64,000 nucleotides of DNA from Planctomycetota bacterium. Lineage in GTDB: Bacteria > Planctomycetota > Phycisphaerae > Phycisphaerales > UBA1924. Below are positions 1 through 64,000 of this stretch, in pieces; within the stretch, counting starts at the first letter, position 1, and each line of letters begins with the position of its first letter. The translations under genes and the position numbers were made by a program. A model generated the notes under the pieces. It searched no databases, had not been told where the DNA came from, and was given only the letters and a program-made list of their open reading frames with translations. The stretch is taken from positions 1 through 64,000 of the forward strand of contig JAUZRR010000024.1 of NCBI GenBank assembly GCA_030950285.1, in the 5' to 3' direction.

Positions 1-319
1 CACCATCGCCATGACATCCGCCCTCACCCCCGGGGGCAGGTCAGCCCATGCCGCGACCACCGCTGCGAGGTCGGGGTCGGTGGGTGTCGGTGGGGGGGGC
101 GGTCGAGGGCTTTCCGAGCCGGAATCGCTCTCCGGCGCGCCGGATTCTGCGCCGCCCTCTTGCGGAATCGGCCCTCCCGAGCTAGGATCGGCACAGGTTC
201 GAGTCCTGTTGCGCCCATTGTTTCCCCGGAGCCTCGCGTTGTTTGGCAGCGGGCCGTCTGCGGGCGACTTGGCCGTGGCGGCCGCTATCCTGACTCCATC
301 TCATGCAGCGGTGCACCCT

Positions 320-1609
320 GTGAAAGATCGAGCGGTGTCGTCAGAGCGCACCTGGTATCGCCTCGATAACGCGGCGAGGGTTTTCGCTGCACTCGCGTCG
401 CGGCGGACGACCACTGTTTTTCGTATCGCCGTTGTCTTGCGGAAATCCATAGACATGCGGGTCTTGCAGGAGGCGTTGGACAGCCTCATGCCCCGGTACC
501 CGTACTACGCAGTGCGGCTGCGGGCGGGGCTCTTCTGGCATTATCTGTCACCAGTACCCGGCGCGCCGAAGGTACGATTCGAGACGCGGTACCCGTGCCG
601 GCGGATGACCAGAGCCGAGGACGGCCCGTGGCAGTTTCGAGTGATCGTGTTCGACCGTCGCATCGCGCTGGAAATCTCGCACGTGATCACCGACGGGGCC
701 GGCGGCGTGGAGTTTCTCAACGCGCTCCTCAAAGAGTACCTGAATCGAATAGACGCGGACGAGTCGGCTTCGGAAGCCGAGTCGGCCTCGAAAGATGAAG
801 CCCCCCCCGCGGCGACGGTGCCGGATCCTGAGCAGGCAGAAGACGCATACCGACGGTTTTACGACCCCACGATCCCGCCACCCCGGCTCGGGCTCCGGGC
901 GATTCGACTCCGCGGGAAGTCGTTGCCGCCGGATGAGTGTCGCATGGTGCTGGGGATCGTGCCGGTTGCGCCGCTCCGTGAGTTGAGCCACAAGCACGGC
1001 GTGGCGCTCACCGAGTTGCTCGCGTCGATCATGCTTGCGGCGATCGCCGATGTTGTCGGCCCGAAGCGCGGCCCGATCGCGGTGATGACACCAGTCAACC
1101 TCCGCGGGCTCTTTCCGTCAAAGACCATGCGGAACTTCTTTCTGTCCGTGACCGCCAGTATTGATCCGAGGCTCGGGCCGTACACCTTTGAGGAGATCCT
1201 TCACGAGGTCCACCACTCGGTGCAGGGGCAGGTCACCGCCAAGAGCATCAGCCGGCAGATCCGGCGGAATGTGGGCGCAGAGCGGAACACGTTCATCCGG
1301 CATGTCCCGTTGTTCCTCAAGGTGCCGGTGAAGCGGATGCTCTATACCTGGCGTTGGGGCACCCGGTTCACAACCGTGCTGTCCAATCTCGGTCGTGCGT
1401 CACTCCCCGAAGAGATCGACAAACACATCGAGCGCTTCGAGGTGGCTTCCAACCCCAGCGCGGCCCACGGCATCGCGTGCGCACTGATCGGGCATCGAGA
1501 GCATTTGTATATTTCCTTTAGCAGTATCGTGGTTGGGACGGGCCTTGAGCGGGCGTTCTTTACACAGCTGCGCCGCATGGGCGTTCCTGTGCGCGTCGAG
1601 ACGAACTGA
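320..1609 (+). CDS. Condensation/alcohol-acetyltransferase-like acyltransferase
   Basis: ORF 11..1609; in-frame GTG at 320 is a more plausible start than 11. Contains HVITDG (HxxxDG-type acyltransferase motif) in EISHVITDGAGGVEFLNALLKEYL, and is followed by a DUF6320-like zinc-ribbon membrane protein. Confidence 0.7.
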   Translation: MKDRAVSSERTWYRLDNAARVFAALASRRTTTVFRIAVVLRKSIDMRVLQEALDSLMPRYPYYAVRLRAGLFWHYLSPVPGAPKVRFETRYPCRRMTRAEDGPWQFRVIVFDRRIALEISHVITDGAGGVEFLNALLKEYLNRIDADESASEAESASKDEAPPAATVPDPEQAEDAYRRFYDPTIPPPRLGLRAIRLRGKSLPPDECRMVLGIVPVAPLRELSHKHGVALTELLASIMLAAIADVVGPKRGPIAVMTPVNLRGLFPSKTMRNFFLSVTASIDPRLGPYTFEEILHEVHHSVQGQVTAKSISRQIRRNVGAERNTFIRHVPLFLKVPVKRMLYTWRWGTRFTTVLSNLGRASLPEEIDKHIERFEVASNPSAAHGIACALIGHREHLYISFSSIVVGTGLERAFFTQLRRMGVPVRVETN

Positions 1610-1636
1610 GACACGACTTTGATGGGGCCCTCGCTG

Positions 1637-2329
1637 ATGGCATACTGCTCACGTTGTGGTGTAGAAGTTGAGTCGAGAGTGGAAGCCTGCCCGCTGTGCG
1701 GCGCTCCGATCCAGCGGTTCGAGCCCGAGCCGACCGAGCCCGCCCGCTTTCCTGACCCCGTCCCCATGCCCAACCGGCATGTGCGGCATCTGGTGTGGTC
1801 GGTGTCCACCGCGGTGCTGCTCTCGGCGGGGCTGACCTTTCTCACGCTCGACCTTATCCTCAGCAGCGCGGTGACGTGGTCGCGGTATCCGCTGACCGGG
1901 GTCGGGGTGCTCTGGGTCTTTATCACGCTGGTCGTGCTCGTCGCCCGACGGCCGATCTTCGTAATCGCCGGGCAGGCCGTCGCGACCGCGGGGTTCCTGC
2001 TCGCGATTGATTTCTTCGATGGAAAGCTGAGTTGGTTCATGCCGCTGGCGCTGCCGATCGTGGCGATCGCGACGACCGGCTCGGTCCTGGTGTGGATTGT
2101 CACCCGGCTGAGCCGTCGCGCGCCCGCGATGATCGCGGCTTCGGTCCTGCTCGCTTGTGCGACCAGCGCCGTGGGGTTGGACCTCATCGTCTCGGCGCAT
2201 CACGGAGAGCCCGGGGTCAGTTGGTCGTTCATCGTGCTGGGGGCGGTTGTGCCACCGATGCTGTTTCTCCTCTACTTTCACTACCGCCTGCGAAAGAAGA
2301 TCGACCTTCGGCGGATCCTGCACACCTGA
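1637..2329 (+). CDS. DUF6320-like zinc-ribbon membrane protein
   Basis: Starts MAYCSRCGVEVESRVEACPLCGAPI (CxxC...CxxC ribbon) followed by multiple hydrophobic segments; adjacent to the acyltransferase. Confidence 0.65.
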   Translation: MAYCSRCGVEVESRVEACPLCGAPIQRFEPEPTEPARFPDPVPMPNRHVRHLVWSVSTAVLLSAGLTFLTLDLILSSAVTWSRYPLTGVGVLWVFITLVVLVARRPIFVIAGQAVATAGFLLAIDFFDGKLSWFMPLALPIVAIATTGSVLVWIVTRLSRRAPAMIAASVLLACATSAVGLDLIVSAHHGEPGVSWSFIVLGAVVPPMLFLLYFHYRLRKKIDLRRILHT

Positions 2330-2533
2330 ACCGCCGCCCGGGCGTCCGAGAGCCCATGGCTGTCAACTTCTGTCGGTCGTGCGGGTTTCACCGGCGGCCC
2401 GGGCGTCGCCCAGATTCACTTGTGCTCTCCCCTCGCATTGCGGGCGGTTGCTTGTCACATTCTCCGCAGCCCCGAGCCAACATCGGGAACCGCTGGCAAC
2501 AACCAGGCTGCACCAAGCCGGAAGGATGGACCC

Positions 2534-3157
2534 ATGGGCAACGCACGACTTCTTCGAGGATCAATGGCAGTGGGGGCGCTTGTGCTCGCGAGCGGGTTGG
2601 CTTCTGCGGGTGACCTGAAACCGGCCGAGGTTGGAAAGCAACTCGCGGGCGAATGGTCAGGCCAGATCCAGATGCGCTCGGCAGACGACAAACTCTCGGC
2701 GTCGCTCGCCAGCATGTCGGCGGTCCGCAATGCGAGAAACTCAACGCTCGAGCTCTACTACGAGGGCTTCGCGTTCGGCAAGGCGGTCGATGGCGCCATG
2801 ATCCTCTCGTTCGATCGAGACCTGCCGAGCCTTTCGATCCGGGATTCATCGTCGAGCACACTGTCGGCCTTCCGCCTGGACAGGCAGGCGATCGGTTCTG
2901 ACGACGACTCGCTGGTCATGTCAAGCCGTTCGAGGGGCAGCGACGTCCGGGCGGTCTTCAGCCGTGACCACCGCAACGCCTGGAACATCGAGCTTCAGGA
3001 GCAGGACAAAGACGGCCAATGGGTGCCGACGCTTGTGCTCCAGCTCGACCGCCTCGATCATGGGCAGCGGTCCGCAGCCGCCGAGCGGTTTGACCAGGCC
3101 CGGTCCCTGATGTCCCTCCGCCGTGACCACGCGATCGCGTCTGTGCCAACTGATTAG
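2534..3157 (+). CDS. Hypothetical secreted protein
   Basis: MGNARLLRGSMAVGALVLASGLASAG looks like a signal peptide; no recognised domain. Confidence 0.6.
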   Translation: MGNARLLRGSMAVGALVLASGLASAGDLKPAEVGKQLAGEWSGQIQMRSADDKLSASLASMSAVRNARNSTLELYYEGFAFGKAVDGAMILSFDRDLPSLSIRDSSSSTLSAFRLDRQAIGSDDDSLVMSSRSRGSDVRAVFSRDHRNAWNIELQEQDKDGQWVPTLVLQLDRLDHGQRSAAAERFDQARSLMSLRRDHAIASVPTD

Positions 3158-3193
3158 CAGTTCCTGTTCCTCGGCTCTCCTTCGTGCAGAGCG

Positions 3194-3229
3194 CGGGCGC
3201 ATCCGCTGGGTGCGCCCGTGTTCGTTTTT
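3194..3229 (+). terminator. Rho-independent-type terminator
   Basis: Perfect 8-bp stem CGGGCGCA/TGCGCCCG with 9-nt loop followed by TGTTCGTTTTT, just downstream of the 2534..3157 CDS. Confidence 0.6.
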
Positions 3230-3244
3230 GTCAGCGGCGGTCGC

Positions 3245-4735
<1,491 letters not shown>

Positions 4736-4985
4736 ATCGGAAACTCCTGGCAGATTCGGTTCTGATCCGGCCGAGTCGCCCGGGGGGTGGGCCGCCGGAA
4801 TAGGGTTGGTGGTGTGATCGTGGAATCCTCGTCGGTATGGTAGGATGCATCGCACAGAGCCCGGCGCGGTATACACCGTCGGAACCTCTTGATGTTCGGC
4901 CCGTCCAACCCTCGGGCCGACCAGACGTCTGCGACGGGATCGCACCGACACGCCCGCCCACCCGACAGCACCCCCAGGAGCACCC

Positions 4986-6389
4986 ATGCAACACCGCACT
5001 ATCAAGACACTCCCTCTCGTGGTCCTGGCCGGGGTGCTCGTCTCGGCGATGCTCACGACCAGCGCCTCGGCCCAGAGCCGTCGATCAAGGCAGAAACCGC
5101 CTCCGAGCCAGCAGACGCAGCCCATCCCCGCCAAAGCGGCACAGGCCGCACCAAAGCTCGAGCCCAGCCCGTTCATCGAGCGGGTTCGGCCCCAGCGCTG
5201 GACGCTCGACACGATGATCTTCATCGGCACCGCCGAGTGGACCAACAGCATCGACGGCCAGGCCGTTCCCGCCAACGACGTCTGGGAGTTCAACGCCGCG
5301 ACGCTGGTCTTTCCCGTGCTCGCCGAGTCGGCCTCGTCGATTCTCGAGGTCACCGATGTTGACGGCAAAGAGGTGCCCGCGGTCAGCGGCCGGGTCGAGT
5401 TCGACGACCGCTTCATCACCGACAAGGTCTCGATCGTCAAACAGGGGATCGGTGGCGGGCTGCTGCCTTGCGGGACGTGGCGCGCCCAGTGGCAGGTCGA
5501 GCCGCCCCCGCGTGGTGTGTTTTCCCCGCGTGAGATGGAGTTGCACGTCAAGACCTCACTGGTGAGTTACGAGATCAAGTTCGACGAGGCGGGCGCAAAG
5601 CAGCTCGACTGGCCGAAGGGCGAGTGGCCGGCCGAAGCGATGGCGACCTTCCAGCCGCAGATGCTGGTTGATTTTGATGCCTTCGGCCGCGGATACAACA
5701 TGGCGCCGGTCGTCAAGCTCCTCAAACAATGGACCGGCAACAAAGACCCCAAGTCCGTCAAGCCGGTCGTGCTCGCCAAATATCTCGCGGGACAGGTCGC
5801 CGAGTTCGTTCAACCCAACGGCGAGGGGCTCGCGTTCGACAAAACCGGGCAGCTCGAAGGGTTCAACCCGGTCGGCCCGATCCAGGCAATCCTCAAGGGG
5901 CAGGGGACTGAGATCGACCTGCCCATCCTGCTGGTCGCGATGTACAGGGCGGCCGGGCTGCCCGCGCGGATTGTCATCGGGTTCGACGAACAGGGGCAGA
6001 GCGAGAACGTCTACCTCAAACAGACCCGCACCGGTGGCGAGATCCGCGTCTGGGTCGAGTTCGCCCTCTATGACGAGGACAACGAAACCTTCGGCTGGGT
6101 GCCGGTGGACGTGACCGCGCTGCGGGAATCTTCGAGCAAAATGCCGCCCAACTTCCTGGATCGGCCGACCAACTTCTTCGGCAACCACGACGAACTCGAC
6201 ACGGTTGTCCCGATGGCGTTCCACTTCCATCCGCCGACGACGGTCCGGTCCTACGGCTCTCCGGCGCTCTGGGGATGGTTTGTGACGCCGACCCCCCCCG
6301 GCCGGGCGAACCAGCGGATCAGTTTCTCGCTCTCAAACTCGTCCAGGGGCGGGCCGAACGAGACGCACCTGCCCAGAGACAAGCGGTAG
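4986..6389 (+). CDS. Secreted transglutaminase-like domain protein
   Basis: N-terminal signal peptide; GTEIDLPILLVAMYRAAGLPARIVIGF...VWVEFALYDEDNETFGWVPVD resembles a transglutaminase-like core. Confidence 0.7.
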   Translation: MQHRTIKTLPLVVLAGVLVSAMLTTSASAQSRRSRQKPPPSQQTQPIPAKAAQAAPKLEPSPFIERVRPQRWTLDTMIFIGTAEWTNSIDGQAVPANDVWEFNAATLVFPVLAESASSILEVTDVDGKEVPAVSGRVEFDDRFITDKVSIVKQGIGGGLLPCGTWRAQWQVEPPPRGVFSPREMELHVKTSLVSYEIKFDEAGAKQLDWPKGEWPAEAMATFQPQMLVDFDAFGRGYNMAPVVKLLKQWTGNKDPKSVKPVVLAKYLAGQVAEFVQPNGEGLAFDKTGQLEGFNPVGPIQAILKGQGTEIDLPILLVAMYRAAGLPARIVIGFDEQGQSENVYLKQTRTGGEIRVWVEFALYDEDNETFGWVPVDVTALRESSSKMPPNFLDRPTNFFGNHDELDTVVPMAFHFHPPTTVRSYGSPALWGWFVTPTPPGRANQRISFSLSNSSRGGPNETHLPRDKR

Positions 6390-6390
6390 C

Positions 6391-7176
6391 TCAGAACCGG
6401 TCGAGCCACGTCGGTTGCGGCAGGAAGGTGTAGTCCTTGGTCGTCTGCACCTCGCCCTCGGGCACGTGCAGCCGCATCTGGACGTGCCCGTCGAGGAAGG
6501 ACAGGCTGGTCTGGGCGATGCCGTCGTCGTACCAGTAGCTCTCGCGATTGCCGCCGTCGTCGTGGTTGTAGATCGGGTGCTCACCCAGGACCCAGGTCTT
6601 GGTGGTGTCGAGCACCGGGGGCATGCGCCCACCGTTGGAGGGGATCAGCGTCGGGTAGTCGTCGCCGTAGGGGTTGCTGTCGAGAGCATGATCGTTGAGC
6701 GTGAAGCTCGACCCGATCACGTCGTAGAACGAATCGAACTGCTCGAAGCCGGGGAAGGGCACGTTGCGCGCACCCTTGTCCATGGGGGACTTGAAGGGTT
6801 CGAGTTCGATGTTTGTGTCGACGTCGTCTGGGGGGACATCGAAGGAGATGACATAGGCGTTGAGCGGCCGTCGTTCTGCACCGACCTTGTCGATTTCGAG
6901 AAAGGGCAGCAGCCCTTTCTTGCCGCCGAAGAGCGCGCCGACGACGGTGAGGTTGCCGTCAAACCCCGGGACCATGTACTGCGGCAGCATCTCGTCGTAG
7001 TCGCCGAGATACATCTGGATGCCCAGCCCGAGCTGTTGCAGCCTCGACCCGGCGACCGTCACGCGGGCCTGTTTCTTCGCGGCCCCCAACGCCGGGAGAA
7101 GGATCCCGATGAGCAGGGCGATGATCGCGATGACGACCAGGAGTTCGATCAGTGTAAACGCGGATTTCTTTCGCAT
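6391..7176 (-). CDS. Stand-alone prepilin-type N-terminal cleavage/methylation protein
   Basis: MRKKSAFTLIELLVVIAIIALLIGILLPALGAAKKQAR is a classical prepilin motif of the kind abundant in Planctomycetes. Confidence 0.85.
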   Translation of the reverse strand: MRKKSAFTLIELLVVIAIIALLIGILLPALGAAKKQARVTVAGSRLQQLGLGIQMYLGDYDEMLPQYMVPGFDGNLTVVGALFGGKKGLLPFLEIDKVGAERRPLNAYVISFDVPPDDVDTNIELEPFKSPMDKGARNVPFPGFEQFDSFYDVIGSSFTLNDHALDSNPYGDDYPTLIPSNGGRMPPVLDTTKTWVLGEHPIYNHDDGGNRESYWYDDGIAQTSLSFLDGHVQMRLHVPEGEVQTTKDYTFLPQPTWLDRF

Positions 7177-7226
7177 GGAGGCATTGTACAGGATCGGTCG
7201 CGGAAGGGGGAGCGTGTATCCCTGTT

Positions 7227-8189
7227 TCAAGTGCCGTCCCCGTCGTCATCCCCGGCTTGCCCGACATAGAACACGTAATCTGCCCGCCCGAGGTCCTCGT
7301 CGTCGATCTCGGCCGAGGCGGTATCCACAACGCTGATAGTCCGGATGGTCAGGTCCGGGCGTGCCCGTTCGATAAACTCGACCGTTGCCCCTCCAAAGTC
7401 GGAGTGAAACCTCCCCACCACCAGCACGACCGGGCTTTCACCCCGCATCGTGGCGCTCACGACTGATTCGGCCATGGTCGAGTCCCAGAGCTGCTGGGAG
7501 TAGTATATTTTATTCACCATCTCGTCCGACATCGCTGCCCCATGCCCGCCGCCGCTCATGAGGCTGACGAAGTCGTCACGGTACTTGCCCTCAGAAAGCC
7601 GGACCGGCGGGTTGAACAGCCGGCGTTGTTCATCGCTCAGGGCGTGGAGCCGTTCGTAGCCTTCGGGTGTGGTCATCCGGACGTATCGACGCGGTGCGTT
7701 GGCCGCAATGACCGGGCGGCCTGCCTCCCGGGCGGCTTCGACCATCCGCTGATGGCCCGGCGGGTAGTTGCCCTCGCGCCGCCGAGCGGCCTCGCGGAAG
7801 GCCTCCTCGTCGGTCACGCCGGTGAGATAGTCGTCGAGAGCAAGCTGCTGATCGCGCTCGAAGAACTCCATCGCCAGCGCGCTATTGGGGTGGGTCGCCA
7901 GCACGTCGTCCCAGAGAGCCGCTGCGGCACTCAGCCCCAGCTCGTGACCGTGCGTCTCGCCGATCACGATCACGTCGGCGTCTGAGATCTCCGCGAGCAT
8001 GGCATTCCATGACGTAGCCCGCCCTTCACGGTCAAATATCTGAACGGTTGTGCGGGGTTTGAGCTGAGTGAGCGGGGTTTCCACAGATGAGGAGGAAGAT
8101 TCGGCTCCCCGTTCGGGTGCAGCGCAGCCCACCGCGAAGAAGAACATCCCCAGGATCAGCCCGGCACGGTAGATGAGTCGATTATGCAT
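7227..8189 (-). CDS. ChaN-family lipoprotein
   Basis: Lipobox-like FFFAVGC, then DADVIVIGETHGHELGLSAAAALW and AMEFFERDQQLALDDYL, typical of ChaN/DUF399 proteins. Confidence 0.8.
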   Translation of the reverse strand: MHNRLIYRAGLILGMFFFAVGCAAPERGAESSSSSVETPLTQLKPRTTVQIFDREGRATSWNAMLAEISDADVIVIGETHGHELGLSAAAALWDDVLATHPNSALAMEFFERDQQLALDDYLTGVTDEEAFREAARRREGNYPPGHQRMVEAAREAGRPVIAANAPRRYVRMTTPEGYERLHALSDEQRRLFNPPVRLSEGKYRDDFVSLMSGGGHGAAMSDEMVNKIYYSQQLWDSTMAESVVSATMRGESPVVLVVGRFHSDFGGATVEFIERARPDLTIRTISVVDTASAEIDDEDLGRADYVFYVGQAGDDDGDGT

Positions 8190-8220
8190 GACGCAAGTAT
8201 GTCGCCTCGACCACACCGCG

Positions 8221-10101
8221 TCAAGCCGTGGGCTGTGCAGTCTGTGCGTGCCTGGTCGTCCCGCACAAGAAGCTGCGTTCCGGCCACCACCGCTCGGCCC
8301 ACAACGCGAGGTTCGCCAGCGGCCACGCGAGTTGCCACCGCGCGTTCGGGGCGGCTGCCACCGTTGCCAGCACCTCGGGACGCACCATCGACCGCAGAAA
8401 CGCTGATTCCCCGAGCAGCCCGCAACTCCCCCCGAGCCACCGCTGAAACGGCAGCGGGAAGCTCGCCTTGGGCCGCTGGGTGACCGACGCGGGGAGATCG
8501 GGAGCGAACGCCTCACGCAGCGCGATCTTGGTGCGGGCCGGCGCGACAAACCGATCGCCCATCGGAAGCGACTCGGCGAGGGCTGCCACCGCGATATCCG
8601 CAAAGGGCGTACGACCCTCCACCGATTCGAGCATCGTGGCGCTGTCGAGCCTTTGCAGGAGGCCGACAAGATTGGTCCGCCTCTGAAACCGCAGGTGGTC
8701 AGCGAGCGGGTCCTCACCGAGCCCCACAGCCGCGAACTCGGCGGCATACCACCCAGTCAGCCATTCGTCCGCGTGCACCGCGTCCCATGCTTCGGGCGTC
8801 AGCACCGCCGGCTTGGCTTCGACCGGGCACCACGAAGACATCGCGAGTTGAAACCGCCCGGGATCGGTGTTGCCCGCAGCAATGTGGGCAACGGCGGGGG
8901 CGAGCACCTGGTGGTACCCGCCGAACAGTTCGTCGGCCCCCTCTCCAGAGAGCGTCACGACACACCCGTCGGCGCGGAGCCGACGGGCGACCTCGTTGAT
9001 CGCCACCTCGTTGGGCGTCGAGAGCGGCACGCCCTGCCTCGCGACCATGTTGCGCCAGCGCTGCGCGAACAGCGTCTCGTCCACCAGCGCCTCGGTGTGG
9101 TGGGTGCCGAGTCCCGTGGCAATCTCGCTGGCGAACCGGAAGTCCTCGCTCTGGGGGACGCCGTCGATCGCGGCTTCGCCCTTTGCCCCGGCGCAGTAGG
9201 TGCGGAGGGTGAAGTGGTGGGGGGGGCGTTCGCTTGAGACCTGGGTGATAATCGCGCTGTCGAGCCCGCCGCTGAGCAGGCAGCAGGCCGGGACGTCCGA
9301 CCGCAGGTGCGCATGGACCGAGCTTCGAACCACCTCGCGCACGAGCCCGAACCGCTCGACTTGCCCGGTCGGCAGCGGCGTTGCGCCGATCGTGAGATCG
9401 AACGGCTGGGTGTGCAGGCGGTCGTTCCCGATCTCCACCTCCAGCACCCGACCCGGCGGCAACGCGCGCAGGCCTGCGAACATCGTCCGCTCGCCGAGCA
9501 CCGAGCGGATCGTTGTCAGGTAGGTGCTCACGCCGATCATGTCGGGCTCGGGTGTGACAGCCGGGTGCTCGAGGATCGGGCCGGGCTCGCTGGCAAAGAC
9601 GATGGTGTCTGCCCCGGCCGAGCGGCCCTGCCACCAGTAGAGGGGTTTGATCCCGAGCGGGTCCCGCGCCAGCAGCACCCTGCCTTCGAGGCGGTCGAGG
9701 AGGGTGAGGGCGAACATGCCTCGGAGGTTGTCGAGCCCTTGCCGCCCGCGGGTCGCGAGCCACCAGAGCAGCGTTTCGGTGTCGCACCCGGTAGAGAGTT
9801 GGACGCCTTCGCGTTGCAACCGGCTGCGGAGTTCGGGCTCGTTGTAGAGTTCGCCGTTGTAGATGAGGACAAACCGGCCGTCGGGCGTCGCCATCGGCTG
9901 GGTGCCGGCGGGGGTGGGGTCGATGACCGCAAGCCGACGGTGGCCGAGGACGACCTCGGCACCGGGCGCGCGGGCCACGCCGCCGCGCCAGAGCCCGGCA
10001 CCGTCCGGCCCCCGGTGAGTCAGCATGTCGCGCAACCGACAGCACTCGCGGTCAGAAACCGGGACAGGCGTTGTCGAGACGATGCCAAACAGGCCGCACA
10101 T
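8221..10101 (-). CDS. asnB: Asparagine synthase (glutamine-hydrolysing)
   Basis: MCGLFGIV N-terminal nucleophile Cys; LTHRGPDGAGLW; SGGLDSAIITQ; EGADELFGGYHQV. Confidence 0.95.
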   Translation of the reverse strand: MCGLFGIVSTTPVPVSDRECCRLRDMLTHRGPDGAGLWRGGVARAPGAEVVLGHRRLAVIDPTPAGTQPMATPDGRFVLIYNGELYNEPELRSRLQREGVQLSTGCDTETLLWWLATRGRQGLDNLRGMFALTLLDRLEGRVLLARDPLGIKPLYWWQGRSAGADTIVFASEPGPILEHPAVTPEPDMIGVSTYLTTIRSVLGERTMFAGLRALPPGRVLEVEIGNDRLHTQPFDLTIGATPLPTGQVERFGLVREVVRSSVHAHLRSDVPACCLLSGGLDSAIITQVSSERPPHHFTLRTYCAGAKGEAAIDGVPQSEDFRFASEIATGLGTHHTEALVDETLFAQRWRNMVARQGVPLSTPNEVAINEVARRLRADGCVVTLSGEGADELFGGYHQVLAPAVAHIAAGNTDPGRFQLAMSSWCPVEAKPAVLTPEAWDAVHADEWLTGWYAAEFAAVGLGEDPLADHLRFQRRTNLVGLLQRLDSATMLESVEGRTPFADIAVAALAESLPMGDRFVAPARTKIALREAFAPDLPASVTQRPKASFPLPFQRWLGGSCGLLGESAFLRSMVRPEVLATVAAAPNARWQLAWPLANLALWAERWWPERSFLCGTTRHAQTAQPTA

Positions 10102-10147
10102 GGAGGGTGTATCGGCACCAACGCCGCTCGGCGAACAGCCCGCGGGC

Positions 10148-10678
10148 TCAATCGGTGGGCTGATCGGCCGATTCGTGCTCAAGCAGCAACAAGTCGGCGT
10201 AACTCACGCTCAGCGCCTCACCCAGCACCGGGCCGAAGGTTGCCCGCAGGTGGTCTACCGCAGCATGGCACCTCGGGACCGGGAACCCCGGCGAAACCAA
10301 CGCTTCGAGCTCGAAAAACCGTCCGAGCCCCTCGACGTCGTCCAGATGAATCCGCACGTTGTCGATCAGATAGAGCTCACGCACTTTCCGCACCATGACC
10401 AACTCGGGCAGCGGATTGACGCCGAACCGGGCCCTCGCCTGGGCATCGGAATAGATGGTGAAGCTGCTCAGGCGGGGTCTGGATTCGTCAGAGCGGTCGT
10501 AAAAAATCCACTCCGTCGGCTCTCCCACGCACTCCCGCCTCTTGAGCCGACCCGAGGGGACACGGAAATAGGTGTCGGTCTGGGCGAGCGTCGCGATAAA
10601 GGTTGCCCCGACCGCGCGGCAGGTCGCGCGGGCCATCTCGATATCGCGCAGCTCGGATTTGTACTCGACGTTGTGCAT
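10148..10678 (-). CDS. CYTH-domain protein
   Basis: MHNVEYKSEL start with RVPSGRLKRREC, KVRELYLIDNVRIHLDDVEGLGRFFELEA, typical of class IV adenylate cyclase/thiamine triphosphatase-type CYTH proteins. Confidence 0.8.
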   Translation of the reverse strand: MHNVEYKSELRDIEMARATCRAVGATFIATLAQTDTYFRVPSGRLKRRECVGEPTEWIFYDRSDESRPRLSSFTIYSDAQARARFGVNPLPELVMVRKVRELYLIDNVRIHLDDVEGLGRFFELEALVSPGFPVPRCHAAVDHLRATFGPVLGEALSVSYADLLLLEHESADQPTD

Positions 10679-10759
10679 GGTGGGGATCGCGGAATCGGTT
10701 GCAGCCTACCACGGCCGCGACCGAGCGGTTGGTCCCGCGTCCTGCGCCCCTGATACTCA

Positions 10760-10793
10760 TTCTCGCCGGGGCGCGGTTCTCGCCGGGGCGCGG
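10760..10793. repeat. Perfect 17-bp tandem duplication
   Basis: TTCTCGCCGGGGCGCGG at 10760..10776 repeated exactly at 10777..10793. Confidence 0.9.
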
Positions 10794-10842
10794 CCCGTGG
10801 CTTTCCCGGAGCAAGCCCGAGTGGCGCTCCGGGGAGTCGAAA

Positions 10843-10917
10843 TGGCGAGAGTGGGACTTGAACCCACGACCTGCGGGTTATGAATCCGCCGCTCTAAACC
10901 AGCTGAGCTACCTCGCC
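10843..10917 (-). tRNA. tRNA-Met (CAT, elongator type)
   Basis: Reverse complement GGCGAGGTAGCTCAGCTGGTTTAGAGCGGCGGATTCATAACCCGCAGGTCGTGGGTTCAAGTCCCACTCTCGCCA folds as a cloverleaf with anticodon loop TTCATAA. Confidence 0.9.
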
Positions 10918-11016
10918 TGTTGCGGGGCAATCGTAGCACGCCGCCATCGCGGCAGACAAGCGGACACCCCTCGCAGAACACGCGATCGGTGGCAGCCCGG
11001 GCAGAATCCGGTGCGG

Positions 11017-13401
11017 CTATCGGGCGTCCACAGGTTCGATGGAGAGTTCCAGCACCGCGTGGCCGTCGATCTCGAAGTGCTCGACAACGATTTCGATCGG
11101 TTGCTCCTCGTCGAGGGTGAATTCTCCTTCGTCTCGGGTCGGGGCGTGCCAGGTCCAGTTCTCGATGATCGGCTCCCCATCGACCAGCACCCGCACGCCG
11201 TCGTCGCTCAGTGTGCTCACGCGCCAAGTGCCAGCGGGGAGGCGGAGTTTGGTGGTGGCGATCATGCCGAAACGGTCGCCGCCCGGGCCGGCTTTGGTGA
11301 TAACGTCGGCGATGTCGATGTCCCTGGGGCCGCCCCTGCCATAGGCGAAGTTGAGCGAATCGACCGTCGCCCTCCGTGCCCCGGCTTCGTCGGCGTGGGC
11401 GCGCCAGCCTTCGAGGTCTTCGCGCGGATCGATCGTCCACGGGAAGAACGTCGCCTGCCATTTGGCGACCACGAGCGTGTCGTTGTATATCGCTTCGAAG
11501 TCCTTTGCCCGGAGTTTGAGCGTGTACTGGTGGACCCCGGCCATGCCGAACACCTCGACCCGGTAGGGCTCGTCGGTGTCTTTCTCAGGCTCGGTCAGCT
11601 TGAACTGCGCGGTCGGCCCGTTCATGACGATGTAGAAGTCCTCGACATCGCCGAGCACTTCGTAGGTGTGGTTCGCCGCCGACTTTGAGGTCCGTCGCGC
11701 CAAGGGAGAGCGGTGGTCCCACGGGAAGTACTCTCCCATGACGATGTTCGCCCGTCCGGCCAGTTCGCTGCGTGCGCCGACGGGCGAGGTTTCGCCGACC
11801 GCGTCGTACGACGGTGGTTCGTACAGCTCCATCGTGACCATCACCTCGATCGGCTCTTCGCTCTCGGCCGCGTCGATCTCCCGGGCAACATCGACATATT
11901 CGTTGCCGCCGATGCTGGTCTCTTTGGACGCCCGCAGATGGATCGCGAGTTGGTCGCCCTCGAATCGGTTGCGGATGATGGTGTTGTCGATCGAGCCGCG
12001 GTGGTTGGCTTGCGCCCAGTCGGTTTCGAGGAGCCCCTCGTCGTTGTCGGACCAGAGGTGGACGCCGCAGGTGTTGTTGCGGAAGACGTTGTCGCGGATG
12101 GTGTTGGCTGCGCCGTGCTCGATGTTGACCCCGCCGCGCTCAAGGCCGTACGCCAGTGCGCCGTTGCCTTCGAGCAGGTTGCCCGCGATGAGCGTGTCCT
12201 GCGAGTAGCCGCCCCAGATGCCGCAGATCCCGTTCTCGACGAGTCGGTTGCCGATGAAGCGGTTGCCGAAGCTGAAGGTCAGCTCGATGCCGTGGGCGGG
12301 GGCGTAGGAAAAATCGTTGTTGATGAGGAGGTTGTCGTTGCACCCGGCGCGTTTGACGCTGAGCCCCTCAGGGCCGGGGACCTGCCCGAGTGCCTCTTTG
12401 CCTCCAAAGCCGAAGAACCCGTCCCCGGCGTGGGTCGCGGAGTTTTCGGCAAAGAGGTTGTCGTTGCACTGCTCGAAAAGCAGGATTCCGGCCGAGTCTT
12501 GTCCCCGGTTGTAGACGCCGTGGGAATAGCCCCGCACGCAGAAATCAAAGGCGTTTCGGCTGACGACGTTCCCGCTCGACCGCCACATCGCCAGCCCCCA
12601 CCCGGAGAGGAAGGAGCAGTCGTTGTCGTAGATTTCCGAGTCGGTCACGCGGTCGAGGATGATGCCGTTCTGCCGACGGCGTGCGAAACACTCGCGGATC
12701 GTGACCCCTTTCGAGCGCTCGACGTAGACCCCTGCGCCGTAGTTTTTCAGCCACTGGTGGTCGTCGTTCTCGTGCGGCCAGAGCCAGTCGCTGCTGTCCT
12801 CGGCCTGGGGCGTTGACCCCAGCCGCATCGCGTACCCGCCGGAGACGTCGGCGCCGTCGATCATCAACCCGTCGGCGTCTGTCGCCCAGATGCCGATCTT
12901 GAAGCGGTGGAGGTGCGGGCCGATGAGCGTGACGTTCTTCGAGCCTTCGATACGGATACCGATGCCGGTGAGTGTCTCCCAGGGCGTTCCCTCAGCTGCG
13001 CCGAAAAGTGCTGCCTCACCCTCGACAAACACCACGGTGATGCCGTCGCCAGCGATATGGACGACGCCGTTGTTGTCGGTGTCCTCAATGACCGTGCCCG
13101 GCGCGACACGGACAAGGCAAGAGGTCTCGATGCGGGTGTTGTCTTCGGTGATGGTGATTTCGGGGAGGATGGATTCGGGCTGGGCAAGCGTGGCGTTCGC
13201 ACTTCCCACAACGATCATCGCAGCAAGCAGACGCACCACAAAAACGACTCGTGCGTTTCTACGAGCCCTGTGCGCGAGCACAGCCTTGGATATGTCCGTG
13301 TCGCCAGCCGACCATGAACTCGAGCTTGCGCTCGGGGCTCGTCGAAACGCTGGTAAATCTTTGACAAATCGTACCGGACAGAATATTCGCGAGTGTCTCA
13401 T
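11017..13401 (-). CDS. Secreted right-handed parallel beta-helix protein with C-terminal PA14-like region
   Basis: NosD/pectate-lyase-like repeats (ITVVFVEGEA...NVTLIGPHLHRF...NGIILDRVTDSEIYDNDC...NTIIRNRFEGDQLAIHL); C-terminal GTWRVSTLSDDGVRVLVDGEPIIENW. Start uncertain. Confidence 0.75.
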   Translation of the reverse strand: MRHSRIFCPVRFVKDLPAFRRAPSASSSSWSAGDTDISKAVLAHRARRNARVVFVVRLLAAMIVVGSANATLAQPESILPEITITEDNTRIETSCLVRVAPGTVIEDTDNNGVVHIAGDGITVVFVEGEAALFGAAEGTPWETLTGIGIRIEGSKNVTLIGPHLHRFKIGIWATDADGLMIDGADVSGGYAMRLGSTPQAEDSSDWLWPHENDDHQWLKNYGAGVYVERSKGVTIRECFARRRQNGIILDRVTDSEIYDNDCSFLSGWGLAMWRSSGNVVSRNAFDFCVRGYSHGVYNRGQDSAGILLFEQCNDNLFAENSATHAGDGFFGFGGKEALGQVPGPEGLSVKRAGCNDNLLINNDFSYAPAHGIELTFSFGNRFIGNRLVENGICGIWGGYSQDTLIAGNLLEGNGALAYGLERGGVNIEHGAANTIRDNVFRNNTCGVHLWSDNDEGLLETDWAQANHRGSIDNTIIRNRFEGDQLAIHLRASKETSIGGNEYVDVAREIDAAESEEPIEVMVTMELYEPPSYDAVGETSPVGARSELAGRANIVMGEYFPWDHRSPLARRTSKSAANHTYEVLGDVEDFYIVMNGPTAQFKLTEPEKDTDEPYRVEVFGMAGVHQYTLKLRAKDFEAIYNDTLVVAKWQATFFPWTIDPREDLEGWRAHADEAGARRATVDSLNFAYGRGGPRDIDIADVITKAGPGGDRFGMIATTKLRLPAGTWRVSTLSDDGVRVLVDGEPIIENWTWHAPTRDEGEFTLDEEQPIEIVVEHFEIDGHAVLELSIEPVDAR

Positions 13402-13488
13402 GTCCGCATGGTAGCGGCATCTCGCAGACGTCCGGCATGGGTGCGAGCGACACGGCTTGGAGAACCGTGCCACCCTATCGGTGCTGCC

Positions 13489-13824
13489 TCACCCGTTCGA
13501 TTGAGGCTCGACGCCCGGCGACTGGTCGACCGGGTCCACCCTCTCGACACCGTCGGCCTGCGACACCCGCCGCCAGTCCCCTTCGGGCAGTTTTTCGGTC
13601 GACTCCTCGGCGATGGCTTTGGGCTCACTCCCCGGCTTGCTCGACTCGTTTTCGATCCCGTCGCCGATATCTTTGAGCCCGCGTTTGAACTCGACGATGC
13701 CCTTGCCGAGGCTGCGTCCAACTTCGGGGAGCCGCTTGCCGAAGAGCAGGAGCCCGATCGCGAGGATGATGAGCAGCTCAGAGTTGCCGGGCAGGTTGAA
13801 CATTCCCAATGTCATGGCGTCCAT
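13489..13824 (-). CDS. tatA: Twin-arginine translocase TatA/TatE family subunit
   Basis: ELLIILAIGLLLFGKRLPEVGRSLGKGIVEFKRGLKD. Confidence 0.92.
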   Translation of the reverse strand: MDAMTLGMFNLPGNSELLIILAIGLLLFGKRLPEVGRSLGKGIVEFKRGLKDIGDGIENESSKPGSEPKAIAEESTEKLPEGDWRRVSQADGVERVDPVDQSPGVEPQSNG

Positions 13825-13906
13825 GGATACTCCCGGGCCGGGTGTGCCCGCTGCGGTGGCGTGTCAGTACGTATTTCGTGGTCGTGGTCCGGCCATTTCA
13901 GATATT

Positions 13907-17377
<3,471 letters not shown>

Positions 17378-17536
17378 TTCGGGAGTGGACAGCGTCGCCC
17401 GTTTGCGTCCGAGAACAAGTTTCTTACTTCGCTTGGGCCAGTTTGCGTGGTTTCCACCGCTCTGTAATGCGTCCGAGTGGAGCGACCGTTCTCCGAGGCC
17501 GATAGCCATGATGCGCGACCGGCGCTGGAGAGCGAT

Positions 17537-17968
17537 ATGCCGAAAGAGAAAGAACGATTGGCGGTGCGGCGGCACAGCCGTCGTGAGTGCGACCTCGCGG
17601 CGCGGCTGTGTATTGACGATCTCCACGAGGCGCAGGTCGTGTTCTCGAATGCAGTAGCCGAGACCGACGGGTCGCTCCCGTTGCGCATCGTTGATTGCAG
17701 CGAGGGCGGGCTCGGGCTCCGCTCGCCGGTCTATGTGCCCCGGGGGGCGCAGGTCGTGGTCGAGGTGACGCTTGATGGCGCGGGCAAATCTGTACAGCAC
17801 CGGGTTCAGTTGCGGGTCCAGCGATCGGCGATGGTTGACCGCGAGCCGGCGTACTACCTGGGAACATCGCTCGTCGATCAGGCCGCGGCCGCGCCAGCGA
17901 TCGGTGAACTGCTCGCGGCGATCGGTCCTGACGATCAGGCGGCCGAGGGATCAGGAGCTGCGGCATGA
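17537..17968 (+). CDS. PilZ-domain protein (predicted c-di-GMP binding)
   Basis: RRHSRRECDLAARL (RxxxR) and DCSEGGLGL (DxSxGG) PilZ motifs; ATGA overlap with downstream gspE. Confidence 0.8.
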   Translation: MPKEKERLAVRRHSRRECDLAARLCIDDLHEAQVVFSNAVAETDGSLPLRIVDCSEGGLGLRSPVYVPRGAQVVVEVTLDGAGKSVQHRVQLRVQRSAMVDREPAYYLGTSLVDQAAAAPAIGELLAAIGPDDQAAEGSGAAA

Positions 17969-19662
17969 TCCAGAGAAACGACTTTGTCCTCTCGGCGATG
18001 CTCGAAGAGGGCATCATCACCCAGGAACAACTCGACGCGGCGAGCGCTTACGCCAAAGAGCAGGACATGACAGTGCCGCGCGCGCTTGTTGCGCAGGGCG
18101 TCGTCTCGCACCGCCAGATCGCGATCTGCATGGCCGAGATCTTCGAGTGCCCGTTCGTCGATCTTGAGGCGTTCGAGATCAACATCCGCAACACCCAGCT
18201 GCTGCCGCAATCGTCGGCGCAGCGGCTGCACGCCTTTCCCCTTTTCGCGTTCGATGGTCTGGTGACCGTGGGCATGGCCGATCCTCTTGATCTGGCGGCG
18301 GTGGACCAACTCCGCCGCATGCTGAAGGCCGAGGTTGACCCGGTGCTCTGCGAGCAGCAGGCGCTCAGCGAACTGATCGCACGGGGCTACTCGCTGTCGG
18401 CCGGGGGGATGGACGCGACGACGGCTGCGGTCGAGAGCGAGGCGGGGCTGGTCACCGGTGAAGAGCCGGTCGTCGCGGCGGTGAACCAGATCATGGCGCA
18501 GGCTGCGCGCGAGGGCGCGTCGGATATCCACATCGGGCCCGATGAGCACGACCTGCACCTGCGGTTTCGGATCGACGGCCGCCTGCACCAAAGACAGGGG
18601 CCCCCAAAGTCCGGGCATTCCGGGCTTGTGCAACGGCTCAAGGTCATGGCGTCGCTCGACCTCACGCAGACACGGCGGCCGCAGGACGGGAAGTTCAGAT
18701 TCACGCACGCGGGTAAGCCAATCGACGTGCGGCTGAGTCTCATTCCAACGATCTATGGCGAAAACATCGTGATGCGCTTGCTCGCGTCAGGGGCGTCAAT
18801 CAAAGACTTCCAGGACTTGGGGATCGCCAGCGACACGATCGAGAAGATCGAATCGCTCATCACGAAGCCGCACGGGCTGCTGCTCGTCACCGGGCCCACC
18901 GGCTCGGGCAAAACTACGACGCTCTACACCGCGATCAAAAAGCTCAACTCGCCCGATCGGAACGTGATGACGATCGAGGACCCCGTCGAGATCCGCCTGC
19001 CGATGGTACGGCAGTTGCAGGTGAACTCCGAGATCGGACTGACCTTCGCCGGCGCGCTGCGGTCGATTCTGCGCCAGGATCCCGACGTGGTGCTCGTCGG
19101 CGAGATCCGCGACGAAGAAACGGCGAGGATCGCGTGCCAAGCGGCGTTGACGGGCCACTTTGTGCTCTCGACCTTGCACACCAACGATGCGCCCGGCGCG
19201 ATCGGGCGGCTGCGGGATATGGGATGCCCACCCTTTGCAATCAACGCGGCGCTTGTCGGCGTGTTGGCGCAGCGGCTGCTGCGGAGTATCTGTACATCTT
19301 GCGCAGCACCGGACACACCCGATGAGATCATGCTGCGGCGGTTCGGAATCGAGCACGACCCGGCGGGGTTGATGCGGGGAGCCGGCTGCGGCAAGTGCAT
19401 GAGCAGCGGGTATCGAGGGCGAATCGCGGCGACAGAGCTGTTCCTGATGGACCGGGCGATGCAGGTCCTGATCGAAGAGGGAGGCGCGGCGGCAACAATC
19501 CGAAAGGCTGCGCTGGACTCGGGCATGCGGCCGATGTGGCGGGACGGCCTCGAGAAAGCGAGGATGGGCTTTACGACGCTCGAAGAGGTCGCCCGAACGA
19601 TCGCGATCGACGCGGTGGAGACAACGGACGAGCCATCCAAGAAACTGGAGCGTGCAGCATGA
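17965..19662 (+). CDS. gspE: GspE/PilB-type secretion ATPase with N-terminal MshEN-like domain
   Basis: Walker A GPTGSGKTTTLY, TIEDPVEIRLPMVRQLQVN, GEIRDEETARIACQAALTGH; N-terminus DFVLSAMLEEGIITQEQLDAASAYAKEQDMTVPRAL. Confidence 0.93.
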   Translation: MIQRNDFVLSAMLEEGIITQEQLDAASAYAKEQDMTVPRALVAQGVVSHRQIAICMAEIFECPFVDLEAFEINIRNTQLLPQSSAQRLHAFPLFAFDGLVTVGMADPLDLAAVDQLRRMLKAEVDPVLCEQQALSELIARGYSLSAGGMDATTAAVESEAGLVTGEEPVVAAVNQIMAQAAREGASDIHIGPDEHDLHLRFRIDGRLHQRQGPPKSGHSGLVQRLKVMASLDLTQTRRPQDGKFRFTHAGKPIDVRLSLIPTIYGENIVMRLLASGASIKDFQDLGIASDTIEKIESLITKPHGLLLVTGPTGSGKTTTLYTAIKKLNSPDRNVMTIEDPVEIRLPMVRQLQVNSEIGLTFAGALRSILRQDPDVVLVGEIRDEETARIACQAALTGHFVLSTLHTNDAPGAIGRLRDMGCPPFAINAALVGVLAQRLLRSICTSCAAPDTPDEIMLRRFGIEHDPAGLMRGAGCGKCMSSGYRGRIAATELFLMDRAMQVLIEEGGAAATIRKAALDSGMRPMWRDGLEKARMGFTTLEEVARTIAIDAVETTDEPSKKLERAA

Positions 19663-20855
19663 ACGCGGTGATGTACGAATATCGTGCACTAGACCGCGCT
19701 GGCGCCGAGTCGCGCGGCACAATCGCAGCGGCGGACCGAGACCAGGCGTACCGGAAGGTTGCCGAGTCCGGCCTTACACCCTTGGTACTGAGACCTGTGC
19801 GGCAACGCGCCAAGATGATGCAGAAACGGGTGGGGTTGCGTGAGATTTCACAGTTTACATACCAGCTCCAGGTGCTGCTCGAAGCGCGAATCCCGCTGAG
19901 TGAGGGACTCGCCGGACTCGCCAAGCAAGAGGATAACCCGACGTTTCGGGCGATTTTAGTGGACATCGCAACGCAAGTTGAATCGGGAAGCACGATTGCC
20001 AAAGCCATGGAGGCTCATCGTAAGGTCTTGGGCGAGGTGTATGTGGAGACGGTCACCGCGGCCGAGCGCAGCGGCACGATGTCACGCACACTCGAGCACC
20101 TCTGCGAGGCTCTGGAGCGGATGGAGAGTTCCCGCCGACAGGTCAAGGGTGCGTTACTCTACCCCATTTGTGTGAGTGTGGTGCTGGTCCTGGCGAGCGG
20201 GTTTCTTATAACATTTACCATCCCGAAGTTTGCGACGATGTTCGCATCCCGCGGGGTGGAGTTGCCCTTGCTCACCCGTGTTCTGGCGGGGTTGGGAAAC
20301 AGCATCGGCGCGTACTGGTGGCTGTATCTCGTGGGGATCATTGGTTTGGTGTGGGGCGTTCGGTTCATGAGTACCCGTCGGCTCAAGGCGCTCGAGTCGA
20401 TTTTCCATCGGGTTCCCGCTATCCGAGCGGTTATGGTCGGGCTCGCGGTGAGCAGGTTCTCCCGTGTGTTCTCGGTGAGTCTGTCCGCGGGGCTGGGATT
20501 GCTCGAAGCGCTGGAGATGGGCAGGCGGGCCGCGTCTCGGCAGATGCTCAGCGACGAGATCGAGAAGATGAGCAACGAAATCCGGGCCGGGCGGCAGCTC
20601 AGCGAGGGGTTGGTCGATGCGACCTATATCCCCTCCTTTGCCAAACGAATGTTTGTTGCTGGCGAGCAATCGGGCGAACTCTGCCGGATGTCGGCGATCG
20701 TGGCGAAACACTACGAGCGTGAGACCGCACACAAGATCAAGACGCTGACCACGATCATGGAACCTGTGCTTGTTGTAGCGATCACGTCCATCGTGCTGAT
20801 CGTGGCCCTGGCAATTTTCCTTCCGATGTGGAACATGGTGCAGTTGATGGGATAG
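19659..20855 (+). CDS. gspF: GspF/PilC-type inner-membrane platform protein
   Basis: YEYRALDRAGAESRGTIAAADRDQAYRKV N-terminus; FTYQLQVLLEARIPLSEGL; C-terminal EPVLVVAITSIVLIVALAIFLPMW. Confidence 0.92.
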   Translation: MNAVMYEYRALDRAGAESRGTIAAADRDQAYRKVAESGLTPLVLRPVRQRAKMMQKRVGLREISQFTYQLQVLLEARIPLSEGLAGLAKQEDNPTFRAILVDIATQVESGSTIAKAMEAHRKVLGEVYVETVTAAERSGTMSRTLEHLCEALERMESSRRQVKGALLYPICVSVVLVLASGFLITFTIPKFATMFASRGVELPLLTRVLAGLGNSIGAYWWLYLVGIIGLVWGVRFMSTRRLKALESIFHRVPAIRAVMVGLAVSRFSRVFSVSLSAGLGLLEALEMGRRAASRQMLSDEIEKMSNEIRAGRQLSEGLVDATYIPSFAKRMFVAGEQSGELCRMSAIVAKHYERETAHKIKTLTTIMEPVLVVAITSIVLIVALAIFLPMWNMVQLMG

Positions 20856-20929
20856 CTCACCGAGTAAGCAATGAGTAGATGTACGCGAGGGGGACCCCGC
20901 CTTGCTTCTAAAAGATGGAGATATAAGTC

Positions 20930-21367
20930 ATGAAGAAGAAAGCTTCCAAGCACACACGCCGTTCCGGCTTTACGCTGGTGGAACTCATCGCGGTCATCAT
21001 CGTGCTGGCGATTCTCGCCGGTGTGGCGGTGCCGAAGTACTTTGATTACACCGCCAAGGCCCGTGAGTCCGCGACCAAGGCATCGCTCGGCAATGCCCGC
21101 TCGGCGATCGCCAACTTCTATACCAACGAAGCGCTCCAGAACGGGACGGCCGCCTATCCGACCCTTCTTCAACTGGAGACCACGGGCACTGTCCTCGAAC
21201 AGGCGTTCCCGCCCAATCCGTTCAACAACTCCTCCGACGTCCAGGCCGCGACGTGGAACGCCACCGACCCGCCGGTGACCGGGACGGCTGGCTGGAACTA
21301 CGACGCCTCGGTGGGCCGGCTCTGGGCCAACACCGACACAGCCGGCGTCGATGAGAACGAGTGGTGA
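20930..21367 (+). CDS. Major pseudopilin (GspG/pilin-like)
   Basis: RRSGFTLVELIAVIIVLAILAGVAVPKYFDYTAKARESATKASLGNARSAIANFY. Confidence 0.88.
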   Translation: MKKKASKHTRRSGFTLVELIAVIIVLAILAGVAVPKYFDYTAKARESATKASLGNARSAIANFYTNEALQNGTAAYPTLLQLETTGTVLEQAFPPNPFNNSSDVQAATWNATDPPVTGTAGWNYDASVGRLWANTDTAGVDENEW

Positions 21368-21379
21368 CCTGAGAACGTC

Positions 21380-21925
21380 ATGGCCGTCGCGCAATCACAT
21401 GGTGGTGCCGAGTCCCGATCTGCCCGAGCGTTCACGCTCGTTGAACTGATCGCGGTGATCGTGATCACGGGGATTCTCGCGAGCGTCGCGATCCCCTCGA
21501 TGGGAAGGGTTTCCGAGGCCCGCAGCGCAGGTGCGGCACGGGCGCTGGCCCAGCAGATGGCGTTCGCTCGTGAGCGGGCGCTCAATCTCGGGAACCGGAC
21601 GTGGGTTACCTTTGATGTCGGGCTGGACAGCGTCGCGCTGTTGAGCGAGCCCGACGGCGGAACCGGGTTTGTCGATGCTGTCTCGCTCTCGGACCCATTG
21701 ACAGATCGGCCGCTCGGCCTTTCGTTCAACACGGGTGAGTTCGCGGGTGTTGGCATTGCCTCGGCGTCGTTTGATGGCGGGACAACCGTGGGGTTCGACT
21801 GGTTGGGAAGCCCGATCACCGAGTCGGGAGGTGCCCTTTCGGCGGACGGAATCGTTACGTTCGATGGTGGGCAGGCGATCCGAGTCCGCGCAATGACGGG
21901 TGATATTAGGATGGTCATCCCCTGA
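21380..21925 (+). CDS. Pseudopilin (GspH-like)
   Basis: ARAFTLVELIAVIVITGILASVAIPSMGRVSEARSAGAARALAQQM. Confidence 0.82.
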   Translation: MAVAQSHGGAESRSARAFTLVELIAVIVITGILASVAIPSMGRVSEARSAGAARALAQQMAFARERALNLGNRTWVTFDVGLDSVALLSEPDGGTGFVDAVSLSDPLTDRPLGLSFNTGEFAGVGIASASFDGGTTVGFDWLGSPITESGGALSADGIVTFDGGQAIRVRAMTGDIRMVIP

Positions 21926-21979
21926 CTGCATGCCACCCAGACATCCGGCCGAGCGGTCGGGAAGGATTGGAAAAAAGCC

Positions 21980-22396
21980 GTGATTCAGCGCCGCGCATTT
22001 ACACTGATCGAAGCGATCATCGCGATTCTGATCCTCGGGGTCGCGATGCCCTCGATGCTCACAGCGTTGGCGACTGCGCACCGCAACCGGGTGACACCAA
22101 TCAAGACCTCGCAGGCTCGATGGCTCGCGATGGAACGGCTCGAGGACGTTATCGCGGACCGAGCGAGTCCGGAACGCGGGTGGAGTTATCTCGTGCCCGG
22201 GAACTATCCCGTTGAGACTACACTGCCGAATGCGCCGGGCTTTGCACGATCGACGGCGATTTTCGAGACCGGGCCGGATCTTGTTACACCCGGGGAAGGA
22301 TATATGAAAATCGCGGTCACGGTGTCCTGGGTAGATGAACTGGACACCCCTTTGGCCGTTACGCTCACGACGGTGTTGACGGAGAGGCCGGAATGA
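21980..22396 (+). CDS. Pseudopilin (GspI-like)
   Basis: MIQRRAFTLIEAIIAILILGVAMPSMLTALATAHRNR. Confidence 0.82.
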   Translation: MIQRRAFTLIEAIIAILILGVAMPSMLTALATAHRNRVTPIKTSQARWLAMERLEDVIADRASPERGWSYLVPGNYPVETTLPNAPGFARSTAIFETGPDLVTPGEGYMKIAVTVSWVDELDTPLAVTLTTVLTERPE

Positions 22397-22932
22397 CGCT
22401 CCCCCGCGCAATGTCAACCCGCCGTGGCTTCACTCTGGTCGAAGCGATCGCCACCATGATGATTCTCTCGATTGTCGGCTCCTCGTCGATCGGGATTGTG
22501 TGGACAGCGGTCCACGCGTTCGGCAAGGGGGCAGAGTCGTTGCGCTTGCAGAGCGAGGCTTCGGTTGCGATGGAGCGTCTGACGCGAGAGTTGCGGTCCA
22601 TACCGCTCGATATAGACAACACGCCTGATATTCAGAGCCTGACTGTCGATTCGCTGGTGTGGCGGGGGGGGACCGAATCTGTCGAGCTCGTCGGGACCGA
22701 TCTTATGTACACCCGCGCGGGTGTCGAGAGTGTGCTGTGCTCGGCGGTCACCGGGTTCACGCTCATTGGAGCCGACAGCGTCAACGCAACGCTTGGGGCA
22801 ACCCTCTCGGGCACGGCTTGCGACGCGATACGCCGCTTGACGATCAAGATCGAACTCGCATCGGGGGAGGCAACCGCTTCGGTACATACCAAGGTGTTTC
22901 TGCGGTGCATGGCGCTGGAGACTTCCTTATGA
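22393..22932 (+). CDS. Pseudopilin (GspJ-like)
   Basis: STRRGFTLVEAIATMMILSIVGSSSIGIVWTAVHAF; overlaps both neighbours by 4 bp. Confidence 0.8.
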   Translation: MTLPRAMSTRRGFTLVEAIATMMILSIVGSSSIGIVWTAVHAFGKGAESLRLQSEASVAMERLTRELRSIPLDIDNTPDIQSLTVDSLVWRGGTESVELVGTDLMYTRAGVESVLCSAVTGFTLIGADSVNATLGATLSGTACDAIRRLTIKIELASGEATASVHTKVFLRCMALETSL

Positions 22933-23306
22933 AAGCAGCCGAGCGAGGCTCGATAGGGATCGCGATGATCGCGGCACTCGTGCTTGTCGAGGTCGTGATC
23001 GTGGTCGCGGTCCTGGGCGGCGGGCTGCAGCACGACCTGACACTGCAGCGTATCGACACGAATCGGGCGTTCTATGCGGCCGAAGCGGGGGCCGCGATGG
23101 CGACACGGGAGGTGTGGATGAATACCGATGAAGACGGGGATGGCACAATCGGGAGCATCTCCGACGACGGCGATTCCGATAACAACCCGGTGGTTGGCGA
23201 GGCTTCTGTTGTTGTTTTGCGAACCGACCTGGCAGAGGGCGTCCTTTTTGTCGCGACGGGGCGCACGGCGCACGCACGACGGCGCGTGGAACTGCGGGTG
23301 AAATAG
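22929..23306 (+). CDS. Short PilX/GspK-like minor pilin-like protein
   Basis: MKAAERGSIGIAMIAALVLVEVVIVVAVLGGGLQHDLTLQRIDTNRAFYAAEAGAAMATRE: single TM plus the FYAAEAG motif typical of PilX-type proteins. Confidence 0.65.
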   Translation: MKAAERGSIGIAMIAALVLVEVVIVVAVLGGGLQHDLTLQRIDTNRAFYAAEAGAAMATREVWMNTDEDGDGTIGSISDDGDSDNNPVVGEASVVVLRTDLAEGVLFVATGRTAHARRRVELRVK

Positions 23307-23399
23307 ACAAAGAACTCCCGACCGCAATGTCCTGAGAGCCCATTTATGAAGTCGGGGCAAGTGAGGCGGCGATCACGTCGATCATAGATATGAAGCGGG

Positions 23400-25094
23400 G
23401 TGGAATGTATGCAAATCCGTAAAGGACAACGCCGGGTCTACCTCGAGCTCTCCGCGACGAGATTTGAGTTCGCGGCGTTTGATGGTCGAAATCTGGTGGG
23501 TCACCATGCAGCCCGCCCGAGCACTTCGGCGTTGGATGGAGACTGGGCAGACCTGCTACGTGAGTTCGAGGTCGAGCTGACCGCCTGGTCTGCTGCGCAT
23601 GACCTCCGCGGCTTGCGCACGACTGTTGTCTACTCCGGTCCGGATACGACCGCATTGCTCTCTTCCTGTCCCGCGAGCGCGGGCGAGCGCCGCGCGGCGC
23701 TCGCGGCTCGGATGATCCTTGCCGACACCGTATCTTTCACACTTGAACAGAACGCCCACGTGGAACTGCATGTGTGTCGTGATCGGAACGCGGCGGAGGG
23801 AGAAGCCCCCCAGTTGCACACCATCGGCGTTGCGGATACCGAATCAGCCCTCATCGCGATGTCGCAGGCGATCGGGCGGGCCGGGCTGGTCGCCGACGAG
23901 TTCATCCCCGCACCAGCGGCAAACCTGGCCGCGGCGGTCCGGGCGGTGCCGTTCGAGAGTGAGGGTGATGCTCCGCGGGTCGTGTTGTGGATCGGGAACC
24001 AGACGAGTGGAGTCGCGGCGGTGGCGTCGGGTGCCCTCGCATTTGCGCGACAGATTCCGGTGGGGATCGAGACTCTGGTCGAGGCATTGGCGCGGCCGGT
24101 CAGCTCCCAGCAGAGCGAATCCGCACCGTTGATCGAGCGTGACGCGGGCCGTGAGCTCCTGCTCCAAGCGGGGATCCCCGGCCCGGATGGGTGGAGCGAC
24201 AAGTCGGTTACGCTCGATTCCAGAGCCGTGCTGCCGCTCTTGCAGCCGGTATTGCAACGGCTCGTGATCGAGCTCAAACAGTCGATCCGTTTTGGTCTCA
24301 CCGCTGAGGCGCGTGGCAGTGCCGAGCTGGAGCTCGCCGGGCCGGGAGCGAGTGTGCCCGGCGTTACGGAGCTCTTGAGCAGCGGCCTTGGATTCCCGGC
24401 GGTGCACTCGTCCAAAGTGTGCGTGTCGGAAGAATCCACAGGCGATATCGTGACCGTTCGTGCGCTCGGGGCCGCGGCTCCCAGGCTCACGCCCAAAGAG
24501 ATCGCCGCGTCGAATCTGGCGCGGAGCACCGGGCGAGCGTTGCTGGTGGGTTGTGCGATCGGTGTCCTTGCAATCGCGATCGACGCGGGGCATTCGTGGA
24601 CCCAACTTCGTGCCGCCACCGCCACGCTGGAAACCATCGATGTCGGAGCGCTCGACGAGGGGGCGTCAGTCGTCGCAACCCGTGACACCGCTGTAGCCGC
24701 ACAGGCCGGCGTCCGCGGCGCCGAGTCTCGAATAGCCGCACAGCTCGGGGAGTCAGCCCCGTTCGGCGCGATGATGCGCGCGTTGGCCGCGATCACACCC
24801 CAAGAGGTGGAGCTTCTGAGCATGGACTTTCGCGAGTCGGCCGAGGGTGTCGAGTGTGTGCTCCGCGGGGTGGTCGCCGGGGACTCGGAGGAATCCGAGA
24901 CGGATCGTTTTCGCAGGTATACCGATGCATTGCAGGCATGTCCGTTGGTGCGCGAGACGCAGCTCGGGGAAACCCGCCGGATGCTCGACGGCGATTCGCC
25001 GTCGCTGAGCTTCGCTGTCACGCTGCGGCTTGTGACCCTTCCGGAGTCGGGTCGATTGGTTGCCGCAGCTTCCCAAGGTGAGAGAACGCCATGA
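23400..25094 (+). CDS. PilM/PilN-like (GspL-like) assembly protein
   Basis: Position after pseudopilins; actin-like N-half (VVLWIGNQTSGVAAVASGALAFARQIPVGIETLVEALARP), central TM, periplasmic C-half. Confidence 0.65.
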   Translation: MECMQIRKGQRRVYLELSATRFEFAAFDGRNLVGHHAARPSTSALDGDWADLLREFEVELTAWSAAHDLRGLRTTVVYSGPDTTALLSSCPASAGERRAALAARMILADTVSFTLEQNAHVELHVCRDRNAAEGEAPQLHTIGVADTESALIAMSQAIGRAGLVADEFIPAPAANLAAAVRAVPFESEGDAPRVVLWIGNQTSGVAAVASGALAFARQIPVGIETLVEALARPVSSQQSESAPLIERDAGRELLLQAGIPGPDGWSDKSVTLDSRAVLPLLQPVLQRLVIELKQSIRFGLTAEARGSAELELAGPGASVPGVTELLSSGLGFPAVHSSKVCVSEESTGDIVTVRALGAAAPRLTPKEIAASNLARSTGRALLVGCAIGVLAIAIDAGHSWTQLRAATATLETIDVGALDEGASVVATRDTAVAAQAGVRGAESRIAAQLGESAPFGAMMRALAAITPQEVELLSMDFRESAEGVECVLRGVVAGDSEESETDRFRRYTDALQACPLVRETQLGETRRMLDGDSPSLSFAVTLRLVTLPESGRLVAAASQGERTP

Positions 25095-25720
25095 ACGCCG
25101 AGAGATCGAGGCAGATATTCGCACAGCTCGCGATCGCCGCAGCAATCTGCGGCGGGCTTTACGCCTTTGTCGGGAGCCCGCTTAGAGAGCAAATGCTCGA
25201 AGCCGAAGCCGAGCTGGCGACGGTGCTCGATCAGGGGGCGCAGGCACAGGTGATCCAGGTGGCGTTGCCGGCGTTGCTCGAACAGCAGGAAACCACGAGG
25301 ATTCGGGGCGCCGAGATCGAGGCGCGAAGCCTGCCAGGGTCTGATGAGTCGATCTCGTTTTCCGGGATCATGCGGCTCGCAGACGAGGCCGGCGTCAAGG
25401 TCCGGCAAGTCACACCTGTAAGCGCCGCGTCGCGTGGAAACGCAGCGCCAGAGGAAGCCGAACATACCCGAGCGGGAGACAAAGCCTCTCGGTTTACCAT
25501 CGCCGGCGTCGGGTCTTACACGAGCACGGCCGCATTTCTGGACCTGCTTGGTTCACCCTGGGCGTACAGCTCGATCAAACAGTGCCGCGTCGCACCTGAC
25601 TTTAGCATAGAAGGCGGCGACGGCGTGAGCTTCTCCTGCACACTCGAGTTGTTCGCGTTCGATGCCAGCCCGGTGGACCTCGGCGCTGCCCCTCCAAACC
25701 CCGCCGAGGGATCCAAATGA
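25091..25720 (+). CDS. PilO/GspM-like protein
   Basis: Single N-terminal TM followed by coiled coil and ferredoxin-like C-terminus; 4-bp overlaps with both neighbours. Confidence 0.6.
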   Translation: MNAERSRQIFAQLAIAAAICGGLYAFVGSPLREQMLEAEAELATVLDQGAQAQVIQVALPALLEQQETTRIRGAEIEARSLPGSDESISFSGIMRLADEAGVKVRQVTPVSAASRGNAAPEEAEHTRAGDKASRFTIAGVGSYTSTAAFLDLLGSPWAYSSIKQCRVAPDFSIEGGDGVSFSCTLELFAFDASPVDLGAAPPNPAEGSK

Positions 25721-26244
25721 GCATCAAGGACATGGACAGTGCCAGGCTTATCCCGCTCGCGGGGATCATGGCTCCGGTGACCGCGGTGCTCATCGCGAGG
25801 GTGATGCTCTCGGCCGGCCCGAGCGCCGCCCCGGCTGCCGGCCTAGATGCCTACGACCAGTTGCCGCCGGTTGCGCCGGTTGTTACATCCCCGATTACCG
25901 AGGCCCAACAGACCGCAATCGACTACCTGGCGTCGCTGCCTTCGGGCGGTGATTTGCGGTCGCCGATGGCTCAGCCCAAAGTGCGGGAGGCACTCGAACT
26001 TCCGCCGGAACAACTGGTAGAACAGATCGAGGACCCCACCACCCGACTGGTGCTCAACTCGATCGTGGGCAAGGGCAACCGCGCGCTGGCTTCCATCAGC
26101 AACAACATCTACTGCGTCGGTGAAAGCCCCCTGCCCGAGTGGACGATCACACAGATTGATACCTCAGGGCGGGTTGTGGTACTCCGGCACTCCAACGGCA
26201 CAGAAGCCCGGCTCGCGTATCGAGTCAAGGAACTCGAACGCTAG
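25717..26244 (+). CDS. PilP/GspC-like protein
   Basis: Single TM, Pro-rich linker, C-terminal small beta domain (NNIYCVGESPLPEWTITQIDTSGRVVVLRHSNGTEARLAY); last gene of the operon. Confidence 0.5.
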   Translation: MSIKDMDSARLIPLAGIMAPVTAVLIARVMLSAGPSAAPAAGLDAYDQLPPVAPVVTSPITEAQQTAIDYLASLPSGGDLRSPMAQPKVREALELPPEQLVEQIEDPTTRLVLNSIVGKGNRALASISNNIYCVGESPLPEWTITQIDTSGRVVVLRHSNGTEARLAYRVKELER

Positions 26245-26314
26245 GAAGTCGGTCGGACGCCGCGGACTGTGGGCCTGCATGGATCATTCATGCCGTGATG
26301 CCGTATCGTGTGGC

Positions 26315-27784
26315 ATGAAAGCTGATCTCCAGCCGTTCATGCTCTCAACCGCTCTGCTCATTCTCGCAGCGATTTCTTCTGCCGCAACCGCCTGCCGCGG
26401 CCCGCTTGACTTCCGCGGCGCCTCTCCCGGCGAACTGCTCGTCACGCTCAACGCGGACCGGCCGGATCGGGTGTTTGCAAAGAGCGCGATGGCGAACCGC
26501 CTGCTCGGCACCGTCTCGGTCGTCGATGCGATCGACCGCCGCCGCCTCGCAAACGCCTCGCGCCGCGCAGCCGAGACGGGATGGCCGGAAGAAACTGACG
26601 TGCTCGGGTATGTGCATGTGTCTCGTGGTCGCGACGCGCACTCCTACCGAATCGGGGCGACCCCGGACGGGTTGTTGCTCTTTGACGATCTGAGAGAGCC
26701 GCGGACCTTTGCGATGGATATGGCCGACTGCGAACCTCTGCTCGCTCCTCTGCTCGGGTTTGCCGGCGACCATGCCGTCCCGGCGGATGTTCCGCTGGGC
26801 GAGGTTGTGCCGGCGCTACGTCCGTACCGACGCTCTCCTCTTCTGCTCGATACTGCGACCATCCGTGACCGTCTCAGCGGCGGGCGCAGGTCAAACCTTC
26901 CCGAAACCCAACGCTACCTGCCGGACGAACAGTTCTTTGTGCGGCTGCCCGTCGGGTACTCGGCGAGGTTTCCGGCGGGGCTCATTGTGTGGATCGATGC
27001 GTCGGCGAGCGGGCGGCCGCCGGAGGTGTTCAACCAGGCAGCCGACGAGTTGAACTGCATCATGGTCGGGGCCGCGGACGCGGGCAATCTTCGCCTCGCA
27101 ACCGATCGCTACCAGCTTGCGCTGGACATGGTGGCGACGATGGTTCGGCGGTATCACATCAATACCAACCGGGTGTATGTTACGGGGATTTCGGGCGGCG
27201 GCCGGATCAGCTCCGGGCTCGTGGCGTGCTTTCCGGAGGTGTTCACCGGCGCGGTGCCCATCGTTGGACTCAACGCCTACAAAAAGGTGCCGTTGGGCGA
27301 CGGCCGCTTTGTTGTCGCGGGCTTCGGGCGTCCCAAAGCGGCGTCGTGGCGGCTGTTGCGTACGCGCCGCATCGCACCGATGACCGGGCCGTTGGATTTC
27401 AACTACCGGGAGATGGTCAACGCGACCCGCATCATGACCAGCGACGGGCTCAACGTCCGCATGTTTGAGTACGAGGACATGGCGCACACGCTGCCGACTG
27501 CCGACCGGTTTCTTGAAGCGCTCCGCTGGGTGGACGCGGCACACGCAGAGGAAGCACAGGACGCCGCCGAGGACGCCGAGAAGTTGCTCGCCGGGTACGT
27601 CTCACGGTATGGTGAGGTGCCCGCTGAAAACGAAGGGCAGCGGAAGCTCTTGGAGCGCGTCGCCGAGACAGCGCCCTGGTCGCTTCCGGGGTGGCGAGCT
27701 TGTGAGTTGCTCGGCGTTGCAGCGCCCCTGCCCACGACAGACTCGGTTCCTGACGCCGGGACCACCGATCCCGATTCGCCCTGA
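26315..27784 (+). CDS. Secreted alpha/beta-hydrolase-like protein
   Basis: Signal peptide; VYVTGISGGGRISSGLVACFPEVFTGAVPIVG (nucleophile elbow GxSxGG); MFEYEDMAHTLPTADRFLEAL. Confidence 0.75.
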   Translation: MKADLQPFMLSTALLILAAISSAATACRGPLDFRGASPGELLVTLNADRPDRVFAKSAMANRLLGTVSVVDAIDRRRLANASRRAAETGWPEETDVLGYVHVSRGRDAHSYRIGATPDGLLLFDDLREPRTFAMDMADCEPLLAPLLGFAGDHAVPADVPLGEVVPALRPYRRSPLLLDTATIRDRLSGGRRSNLPETQRYLPDEQFFVRLPVGYSARFPAGLIVWIDASASGRPPEVFNQAADELNCIMVGAADAGNLRLATDRYQLALDMVATMVRRYHINTNRVYVTGISGGGRISSGLVACFPEVFTGAVPIVGLNAYKKVPLGDGRFVVAGFGRPKAASWRLLRTRRIAPMTGPLDFNYREMVNATRIMTSDGLNVRMFEYEDMAHTLPTADRFLEALRWVDAAHAEEAQDAAEDAEKLLAGYVSRYGEVPAENEGQRKLLERVAETAPWSLPGWRACELLGVAAPLPTTDSVPDAGTTDPDSP

Positions 27785-27811
27785 CTAGGTACGCCTTTTT
27801 GCACCGCGACA

Positions 27812-28260
27812 GTGAGCGCGGAACGCAAACGCGCGTTGCGGCACCCCCCGTCCAGCCCCCGTATGCTGGGCGAAGGAGTGTGCTGTTTGAGCGTCGAGGT
27901 CGAAGCCCCGGCAGATGCCGCCGATCGGTTCTTTGCGTCGCAAGGATGGACGCCGTTCCCGTTTCAACAGCGGGCCTGGACCGCGCATGCCGAGAGCCGC
28001 ACCGGGGACACGCCGACCTCGGTCCGGACCCGGCAGTGCAAGAGCCTGCCAGAAGTGCTGATTACGACGCCTGAATCGTTGTCGATCCTGCTGAGCTACG
28101 CCGACGCGCCGCAGCGGTTCGCGTCGCTCGAGAGCGTGATCGTCGACGAATGGCACGAGCTCCTCGCGTCCAAGCGCGAGACGCAGGTGGAGCTCGCGCT
28201 CGCAAGACTCCGGCAATGGTCGCCGGGCGTCCGGACGTGGGCGTTCTCGGCAGCCGAATC
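27812..28260 (+). pseudogene. Remnant of a ligase-associated Lhr-type DExH helicase, internally deleted and truncated
   Basis: FFASQGWTPFPFQQRAW joined directly to SRTGDTPTSVRTRQCKSLPEVLITTPESLSILLSY...VIVDEWHELLASKRETQVELALARLRQWSPGVRTWAFSA; Walker A region and everything after motif III missing. Confidence 0.75.
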
Positions 28261-28791
28261 GGTGTGCCCGGAGCCGTGCTTGATGAGTCGCTCGACCGCC
28301 TGGCGCGTTGCGTTGCGACGACACGTGCCGAGCGTGTGATCGTCGTTGGCGATCTGCTCCACACCAAGACCGCCACGACCCCCGAAGTCATCGAGCGCGT
28401 TGCGGCGTGGCGTGCGGAACTCGCAGCAGAGATCGGGATCGTGCCGGGCAACCACGACCGCGACATCGCCGATATCGCGGCACGCTGGCACCTCCGGCTG
28501 TACCCGGCCGAGCTCTACGACGGCCCGTTCCGAATCGTCCACGAGCCCGACGCGGGGACGGCCGATCACTACACATGGGCAGGACACCTGCACCCGGCGG
28601 TCGCGCTGTCTGCCGGCGGCGATTCGGTGCGGCTGCCCTGCTTCCGCGTCGGCACAAAGCTCGCGGTTCTGCCCGCATTCAGCGTGTTTACCGGCAGGGG
28701 AGGCGTGACAACGGCCCCGGACGACCGGCTCTACGCGGTGACTCCAGAACGTGTCTTCCCCGTGCCCGCGCCGCGTGCCAGAGGACGCTAG
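28250..28791 (+). pseudogene. Remnant of PdeM-type (ligase-associated) metallophosphoesterase, N-terminus missing
   Basis: IGVPGAVLDESLDRLARCVATTRAERVIVVGDLLHTKTATTPE...IVPGNHDRDI...TWAGHLHPAVAL; the N-terminal D-L-H-type metal motif is absent. Confidence 0.7.
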
Positions 28792-28800
28792 TCTATCACC

Positions 28801-30039
28801 ATGCCCCACACGCAAACCGCTTCACGCCTGCGCCCGTTCGGCACGTCCATCTTTGCCGAGATGAGCGTGCTTGCGACACAGCACAACGCCATCAATCTCT
28901 CGCAGGGCTTTCCCGACTTTGACGGCCCGGAGTTTCTCAAGGCCGCCGCGCAACAAGCGATCGAGATCGGCCACAACCAGTATGCGCGCACGCAGGGTGT
29001 TCCCGCGCTTAACGAGGCGATCGCCGCGTGGTGGAAGCGGGGGGGCGGCTGCGAGGTTGACCCGCACGCGGAGATCACCGTGACGTCCGGCTGCACCGAA
29101 GCCCTCGCGGCGTGCTGTCTCGGGCTGCTCGAACCCGGGGATGAGGTCGTCTGCTTCGAGCCGTTCTACGACGCCTATCTCGCGGATGTCGCGCTCGCCG
29201 GGGCGGTGCCCCGCGCGGTGACACTGCGCCCGAATCGCGATCGCTCGGCGTTCGGCTTTGACGAGACCGAGCTGCGGCGGGCGTTCACGCCGCGTACTCG
29301 GGCGGTGCTGCTCAACACGCCGCACAACCCGACCGGGAAGGTATTCACTCGCGACGAGCTCGCGTTGATTGCCGACCTTGCTATAGAGCACGGCACGATC
29401 GTGCTGGCCGACGAGGTGTACGAGCGGCTGGTCTTTGAGCCAGCGCGGCCGCACATCTCGATCGCATCGCTTCCCGGTATGGCGGAGCGCACGATCACGC
29501 TGTCGAGCCTGGGCAAGACGTTCAGCATGACCGGGTGGAAGATCGGGTGGGCGATCGCGCCGCCCGCGTTCACTGCGGGTGTCCGGGCGGCGCACCAGTT
29601 CCTGACCTTCGCCAGCGCCACCCCGCTGCAGCACGCGGCCGCCGTCGCGCTGGCGAGCGAGGAAGGCGAGGCGTATGTCGAGCAGCTTCAACGCGACTAC
29701 GCCAAGCGGCGGCGGTTCCTTGCCGATGCGCTCACGGAACTTGGGTTCGGCGTCATCGAGCCCGAGGGCACGTACTTTATCATGGCTGATCACACCGCGG
29801 TGAGCGAGCGGCTCGGCCTGACCAACGGAAAGGGCGAGCCGGCCGACGACTTTGTCATGTCGCGCTGGCTGATCGAGCACGCGGGTGTCGCGACGATCCC
29901 GCCGAGCGTGTTTTACCACGATAAAATGGAGGGAAGGAAGTACCTCCGCTTCGCGTTCTGCAAGCGAGCGGAGACGCTCCGTGCGGCAGTGGATCGGATG
30001 CGCACCGCGATCGGCAGTGCTCGCCGTGTGCAAGCGTAG
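28801..30039 (+). CDS. Class I/II PLP aminotransferase (methionine/kynurenine aminotransferase-like)
   Basis: NLSQGFPDFDGPEFL; QYARTQGVPALNEAIA; NTPHNPTGKVFTRDEL; SLGKTFSMTGWKIGW (PLP lysine). Confidence 0.92.
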   Translation: MPHTQTASRLRPFGTSIFAEMSVLATQHNAINLSQGFPDFDGPEFLKAAAQQAIEIGHNQYARTQGVPALNEAIAAWWKRGGGCEVDPHAEITVTSGCTEALAACCLGLLEPGDEVVCFEPFYDAYLADVALAGAVPRAVTLRPNRDRSAFGFDETELRRAFTPRTRAVLLNTPHNPTGKVFTRDELALIADLAIEHGTIVLADEVYERLVFEPARPHISIASLPGMAERTITLSSLGKTFSMTGWKIGWAIAPPAFTAGVRAAHQFLTFASATPLQHAAAVALASEEGEAYVEQLQRDYAKRRRFLADALTELGFGVIEPEGTYFIMADHTAVSERLGLTNGKGEPADDFVMSRWLIEHAGVATIPPSVFYHDKMEGRKYLRFAFCKRAETLRAAVDRMRTAIGSARRVQA

Positions 30040-31281
30040 TCAGCGGGGCGCACGACTCGACGCACGCGAGCCGACGTGTTCGGTCCCAAACTTCAGCGCC
30101 GCGATCCGCTCGGGCAGGCTTAGCAAGCGGATGAACCCCTCGGCGTGCTGCTGGTTGTAGACCTCGTCCTCGGCAAACGTCGCGTAGCTTTCTTCGTAGA
30201 GGCTAAACGGGCTCGATCGGCCGACCAGGCACGCCCTGCCCTTGTAGAGCCGGACAACCGCGGTCCCGGTCATCCGCTCGCCAATCTTCGCGGCACACAC
30301 CGAGAGCGCCTCGCGCAGCGGTGTGAACCATCGGCCGTTGTACACAAGCTCGGCGAACGTTACCGCCATCTGTTGCTTCCAGTGCTGTGTTTCGCGGTCG
30401 AGCACGCACTGCTCGATCCCTTTGATCGCCTCGGCGAGCACCGTGCCTCCCGGCGTTTCGTAGAGCCCGCGGGATTTCATGCCGACGAGGCGGTTCTCGA
30501 GGATGTCGATGCGTCCCACGCCGTGCTCGCCGGCGATGGTGTTGAGACGGGCGACGATGACCTCGGGCGCGAGGCGTTCGCCATCGACCGCGACCGGGAG
30601 ACCGGCCTCGAAATCGACCGAGACGTCCCGGGCTTGATCCGGCGCGGCGCTTGGGTCGGCTGTCATCATCCAGACGTCGTCGGGCGGCGGGGCGGCCGGG
30701 TCTTCGAGCACGCCGCCCTCGTGCGAGACGTGCCAGAGATTTCGGTCGCGCGAGTAGATCTTTTTCGCGCTCGATGTCGTCGGGATGTTCCGCTCGGCAA
30801 GGTACGCCAGCAAGTCCTCGCGCGAGCGCATCGACCACGTCCGCCACGGCGCGATGACCTCGAGGTCCGGGGCGAGGGCGGCAAAGGTGCTCTCGAAGCG
30901 CACCTGGTCGTTGCCTTTGCCGGTGCAGCCGTGGGCGAGCGCGTCGGCGTCGAACTCTCGGGCGACCTCGACCTGCGCCTTGGCGATCAACGGCCGCGCG
31001 ATCGAGGTGCCGAGGAGGTAATCGTGCTCGTACTGGATGCCCGCAAGCAACGTCGGGAACACATAGTCGGCGACAAACTCGCGGGTGAGGTCAACGACCC
31101 GGCAGGCCGAGGCGCCGCTCGCAGCGGCTTTCTCCTCGATGCCGGCGAGTTCTTCCTCGCCTTGCCCGACATCGCCGACAAACGCGATGACTTCGCAGTC
31201 CATGTGCTCTTTGAGCCAGGGGATGACCGCCGAGGTGTCGAGCCCGCCGGAGTACGCCAGAACGACCTTCTTCTTTGCCAT
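30040..31281 (-). CDS. argG: Argininosuccinate synthase
   Basis: [47 protein letters not shown]. Confidence 0.96.
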
Positions 31282-31299
31282 GCGCGCGGTCTCCGGGCA

Positions 31300-31333
31300 G
31301 GGGGTTGGGGTGGGGGGTGGGACAGGGTTGGGG
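31300..31333 (+). other. Putative G-quadruplex-forming tract upstream of argG
   Basis: GGGGGTTGGGGTGGGGGGTGGGACAGGGTTGGGG. Confidence 0.7.
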
Positions 31334-31447
31334 CGGATGGTAGGCCGTTATGCACGAGATGTATAGTTATTCAAGCTCGCCGGGCCCCTCGGCCGCCCCG
31401 CGAGATAGGATGCGCCGGCCCGTGACCCCGTCTTTGGAGATTCGACG

Positions 31448-32272
31448 ATGCACCACCTCGCAGCCCTCGGCGCTCTTGCCCTGGCGTGTGCCCAGCTCGT
31501 GGCCCAGCCGGGGTTGGCCGAAGAACCCAGCGCCGCAACGGCTCCCACGGCCGCCGAGCCCTTCACCGTGCTGGTCTTTTCCCGCACCGCCGGCTTCCGG
31601 CACGCCTCGATCCCCGACGGCATCGCGGCGCTCAAAGAGATCGGCGAAGCACAGGGCTTCGAGGTTGTCGCGACCGAAGACCCGGCGGCGTTCACCGACG
31701 ACAATCTCGAACGGTTCACGGTGGTCGTCTTTCTGAGCACCACCGGCAACGTGCTCGACGAGGAACAGGAAGCCGCGTTCGAGCGGTTCATCGCCAAGGG
31801 GCGGGGCTATGTCGGGGTGCACGCCGCGGCCGACACCGAGTACGACTGGCCGTGGTACGGCAAGCTCGTCGGCGGCTATTTCAAGAGCCACCCAAAGATT
31901 CAGCCCGCCGACGTGGTGGTCGAAGACCGCACGCACCCCTCGACCGCCCACCTGCCCGAGCGCTGGCGGCGGACCGATGAGTGGTACAACTATCGCGAGA
32001 ACCCGCGCGAGAGCGAGTCGATCCGCGTGCTGATGCACCTCGACACCGAGTCTTATGACGGCAGCGAGATGCCCGGCGACCACCCGATCGCGTGGTGCCA
32101 CCAGTTCGGCGGCGGGCGGGCGTTCTATACCGGGGGCGGGCACACGAGCGAGAGCTTTCGTGACCCCGACTTCCGCCGGCACCTGCTGGGCGGGATGCTG
32201 TGGGCCAGTGGACATACAGAACATAGCCGCGCAAACGGCGAAAGCGAAACACCCGCTGAGGAGTCTCAGTAG
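31448..32272 (+). CDS. ThuA-like domain protein (secreted)
   Basis: [74 protein letters not shown]. Confidence 0.88.
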
Positions 32273-33474
32273 TCTCGCCCCCGAACCCCCGAAGGCGTTG
32301 TGAATACTCTCCAGTCCACCGCACCAAAGGGGCGATAGGGACCGTCTATCTGGACTGGCGGATCAATCATTGATCTGAGAGCCGCTGCGCCATCGAACAT
32401 ACCGACCTCCCACGCACTGACTCTTGCGGCCTCCTCCGGCGCCCACCCCACAAATGCCAGGCATCCCTTTGCCGAAGGAAAGAGAACTTCCGACACACGC
32501 ACGCCACCAAAGAGCGACCGGCCGTCCGGTGGATCAACCCCCTCCCAGTACGATGGTCTTGCAACCGCAGCATGTGTCATCCGAAAGTAAGTCGTTATCC
32601 GCGCAGGCCCCGTGCTGGGGCGGGAGTAATGTGAGAGGTGGGTGAGGTCTATTCCGTGCCGAAGCAACGCGGTTGGCCACAACTGACTCTGCCCACGAAA
32701 GTATGACGGCGCACCAAATGTGCCCCAATCGTCCTCAGGAAGCGTGCCCGCCTCAGGGTTTCCGGGCTCGGCAAGAAACGGAAGGTGCCCTGCTTCTGCA
32801 TCTGCATACTGTACTGTCGCTGCCAGACTCTGCCGCATCGCGGCGAGCCGTTCAGTCCGTCGGCCAGCCTTGCGGGCCTGACCAAGCGCGGGGAGCAGGA
32901 GTGCAACCAGTACGGCCAGGACGGCGAGGACTACCAATACCTCAATGAGTGTAAAGCCGCTTTGAGGGTGCGACGCATGCGCCGGGCGGGCGGGACGCTC
33001 TGGAATATCTAATATCAGCCACGTCGAAACAATGAGTAGGCCGGCGTTCCGGAAGAGCCCGATCGCCGCTCCGGTACGGGCATCTGCTTTGAATACTTCC
33101 CATGATCCGAGACAGCCGCAACTGGGAGGCTGATCCATAGTAAGAAGGAGCGCAAGCACAGCAGAGAACCCGGCCGGCAGTATGGTGGCAAGCATTGCCG
33201 GGATACGGGGACGTGTGGCAAAGCACGCCAATGCAAGGCCGATCATAATCTCAACACTTGGGATCGCAGCCGTTATGCTGTCGCGAAGCAGAGAAAGCGA
33301 AAGGCCTGAGTCGCCAAGCGACTGTACGACTATTGCGTCAACTGTTACGCGGAACTCATATATCCATGCCAACTTGGCCGATCCTGCGCCGACAAAAAAC
33401 ACGCCTAGCGCCACAGCGCTGATTGCGCGCCACCGGGCGTTGCTCCGAAGCGCCTTGTGCAAGGTACTGTTCAT
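32266..33474 (-). CDS. MauE/DoxX-like membrane domain fused to a prepilin-type cleavage/methylation domain protein
   Basis: About 4 predicted TMs with loop [13 protein letters not shown], then [37 protein letters not shown] (GFTLIE encoded at 32941..32958) and a pseudopilin-like globular tail, all in one uninterrupted ORF. Confidence 0.8.
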
Positions 33475-34326
33475 CTAATATTCACAGCATGTCCATATGG
33501 TATTCGACCCGCGGAAGTTGGTGACATTGATGCCGTCGAGCCACCAGCTTTGGGATTGCGGATCAAAGAAGCACTGCACGATGATGGGGCGACGGCTCCG
33601 GTCCGGAACAACGCCGATCACTCCAACCTGTGCCGCAAGTATTTCGCCGTACCGGGCCACGAGCGCTTCCCGAGTCACCGGAGGCTGCATCCAGAACCGG
33701 CATGTTGCGGCAGAGCCGCCATGCCACAACTGTTCTCCCAATGTTCCGGCCAGCCGGCCGGTGAATCCGCGGTTGTGATTTGCAGAGGCAATCTCGATGG
33801 CCATTGCGTCGGGCCCGGTTGCAAGCATTGTCGGCACCGCACGCTTGGATGGCGGGTATTCCCACAGTACCGCAAAGACTTCTGCGACATCGGTCCCATC
33901 GAACCCTGCTCGGGCCGCGTTATGTGAGAGCGGGCCGTAAAGTGGTTCAAACTCTTCGAGGGTCTTGAAACTGTACCCTTCCGTCTCCATCCAGCGGACA
34001 TACTCAGCAGCCGAAACGGCAGTGTACCGCTGGATAAGAAACTCCCGCACGGTGTCTCGCAGCATCGCAATACGAGGATCAGTCTTGCTGAGAGCATGAT
34101 CCTGAATACGGACATCTGCCTTCGCAAGCGAATAGGCAATGGCCTCGGCATCCTCGAGAGGCGCCGAGGCCATCTTGCCATAGACCTCGGCACCCGCACG
34201 GCGCCAATATTCAGTCGGATTGGATGCCTCCGACACAGTATTCAGCCGTATCCATACGATGCAGCTAATGGCAACACCAAGAGCGCCGATGCCAATCAAA
34301 ACATACTGTGCCTTGCGGGATGCCAT
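33475..34326 (-). CDS. Hypothetical membrane-anchored protein
   Basis: Single N-terminal TM; no recognised domain; directly abuts the MauE-prepilin fusion gene. Confidence 0.65.
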   Translation of the reverse strand: MASRKAQYVLIGIGALGVAISCIVWIRLNTVSEASNPTEYWRRAGAEVYGKMASAPLEDAEAIAYSLAKADVRIQDHALSKTDPRIAMLRDTVREFLIQRYTAVSAAEYVRWMETEGYSFKTLEEFEPLYGPLSHNAARAGFDGTDVAEVFAVLWEYPPSKRAVPTMLATGPDAMAIEIASANHNRGFTGRLAGTLGEQLWHGGSAATCRFWMQPPVTREALVARYGEILAAQVGVIGVVPDRSRRPIIVQCFFDPQSQSWWLDGINVTNFRGSNTIWTCCEY

Positions 34327-34347
34327 ACGGGGCCTCCGACTGTCTTG

Positions 34348-34620
34348 CTAGTTTGTGCCCCCGTCTTGGCACCCGTTTCCGGTGGTGCAATCTGTCGCAA
34401 GCTTGCACACGCACTCCCATGTTCCCGCATTGTCGCAGCAGCATTTCATCTTCGGATACCCGCAGGCGGGTGCCGTCAGTTCCGAGCAGTAGCCGTCGCA
34501 CTTGGCCGGTGCACCGCCTCCCGGCCCGCCGCTCCCTTGCGCAAGCACGCCCGTGGCAAGACTGCCCAAGAACACAAGAACACCAACAAGAGGAATCAAG
34601 CAGCTCGGAATGTTTCGCAT
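34348..34620 (-). CDS. Small secreted cysteine-rich peptide
   Basis: Signal peptide ending GVLAQ; mature part AKCDGYCSELTAPACGYPKMKCCCDNAGTWECVCKLATDCTTGNGCQDGGTN with 10 Cys; SD-like GGAAAGGGG upstream. Confidence 0.7.
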   Translation of the reverse strand: MRNIPSCLIPLVGVLVFLGSLATGVLAQGSGGPGGGAPAKCDGYCSELTAPACGYPKMKCCCDNAGTWECVCKLATDCTTGNGCQDGGTN

Positions 34621-34670
34621 CGCATTTCCCCTTTCCTGAAATGAAGTATAGATGCTTTACCTAGAGTACC

Positions 34671-34686
34671 TCTCTCTCTCTCTCTC
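34671..34686. repeat. (TC)8 dinucleotide simple repeat
   Basis: TCTCTCTCTCTCTCTC, 51-66 nt upstream of the Cys-rich peptide start. Confidence 0.9.
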
Positions 34687-35191
34687 GGATGCAAGCGGAT
34701 TCTCCATAAAAACTCAAAAAATGCACGCGATGAGTAAATGCACACAACGGACAATGCCATACATTCAGTCGAAGGAGGCCGCCTGCATGCTCCCAGACAA
34801 CCGCCACGGAGGAGAACGGAAAGCGTTGCTTTGCTCCAGACACAGCACGCAAGCGCAGCTCACGGTGTGGGGCCGCGTATCCGTCGAAATCGGGCATCCC
34901 CAAGCGTAGTTTCCGCTTGACCTCCGCGAAAACCGGACGTGCGGCGGCGGGCTTGGGCCTGGTTCGGGTCGGCGAGCTCGGGCCCGGCCCCGAAGCATTG
35001 TTCCCGAGGCCCGGAGTGCTTCTCTTGGGGCCTGGAAAACTCTTCCCCAGGCCTCGGGAACTCCTCTTCCCGGCGCGTCGGCGGATGTTCGGGTCGGGGC
35101 AGAGACCGATCCCGCCGCACGATCGACCCACGATCGCCGCAGAACGCCGTCCGAACCAGAACACCCTCCGCACCACTTGTCTTTTCCCCCT

Positions 35192-35249
35192 TCTCTGCGC
35201 CTCTGCGTGAGCTTCGTCTTGAAGAGGGGCTCACGCAGAGGCGCAGAGA
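35192..35249. repeat. Perfect 21-bp inverted repeat (REP/MITE-like)
   Basis: TCTCTGCGCCTCTGCGTGAGC (35192..35212) and GCTCACGCAGAGGCGCAGAGA (35229..35249) with 16-nt loop. Confidence 0.9.
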
Positions 35250-35484
35250 CGCAGAGAGAAGAGCCGAGGAGAACGCGGGCCGGGGGGCGAGTGCCTCCCT
35301 CCCTCTCCCCCGGGGAGGGTTGTTCAACCACGGGCCGGAGAAGGCGGGTGAGAGGGCCTCCCTCGGCTCACTCCGTCCGGATGCGGCCGTCGGTGGCAAG
35401 CTCGGCCGGATCGCCAAACAACCCGGCCCCCCCGGCGGCGTGAGCGGAACACCGGCTCTTCGGTGTCGCGGGCCTTGCTGCGCA

Positions 35485-36492
35485 TCACGCCGGGTATTCG
35501 CTGCTGGTGCGGTCGGTTTCCCAGACCCGCACCGACCGCAACCAAACACCGCCGCCTTCTGCGTTGTCGCCCGGCCCCTCATCTCGCCCATCACCCAACC
35601 CCGCCACCGGCCCGGCGAGCAGGTCGTAGCAGACCCGCGCGATGTTCTCGACGGTCGGGTTCAAGCCGCAGCCGTCGGCGAACTCCTCGGTATCAAGGTT
35701 GAGGTGCTTGTGGTCAAACCTCGCGATGACCGTCTCGTGGACCACCCGCTCGAGCGCGTCGGTGGGGAACCGCCCGAGCATCGCCGTCGGCACCGCCACG
35801 CGGACCTCGACCTGGTAGTTGTGCCCGTGTCCGTTGGGGTTGTTGCACTTGCCGAAGTAGTCGTGGTTGGTTGCTTCGTCCCACCCCGCGACGTGCAGTC
35901 GGTGCGAAGCCGCGAAGTCGAAGCGGAGGCTGATCGTGGCGCTCGCCGGCGTGGGAGGGGCGGGCGAGGAAGGAGTGGGCGAGTTGGCATCGGGATCGGG
36001 CGGCATCGAGACCGCATGGTACGGCGAGAGCCCCAGCGTCAGCCCGACTACCTCGACCGGGAGCGCGTCGCGAAGCCCGGCCAGCGCTTCGGCGAGCACG
36101 CGCCCGAGGTCCGGGGTTGGGAAGAGGGAGTCGTGAGGAACCGGGGCCCCGCACTCCTCTTCGAGCAGCGGCCGCACCCGCTCGTGGACCGCGTCGTCGA
36201 TCTCTTTGATATTGATGAGGTAGCCGCTGGTCGGGTCCGGCTCGCCCACACACTCGACGGTGCACTCCACAAAGGACGCGAGCCCGACCATCGGCGGGCT
36301 GCCCGCATAGCCGTTCACGCCTCGGGTCGGGGCGCGAGTGTCTCGCGCGCCACCTGCCGCGAGACCCCCGGGGCGGACCGCAAACCGTGTTGTGCGTCGC
36401 AGGAGTGTTGGCACCGGCAGACGATAGCTCGCCGAGACTCGGCCGGGTACTCTTTGCCCGCGCCCGCTTCCTGCGCGGTACGATACCCTCAT
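35485..36492 (-). CDS. 6-pyruvoyl-tetrahydropterin synthase/QueD-like protein
   Basis: FDFAASHRLHVAGWDEATNHDYFGKCNNPNGHGHNYQVEVRV; FDHKHLNLDTEEF; PTVENIARVCYDLL. An upstream segment (SGYLINIKEIDDAVHERVRPLLEE) looks like a second PTPS half. Start uncertain. Confidence 0.82.
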   Translation of the reverse strand: MRVSYRAGSGRGQRVPGRVSASYRLPVPTLLRRTTRFAVRPGGLAAGGARDTRAPTRGVNGYAGSPPMVGLASFVECTVECVGEPDPTSGYLINIKEIDDAVHERVRPLLEEECGAPVPHDSLFPTPDLGRVLAEALAGLRDALPVEVVGLTLGLSPYHAVSMPPDPDANSPTPSSPAPPTPASATISLRFDFAASHRLHVAGWDEATNHDYFGKCNNPNGHGHNYQVEVRVAVPTAMLGRFPTDALERVVHETVIARFDHKHLNLDTEEFADGCGLNPTVENIARVCYDLLAGPVAGLGDGRDEGPGDNAEGGGVWLRSVRVWETDRTSSEYPA

Positions 36493-37186
36493 GAATCACC
36501 GCCCCACACCGTCCTGCGCGGCCGGCGTTCTGGCTTGCATCCTCGGCATCCTCGCCGGCACATCGCACGCCCAGCAGACGTCGCCGCCCAAAGCCCCGCC
36601 CGCAATCGCTCCCGCCACACAACCGGAGGCAACCCCCGTGGACACATTCAAGAACGATCCGGCTGCGATGCTCGGGTTCACGATGAAGAGCATCGAGGGC
36701 AAGCCGGTCAAGCTCGAGGAGTATGCCGGGCAGGTCGTGCTCTTTGTCAACGTCGCCAGCGCCTGCGGCCTCACGCCGCAGTACGAGGGGCTCCAGGAAC
36801 TTTTCGAGAAGTACGAAGACCGGGGGTTCGTCGTGCTCGGGTTCCCCGCCAACAACTTCGGCGGGCAGGAGCCGGGGAGCGACGAGGAAATCCTCGAGTT
36901 CTGCACCGGCAAGTACAACGTCACGTTCCCGATGTTCAGCAAGATCGACGTGATCGGGGAGGACCGCCACCCGCTGTATGCCAAGTTTGCCAAAGCGACC
37001 GAGGATCGGGGCGGCGAGCCGACGTGGAACTTCACCAAGTACCTCGTCAACCGCGAAGGCAAGGTGGTCACCCGCTTTGACCCCCGGACCGTGCCCGACG
37101 ATGTCAAGCTGATCGAGGAGCTCGAGCGTCTGCTCGCCGAGCCGGCCCCCGCTGGTGCCAAATCGACCGAAGACAAGCCCGCCTGA
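36491..37186 (+). CDS. Glutathione peroxidase (Cys form), secreted
   Basis: LFVNVASACGLTPQYEGLQEL; GFPANNFGGQEPGSDEEI; TWNFTKYLVNREGKV; N-terminal signal peptide. Confidence 0.92.
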   Translation: MNHRPTPSCAAGVLACILGILAGTSHAQQTSPPKAPPAIAPATQPEATPVDTFKNDPAAMLGFTMKSIEGKPVKLEEYAGQVVLFVNVASACGLTPQYEGLQELFEKYEDRGFVVLGFPANNFGGQEPGSDEEILEFCTGKYNVTFPMFSKIDVIGEDRHPLYAKFAKATEDRGGEPTWNFTKYLVNREGKVVTRFDPRTVPDDVKLIEELERLLAEPAPAGAKSTEDKPA

Positions 37187-37196
37187 GCGAGACCAG

Positions 37197-38384
37197 ATGC
37201 CCCGCTATCAGTACACAGCACTCGACCCGACGGGCAAACGCCTCGGTGGCGTTCTCACCGGGCAGAACGAGCAGTCGGTGCTTGCCGAACTTGAAGGCCG
37301 CGCGCTGGTCCCGGTGCAAATCGTCGAGAAGCCCGAGCCGATCTCGCTGCGCCGCAAGGGGTTGAGCGCCCGCCGACTCGCCGAGGTCTATATCCAGATC
37401 GCCGACATGCTCCAGGCCGGGGTCCCGGTGTTGCGGGCGCTCCTGGTGCTCGCCGGGCAGAAGGACGTGCGAATCTCGTCGGTCTTCCGCGAAGTCGCGA
37501 CAGCGGTCTCCGAGGGTGACGAGCTCGGCGAAGCGATGTCCCGCAGGCCGGACATATTCAAGCCGACCCACGTCGCGATCGTCCGTGCCGGCGAGCGCGG
37601 CGGCTTTCTCGAAGACGCCATGGCGAGGCTCGGGCAGTTTGTCGAGACCCAGGCCGAACTCCGCGGCAAGCTCACCGGGAGCATGATCTACCCGCTCGTG
37701 CTCGTCGCGATGGGCGGCATCATCCTGATCGTGATCTTCGCGGTGCTGATCCCCAAGATCCGTCCGATGTTTGACCGTATCGAGCAGCTGCCGGCGGTCA
37801 CCGAGCTGGTCTTTGCGGTTGCCACGCTCGCGACCAGCTACGCGCCCTTCGTGCTCGGGGGTGTGGCGGCGTGTGCCGTGGCGTTCGTGGCTGTCCGGCG
37901 CAAGCCGGGCGTGCAGCGTTTTATCGACCGCGCGATGCTCAAGCTGCCCGGCATCGGGCCGCTGGTCAGGTCGGTCGCGGTGGCGCGGTTTGCGCGGATG
38001 CTCGGCACGATGATCGCCAATGGCGTCCCCATGCTCGCGGCGCTCAAGACCTCCCGCATGGCCGCGGGCAACAGCGTGCTCGAAGCGGCGATCGAGGAGG
38101 CCGGCGAGCAGATCGGGGCCGGCGAACCGCTTGCCAGCTCGCTCGGCAAGTCCGGACTTTTCTCCAACGACGTGATCGAGATGCTCACCGTCGGCGAGGA
38201 AGCCGGCAACCTGGATAAGGTTCTGATCCGCATCGCCGACACCGTCGAGGTGCGGATCGAGCGGCTGCTCTCCAACCTCATCCGCCTGGTCGAGCCGCTG
38301 CTGATCGCAGCGATCGCGGCGGTGGTGTTCGTGATCGCGGTGGCGTTGATCCTGCCTCTGACCCAGCTCAGCGACATTAAATAG
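37197..38384 (+). CDS. gspF: GspF-type inner-membrane platform protein (second locus)
   Basis: YQYTALDPTGKRLGGVLTGQNEQSVLAELEGRALVPVQI; VYIQIADMLQAGVPVLRAL; C-terminal EPLLIAAIAAVVFVIAVALILPL. Confidence 0.92.
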   Translation: MPRYQYTALDPTGKRLGGVLTGQNEQSVLAELEGRALVPVQIVEKPEPISLRRKGLSARRLAEVYIQIADMLQAGVPVLRALLVLAGQKDVRISSVFREVATAVSEGDELGEAMSRRPDIFKPTHVAIVRAGERGGFLEDAMARLGQFVETQAELRGKLTGSMIYPLVLVAMGGIILIVIFAVLIPKIRPMFDRIEQLPAVTELVFAVATLATSYAPFVLGGVAACAVAFVAVRRKPGVQRFIDRAMLKLPGIGPLVRSVAVARFARMLGTMIANGVPMLAALKTSRMAAGNSVLEAAIEEAGEQIGAGEPLASSLGKSGLFSNDVIEMLTVGEEAGNLDKVLIRIADTVEVRIERLLSNLIRLVEPLLIAAIAAVVFVIAVALILPLTQLSDIK

Positions 38385-38577
38385 CTCACGGATCGACCGT
38401 CAACGAACCCAAAACCGCCCTGGAGCGTCCAAGAAGGGGCTTGCGGCGTCGGGCTCGCTATGCTAGTATTGACTAATGTCAGGCCGGAGAGGGGTCTTCG
38501 GCCGAAGGTGACAGTTGACAGGAACGGAATCTGCGACCCGGCGAAAGCGTGGGGCGTGCCAGAAAGGAAACTCTCCG

Positions 38578-39081
38578 ATGCAACGCAACACTCGTGCGAG
38601 GGGGTTCACCCTCATCGAAGTCATGATCGTGATCGCCATTGTCCTCGCGCTCGCGGCGATTGTGGGCGTCGCGGTCCTCGGCCGTCGCGACCAGGCCGAC
38701 GTCTCGCTGACCAGTATCAAACTCAACAACATCAAGAGCGCGATCAAGCAGTTCAACTTCGACTTCAGCCGCTGGCCGACCGAAGAGGAAGGCCTCAAAG
38801 TGCTCTGGGACAAGGAAGCGCTCGACCCCGACGCCGACGTCAACAAGTACATGGGCAACGGCTACCTGGAAGAGCCGACGCCGGTCGACCAGTGGGGCAA
38901 CGAGTGGGGGTACCGGTTCCCCAGCATCCGCGGCGACGAGACGCAGTACGACCTCTGGTCGTTTGGGCCCAACGGCGAGGACGAGGACGGCGAGGGGGAC
39001 GACATCGTCTCGTGGCGCCGTGACGACGAGGACGGGGACTTCGGCGGCGACATGATGCCGCCGCCGCCGTCGGGGGGTTGA
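38578..39081 (+). CDS. gspG: Major pseudopilin GspG
   Basis: ARGFTLIEVMIVIAIVLALAAIVGVAVLGRRDQ; RWPTEEEGLKVLWD; PVDQWGNEWGYRFPS; YDLWSFGPNG, canonical GspG. Confidence 0.95.
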   Translation: MQRNTRARGFTLIEVMIVIAIVLALAAIVGVAVLGRRDQADVSLTSIKLNNIKSAIKQFNFDFSRWPTEEEGLKVLWDKEALDPDADVNKYMGNGYLEEPTPVDQWGNEWGYRFPSIRGDETQYDLWSFGPNGEDEDGEGDDIVSWRRDDEDGDFGGDMMPPPPSGG

Positions 39082-39133
39082 GGTTCGGGATCGGATTCTG
39101 ATTTGAGGGGCGGAGCCCCGACGGACATGCACC

Positions 39134-39901
39134 ATGCGCGTGCGCGCGTTCACGATTCTCGAGATCATGATTGTGGTGCTGATCGTCACCGCGATCAGCG
39201 CGGTGGTCATCCCCACGCTGGTGGGTCGGGTTGCCGAGAGCAAGCTCGGCGGCGCGGTCCGCGCGGTGGAGTTTGCCGCCGCGCTTGCTGCGGCCGAAGC
39301 GATGCAGCGCGGCGAGGTCGTCGCGTTCGTCGCCGAGCGCGACGGCGAGGCGTGGGTGCTCTACGCCGAGCCGATCGAACCCGAGCGAATCGGGAGTGTG
39401 TTCGTGCGGGCGTCGGGGGATGAGTTGTTCGAGCCGATGCCCGACGAAGGACAGCCGCGCCCTCGTGTCGAGCTTGCGAGCTTTGAGGGCGTGGAGATCC
39501 GCGACCAGCCGGTGCTGCGCATGTCGCCAGGGATGGGCGGGGTTGGCGGATTTGACGAGGACCCATTCGCGACAGACGCAGAGGGCGACGAGGCCGACGC
39601 CGAGCGGTTCGGGCTTGATGTACCGACAGCACGCTGGGTGCTCGGGGTGTTCTTTGCGGATGGCTCGGCAAGACCCGGGCCGACGGTCTACCTCATCGTG
39701 GACGACGGGCGCGAGCAGCGTTCGGCCCGGCTGCGCCCGCTGACTGGGGGCATCGACGTTGCAACTGTCGATCCCTTCGGCGACGCCCCCCCCGAGGGCG
39801 AAACGGAGGAAGCAGACGAACTCGACGACGAGCCCATGCCGCCACCATCGCTTCCGGCTGGTGCCGCCCCGGGCACGAGCCGCACGGGGGAGGGGCCATG
39901 A
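39134..39901 (+). CDS. Pseudopilin GspH-like
   Basis: VRAFTILEIMIVVLIVTAISAVVIPTLVGRVAESK. Confidence 0.82.
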   Translation: MRVRAFTILEIMIVVLIVTAISAVVIPTLVGRVAESKLGGAVRAVEFAAALAAAEAMQRGEVVAFVAERDGEAWVLYAEPIEPERIGSVFVRASGDELFEPMPDEGQPRPRVELASFEGVEIRDQPVLRMSPGMGGVGGFDEDPFATDAEGDEADAERFGLDVPTARWVLGVFFADGSARPGPTVYLIVDDGREQRSARLRPLTGGIDVATVDPFGDAPPEGETEEADELDDEPMPPPSLPAGAAPGTSRTGEGP

Positions 39902-40422
39902 CGATCACTGCTCGAATCTCACGTGGCTGGGTGCTGCTCGAGATGATGGTCTCGCTGGCGATCTTTGCGATGACCGCGCTCGCGGTGCTCGGGGCGATCG
40001 ATCGAGGCTTGTCCTCGGCCGAGCGGACCCGCGGGCAGGCGCAGGCGGTGGACCTGGCGACCTCGACGATGGTCAAGCTCGAAGCCGGGCTGGGCACGGT
40101 GCAGAACCTCGCCGGCCCGGTGCCCGCGTGGGAGCCGCCGTTGGTGAGTGACGGCCCGTTCGATGAGTCGGCGCCCGGCGGGTTTTCCGAGACCCTCCCG
40201 GCCGAGTCGTTGTGGGAGGTCGAGATCGACACGATCCGATCGGAGTTTCCGGGCTTGACCCACGTCACGGTGACCGTGGTCAAGCGGGCGAGCCCCGACA
40301 GCGAGTCGCTTGTCGCGTCGTACACGTTGCACCAGCTCGTCCGCCTCGCGGACGCCGAGGAGGACGTGGTCGGCGAACTCGACGAGATGGCGATCGAAGC
40401 ACAGCAGGGCGGAGGGAACTGA
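39898..40422 (+). CDS. Pseudopilin GspI-like
   Basis: SRGWVLLEMMVSLAIFAMTALAVLGAIDRGLSSAERTRGQAQAVDLATS; divergent cleavage motif. Confidence 0.78.
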   Translation: MTITARISRGWVLLEMMVSLAIFAMTALAVLGAIDRGLSSAERTRGQAQAVDLATSTMVKLEAGLGTVQNLAGPVPAWEPPLVSDGPFDESAPGGFSETLPAESLWEVEIDTIRSEFPGLTHVTVTVVKRASPDSESLVASYTLHQLVRLADAEEDVVGELDEMAIEAQQGGGN

Positions 40423-40425
40423 CCG

Positions 40426-41199
40426 GTGCGGAATCTGCAACCAACCCGCAGCCGCGCGATGCGTGCGATGACGCTTATTGAGGTGATGCTCGCGCTTGCG
40501 ATCCTGGTCGTGCTGTCGGTCGGCGTGACCGCGTTCTTCTTGCAGGTCAGCGTGCGTCGTGACCGTCTGGTCGAGATCGCGGGTCGGCAGCGGGACGCAG
40601 CGCTGCTGTTCGGGCGGCTCGAATCCGCGATCATGCACGCGGTCACCGTCGGGCCGGACGGGTCGGCTGGAATCAAGGGCAGCGAAACATCGCTGGCGGT
40701 GGTCACCCGCAGCGTCTCGCCGATGCTGGCGGGCGACGCGGCGGTGGGCGATGCCAGCGTCGTGACCTTCGAGTTTGATGAGCGTTCCCGGTCCTGCACA
40801 CTCGGGATCGAGGCAGTGGGGGCGGCGGGCGAATCGGAACGCTCGGTGGCTGAACCCGTACTCGGGCGGGTCGAGCGGGTCAGGCTCCGTTATTCCGACG
40901 GCCGGCGCTGGTCGGGCTCATTCGACAGCGTCTCGGCGGGTGGGCTTCCCGTTGCGGTCGAGGTCTCGATCTGGTTCGCATCAGCGGCGGACGACACCGA
41001 GCCGAGCGACCCGGGTGAGCCTCCCGGCGAGATGACCGAACAGGAACGCGAGGACTTTGCCCGGTTCGGCTCGCTTGATGCGCCGGGGTTTGGTCCCGAA
41101 CAAGGACTGGATGACAACGTGTGGATCCCGCGCGAACCCGACTGCCTGCGCGTGTTCGGCGTGCCCGATGCGCCCGAGTGGAAGGGGCGTACGTCATGA
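40426..41199 (+). CDS. Pseudopilin GspJ-like
   Basis: SRAMRAMTLIEVMLALAILVVLSVGVTAFFLQ. Confidence 0.82.
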   Translation: MRNLQPTRSRAMRAMTLIEVMLALAILVVLSVGVTAFFLQVSVRRDRLVEIAGRQRDAALLFGRLESAIMHAVTVGPDGSAGIKGSETSLAVVTRSVSPMLAGDAAVGDASVVTFEFDERSRSCTLGIEAVGAAGESERSVAEPVLGRVERVRLRYSDGRRWSGSFDSVSAGGLPVAVEVSIWFASAADDTEPSDPGEPPGEMTEQEREDFARFGSLDAPGFGPEQGLDDNVWIPREPDCLRVFGVPDAPEWKGRTS

Positions 41200-42863
41200 T
41201 CGCGCGCGCAACAAACCCGGGCCGGCGGGGCAGCGCGATCCTTGCGGTGCTGTTGCTGCTGGTCATCGGCGTGGTGATCGCGGCGACGGTGCTCGTCGCG
41301 GCCGACGCGGCGGGAGAATCGGCCGAATCCGAACGGCACCGCGCCCAGGCCCGCGCGATGGCGTGGTCGGGGGTCCAGGCGGTGATGGCCGAGCTTTCGG
41401 AACAACGCGAGGACCTGCTCGACGGCCTTGATCCGCAGCTCACGCAGGAATGGTCGCTCTTTACACTCGACGACGGGACCCGGGGCATCGTGCGGCTGCT
41501 CGACCTTGACCCGCAGAGCGACGCGATGGTTGTCGCGGAGAACGCCAAGCTCGATATCAATGCCGCGACCGCCGAGATGCTCGCGGCGGTGCCGGGGTTG
41601 GACGGGATGCTCGCCGCACGCATCGTCGAGGCCCGCGATACGCAGCCGTTCTCGAGTGTCGCGGAGCTGTTGCGCGTGGAGGGGATCACGCCCGACTTGC
41701 TCTACGGCCCGCCGGATGTTGGCTGGGACGGCGCGGGCGGCGACTCGGTTGGTAGCCCCGATCTCTCGCCGGCGTCCCCGCTGGGCGTGGGGATGGACGG
41801 GCCGAGCGGGTTGGTCAGCTACCTGACGGTGTTTGCGTTCGATCCGAACGTGCAGGTCGGGTTTCAGAGTTCGCAGGAGCACCGCGGGAAGCTGCGTGTG
41901 AATCTGGACCAGGAGTGGTCGGACGATCTTGAGCGTGCCATCACCGAGCGGTTCGGTGCCGAGGCTGCCCAGGCGGTCAAACAGTTGATGGACGGCGGAC
42001 AGACCTTCGCCACCGACAGTGAACTGGCGGGTGTGCTGATCGACGTGGGGTTTGGCGTCGAGGGATGGGGCGAGTTGTTTGATGTGTTCACGACCACCGA
42101 CGACGAGTTTCTCGCGGGCCGGGTGGATGTAAACCGTGCCGGGCCGGAGGTCTTGGCGTGCGTGCCGGGGATCAGTCCGGAGCAGGCCGCGGCGATCGTT
42201 GATCGGCGGGAGACGCTGGACGCGCCCTCGCGGGCGATGCCGACGTGGTTGTTGCAGGAGGGGCTCATCGAGCCGGAAGATTACAAGGCGGCTGCCGATT
42301 GGATCACGGCTCGGTCGATGCAATGGCGCGTGCGTCTCGAAGTCGGCGTGATGGCTGGCGACGGGACTGGCGGCTTCGACGAGAGTGCGCCGATGACGAT
42401 GGACGATCTCATGGCGGGATGGGACGAGGCGCCGGACGGGGACAGATTGCAGCACCGCATGGTGGTGGAGGCGGTGATCGACGTGGCGTCCTCGAGGCCT
42501 CGGGTCGCGTACCTGCGCGAGGTGACGCTGCTCGACCCGGTGCTGGCGATGCTGCACGCCGAGGCGGCGCTCGATGAAGACGCCGAGCGGTTCGGGCCAG
42601 AGCCTGGGGGCTTTGATGAATCTGTCGCAGGGGCGATCGGCGATGGGTTTGGCGAAGCGCCTGACGATGGACTGGACTTCGGCGGCGGCTTTGACCTCGC
42701 ACCTCCACAATCTGGATTTGACCAACAACCCGCGGGCGACCTCGCGGGCACAAACGGCGATATGGAGCCGACCGACGACCCGGCCGAGCAGGCGGGCGAC
42801 TCGGGCGGCGCGGTCGATCGAAGGATCGGGCGTTGGACGACACGGAAGGCGGGCGGGTCATGA
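41196..42863 (+). CDS. gspK: GspK-like minor pseudopilin
   Basis: GRRGSAILAVLLLLVIGVVIAATVLVAAD; SAM/HhH-like DINAATAEMLAAVPGLDGMLAARIVEARD and VNRAGPEVLACVPGISPEQAAAIVDRRE. Confidence 0.85.
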   Translation: MIARATNPGRRGSAILAVLLLLVIGVVIAATVLVAADAAGESAESERHRAQARAMAWSGVQAVMAELSEQREDLLDGLDPQLTQEWSLFTLDDGTRGIVRLLDLDPQSDAMVVAENAKLDINAATAEMLAAVPGLDGMLAARIVEARDTQPFSSVAELLRVEGITPDLLYGPPDVGWDGAGGDSVGSPDLSPASPLGVGMDGPSGLVSYLTVFAFDPNVQVGFQSSQEHRGKLRVNLDQEWSDDLERAITERFGAEAAQAVKQLMDGGQTFATDSELAGVLIDVGFGVEGWGELFDVFTTTDDEFLAGRVDVNRAGPEVLACVPGISPEQAAAIVDRRETLDAPSRAMPTWLLQEGLIEPEDYKAAADWITARSMQWRVRLEVGVMAGDGTGGFDESAPMTMDDLMAGWDEAPDGDRLQHRMVVEAVIDVASSRPRVAYLREVTLLDPVLAMLHAEAALDEDAERFGPEPGGFDESVAGAIGDGFGEAPDDGLDFGGGFDLAPPQSGFDQQPAGDLAGTNGDMEPTDDPAEQAGDSGGAVDRRIGRWTTRKAGGS

Positions 42864-44455
42864 AGGTCAGAGGCAATCTGGTGGTGTTGTGTCATGAGGG
42901 CGAGCGGCTGAGCGCGGTGTGGGGCACCGTGCAGAAAGAGCGGGTTCGGATCAGGGGCTGGCTCGCCGCGGAGCACCCTGCGGGGATCGACGGCGGGGAC
43001 CCCGAAGCGATCGGGCGGTGGGTGCAGTCTGCGCTCAAAGAGGCCGGGTGCAACGCCAAAGCGTGCGTAATCGCGGTGCCCCGCGCCAGTGTTGTGCTCA
43101 AGCGGTTGACACTGCCGACGGTCTCGAACGGGCGTGATGGCGATCTTGCGGGGATGGTGCATCTGCAGTTGGCGAGGCAGCTCACGATGCCGTTGCAGGG
43201 CGCCGCGATCGACTACGTCCGGCTGAACCCGTCCGAGGATGGGGCCAAGACGGCCGAGTCCACCGAGATTCTCGCGGCGGCGTTGCCGGGTGATTATGTC
43301 GCCAACGCCCGGGGGATCGCCAAGAGCGCCAAGCTCCGTCTCCGCTCGGTGGCGCTTCGCGGGGAAGGATCGGCGACGCTCTTTGCCCAGCTCTCGTACA
43401 CACAGGACGGCCCGGTACTCGGGGTCTCGGTCACCGCACGGGGGGTCGAGCTCGGTATCGTCGCGGAGGGCCGCGTGGTGTTCTCGCGGGCGGTCGAGAT
43501 CCGTCCACCGACCGACGTGGACGGCTGGGGGGCGTTCACCCAACGCGTCGCGGTCGAAGCCAAGCGGACCCGCGTGGGGTATCGAGGCACGGGAGAATCG
43601 GCCGACATCGCGTGCATCGCGGTGCTGGGGGACGACGCGCTCGCAGAGTCGGTCGGCAAGACGCTCAGCGACGAGCTGGGCTTGCCATGGGAGACGGTGC
43701 GGTTCCCCAACGCGGTGGAGTTGCCTTCGGAGATGGACAGCCAGAACCGCGCGGTGCTTGCGCCGTTGATCGGGCTGATGGTCGGCGCGGCGATCGACCG
43801 CCCGACGTACGATTTTTCCAACCCTCGCAAAGCACCCGACACATCGGCGCAGCTCCGGCAGGCGGTGCTGGTCGCGGCGTTCGGGCTCATCATCTTCGGC
43901 GGCGGGGGATGGGTGATCGCGGACCAACAGCTGCGATCGCTCAACAGCAAGATCAAGGGCGCCAAGGAACAGAGCCGCACGCTCACCATGCAGTACGTTC
44001 GGCAGCTCCGCACCGAAGCACGGGTCAACCACATCGAGAAGCTCCGCGAGCCGAGCGTCGACTGGCTCGACCATGTGAACTATCTGTCCCAGACCCTCCC
44101 CCCGGCCGAGCTGGCGAAACTGGACTCGTTGGGCGGCATCGCAAGATCGAGCGTCGGGTTCTTTGCGCCCGGCGAGGAGGGCGGCTTCACCGAAGCGCAG
44201 TCGTTGCAGGGTGGGCAGTGGATCAAGAGTGGGGCGGTTGACCTGACCCTCGCGGGAACCGCGACGCGGGAGGTCGCCGACGAGTTGCGGGCCGATCTGG
44301 TCGCGGGCGAGTTGTACGAGCTGAGCACGCGGGGCGCCGACGTGGCGGGCAAGTTTGAGTATGTGCTCCGGGCATCCGGGAAAGAGCCCGCGCCGGAAGA
44401 CGAGGGCACCGCGACACCCGCCGAAACATCCGGCGAGCAGGGGGGTGAATCGTGA
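42860..44455 (+). CDS. GspL/PilM-PilN-like assembly protein
   Basis: Actin-like N-half (KACVIAVPRASVVLKRLTLPT; VLGVSVTARGVELGIVAEGRVVFSRAVEI), TM QAVLVAAFGLIIFGGGGWVIADQQ, coiled-coil C-half. Confidence 0.75.
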   Translation: MKVRGNLVVLCHEGERLSAVWGTVQKERVRIRGWLAAEHPAGIDGGDPEAIGRWVQSALKEAGCNAKACVIAVPRASVVLKRLTLPTVSNGRDGDLAGMVHLQLARQLTMPLQGAAIDYVRLNPSEDGAKTAESTEILAAALPGDYVANARGIAKSAKLRLRSVALRGEGSATLFAQLSYTQDGPVLGVSVTARGVELGIVAEGRVVFSRAVEIRPPTDVDGWGAFTQRVAVEAKRTRVGYRGTGESADIACIAVLGDDALAESVGKTLSDELGLPWETVRFPNAVELPSEMDSQNRAVLAPLIGLMVGAAIDRPTYDFSNPRKAPDTSAQLRQAVLVAAFGLIIFGGGGWVIADQQLRSLNSKIKGAKEQSRTLTMQYVRQLRTEARVNHIEKLREPSVDWLDHVNYLSQTLPPAELAKLDSLGGIARSSVGFFAPGEEGGFTEAQSLQGGQWIKSGAVDLTLAGTATREVADELRADLVAGELYELSTRGADVAGKFEYVLRASGKEPAPEDEGTATPAETSGEQGGES

Positions 44456-45498
44456 AGCACGCGAAGGTGATTCTCGTGGGGATCGTGATGATCGCGGCGA
44501 TGGTGATGGTGGGTGGGGCCGCGTACTACCTGCATTTTATGCGGCACAAAGGCGAGTTGCAGAAGCAACTGGCCGACTATCAGGACGGGATCACGCGCTT
44601 CCAGGACTGGCTCGACAGCCGTCCGTCGGTCGAGGACAAGCTCAACACGTTTGCCAGCGCCACGCTGGGCTTTGACGCCGAGGTGGTCGAATCGCGGTTC
44701 CGCTCGGGGCTCAACCGTCTGGCAGCGAGCGCCGGGCTTGTCAAGGACGACACGATCGTCAGCCCGCGCCGGACGCTGACCGCGGTCAAGAACCCCGCCG
44801 TGGCGCAGCGGGTGATGGAGTTTCGCAGGTATCAGAACGACGACCGGATTTCCGCGCCGGACCTTTACGTCATGGAAGCCGAGATCCGTGGCAGCGGGAC
44901 GCTCGAGGCGGCGGTGCGTTTGCTCGCCCTGGCGCAGACCCAGCCGTGGATCTGGAACGTGCGCGGGTTCAGCCTGACGCCGCAAGGCAACCAGAGCACG
45001 ATGTTCGACATCTCGATCGGCGTGACCACGGCGGTGCTCCCGGACCTCGCGCCGGCTGGGACCCTCGCTGCTGGGGATGCCCGGATCGAGGTCGAGCCGC
45101 CGCCGATTCTTGATCCTGATCCCGAGCACCTCGCCGCGACGACGGCGATCGTGCAGCGGAACGTCTTTGCGCCGCCCAAGCCAAAACCGGACACCCCCGA
45201 CGTCGTTGTGACCCAGGCGAGCCAGGATGTCCGCGAGCCCGATCCGGTCAAGCCCAAGACCTCGCCGCCCTACCACGAGTGGCGGCTCACCGGTGTCAGC
45301 GGTAGTCCGGGGCAAGGGATGCTCGCCTGGATGCAGAATGCCCGGACCGGAGCCGCGGTCATGCTGAGCCCCGGGGAGGGCGTTCTGGACGCCATGCTGG
45401 AGGAAGCCGACACAGAACAGGTGGTTTTTCGGATAGGGGAATCCCTGTACAGGGTCAGCCTGAACGAGACCCTTGCAGACCGGCACCTGCTCGAATAG
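44452..45498 (+). CDS. GspM/PilO-like protein with C-terminal GspC/PilP-like region
   Basis: N-terminal TM, PilO-like middle, then IVQRNVFAPPKPKP and a small C-terminal beta domain (YHEWRLTGVSG...AAVMLSPGEGV). Confidence 0.6.
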   Translation: MKHAKVILVGIVMIAAMVMVGGAAYYLHFMRHKGELQKQLADYQDGITRFQDWLDSRPSVEDKLNTFASATLGFDAEVVESRFRSGLNRLAASAGLVKDDTIVSPRRTLTAVKNPAVAQRVMEFRRYQNDDRISAPDLYVMEAEIRGSGTLEAAVRLLALAQTQPWIWNVRGFSLTPQGNQSTMFDISIGVTTAVLPDLAPAGTLAAGDARIEVEPPPILDPDPEHLAATTAIVQRNVFAPPKPKPDTPDVVVTQASQDVREPDPVKPKTSPPYHEWRLTGVSGSPGQGMLAWMQNARTGAAVMLSPGEGVLDAMLEEADTEQVVFRIGESLYRVSLNETLADRHLLE

Positions 45499-45521
45499 GC
45501 AGGCGGTCCCGAGATTTGGTA

Positions 45522-45533
45522 TAGTGCGCACTA
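45522..45533. promoter_or_regulatory. 12-bp palindrome overlapping a possible -10 box upstream of the giant secretin
   Basis: TAGTGCGCACTA within TTTGGTATAGTGCGCACTAG; TATAGT at 45520..45525. Confidence 0.4.
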
Positions 45534-45597
45534 GCTCACAGGCCGCGGAGTCGGCCGGGTCGTCCCAGAGGGTCGGCTTTTGAAAAAGGAGTTCCTC

Positions 45598-48500
45598 ATG
45601 CCTTCTCGCATCAGCTCTCGGGCTGTTGTCATCGCCGCCCTGCTCGCTGCGGCGGGTGCTGCGGCTTCGGCTTCGGCGTTCCAGGATTCCACCGCCGAGT
45701 CCGCCGAGCCCGCTGCGGCTCCGGTCTCCCAGCCCGCGGTTGACAGCCCCACCGAGCCTCCGAACCAGCCGCAACCGGTCGCGGACCCAAAGATCCGTTT
45801 CCAGTTCAAGGACACACCCTTCGAGATGGTGCTGGATTTCTTTGCGCGCGAGACCGGGCTGCCGGTGATCCGTGAGGCGCCCGCGCCCAAGGGGACGATG
45901 ACCTTCGTGGGCGGGACGGCGTACACCTTCGACGAGGCGCTCTCGATCCTGAACATGAATCTGATGCTGCACGGCGTATCGCTGCGGCGTGAGAACAACT
46001 TCCTCTATCTTGCGACCATCAAGGACTCGTTGCGCAAGCCCTCGAGGGTCGTGTCGGTTGACGATCTGCCCGACGATATCACTCCCGACATGATCGTCAC
46101 GATGACGATCCCGCTCGATAACACGCGGGCGACGCAGGTTGCCGAGCAGATCAAGCCGCTGATCGGTGAGTACGGCGGGATCACGCCGATTGATGCACAG
46201 AACATGCTGATTCTGGTCGAGTCTGCGGCGCAGTGCGAGCGGATCGCGTCGCTGATCCGCTCGATCGACTCGGTTCGGCCGGTCGACTCGGAGTTCAAGG
46301 TCTTCAAGCTGAGTCACAGCAAAGCCGAGGACGTTGTCGAAGCGCTCAAGGGCCTTGTCGGGCAGCGGATGCAGCAGATATTTATCGACAAGGACGGCAA
46401 CCGCACCGTCGCTGAAGAGATCGACGTTGCCGGGCTCAACATCCAGCCCGATCCTCGCACCAACTCGGTCATCGTGGTCGGTTCGCACAACCGGATCGAG
46501 ACGGTCGAGCAGTTGATCCAGGTGCTCGACGTGCCGGGTGGCGGGTTTGGCGGCGAGCAGCAGATGGTGACGTTTGTGCTCGAAACCATCACGCCCGAGC
46601 AGGCCGCCAGGACGCTGAACTCGCTGTTTTCCTCGGTCCCCAAGGAGTCGAAACCGACGATTGTCCCGCTGTCGGATGTCGGGAAAGTAACGATCATTGG
46701 TGCGCAGGCGTTGGTGTTGCAAGCGACCGCGCTGGTCGGCGAGATCGACCCCTCGGCCGGGACTGGCGAGCCCCGCGATGCGCAGCCCGAGACCGTGGTC
46801 CGGGCGCTCGCGCTCGAGCACATCACCCCGGCGCAGGCCGAGCAGATTGTGCGGCGGATGCTGACGGTTCGGCAGCAGCGGGTGGTTCGCTACAGCGCCG
46901 CGCCCGACGGAACCGGGTTCCTGGTCTCCGGGCCGACCGCGGACGTGGCGACCTTTGAGCAACTGCTCAAGAGCCTTGATCGGCCGGCGACCGCGAAAAC
47001 CGAAGTTCGTGTGGTGCAGATCGATTCGCCGGACCCGCAATCGATCGTTGATCGCGCGCTCGAGCTGGACACGCTGACCGACGAGGGAACCGAAGAGCCC
47101 GTCTCGGTGACGGTCGATGCCGAATCTCGCCGCGCAACGATCGTCGGCTCGTCGGCTGCGATCACCCGGTTTGAGCGCAGGCTCAACGAGGTCGAGAAAC
47201 GGGTGATCGCGCGGAGCGTCTCGCGTTCTTACCAGCTCACACTTGCCAGGCCGAGCGAGCTCGCGCCGAGGCTGACCCGGCTCGCCCGTCCGCTGCTGAC
47301 GCCCGACGACGGGACGCCGTATGTCGTGCCGACCTTTGAGCCGCTCGACGAGCTCGACACGCTGATCGTGCGGGCCGAGGCCGAGCAGTTCGCTGTCATC
47401 GAAGAGCTCATCGCCCAGTTCGACGCTGAGGAACCTGTTCGGCGTGATTTCCGTGTGATTCGTGTGCGTTCTGGTGATCCGGCAGCGATTCGTGAACGCA
47501 CGCTTGCGATGCTCGACGAGATGAACAAGGGGCTTGACGAGGACAATCGTGTCGAGGTCGAGGTCCAGGTTGATGCTGCGTCGGGGAGTTTGCTGGTCTG
47601 GGCCGAGAGCCGGAGTATGCAGCAGTTCAACAGCGTGCTGCAACAGGTGCAGCAGCTGGTGCCACCGGCGCGTTCAACGCGCGTGCTCGACGTGCGGAAC
47701 ATCGAGGCGGCCGAGATTCTTGCGCCGCTTCAGCAGCTGCTTGCGTCTGCCGATTCGATCGACCCGGCGCGGGCGATCCCCGAGCCGACGATCACGGTGC
47801 TCGACCGGACCAACTCGCTGGTGGTGACCGCCGAGGCGGCGCAGCACCAACTGGTGACGCAGATGGTGCAGCGTCTGGATCGGCCCAACCCGGCCGACCT
47901 GCCGCCGATGCGTTTGTTGCAGCTGCGGGCGGCGGACGCGACGAACGTGGCGCGTCTTTTGCAGGAGCGCTACGACAGCCGCCCGTTGACCGATCGCACG
48001 GCTCGCCCTGTCAAAATCAAGGCCGAGGCGCAAACAAACACGCTGATTGTGACGGCGCACGAAGAGCTCTTCGAGGATGTAAAGGCGCAGATCGACATCC
48101 TGAATCAGGAAGGGCAGACAGAGCCCGAGCGGACGACCAAGCTCTTCCCGCTCAAGGTCGCAAAGGCGATGGACGTGGCGTCAGCGATGGACAAGCTCTA
48201 CCCCGAGCCTCCGATGCCCGCCGATCGGTTCGGGCGACCGATGCCTTGGCTTCGGGAGAAGAAAGATGTCAATGTCTCGGCCGATCCGTCGAGCAACTCG
48301 CTGATCTTCGATGCCCCGACCGATCGCATTCCTGATCTTGAGGAGCTTGCTGCGCAGCTTGACCGTGTCGAGGTCCCGCCGCAGGCCGAGCTGCGGACGT
48401 TCCGTGTTGTCAAGGGTGATCTGAACACCATCACGTCGACGCTGTCCGGGCTCGCGAGGCAGGGCGCGCTCTCGTCGCCAGCCCAGCCGGGCAAGCAGGC

Positions 48501-51500
48501 GGTGAAGGTGATGATCGAGGCCGAGCCGAAGTCGAGCACGCTGATCGTCGCGGGTGATGCGTTTACCTTTGAGAAGGTCGAGGAGATTCTGCTGAGTCTT
48601 TCGGCGGTGCCTGTCGAGCGTTCACTGCGGATCATCCCGATCTCGAACACACCCGCGTCGACCGTGCGCGACCGCGCGATGGCGATTTATGACGCGCAGG
48701 TCGCTGGATTGCCCGAGAGCGAACCGGTCGAGGTTACGGTTGACGACAACTCCAACTCGCTTGAGGTGGTGGGCTCGCTCGACGGGCTGGCGCGATTCTC
48801 AGCGATCATCGACCAGTTGCAACGGCAAACTGGCTCTGCCCGTGAGGTGCGTCTGATCGAGCTCAAGCTTGCCAAGGTTACCGACATCATCTCGTTTCTC
48901 AATGAGATGGTTGCTGCCAATCAGGCGATCACGATGCAGGGTGGCCCGGCACCCGTCTTCGAGCCGATCGAGGCGACGAACTCCCTGCTTGTCGCGGCTC
49001 AACCGAGCCAGCTGGTGATTATCGAACAACTCGTCCGCTCGATTGATGCCCAGCAAGCCGGGGAGCGTCCTCCTTTGCGGATTCTGCGGTTGCGCACGAC
49101 GGACGCGAGCGGGCTCGCCGTGGTTTTGCAGCGTTCGTACGCGGGTCGCCCGGTCGAGGAGCGGACGAAGAAGCCGGTTGATATCCAGGCGGACGCCGCG
49201 ACGAACACGCTGATTATCTCGGCCCATCCCGAGGTGCTTCCCGAGATCGAGGAGATCGTCAATCAGCTCAACGAGACGCAGGCGATGGATGCCGAGGGAC
49301 GGGAGATCCGTATCTTCCCGCTCTCGTGGGCGCGGGCCGAGGAGCTGGCAAAGACGATCGACGAGATGTTCCCCGAGCCGCCGATGCCGTACGACTCGCG
49401 CGGGCGTCCGATGCCCCACCTTCGGCAGCCCAAGGAGGTCTTCGTTCGTGCCGATCGTGCGACCAACTCGCTGATCGTGGACGCCCCTGCCCAGCGGCTC
49501 GCGGGGTTTGAGCAGATCGTGCAGAGCCTCGATCAACAGAACATGGGCGACGATCTGGAGATCCGGACCTATCGCATCGAGCGTGCGGACCTCGCGATGG
49601 TCGCGCGCACGCTGGAGGATCTGTCGTCGAGTGGTGCGCTGCGAGCCAGCAGCCGCACTCCGGTGACGATCAACACCGAGCCGGCGACCAGGACGCTGGT
49701 GGTGAGCGGCCCGACGGAGGTCTTCAAGCACGTCGAGGAGGTGCTTGATTCGCTGGGGCAGGCCCCGGACCGACCCGAGACGTCGATGAAGATGTACCCG
49801 CTGAAGTTTGCGCGGGCCGAGCAGCTCCAGGTGTTGCTGACCGACCTGCTCGCGACACGATTGCGCGACGAGCAGGAGCGTGCAGGCAGGGCGTCCGACG
49901 CGGTCGAGACGTTGCTCGATGTCGCGTCGCACGGGCCGTCGAATACGCTCATTATCACGGCTCCGGCGTCGATTCAGCAGATCGCCGAGGAGCTGATCAA
50001 GTCGCTCGACACCGAGGCCGCGGCGGCGGGGCGGCGGACGATCCGCGTGCTGCCGCTGACTTACGCCGATGCGGCAGAGGTTGCCAAGACGCTCACGCAA
50101 ACGGTGCCGAAGATGGACCTGACCGGCGGGGGTGATGTGACGATCATCTCGGCAACCGGCTCGAACGCGATCATTCTCGCCGGCGCGAGCGCCGATCTCA
50201 AGCGGGTGGAAGCGTTGATCGAGCCGCTCGATGTGCGGCCGGACGACCCCAAGGAAATGGGAGTCGAGACATTCAAGCTGGTGCACGCCGACGCGGCTCG
50301 GATCGCGGAGACCGTGCAGAGCTTGCTCGTCGAACAGCAGGAGACCGACCCGCGGATTCTTGCGTACCAGATCCGGTACTCGCGGAACCCGAATCTGTTT
50401 AAGAAGCCGAGTATCCATGTCGAAGCCGAGCCGCGGACCAACGCCCTGATTGTGTCGGCACCCGCCGCGACGCTCGAGCTTGCTAAGACGATCATCGAGC
50501 GACTGGACCAGCCGGCCGAGCTGCTCGATCGCAAGGTCGCGACCTTTACACCCAGCAAGGCGGACCCCAGGCGGCTGGTGACGTTGGTCTCGAAGATCGT
50601 GGACGAGACGCAGCCTCAGGAGCGGCACGGGCTCGAGCTGACCGCCGAGGCGGGGACTCGGTCTGTGGTTGCGATCGGTAGCGCGGCGCAGATCGCCGAG
50701 GCGATGCGTCTGCTCGCCGAGTTTGACGACCGGGCATTCTCGCTTCCCGATGTCGAGTTGACGGTGGTTGATCTCGACCACGCCGACGCGACCGCGGTTG
50801 CGCGGATGGTCGAGGCGTTGGCGTCGGATCGTTCGCGTTGGCCGCAGGCGTTGCGTGACGCCGAGCAGGCAGGCATCGCGGTCGCGGCACCGCGGATTAC
50901 CGCTGACAGTGAGACGAATCGGCTGGTCATCAGCGCGCCGGGTCCGCTCGCGCCGGTCATTCGCGAGCTGGTCGCGACGCTTGATCAGCCATCCGGGCGC
51001 GAGGTCCAGGTGCGGCTGTTTGCGCTGCGGCAGGGCTCTGCTGAGTCGGTCGCGGCTGCGCTTCAGGTCGCGTTTGCCGCGGGGGTCAACCCGGGCGAAC
51101 CGCGCGCCGTGGCGACCGCCGAGCCCACAAGCAACACGGTGATTGTTTCCGGCACCGCCGAGCGGGTCGCGCAGGCCGAGTCGCTGGTGCGGGCGATGGA
51201 CGAGACGGTCGAGCCCAACGGGATGGGTGTCCGCACGATCACGCTCAAGTACGCACGGGCCGAGTCGCTCGCGCCGATTTTGGAGCAACTTCTCAAGCAG
51301 GAATCGGCGATCGATCAGATCCCCGAATGGTCGCGATGGCAGTACCTGCTGCGGAACCCGACGTCGAATGAGGGTGTTGTGCGGGTTGCGGCGGAGACTC
51401 GGCTCAACGCGATTGTGGTCGCTGCGTCGCTCGACGTGATGCAACTGGCCGAGCAGATCGTCGCCGAGCTCGACGTGCCGCCGAACGGGCCGTCCGGGGG

Positions 51501-54500
51501 TGGGCGTCTGGTCCGTGTCATCCCGCTGCTCAACGCCGACGCGACGGTGCTCGCGGCAAATATCGACGCGGTGTTCGAGGAGGACGCGTCGCTCGAAACG
51601 CCGCCGGTGGTGCGGGTCGACCCCGAGGGCAACGCGCTTATCGTGCGTGCAACCGTGGCGCAGATGAAGATCATCGGGCAACTGGCGAGCGATCTTGATG
51701 CGGCGACGATCAACAGTGCGCGGCAGCTGCGCATGATCCCGGTCGATCGCTCCAGAGCGGACGCGGCGCTCATGGCGGCAACGCTCCAGCGGCTGCTCGA
51801 GCAGCAGGGCGGGATCAAGGTCGAGATCATCTCGACCGACGAGCTGCTCGGCGGCAAGAGCAACACGCCCAAACCAAGCGGTGAGGCGACGCCGCCCCGT
51901 CCCTTTCCGGGAGGACTGATTCCCGAAGTGCTCACCCCGCGAGAGCTTGTCGCGCTCAGTGCGATCGCCATCTCCCAGCCCGAACCTCCGCGGCAACCCG
52001 AGGCCGTCGCAAAGGATGACGATGACCTCCCGGTTGTTCGAATCGCGGTCGATACAGCGAGTAACACGCTCGTCGTGATCGGATCTCCCCGGATGACCGA
52101 ACGGATCGCGGCGCTGGCGGCACAGCTCGAGAATCAGATGCCCGCCGAGGCGTCCGCGGTGCGGATCGTGACGCTCCCTCAAGGCGCAGACGCCGCCGCG
52201 ATTGCGCAGATCGTTTCGCAGACGATCCGGCAGGTTGGGAACGCCAGCGCAAACAACCCGGGCGGGTTCACCAGCCGTGTCGCGGTGCAGGCCGATCCGT
52301 CGGGCAGCGCGGTGATTGTCTGGGCAAACCAGACCGACTTCGATTCGATCGGTGCGCTGATCGCGTCGGTGTCGAGCCTCGGTGCTGATGTTTCGCTGAC
52401 GGTCAAGAACTACCAGCTTGCAAATATCACCGCCGACCGCGCCAAGCAGGCGATCCAGGACCTCTTTGCCGGCAGTCCGCGCGGGCGGCAGGCTCGGCGG
52501 GTGCGGGGGCTTGACCTGACCGTTGAATCGGCGAACGGCGATGCGTTCAGTGCGGTCATTGATCCGAAAGATATCCGCATCACCGCGACCCGAGGCAGCG
52601 CGAGCGTGCTTGTTGCTGCCCCGGCCGAGGCGATGCGTCTGATTGACTCGCTGATCGGGCTGCTTGACCAGAGTCCGGTCTCCGATCGGCTTGCGATCCG
52701 GCGGTACGAACTGGCCAATGCTCGCGCGACCGATCTCTCCAGAACATTGCAGACGCTCTTTGACGCGCAACGGCAAGGGCCGCTTGTCAACGAGATGGCC
52801 CGGGCGCGGTTTGTCGCCGACGACCGGACCAACTCGCTGCTCGTGACCGCGTCGGCCGACCAGCACGATGAAATACAGCAGTTGCTCGCGAGCACCGATT
52901 CTGAACAGGCCGACGACGGGCTCGAGCTGGCGATCATCCGGCTCGATCAGGCCAACCCGCAGGCAACGCAACGGATACTCGAACAGGTCATCATCGGGCG
53001 CGACGCAGGCAAACGCGAGCGTGTACAGATCTCGGCCGAACGGGACTCGGGCGTGCTCGTGGTCCGTGCCGAGCCGGAGGATATCGCGGAGATTCGGCGA
53101 ATCGTCGCCGAGCTCGACACCGCCGAAACCGCGGGCCTTCCGGTGCGGTCGATCAAGCTGGAACAGGCCGATGCCAGCGAGGTCGCCCGTTCGTTGTCCG
53201 CATTCTTTCGTGACCGCCAGCAGGCGATGCGGCGGGCGGGTCTGCGCACGACCAGGCAAGGTGTTGCGATCACTGGCGATCGGCGCAGCGGCACACTGAT
53301 CGTTGCGGCGAGCGATGCCGACTTTGCACAGATCACCGATCTTGTGCAGCAGTACGACACGGAATCCTCGGCGATCGCGGAACTGAAGTTTGAGATCATT
53401 CGGCTTGAACACGCTCGCGTGGGCGATCTTGAGGACACGCTCCGCAGTCTGGCAAATGAGCTGCAGTACGAACGCATGTACGGCGGTCGAAACCGCAGTC
53501 AGCCCTCGCCGCAAGAAGACAAGCTGCTGCTCGAATTTAACGAGCGGCTCAACTCGGTTGTGGTCATGGGGCAGGGCGAGACCATGGAGGTGATGAAGAA
53601 CATCATCGCCAAGCTCGACGTGCCGTTCTCGGAGATGACCGCGCGGGTTGTCAAGATCGTTCCGATCAGCCAGGGCGATCCGCAGACAATCGCGAGGGTG
53701 GTCGAGAGCGCGATGGACTCGGGCGGGAGCGACGACTTCTGGTACTGGCCGCCGCGGAGTGATCCGGACAAGGTGACCGTCGAGGTCGACGCCCGCAGTC
53801 GGGCGATCATCCTGATCGGGCCGGGCGCCAAGGTCGAGCAAGCGGTGGCGTACGCCGAGCAGCTCGACACGGTGTCGGGGCGTCCCAACGCGGTGGTTGA
53901 TTCGATCCCGCTGCAGCACGCCGAAGCACGCCGCGCCGCGCAGAACCTCAACACCTTCTTCCGCCAGCGGGCCCGCGCCGAGGGCTCGCCGCCCGAGGCG
54001 GTGTCGATCATCGGGTCGCAGGACGGCAACCTGCTCTTTGTGACCGCCGACGAGGACAGCCTCGCGCTCGTGCGGACGTTGGTTGCCGAGCTCGACGTGC
54101 CCGAGATCGGCGAGGACCGTCAGATCGAGATCGTGTACCTCCAGAACGGCACCGCGGGCAATGTTTCGCAGGCCGTCCGGTCGATGTTCCCGCCGACCGG
54201 GCGCGCCGACGAGCGGGTGCTCGTGACGCCGCAGCCGGAGAACGATTCGCTGTTGGTTTCCGCCCCGCCTCAACGGATGGCGAGTGTGCTCGCGTTGGTC
54301 AAGGAACTCGACGCTTCGCCGCGACCCGAGGACGTGAATATCGCTTCGGTGCCGTTGGTCAACGCCCGGGCGTTCGACGTTGCCGACTCGCTCCGTGCGG
54401 CGTTGCCCTCATCGATCAAAATCACGATCACTCCGGTTCCGAGGTCAAACACGTTGCTGCTGACGGGCTCGGATGAAACGATTGCGCTGGTCACCGAGCA

Positions 54501-57500
54501 GATCAGCCGTCTTGATATCAAGCCCGAGATCGAGTTGCAGACGTTCCGTCGAATCAAGCTCGAGCACGTGCTGGCGAGCGATGTGAACCTCACGCTCAGC
54601 ACGTTGCTGCGTGACCTGCCCAAGGGAGCGGGCGAACCGAGCCCGAAGGTGGATTATTCGCCCAACGAGAACACCATCAGCGTGCTCGCGACGCCCGAGC
54701 AGATGTCCCGCATCGAGCAGATCATCCGCGAGTTGGACGTGACGAGCGGTGCGGACCGTCACACCGAGTTTGTGCGGATGGAGTTTGCCGATGCCGTGCA
54801 GACTGCCAATGCGCTCAAAATGTTCTACGGCCGCTTCGCGCAGGAGGCCAAGACGTTCGCCGCTCGAAACGTCTCGATCGTCGCTGACGAGGCGAGCAAC
54901 TCGCTGGTGATTAGCGCCGCCGACAGCGAGTGGGAGAGCATCCTTGCGTTGCTTGAGAAGCTCGACACGCCCGACTACGACAGCTCGCGTCAGCTTGTGG
55001 TCATTCCGCTCAAGCACGCGGACGCTGCGAGTGTGGCCCGTGCGCTCAACGAGGGCTTCCGCCAGAGACTCCAGGATGAGCTCTCCCGCGAGCGCGCGCG
55101 GCAACAGCAGAATCAACCCCGCGCCAACAGCCGCGACCCGCGCGACGGGTTCTTCAACCCGCCCGTGCTTGTTGATGCTGAGGGGGTGCCCTCGGTCTCG
55201 GCAGAGACCCAGACCAACTCGCTGATCGTCTCGGCCGGCCGCAAGGAGCTCGAGCGGATCGAACGGATTGTCGAGCAGCTCGACGTACCCGAGTTCGTCA
55301 AGCTCCCCCAGCCGGTGGTCATCCCGATCGAGCGTGGACGCGCCAGTGCAATCGCTGCGGGGATATCGCAGATGTTCGCCACCCAATCAGGAAGCCCCGC
55401 CGGGCCGCGTTCGGCACGGATCTTCGGCGACGATCTTTCCAACACGCTCATCGTGCGCGCCGACGAGGACGATCTGATCCAGATCTGGTCGCTCGTCCGC
55501 GAGTTGCAGTCGCAGAACGAACAGACCATCGCCCCCCGGCTGGTACGGCTGGAGACCATCCCCGCGACACGGCTGCGCCAGCTTGTGCAGACCGCGTTTG
55601 CCCCGGTTGCTCAGCGGCTCGGCGAGCCGTTCGCGGTCGATGTCGAACGCACCAGCAACTCGCTGGTCATCACCGCCTCGCCCGGGCTCTTTGAGCAGGT
55701 CAAGACATTCGTCCAGCAACTCGACAGCCCATCAGATGACGGGGGGAACGGCGACGCACAAGGTAACGCACAGCCAGACAACGACGAGGCTGTCGCTGGC
55801 TCGCCGCTGACGCCCGGCATGCTGATCGTCCCGGTCAGCAACAACGCCCCCCAGGCAATCCGCACGATGCTCGAGCAGATGGGCGTCACCCGGCCCGTCC
55901 CGGACGATCGTTTCGGGATTGTTTCTGAGCCGGTGACGCTGGTAGAGATCACCAGCCGGGCGGCGATCGGCGTCATCGGCAATGACCGCGATGCCGCGAT
56001 AGTGGCGGCTCTGATCCGCACGCTTGACGCCCAGCGCGGCGAGATTTCGCAGGAGATGGCGGTGGTGCCTCTCAAGCTCGCCAACGCCGGCAGCATCGTC
56101 TCGACACTCCAGGAGATGCTCAATCCGGCGAATCAGGATGTCAAGACGGGGCCGGCGCAGGCGGTCCAGGAGCACATCCGTCGGCTCCGGCTGACGCGAG
56201 GCTTCGGGCGCGCCGAGCTCTCCCTCGACCTGACGCAACCGATCCGGCTTATCCCGGTGATCGAGTCGAACGCGGTGATCGTCGGCTCGACGCCCGGGAA
56301 CGTCGCCGCGGTCGCCGATCTCATCAAGAGCCTCGACACGCTGCCGGTGGGTGACGCGATTGTCGTGCGGATCTTCCCGCTCGAAAACGCCGCAGCCAAC
56401 CGGATCAAGGCGATTGTCGACGAGCTCTTCAGCCAGGGCGAAACGCTTCGCCGGCTTCCCGGCACGAAACGGCAGGGGCTGCCCCCGACAGCAACCGGGC
56501 AAGCACTCGCCGGCGAGATCGCGGTGTCGGTCGACGACCGCACCAACGCGTTGCTTGTGGCCGGTCGGGAAGAAGCGGTCGCGCTCGTCGAGGTTCTGAT
56601 CAGAGACCTGGACGCCGATACCGTCGGCAACTGGGTCGAGCCGGCGTTGATCCCGCTCGAGCACGCCGACGCGCGCACGATCGCGGACATCATCGACCGG
56701 GTCATCATCCAGGGTTCACGTTCAACGCCCGAAGCCGACGGGTTGCAACGTCAGGTTGCACGGCTCCGCATCCTTGTCTCGGGTGGTGATCCAACCGATG
56801 CCAGCGCGCGCATCGAGTCGGACCTGTTCGTCCCGCTCTCCAGCCTCGTCGTCGAGGCAGAGCCCGACACAAACACGCTGATTGTGGTGGGCACCCCCAA
56901 GAACATCGAGGTGGTGCGTGAGCTGATCGCTTCGCTCGATGTGGAACTCACGTCGGCGGGCAACGCGGTCCGGTTCTTCCCGCTCGAGTTTGCCGCGGCC
57001 GACCGGGTGAGCGCAGTGCTGACCGATGTCTTCGACCAGCGTGAAGCAGCCGGCGTGCTCCGTCCGGAGGATCGTTTGATCGCTTCGCCCGACGCCCGGA
57101 CCAACACGCTGATCATTTCGACCAGTGCGAGATCGTTCGAGATCGTGGAGACGCTGCTGACCTCACTCGACGCCGAGGACAGCAACTTTACGGTCGGGCT
57201 GCATGTGCTGCCCGTGCCCGGCGCGGATGTCGTCACCCTCGCGGGCAACCTGCAAAGGCTCATGGACGAACGGATCGAATCCACGCGCAGATCGGGCGGG
57301 GTGGACTCGCCGATGGACACGTTCAGCGTGCTTGCAGACCCGGCGAACAGCCTGCTCATCCTCGCGTGCAGCGAAGAAAACCTGCAACTCGTCAAGGACC
57401 TGGTCAAGACGATTCAGGAGGGCGCGACGATCATGTCCAGCGGTGGACGGATGGAACTCATCGAGCTCCAGCACGCTCGGGCGGAGGAAGTCGCCGACTC

Positions 57501-59592
57501 GATCCGTGAGGTCTACGTCGATCGCGAGAACGAACGGCGTGGGCAGAACACCGTGAGTGTGACCGCCGAAGCCCGGCTCAACGCGCTCATCGTCCGGGGC
57601 AGCGACGCCGATATCGACGCGATCCTCGATCTGGTTGACCGGTTCGACAAGAGCGAGGTGCTGAGCGTGCAGGACGTGCGGCGGTTTGAGCTGACGTCCG
57701 CCAACTCGCTCGAAGTCGTGAGGCTCCTCGAGAGTGTGCTCGCCGGGCAACCTCTGGCAGGGTCGGTCAGGCAGGGTCGGGCGACGCGACTCCGTTACCT
57801 GCGGCAGGAGGTGACCGACGTGTTCGGAAACCGTATCCCGGGCGGCGTCACCGAGGCCGAGGTGGACGACTTTATCCGCGAGCAGGTCCGCCTTACCGCC
57901 GACCTGCGGACCAACTCGGTGCTGGTTTCTGCGCCGACGTCGATTGTTGATCTCATCGAGTCGATCCTTCTTGATCTCGACGGTTCCACCGCCGGGTCGC
58001 GAGAGATCGAGGCGTTCCGCTTGGTCAACGCCGACGCCAGGGCGATGGCCGAGGTCCTGCGTGACCTCTTCAATCTGCGGGTGCAGGGTGACACGCTGGT
58101 GCTTATCCCCACGGGACAACGGCAAGGCGCCGACGAGGATCCCGACGGGCTGAACTCCACTTCGGTGACCGCCGTCCCCAACGAGCGTCAGGAGCTCTCG
58201 ATCACCATCGATGCCCGCACCAACACGCTGCTGGTCTCGGGCACGGAGGAGTACCTCGATCTCGTCCGCAAAGTGGTTTTGGACCTCGACGTGATCGAGG
58301 CAAACGAGCGCGAGCAGCTCGTCTTTCACCTGACCAACGCCAAAGCGAAGGACCTTGAGGTCACGCTGCAGGGCTACTTCGACACCGAGGCAACGACTAT
58401 CCAGGCGGCGCTCGGTGGAGCGGATGGCGTGGCGGGTTCGGTCTCCCGCCAGCTCGAGCAGGAGGTCACCGTCGTCGGCGATGAGAAGAGCAACAAGCTG
58501 CTGATCTCGGCTTCACCCCGATACATCAATGCTGTCGAGCAGATCGTGATGGAACTCGACGCCGCTCCGCCGCAGGTGCAGATTCAGGTGTTGATCGCCG
58601 AGGTGACGCTCGACGACGAGAACTCCTGGGGTGCGGACATCAACGTCGGCGGCCTGACCGGGCTCGGGCCGGACGCGTTTCAACTCGGATCGTTCGCGGC
58701 CGGGGGGGCGCTCTCGAGCGCCTTAGGCACCGCCAACCTCTCGGTTTCGAGCGTGGACTTTGAGCTGATGGTCCGGGCGCTCGAAGTGCAGGGCAAGCTC
58801 GAGGTGCTGAGCCGTCCCTCGGTGACGGTCAAGAACAACGAGGCGGCCCGGATGCAGGTCGGTGAGAATATCGGTGTGCCGGGCAACACCACACAGAGCG
58901 GCGGCGGGAACGTCACCACGGGCGTGACCTATCAGGATGTCGGCATCATCCTTGAAGTGACCCCGACGATCGGCGCCGATGGGTTTGTCCAGCTGGAAAT
59001 CATGCCCGAGATCTCTGCGCTGACCAGCCGAACCACGCAGGTGAGCGAGTCGGTGCAGGCTCCGATCATCACCCGGCGTTCGGTGCAAACGACGGTCAGC
59101 GTGATGAACGGCCAGACCGTCGTCATCGGCGGCCTGATCCAGACGACGAAGGAGAACCGCGAGTGGAAGGTGCCGATCATTGGTGACATCCCGCTCCTCG
59201 GGCTGCCCTTCCGATCGATGAAGGAGCAGAACGTGAAGACGGAACTGCTCGTGATTCTCACGCCGCACATCATTCCGGGTGGAAAGCCGGCGGTTGAGCG
59301 TTATCGCAACCTGACCGACCGCGCGATCGGCGAGTTGTCGGATCCGAGCCGGATCATTGATCGGGTCGGGCCGGTCAACGCCAACCCGGTTCTCGCGCCA
59401 ACGCCCAAGAGAGTGACCCCCGGGAGCGGCGCGGACAGCGCGATCGACTTCCAGAACGCCCCGCGGATCCGAGCCAAGCGGGCGACGGGTGAAGAGGGCG
59501 TCGAAGGTTCCTCTGCCGATGAGATCGACTGGTCCGCGGTGACTCGAATAGACGCCAAACGCTCGGACGCAGCCGAAGACGGGCAGGAGTAG
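45598..59592 (+). CDS. gspD: Giant secretin (GspD/PilQ superfamily) with about 50 N1-type domains
   Basis: ATG preceded by AAAGGAG; signal peptide MPSRISSRAVVIAALLAAAGAAASASA; N0-like IRFQFKDTPFEMVLDFFARETGLPVI; array of ~83-aa units ending TNSLIV.A...LD; C-terminal VQIQVLIAEVTL...VLSRPSVTVKNNEAARMQVGENI...TVVIGGLIQTTKENREWKVPIIGDIPLLGLPFRS...ELLVILTPHII. Confidence 0.95.
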   Translation: MPSRISSRAVVIAALLAAAGAAASASAFQDSTAESAEPAAAPVSQPAVDSPTEPPNQPQPVADPKIRFQFKDTPFEMVLDFFARETGLPVIREAPAPKGTMTFVGGTAYTFDEALSILNMNLMLHGVSLRRENNFLYLATIKDSLRKPSRVVSVDDLPDDITPDMIVTMTIPLDNTRATQVAEQIKPLIGEYGGITPIDAQNMLILVESAAQCERIASLIRSIDSVRPVDSEFKVFKLSHSKAEDVVEALKGLVGQRMQQIFIDKDGNRTVAEEIDVAGLNIQPDPRTNSVIVVGSHNRIETVEQLIQVLDVPGGGFGGEQQMVTFVLETITPEQAARTLNSLFSSVPKESKPTIVPLSDVGKVTIIGAQALVLQATALVGEIDPSAGTGEPRDAQPETVVRALALEHITPAQAEQIVRRMLTVRQQRVVRYSAAPDGTGFLVSGPTADVATFEQLLKSLDRPATAKTEVRVVQIDSPDPQSIVDRALELDTLTDEGTEEPVSVTVDAESRRATIVGSSAAITRFERRLNEVEKRVIARSVSRSYQLTLARPSELAPRLTRLARPLLTPDDGTPYVVPTFEPLDELDTLIVRAEAEQFAVIEELIAQFDAEEPVRRDFRVIRVRSGDPAAIRERTLAMLDEMNKGLDEDNRVEVEVQVDAASGSLLVWAESRSMQQFNSVLQQVQQLVPPARSTRVLDVRNIEAAEILAPLQQLLASADSIDPARAIPEPTITVLDRTNSLVVTAEAAQHQLVTQMVQRLDRPNPADLPPMRLLQLRAADATNVARLLQERYDSRPLTDRTARPVKIKAEAQTNTLIVTAHEELFEDVKAQIDILNQEGQTEPERTTKLFPLKVAKAMDVASAMDKLYPEPPMPADRFGRPMPWLREKKDVNVSADPSSNSLIFDAPTDRIPDLEELAAQLDRVEVPPQAELRTFRVVKGDLNTITSTLSGLARQGALSSPAQPGKQAVKVMIEAEPKSSTLIVAGDAFTFEKVEEILLSLSAVPVERSLRIIPISNTPASTVRDRAMAIYDAQVAGLPESEPVEVTVDDNSNSLEVVGSLDGLARFSAIIDQLQRQTGSAREVRLIELKLAKVTDIISFLNEMVAANQAITMQGGPAPVFEPIEATNSLLVAAQPSQLVIIEQLVRSIDAQQAGERPPLRILRLRTTDASGLAVVLQRSYAGRPVEERTKKPVDIQADAATNTLIISAHPEVLPEIEEIVNQLNETQAMDAEGREIRIFPLSWARAEELAKTIDEMFPEPPMPYDSRGRPMPHLRQPKEVFVRADRATNSLIVDAPAQRLAGFEQIVQSLDQQNMGDDLEIRTYRIERADLAMVARTLEDLSSSGALRASSRTPVTINTEPATRTLVVSGPTEVFKHVEEVLDSLGQAPDRPETSMKMYPLKFARAEQLQVLLTDLLATRLRDEQERAGRASDAVETLLDVASHGPSNTLIITAPASIQQIAEELIKSLDTEAAAAGRRTIRVLPLTYADAAEVAKTLTQTVPKMDLTGGGDVTIISATGSNAIILAGASADLKRVEALIEPLDVRPDDPKEMGVETFKLVHADAARIAETVQSLLVEQQETDPRILAYQIRYSRNPNLFKKPSIHVEAEPRTNALIVSAPAATLELAKTIIERLDQPAELLDRKVATFTPSKADPRRLVTLVSKIVDETQPQERHGLELTAEAGTRSVVAIGSAAQIAEAMRLLAEFDDRAFSLPDVELTVVDLDHADATAVARMVEALASDRSRWPQALRDAEQAGIAVAAPRITADSETNRLVISAPGPLAPVIRELVATLDQPSGREVQVRLFALRQGSAESVAAALQVAFAAGVNPGEPRAVATAEPTSNTVIVSGTAERVAQAESLVRAMDETVEPNGMGVRTITLKYARAESLAPILEQLLKQESAIDQIPEWSRWQYLLRNPTSNEGVVRVAAETRLNAIVVAASLDVMQLAEQIVAELDVPPNGPSGGGRLVRVIPLLNADATVLAANIDAVFEEDASLETPPVVRVDPEGNALIVRATVAQMKIIGQLASDLDAATINSARQLRMIPVDRSRADAALMAATLQRLLEQQGGIKVEIISTDELLGGKSNTPKPSGEATPPRPFPGGLIPEVLTPRELVALSAIAISQPEPPRQPEAVAKDDDDLPVVRIAVDTASNTLVVIGSPRMTERIAALAAQLENQMPAEASAVRIVTLPQGADAAAIAQIVSQTIRQVGNASANNPGGFTSRVAVQADPSGSAVIVWANQTDFDSIGALIASVSSLGADVSLTVKNYQLANITADRAKQAIQDLFAGSPRGRQARRVRGLDLTVESANGDAFSAVIDPKDIRITATRGSASVLVAAPAEAMRLIDSLIGLLDQSPVSDRLAIRRYELANARATDLSRTLQTLFDAQRQGPLVNEMARARFVADDRTNSLLVTASADQHDEIQQLLASTDSEQADDGLELAIIRLDQANPQATQRILEQVIIGRDAGKRERVQISAERDSGVLVVRAEPEDIAEIRRIVAELDTAETAGLPVRSIKLEQADASEVARSLSAFFRDRQQAMRRAGLRTTRQGVAITGDRRSGTLIVAASDADFAQITDLVQQYDTESSAIAELKFEIIRLEHARVGDLEDTLRSLANELQYERMYGGRNRSQPSPQEDKLLLEFNERLNSVVVMGQGETMEVMKNIIAKLDVPFSEMTARVVKIVPISQGDPQTIARVVESAMDSGGSDDFWYWPPRSDPDKVTVEVDARSRAIILIGPGAKVEQAVAYAEQLDTVSGRPNAVVDSIPLQHAEARRAAQNLNTFFRQRARAEGSPPEAVSIIGSQDGNLLFVTADEDSLALVRTLVAELDVPEIGEDRQIEIVYLQNGTAGNVSQAVRSMFPPTGRADERVLVTPQPENDSLLVSAPPQRMASVLALVKELDASPRPEDVNIASVPLVNARAFDVADSLRAALPSSIKITITPVPRSNTLLLTGSDETIALVTEQISRLDIKPEIELQTFRRIKLEHVLASDVNLTLSTLLRDLPKGAGEPSPKVDYSPNENTISVLATPEQMSRIEQIIRELDVTSGADRHTEFVRMEFADAVQTANALKMFYGRFAQEAKTFAARNVSIVADEASNSLVISAADSEWESILALLEKLDTPDYDSSRQLVVIPLKHADAASVARALNEGFRQRLQDELSRERARQQQNQPRANSRDPRDGFFNPPVLVDAEGVPSVSAETQTNSLIVSAGRKELERIERIVEQLDVPEFVKLPQPVVIPIERGRASAIAAGISQMFATQSGSPAGPRSARIFGDDLSNTLIVRADEDDLIQIWSLVRELQSQNEQTIAPRLVRLETIPATRLRQLVQTAFAPVAQRLGEPFAVDVERTSNSLVITASPGLFEQVKTFVQQLDSPSDDGGNGDAQGNAQPDNDEAVAGSPLTPGMLIVPVSNNAPQAIRTMLEQMGVTRPVPDDRFGIVSEPVTLVEITSRAAIGVIGNDRDAAIVAALIRTLDAQRGEISQEMAVVPLKLANAGSIVSTLQEMLNPANQDVKTGPAQAVQEHIRRLRLTRGFGRAELSLDLTQPIRLIPVIESNAVIVGSTPGNVAAVADLIKSLDTLPVGDAIVVRIFPLENAAANRIKAIVDELFSQGETLRRLPGTKRQGLPPTATGQALAGEIAVSVDDRTNALLVAGREEAVALVEVLIRDLDADTVGNWVEPALIPLEHADARTIADIIDRVIIQGSRSTPEADGLQRQVARLRILVSGGDPTDASARIESDLFVPLSSLVVEAEPDTNTLIVVGTPKNIEVVRELIASLDVELTSAGNAVRFFPLEFAAADRVSAVLTDVFDQREAAGVLRPEDRLIASPDARTNTLIISTSARSFEIVETLLTSLDAEDSNFTVGLHVLPVPGADVVTLAGNLQRLMDERIESTRRSGGVDSPMDTFSVLADPANSLLILACSEENLQLVKDLVKTIQEGATIMSSGGRMELIELQHARAEEVADSIREVYVDRENERRGQNTVSVTAEARLNALIVRGSDADIDAILDLVDRFDKSEVLSVQDVRRFELTSANSLEVVRLLESVLAGQPLAGSVRQGRATRLRYLRQEVTDVFGNRIPGGVTEAEVDDFIREQVRLTADLRTNSVLVSAPTSIVDLIESILLDLDGSTAGSREIEAFRLVNADARAMAEVLRDLFNLRVQGDTLVLIPTGQRQGADEDPDGLNSTSVTAVPNERQELSITIDARTNTLLVSGTEEYLDLVRKVVLDLDVIEANEREQLVFHLTNAKAKDLEVTLQGYFDTEATTIQAALGGADGVAGSVSRQLEQEVTVVGDEKSNKLLISASPRYINAVEQIVMELDAAPPQVQIQVLIAEVTLDDENSWGADINVGGLTGLGPDAFQLGSFAAGGALSSALGTANLSVSSVDFELMVRALEVQGKLEVLSRPSVTVKNNEAARMQVGENIGVPGNTTQSGGGNVTTGVTYQDVGIILEVTPTIGADGFVQLEIMPEISALTSRTTQVSESVQAPIITRRSVQTTVSVMNGQTVVIGGLIQTTKENREWKVPIIGDIPLLGLPFRSMKEQNVKTELLVILTPHIIPGGKPAVERYRNLTDRAIGELSDPSRIIDRVGPVNANPVLAPTPKRVTPGSGADSAIDFQNAPRIRAKRATGEEGVEGSSADEIDWSAVTRIDAKRSDAAEDGQE
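46090..58560 (+). repeat. Protein-level tandem array of secretin N1-type domains inside gspD
   Basis: About 50 units counted by eye, average ~250 nt each; divergent at DNA level. Confidence 0.85.
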
Positions 59593-59601
59593 GATGGCAC
59601 C

Positions 59602-60108
59602 ATGATCCTTTCTCGACGGGCACAATGCGAACGGTACATGCGGCTCGTTCCGGTGCTCGCGGCGCTCGCGGTGAGCGGGTGCGTGGCCGATGGTTCGGGG
59701 CACAAACCGATCCGCCCTCCGGCCGACCTCCGTACGGACCTGGTCACGGTTGCGACGTATCCGCTGATCGACAACGACAACAACGGGTACCCGGACACGA
59801 TCCCGATTGTGGTCTATCTGTGGGACAACCGGTACCCGCTCCCGATGTGGGGCGAGGGGGGATTGCGGTTTGAACTCCGTGATGCCGAGGAACGGTTGAT
59901 CGCCGAGTGGGACGTCCCGCAGGAGTTGTTGGCTTCGAGCCGGCGGCGTGACCAGGTCGGCGCGTCCCATGTGCTGACGCTCGATATCCGAGAAGCCACG
60001 ACCGACGTGCTGCCGTTGACCAACGCCAGGCTGTCTGCCGAGTACACCGGCCAGGACGGGACTGTCGCCAAGACGGCACGCCCTCTGGGTATCCAGATCG
60101 GCTCTTAA
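59602..60108 (+). CDS. Putative lipoprotein downstream of the secretin
   Basis: LVPVLAALAVSGC lipobox; alternative ATG at 59638; 10 bp after the secretin stop. Confidence 0.65.
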   Translation: MILSRRAQCERYMRLVPVLAALAVSGCVADGSGHKPIRPPADLRTDLVTVATYPLIDNDNNGYPDTIPIVVYLWDNRYPLPMWGEGGLRFELRDAEERLIAEWDVPQELLASSRRRDQVGASHVLTLDIREATTDVLPLTNARLSAEYTGQDGTVAKTARPLGIQIGS

Positions 60109-60284
60109 ACCTTGTAAGCGACCGCTTAGCGCAAGTCTAACACACATCTGTCGTGTGCGGCCCTTGATATCCGCGCGCGCATTCTTTGCTCCCCATACGA
60201 TCCCGCATTCACGCCGGGCGGCTCTTTGATTCGTCCCGGTCGAGTCAATCCTCCGACCATTCAGCACACAAAGGAGATAGAACG

Positions 60285-61247
60285 ATGCGAACACTTCTCA
60301 CCACCCTGGCCGGTCTTGTTCTCGCAACCTCGACCGCGGTGTCCAACGCCCAGCTTGATCCGGACCTCCCCGAGTATCGCCCGACGCAGGGTGTGTTCGG
60401 CTCGCTCAAGAGCGTGGGATCCGACACGCTGAACAACCTCATGACGCTCTGGGCGCAGGAGTTTGTGTCGCACTACCCGAGCGTGAAGCCCGAGATCGAG
60501 GGCAAGGGCTCGTCGACCGCGCCGCCGGCACTGATCGAGGGGCAAGCCCAGTTCGGCCCGATGAGCCGCGAGATGAAGTCCTCGGAGCTCGACAAGTTTG
60601 AGGCCAAGTTCGGCTACAAGCCGACGGAGGTTCGGGCGGCGATCGACTGCCTCGCGGTGTACGTCCACCGCGATTGCCCGCTCGACGAGATCACCTTGCC
60701 TCAGCTCGCTCGGGTGTTCTCTGTCGCCGGCCCGGACATGACATGGGGCGACCTCGGTGTCCGTGACCCGGCGTTCGCGTCCAAGCCGATCAATCTCTAT
60801 GGTCGCAACTCGGCGTCGGGCACGTACGGGTATTTTAAGAGCGTCGCGCTTGCCAAGAACGACTACAAGCCCACCGTCAAAGAGCAGCCCGGTTCATCGT
60901 CGGTTGTCCAGGGTGTCGCGACGGACCGCTACGCGATGGGCTACTCGGGCATCGGGTACCGGACCGCTGACGTCAAAGTGTTGGACATTGCGTACGAGAA
61001 GGGTGAGGAGGCCTTCCCGCCGGAGAATGAGTACGCCTATTCGGGTGATTACCCGTTGGCCCGATTCCTGTACATCTACCTGAACTACGACCAGCGCGAG
61101 GGGCTTGATCCGCTCCGGGCCGAGTTCCTCAAGCTGGTGTTTTCCAAGCAAGGGCAGGAGGTTGTGGTGAAGGACGGGTACATTCCCGTTCCCGCAGCGA
61201 TCGCGCTGGAAGACCTCGAGCGGGTGGGCATCGAGGCTGGCGACTGA
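60285..61247 (+). CDS. pstS: Phosphate ABC transporter substrate-binding protein (PstS-like)
   Basis: SLKSVGSDTLNNLMTLWAQEF...KGSSTAPPALIEGQAQFGPMSREM; LYGRNSASGTYGYFKSVAL; signal peptide. Confidence 0.88.
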   Translation: MRTLLTTLAGLVLATSTAVSNAQLDPDLPEYRPTQGVFGSLKSVGSDTLNNLMTLWAQEFVSHYPSVKPEIEGKGSSTAPPALIEGQAQFGPMSREMKSSELDKFEAKFGYKPTEVRAAIDCLAVYVHRDCPLDEITLPQLARVFSVAGPDMTWGDLGVRDPAFASKPINLYGRNSASGTYGYFKSVALAKNDYKPTVKEQPGSSSVVQGVATDRYAMGYSGIGYRTADVKVLDIAYEKGEEAFPPENEYAYSGDYPLARFLYIYLNYDQREGLDPLRAEFLKLVFSKQGQEVVVKDGYIPVPAAIALEDLERVGIEAGD

Positions 61248-61381
61248 ACCCTCGTTGCCTCCCGATGTCTTCCTGAGGAAAAAGCGGGAACGGTGCCGCC
61301 TCGATGGGCTACCATGCGGCCGTCGTCACGGCGGCATCGATCGCCATCTCCTGAGAGCCTTCTCGCCCGGCCCGCTCCCCG

Positions 61382-64000
61382 ATGACCAACCAGCCCTCAC
61401 GCATTGTCAGACGCACCCCCCGCAGCGTGTACCGGCGTGACCGGACCGCCGGGGTGGTGATCCGCGTGGGCGGCGGGGCGGTGCTGCTGACGGTGCTGGG
61501 GATCTGTGTCTATCTCGTGTCGGTGGTGCTCCCGCTCTTTCAGGGAGGGAGCGCCGAGCCTCCTGCCGCGGTGCCGATCGAGCATCGGGCACCCATCCAC
61601 GGGCTGCAGCTCGATGAATACAACCATGGCGCGGTGGTCCTGGACCGCGAGGGCACGCTCACGGCGTATCACCTCGAGACCGGCGAGGTCCTCGGCCGAC
61701 AGCCGATTGCCGGTGAGGGCCCTGCGCCCACCGCGATCTCGCAGTGGGGGCGCGACGGGATCCTCGCTCTCGGGTTTGCCGACGGAACGGTGCGGACCGG
61801 CACAATCCGGTTCGGCTCGGATGTCCGCGGGGTCAGGGCCGAGGAGATGGACATCCCCGTTGGCGGCAGCCGAACCTCGAGAGAGGCGGGGGCGGGCGGG
61901 TTCCGCTCGATCGTCGAGCGTGTCGACACAGGGCAGGTACGGGTCACAACGCCGCGCATCGAGATGTCGTCACCGGTGAAACTGAAGATCGGCGCGGGTG
62001 CGGTGACGCGGATCGACGTCTTTGCCGATGCGCGACAGCAGAACCTCGTCGTGTTGCGGGAAGAGGGGGACGCGACCTACGCCTCGGTCCGCACAACCAG
62101 GCCCCTGGGCGGCGGTGCCCCGCGCACGCGACTCAAGTCGTACTCGTTCGAGATCGCGGCTCGCGAGTCCCCGCCGGACTGGGTCTTTGTTGCGGGTGAT
62201 GGTGCTCATGTGTATGCTGTCTGGCGCGACGGCACCTGCCAGCGATACGCCGCGACCGACCCACGCAACGAGCCGATCGTGCTGGCCGAGACGGTGCAGC
62301 TCAGCGATGCTCCGCTTACCGCGGTGACCAAGCTCATCGGCTCGCTCACCTTGCTGGCCGGTAACGAGTCGGGGCGGGTCTCGGCGTGGTTTCCTGCGCC
62401 GGACCCAGCCGTTCTGACGCCCGACCAGATGCGGCTGGTGCGCGGGCATTTGATCCGCGGCCCCGGTGGAGCGGTGCGTTCGATCGGCACAAGCTGGCGC
62501 GACCGGTCGATCGTGATTACAGACGATACAGGGCGCGGGCTCGTCTGTCATGTGGCAAGCGAAAAACGCATCGTGACCCTCCGCGCAGAGCAGGAAATAC
62601 CCGTGGTCGCGGGTGCGATCTCGCCCAAGAACGATGCGTTGGCGCTGCTGCTCGAAGACGGCACGCTCGTCCACGCCCGCTACGACGCCGGGTATCCCGA
62701 GATCACGTTCAAGGCACTCTTTGCGCCGGTGCATTACGAGGGGCAGCCCCAGCCGAGTTTCTCCTACCAGAGTTCGGCCGGGGACGACGCGGCGGAGCCC
62801 AAGCTGAGCCTGACGCCCCTGATCTTCGGCACACTCAAAGCCACGGTCGTGGCGATGCTCTTTGCGTGCCCGCTCGCGGTGTTTGCCGCGATCTATACCA
62901 GCGAGTTTCTCTCGCCGCGCACGAGGCGCGCAGTCAAGCCTGCGATCGAGATCATGGCGTCGCTCCCCTCGGTCGTGCTCGGGTTTATCGCGGCGATGGT
63001 TGTCGCGCCGATCTTCCGCGACCTTCTCCCCGGCATCATGACGTCGATGGTCACGGTCCCGCTGACGATCATCTTCGCGGCGGGTCTCTGGACACTGGTC
63101 CCCAATAAGGTCCGCACGGGCTTTGGTCGGCGAACGCAGTTTGTGCTGGTGGGGCTCGCGCTGGGCGCGGGGTTCGGCTCGGCGCTGCTTGCCGGGCCGA
63201 TGCTCGAGCGGACGCTCTTTCAGCCGACCGCCAGCGACCGGCTCGTGCTCGGGGGCTCGTTCGAGGCGGTTGCGCCGGATGAGGTGCCCGGGTGGGTCGG
63301 TGTCCGGGCGTCGATGAGTCCTGACGAAGAACGCCGACTCCGGCAGGCGGGGTTGTACTTTCGGCAAGGCGGGGTTGTTCGCCCGGTCGAGCGTACCGGC
63401 GCGGAACTGGCTGCGCTCCGGGCCGATCTGATCGAGCAGGGGCTGGACACCCCCAGCATCCGCCGGTGGCTCAACAGCGAGATCGGCGGTCCGTGGCCGG
63501 GCTGGCTCATGGCGATGATCCCGGTTGGAGCGATCTTCGGGCTTGTGCTCACGGCGCGGGCGGCGGCGACGTTTCGGGAGAGGTCTCGGGGCGAGCGGGC
63601 GCACGCCGCCGAGGTCATCATCGCGGTCGGCCAGCCGGTTGCGATACTCGTGCTGACGGTGCTGTTCGCTGCGGGGCTCGCCTGGGCGTTGACAGCGATG
63701 GGTCTCGATGCACGCGACTCGATCTTCGGCCGCTTCACGTCACGCAACAGCCTGATCGTCGGGGTGATCATGGGCTTTGCGATTATTCCGATCATCTACA
63801 GCATCAGCGAGGACGCGCTGGCGAGTGTGCCCAACAGCCTGCGGGCCGCGTCGCTCGGCGCCGGGGCGTCGCCGTGGCAGACCGCGATCCACGTGGTGCT
63901 GCCGGTCGCGGCGTCGGGAATATTCTCGGCGTCGATGATCGGGCTGGGCAGAGCGGTGGGGGAGACGATGATCGTCCTCATGGCAACCGGGAACACGCCG
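61382..64000 (+). CDS. PstC-like phosphate ABC transporter permease with large N-terminal extension, truncated by window edge
   Basis: Open frame from ATG 61382 to the window end (not in the ORF track because it has no stop). TM near the N-terminus, ~400-aa soluble region, then GTLKATVVAMLFACPLAVFAAIYTSEFLS and LGRAVGETMIVLMATGNTP. Confidence 0.85.
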   Translation, partial: MTNQPSRIVRRTPRSVYRRDRTAGVVIRVGGGAVLLTVLGICVYLVSVVLPLFQGGSAEPPAAVPIEHRAPIHGLQLDEYNHGAVVLDREGTLTAYHLETGEVLGRQPIAGEGPAPTAISQWGRDGILALGFADGTVRTGTIRFGSDVRGVRAEEMDIPVGGSRTSREAGAGGFRSIVERVDTGQVRVTTPRIEMSSPVKLKIGAGAVTRIDVFADARQQNLVVLREEGDATYASVRTTRPLGGGAPRTRLKSYSFEIAARESPPDWVFVAGDGAHVYAVWRDGTCQRYAATDPRNEPIVLAETVQLSDAPLTAVTKLIGSLTLLAGNESGRVSAWFPAPDPAVLTPDQMRLVRGHLIRGPGGAVRSIGTSWRDRSIVITDDTGRGLVCHVASEKRIVTLRAEQEIPVVAGAISPKNDALALLLEDGTLVHARYDAGYPEITFKALFAPVHYEGQPQPSFSYQSSAGDDAAEPKLSLTPLIFGTLKATVVAMLFACPLAVFAAIYTSEFLSPRTRRAVKPAIEIMASLPSVVLGFIAAMVVAPIFRDLLPGIMTSMVTVPLTIIFAAGLWTLVPNKVRTGFGRRTQFVLVGLALGAGFGSALLAGPMLERTLFQPTASDRLVLGGSFEAVAPDEVPGWVGVRASMSPDEERRLRQAGLYFRQGGVVRPVERTGAELAALRADLIEQGLDTPSIRRWLNSEIGGPWPGWLMAMIPVGAIFGLVLTARAAATFRERSRGERAHAAEVIIAVGQPVAILVLTVLFAAGLAWALTAMGLDARDSIFGRFTSRNSLIVGVIMGFAIIPIIYSISEDALASVPNSLRAASLGAGASPWQTAIHVVLPVAASGIFSASMIGLGRAVGETMIVLMATGNTP

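Follow-up and report, generated by a model that had tools for sequence, protein, structure and literature searches.

Secretins are among the best-studied channels of the cell envelope. They commonly comprise 600-900 aa, and the number of their N domains is held nearly fixed at three or four, with six in Thermus, an ordinary GspD possessing N0 and three N domains within 600-800 aa. The locus described here, located in a Planctomycetota bacterium of the order Phycisphaerales (GenBank assembly GCA_030950285.1, contig JAUZRR010000024.1), lies far outside the size of an ordinary GspD: the window, i.e. the whole analysed stretch of 64,000 nucleotides, encodes a secretin of 4,664 aa with 50 N1-type units. 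This raises the questions whether such a protein is a genuine secretin, to which machine it belongs, and what its length would imply for the envelope that it has to cross.

Domain architecture and operon of the giant secretin

The frame of the giant secretin is unbroken from its ATG, upstream of which stands the ribosome-binding-like AAAAAGGAG, to its stop codon (Table 1). GC content by codon position amounts to 0.68/0.44/0.82, a coding signature that is even over the whole length, and the reverse-strand ORFs at 48799-54273 and 44080-47643 inside the giant are read as shadows of this GC-rich coding frame. A signal peptide opens the protein and is followed by a GspD-type N0 domain, a tandem array of 50 N1-type (Secretin_N) domains and finally the secretin core, which is of the T2SS type. 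Pfam profiles delineate Secretin_N in 41 stretches, with E=0 and 1249 bits for the whole protein, and a single Secretin domain (E=3.8e-47) between aa 4394 and 4559, and an HMM trained on the array itself recognizes exactly 50 units of 83 aa each, the weakest with an i-E of 4.3e-10. In phmmer searches, aa 69-311 align with the N0-N1-N2 structures of GspD (5wq7, E=2.5e-12; 3ezj, E=4.3e-6). A mid-array stretch of 1,367 aa aligns with consecutive GspD N domains, and the core finds its top structure match in the T2SS GspD XcpQ (5wln, E=5.7e-41), with PilQ and others ranking after. These searches establish the gene and its domains, and they bear out what a sequence-only reading had proposed for the locus, namely an unbroken 14-kb ORF encoding an N0-like domain, about 50 N1-type units of about 83 aa that are indeed Secretin_N-like, and a normal secretin core.

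Table 1. Positions of the giant secretin, its subdivisions and the surrounding operon within the window
Feature	Position	Strand	Evidence or remark
gspF	37197..38384	+	PF00482 E=9e-49; TIGR02120 top NCBIfam match, under its cut-off
gspG, major pseudopilin	38578..39081	+	PF08334 E=1e-20
gspH-like minor pseudopilin	39134..39901	+	sequence match and synteny
gspI-like minor pseudopilin	39931..40422	+	sequence match and synteny
gspJ-like minor pseudopilin	40459..41199	+	sequence match and synteny
gspK-like, 561 aa, helix-hairpin-helix	41178..42863	+	PF03934, NF037980
gspL/pilM-like	42833..44455	+	PF11104, TIGR01175
GspM-like inner-membrane protein, possible C-terminal GspC-type HR domain	44452..45498	+	weak NF041515 match, E=0.0013
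Giant secretin (GspD-like)	45598..59592	+	4,664 aa, 504 kDa
N0 domain, aa about 69-150	45802..46047	+	phmmer 5wq7, 3ezj; AlphaFold and Foldseek: XcpQ N012, GspC-GspD complex 3oss
50-unit N1-type (Secretin_N) array, aa 170-4322	46105..58563	+	linkers 3-31 aa, median 7
Unit 1	46105..46272	+	top match for N1 of ordinary 3-unit secretins (L117, L106)
Units 8-11, block duplication, copy one	47671..48600	+	
Units 13-16, block duplication, copy two	48841..49761	+	lag of 5 units
Units 42-50, nine core-proximal	56053..58563	+	colinear in Verrucomicrobial giants
Secretin beta-barrel core	58777..59274	+	PF00263
Lipoprotein, lipobox VSGC, directly 3' of the giant	59638..60108	+	conserved; candidate assembly factor or pilotin

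The giant gene lies in an operon of general secretion genes, and most of the relatives share its arrangement F-G-(H,I,J)-K-L-(M/C)-D, with some minor genes undetected and the arrangement altered in G034. The presence of F-G-H-I-J-K-L and an M/C-like gene upstream and of a lipoprotein gene downstream establishes the giant as the secretin of a T2SS-like machine. The lipoprotein matches no Pfam family, and a homologue is encoded just downstream of the giant in all seven Phycisphaerales relatives for which the downstream region was fetched (G123, G073, G313, G009, G027, G034 and G003). The GspM-like label of gene 44452 reflects its position and the look of its sequence, and neither PDB nor Pfam profile searches returned a match for the putative GspC-type domain of its product, HR being the domain through which GspC binds N0. 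None of the inner-membrane partners encoded in the operon is obviously enlarged. A gspE gene is absent from the giant operon of the window, the genome harbours 13 matches to the GspE family PF00437, and G003, G014, G029 and G612 have an E-like gene adjacent to the giant cluster. Near the giants of Verrucomicrobiota, F, G, K and L are partly present and synteny is weaker.

The giant resembles the GspD of T2SS in its N0, its N1-type domains, its secretin core and its operon of gspF-L and a GspM-like gene, and GspD is its top match in both sequence and fold. It differs from GspD in having 50 instead of 3 N1-type domains and 4,664 instead of about 650 aa, as well as in a system that lacks a recognised pilotin and features a divergent M/C partner. 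Our verdict is that the giant represents a T2SS secretin in an extreme and conserved form. The earlier suggestion of an undescribed system accordingly holds for the giant secretin, of which a search of the open-access literature returned no description (an account elsewhere is possible), but not for the machine itself, which is T2SS-like.

Several further features of the neighbourhood were observed. The helix-hairpin-helix stretch of the GspK-like protein is ComEA-like. A phosphate-binding-like periplasmic protein (PBP_like_2) is encoded beside the giant operon at 60285-61247 and is kept there in several relatives. In addition, the window contains a second type IV filament-like cluster at 17965-27784, in which no secretin is recognisable and which comprises a T2SSE ATPase, T2SSF and several pilin-like proteins, followed by unassigned genes.

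Distribution, conservation and growth of the array

A giant-type core (cut-off E<=1e-90) was found in 142 of 300 genomes of the Phycisphaerales, the order of the window. In 112 of these matches the open frame spans 3,109-5,088 aa (median 4,484); many of the shorter matches are owed to assembly fragmentation, and a small number represent ordinary secretins of 721-787 aa. Intact giants are encoded on the single-contig chromosomes of G123 (4,634 aa, 50 units) and G313 (4,856 aa, 51 units), and the two-contig genome G073 encodes one of 5,073 aa with 50 units. Among the matches listed for 295 genomes over the Planctomycetota, long giant-type frames occur only in the order of the window and all others reach at most about 1,500 aa; samples taken from other planctomycetes likewise contained no such giants. 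Outside this phylum, giants reaching 5,155 aa and 56 units are present in 31 of 116 genomes of one order of Verrucomicrobiota, which includes Pedosphaera, and in none of 242 other, evenly drawn Verrucomicrobiota genomes. Altogether, the unit number of giants ranges from 25-31 up to 56.

Secretins of intermediate length occur in other planctomycetes, single-contig genomes among them (L118-L121, L159, L160 and, of family f80, L153-L157 and L162). They comprise proteins of 1,240-1,440 aa with 7-9 units and those of family f80 with 2,135-2,331 aa, in which 8-11 units are recognised and further diverged ones are possible. In the class drawn around G317 (other planctomycetes, by inference Planctomycetia), the secretins of 40 genomes do not exceed 2,331 aa, and those counted have 7-11 recognisable units. 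These medium-long proteins share the extra N1-type units with the giants, which have far more of them, and those of 1,326-1,437 aa form a separate, well-supported branch of the core tree. In this context, the giants mark the extreme of a broader, graded trend in secretin length.

The array is old, and each of its units has an identity of its own. All 50 units of the window are one-to-one reciprocal best matches, in order, with those of L017, L014 and L022, as are 47 of the 50 with L009, and shorter arrays miss whole blocks: units 8-12 in L023, 18-21 in L012, and 7-12, 18-21, 28-29 and 33-34 in L025. Compared with a same-genus relative (73% identity), every one of the 50 units is under purifying selection, with NG86 dN/dS values of 0.05-0.44; the corresponding values are 0.21 for the whole giant, 0.17 for the core and 0.48 for the C-terminal tail. 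Unit-by-unit colinearity across genera together with purifying selection indicates that each position of the array matters. Moreover, the linkers have a median of 6-8 aa in all giants, so that adjacent units must lie close to each other, as in GspD.

These data also bear on the reality of the gene. In a few metagenome assemblies the array is split by a frame break or an in-frame stop (L028, L058, L059, L060, L084 and L102), as would be seen if the giant were an artefact of assembly or annotation. Yet the like open frame is intact in more than 100 independent genomes, the single-contig chromosomes included, and this, in conjunction with the per-unit dN/dS values, excludes chance, assembly error and a pseudogene, leaving the artefact with a negligible probability. 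The giant gene, its family membership and its conservation are hence near certain. The split or frameshifted arrays were also considered as a true two-gene form, which was discarded as they were judged to be draft-assembly breaks. Lone stops in otherwise intact giant arrays, at about 4457 in L060 and about 4394 in L102, are either assembly errors or signs of decaying genes.

A history of whole-block duplication is established by the array itself. In the window, units 8-11 and 13-16 constitute a block duplication and units 19 and 23 are close copies, and the Verrucomicrobial arrays hold a four-unit block in triplicate. According to per-unit HMMs, for which as many as 44 arrays of Phycisphaerales and 17 of Verrucomicrobia were used, window units 42-50 match the Verrucomicrobial units 31, 32, 33, 34, 37, 41, 42, 43 and 44 in this order, units 24/25 to 27/28 show a weaker cross-phylum match, and most other N-terminal units find their best match in a paralogue of their own lineage. 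Outside the nine shared units, growth was thus largely separate in the two phyla and proceeded via duplication of 4- and 5-unit blocks. The bridging lineages L018, L067, L073, L083 and L090 contain an intermediate set of units, from which it follows that the common ancestor probably had some 20 units already, before both orders enlarged their arrays separately. Unit 1 resembles N1 of the ordinary 3-unit relatives L117 and L106, and the last unit resembles N3, in L117 only; since the array ends keep N0/N1-like and N3-like identities, growth was internal.

Neutral repeat growth, in which block duplications accumulated without benefit, would accord with the clear duplications of 4 and 5 units and with the differing array sizes. 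Nevertheless, it is very improbable, given that all 50 units are under purifying selection, that orthology extends unit by unit over genera, that two orders grew their arrays largely independently and that about half of the Phycisphaerales keep giants. Common core-proximal units combined with a mostly separate N-terminal growth in the two orders suggest recurrent selection for length.

In the core tree, the giants adjoin ordinary 3-unit secretins of Lentisphaeria, Sumerlaeota and Phycisphaerae, and the number of origins is left undecided by this tree. The Phycisphaerae sequences L018 and L070 group with the Verrucomicrobial giants, which makes a transfer between phyla possible. The array of L070, a MAG labelled Phycisphaeraceae, is of the Verrucomicrobial type nearly throughout, reflecting either inter-phylum transfer or a mis-binned contig.

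Predicted structure and the proposed tube

AlphaFold was run on units 43-50 with the core (31 sequences) and on N0 with units 1-9 (14 sequences). The models consist of repeated beta-alpha-beta-beta-alpha domains, with a pLDDT of about 75-90 for most units, and a beta-rich core. For both models T2SS secretins rank top in the PDB by Foldseek, the N0 model resembling XcpQ N012 and 3oss. The modelling of unit windows proposed in the sequence-only reading thus yielded well-folded individual domains, but it left their mutual orientation unfixed (pTM 0.37 and 0.39).

With moderate confidence, we favour a T2SS-like GspD whose N-domain series, ordinarily three or four domains long, has grown to N0 plus 50 N1-type domains and whose units would stack as a long tube. 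Stacked rings forming a vestibule of more than 100 nm are the best inference from known secretins, and as N0 and the core lie at opposite ends, the array should extend between the inner-membrane platform and the outer membrane. As to oligomer, stacking, length, cargo and the reason for the length, we infer the following arrangement. In analogy to other secretins, 12-15 copies of the giant would assemble, their C-terminal cores forming the gate in the outer membrane and each layer of N domains one ring. The rings would stack into a long periplasmic tube of roughly 100-200 nm (51 rings of 2-4 nm each), and 15 copies would weigh about 7.6 MDa. The N0 end would dock on the inner-membrane platform (L, M/C-like), a GspG pseudopilus or folded cargo would run inside the tube, and sites with distant membranes, e.g. 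deep inner-membrane invaginations, would be bridged without loss of cargo to the periplasm. A continuous protein-walled tube of about 50 rings, more than 100 nm in length and with a mass of several megadaltons, spanning the envelope in Phycisphaerales as well as in the Verrucomicrobial order, is a tentative proposition, which we consider nearly as likely as not.

To our knowledge, a stack of 50 ring layers has no precedent, six rings being the largest number in the literature compared. PilQ of Thermus, which has these six stacked N rings, is 35 nm in length and covers the greater part of a wide periplasm (PMC5745081, PMC4463427). PulD, in which the N domains number four, measures 20 nm in all (PMC6882859), and N0-N1-N2 of XcpQ have a height of 8 nm (PMC5646246). 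The PilQ of Thermus thermophilus, whose rings are read as spanning this wide periplasm, is akin to the giant in its extra N domains. It differs in its 757 aa, its six N rings and its context of type IV pili and DNA uptake, the giant being of the T2SS type with 51 N domains.

Another possibility is that the long array of this secretin is not straight: the core-proximal rings alone (e.g. the conserved last nine) would be stacked, and the remainder would fold back or act as a flexible sleeve or spring that tracks a variable distance between the membranes. In favour of this arrangement, both phyla agree most strictly in the nine core-proximal units, the N-terminal part differs by whole blocks, AlphaFold gives no confident geometry between units, and the same genome possesses envelope conduits of ordinary length. 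However, all N-terminal units are under purifying selection, colinear within the order and joined by short linkers, and the retention of N0 and an N1-like unit at the far end implies that this end docks at the inner membrane. We therefore consider it unlikely, albeit of appreciable weight.

Alternatively, the array could mainly serve as a tether or scaffold joining outer and inner membrane, with secretion being secondary, like the press-stud crateriform contacts of Planctopirus. Such crateriform complexes of the planctomycete outer membrane reach the cell membrane and bear fibres, and in the description consulted no component of them is named (PMC5394234). Since they are known from Planctopirus and Gemmata, since the class of these two, inferred to be that of G317, is devoid of giants in the 40 genomes mentioned above, and since the giant is located in a full pseudopilin operon, this role is improbable.

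Envelope context of the giants

The idea that the giant suits an enlarged planctomycete periplasm has been weakened by the modest length of the secretins in the G317 class and by the channels of ordinary length in the giant's own genome. This genome also encodes secretins of 711, 861 and 936 aa as well as TolC-type proteins of mostly 488-694 aa, and consequently its periplasm cannot be wide everywhere. A uniformly wide periplasm as the full reason for the length was for this reason set aside. TamB (PF04357), whose length was considered as a separate gauge of how wide the periplasm is, was detected in none of 41 genomes of the window's order, the control genomes being positive. Invaginated regions or special sites at which the membranes lie far apart are possible. 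Invaginated envelopes are documented for Planctopirus and Gemmata (PMC5394234), yet the samples from other planctomycetes, to which these two belong, contained no such giants, which also speaks against a wide periplasm as the simple reason. Ribosome-free compartments are on record for Verrucomicrobia, strain Ellin514 among them (PMC2647929).

If the tube of about 50 rings exists, no known secretin channel would come close to its length, and it would suggest that the membranes of these bacteria are organised in a way that has not yet been seen in them. The giants predict tubes of about 100 nm in the disputed envelope of Planctomycetes and Verrucomicrobia, a prediction that can be checked directly. 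Irrespective of the tube, the existence of a conserved class whose members have 25-56 N1-type domains demonstrates that a secretin can lengthen about tenfold, and it provides a natural length series for testing N-rings as a ruler of membrane distance.
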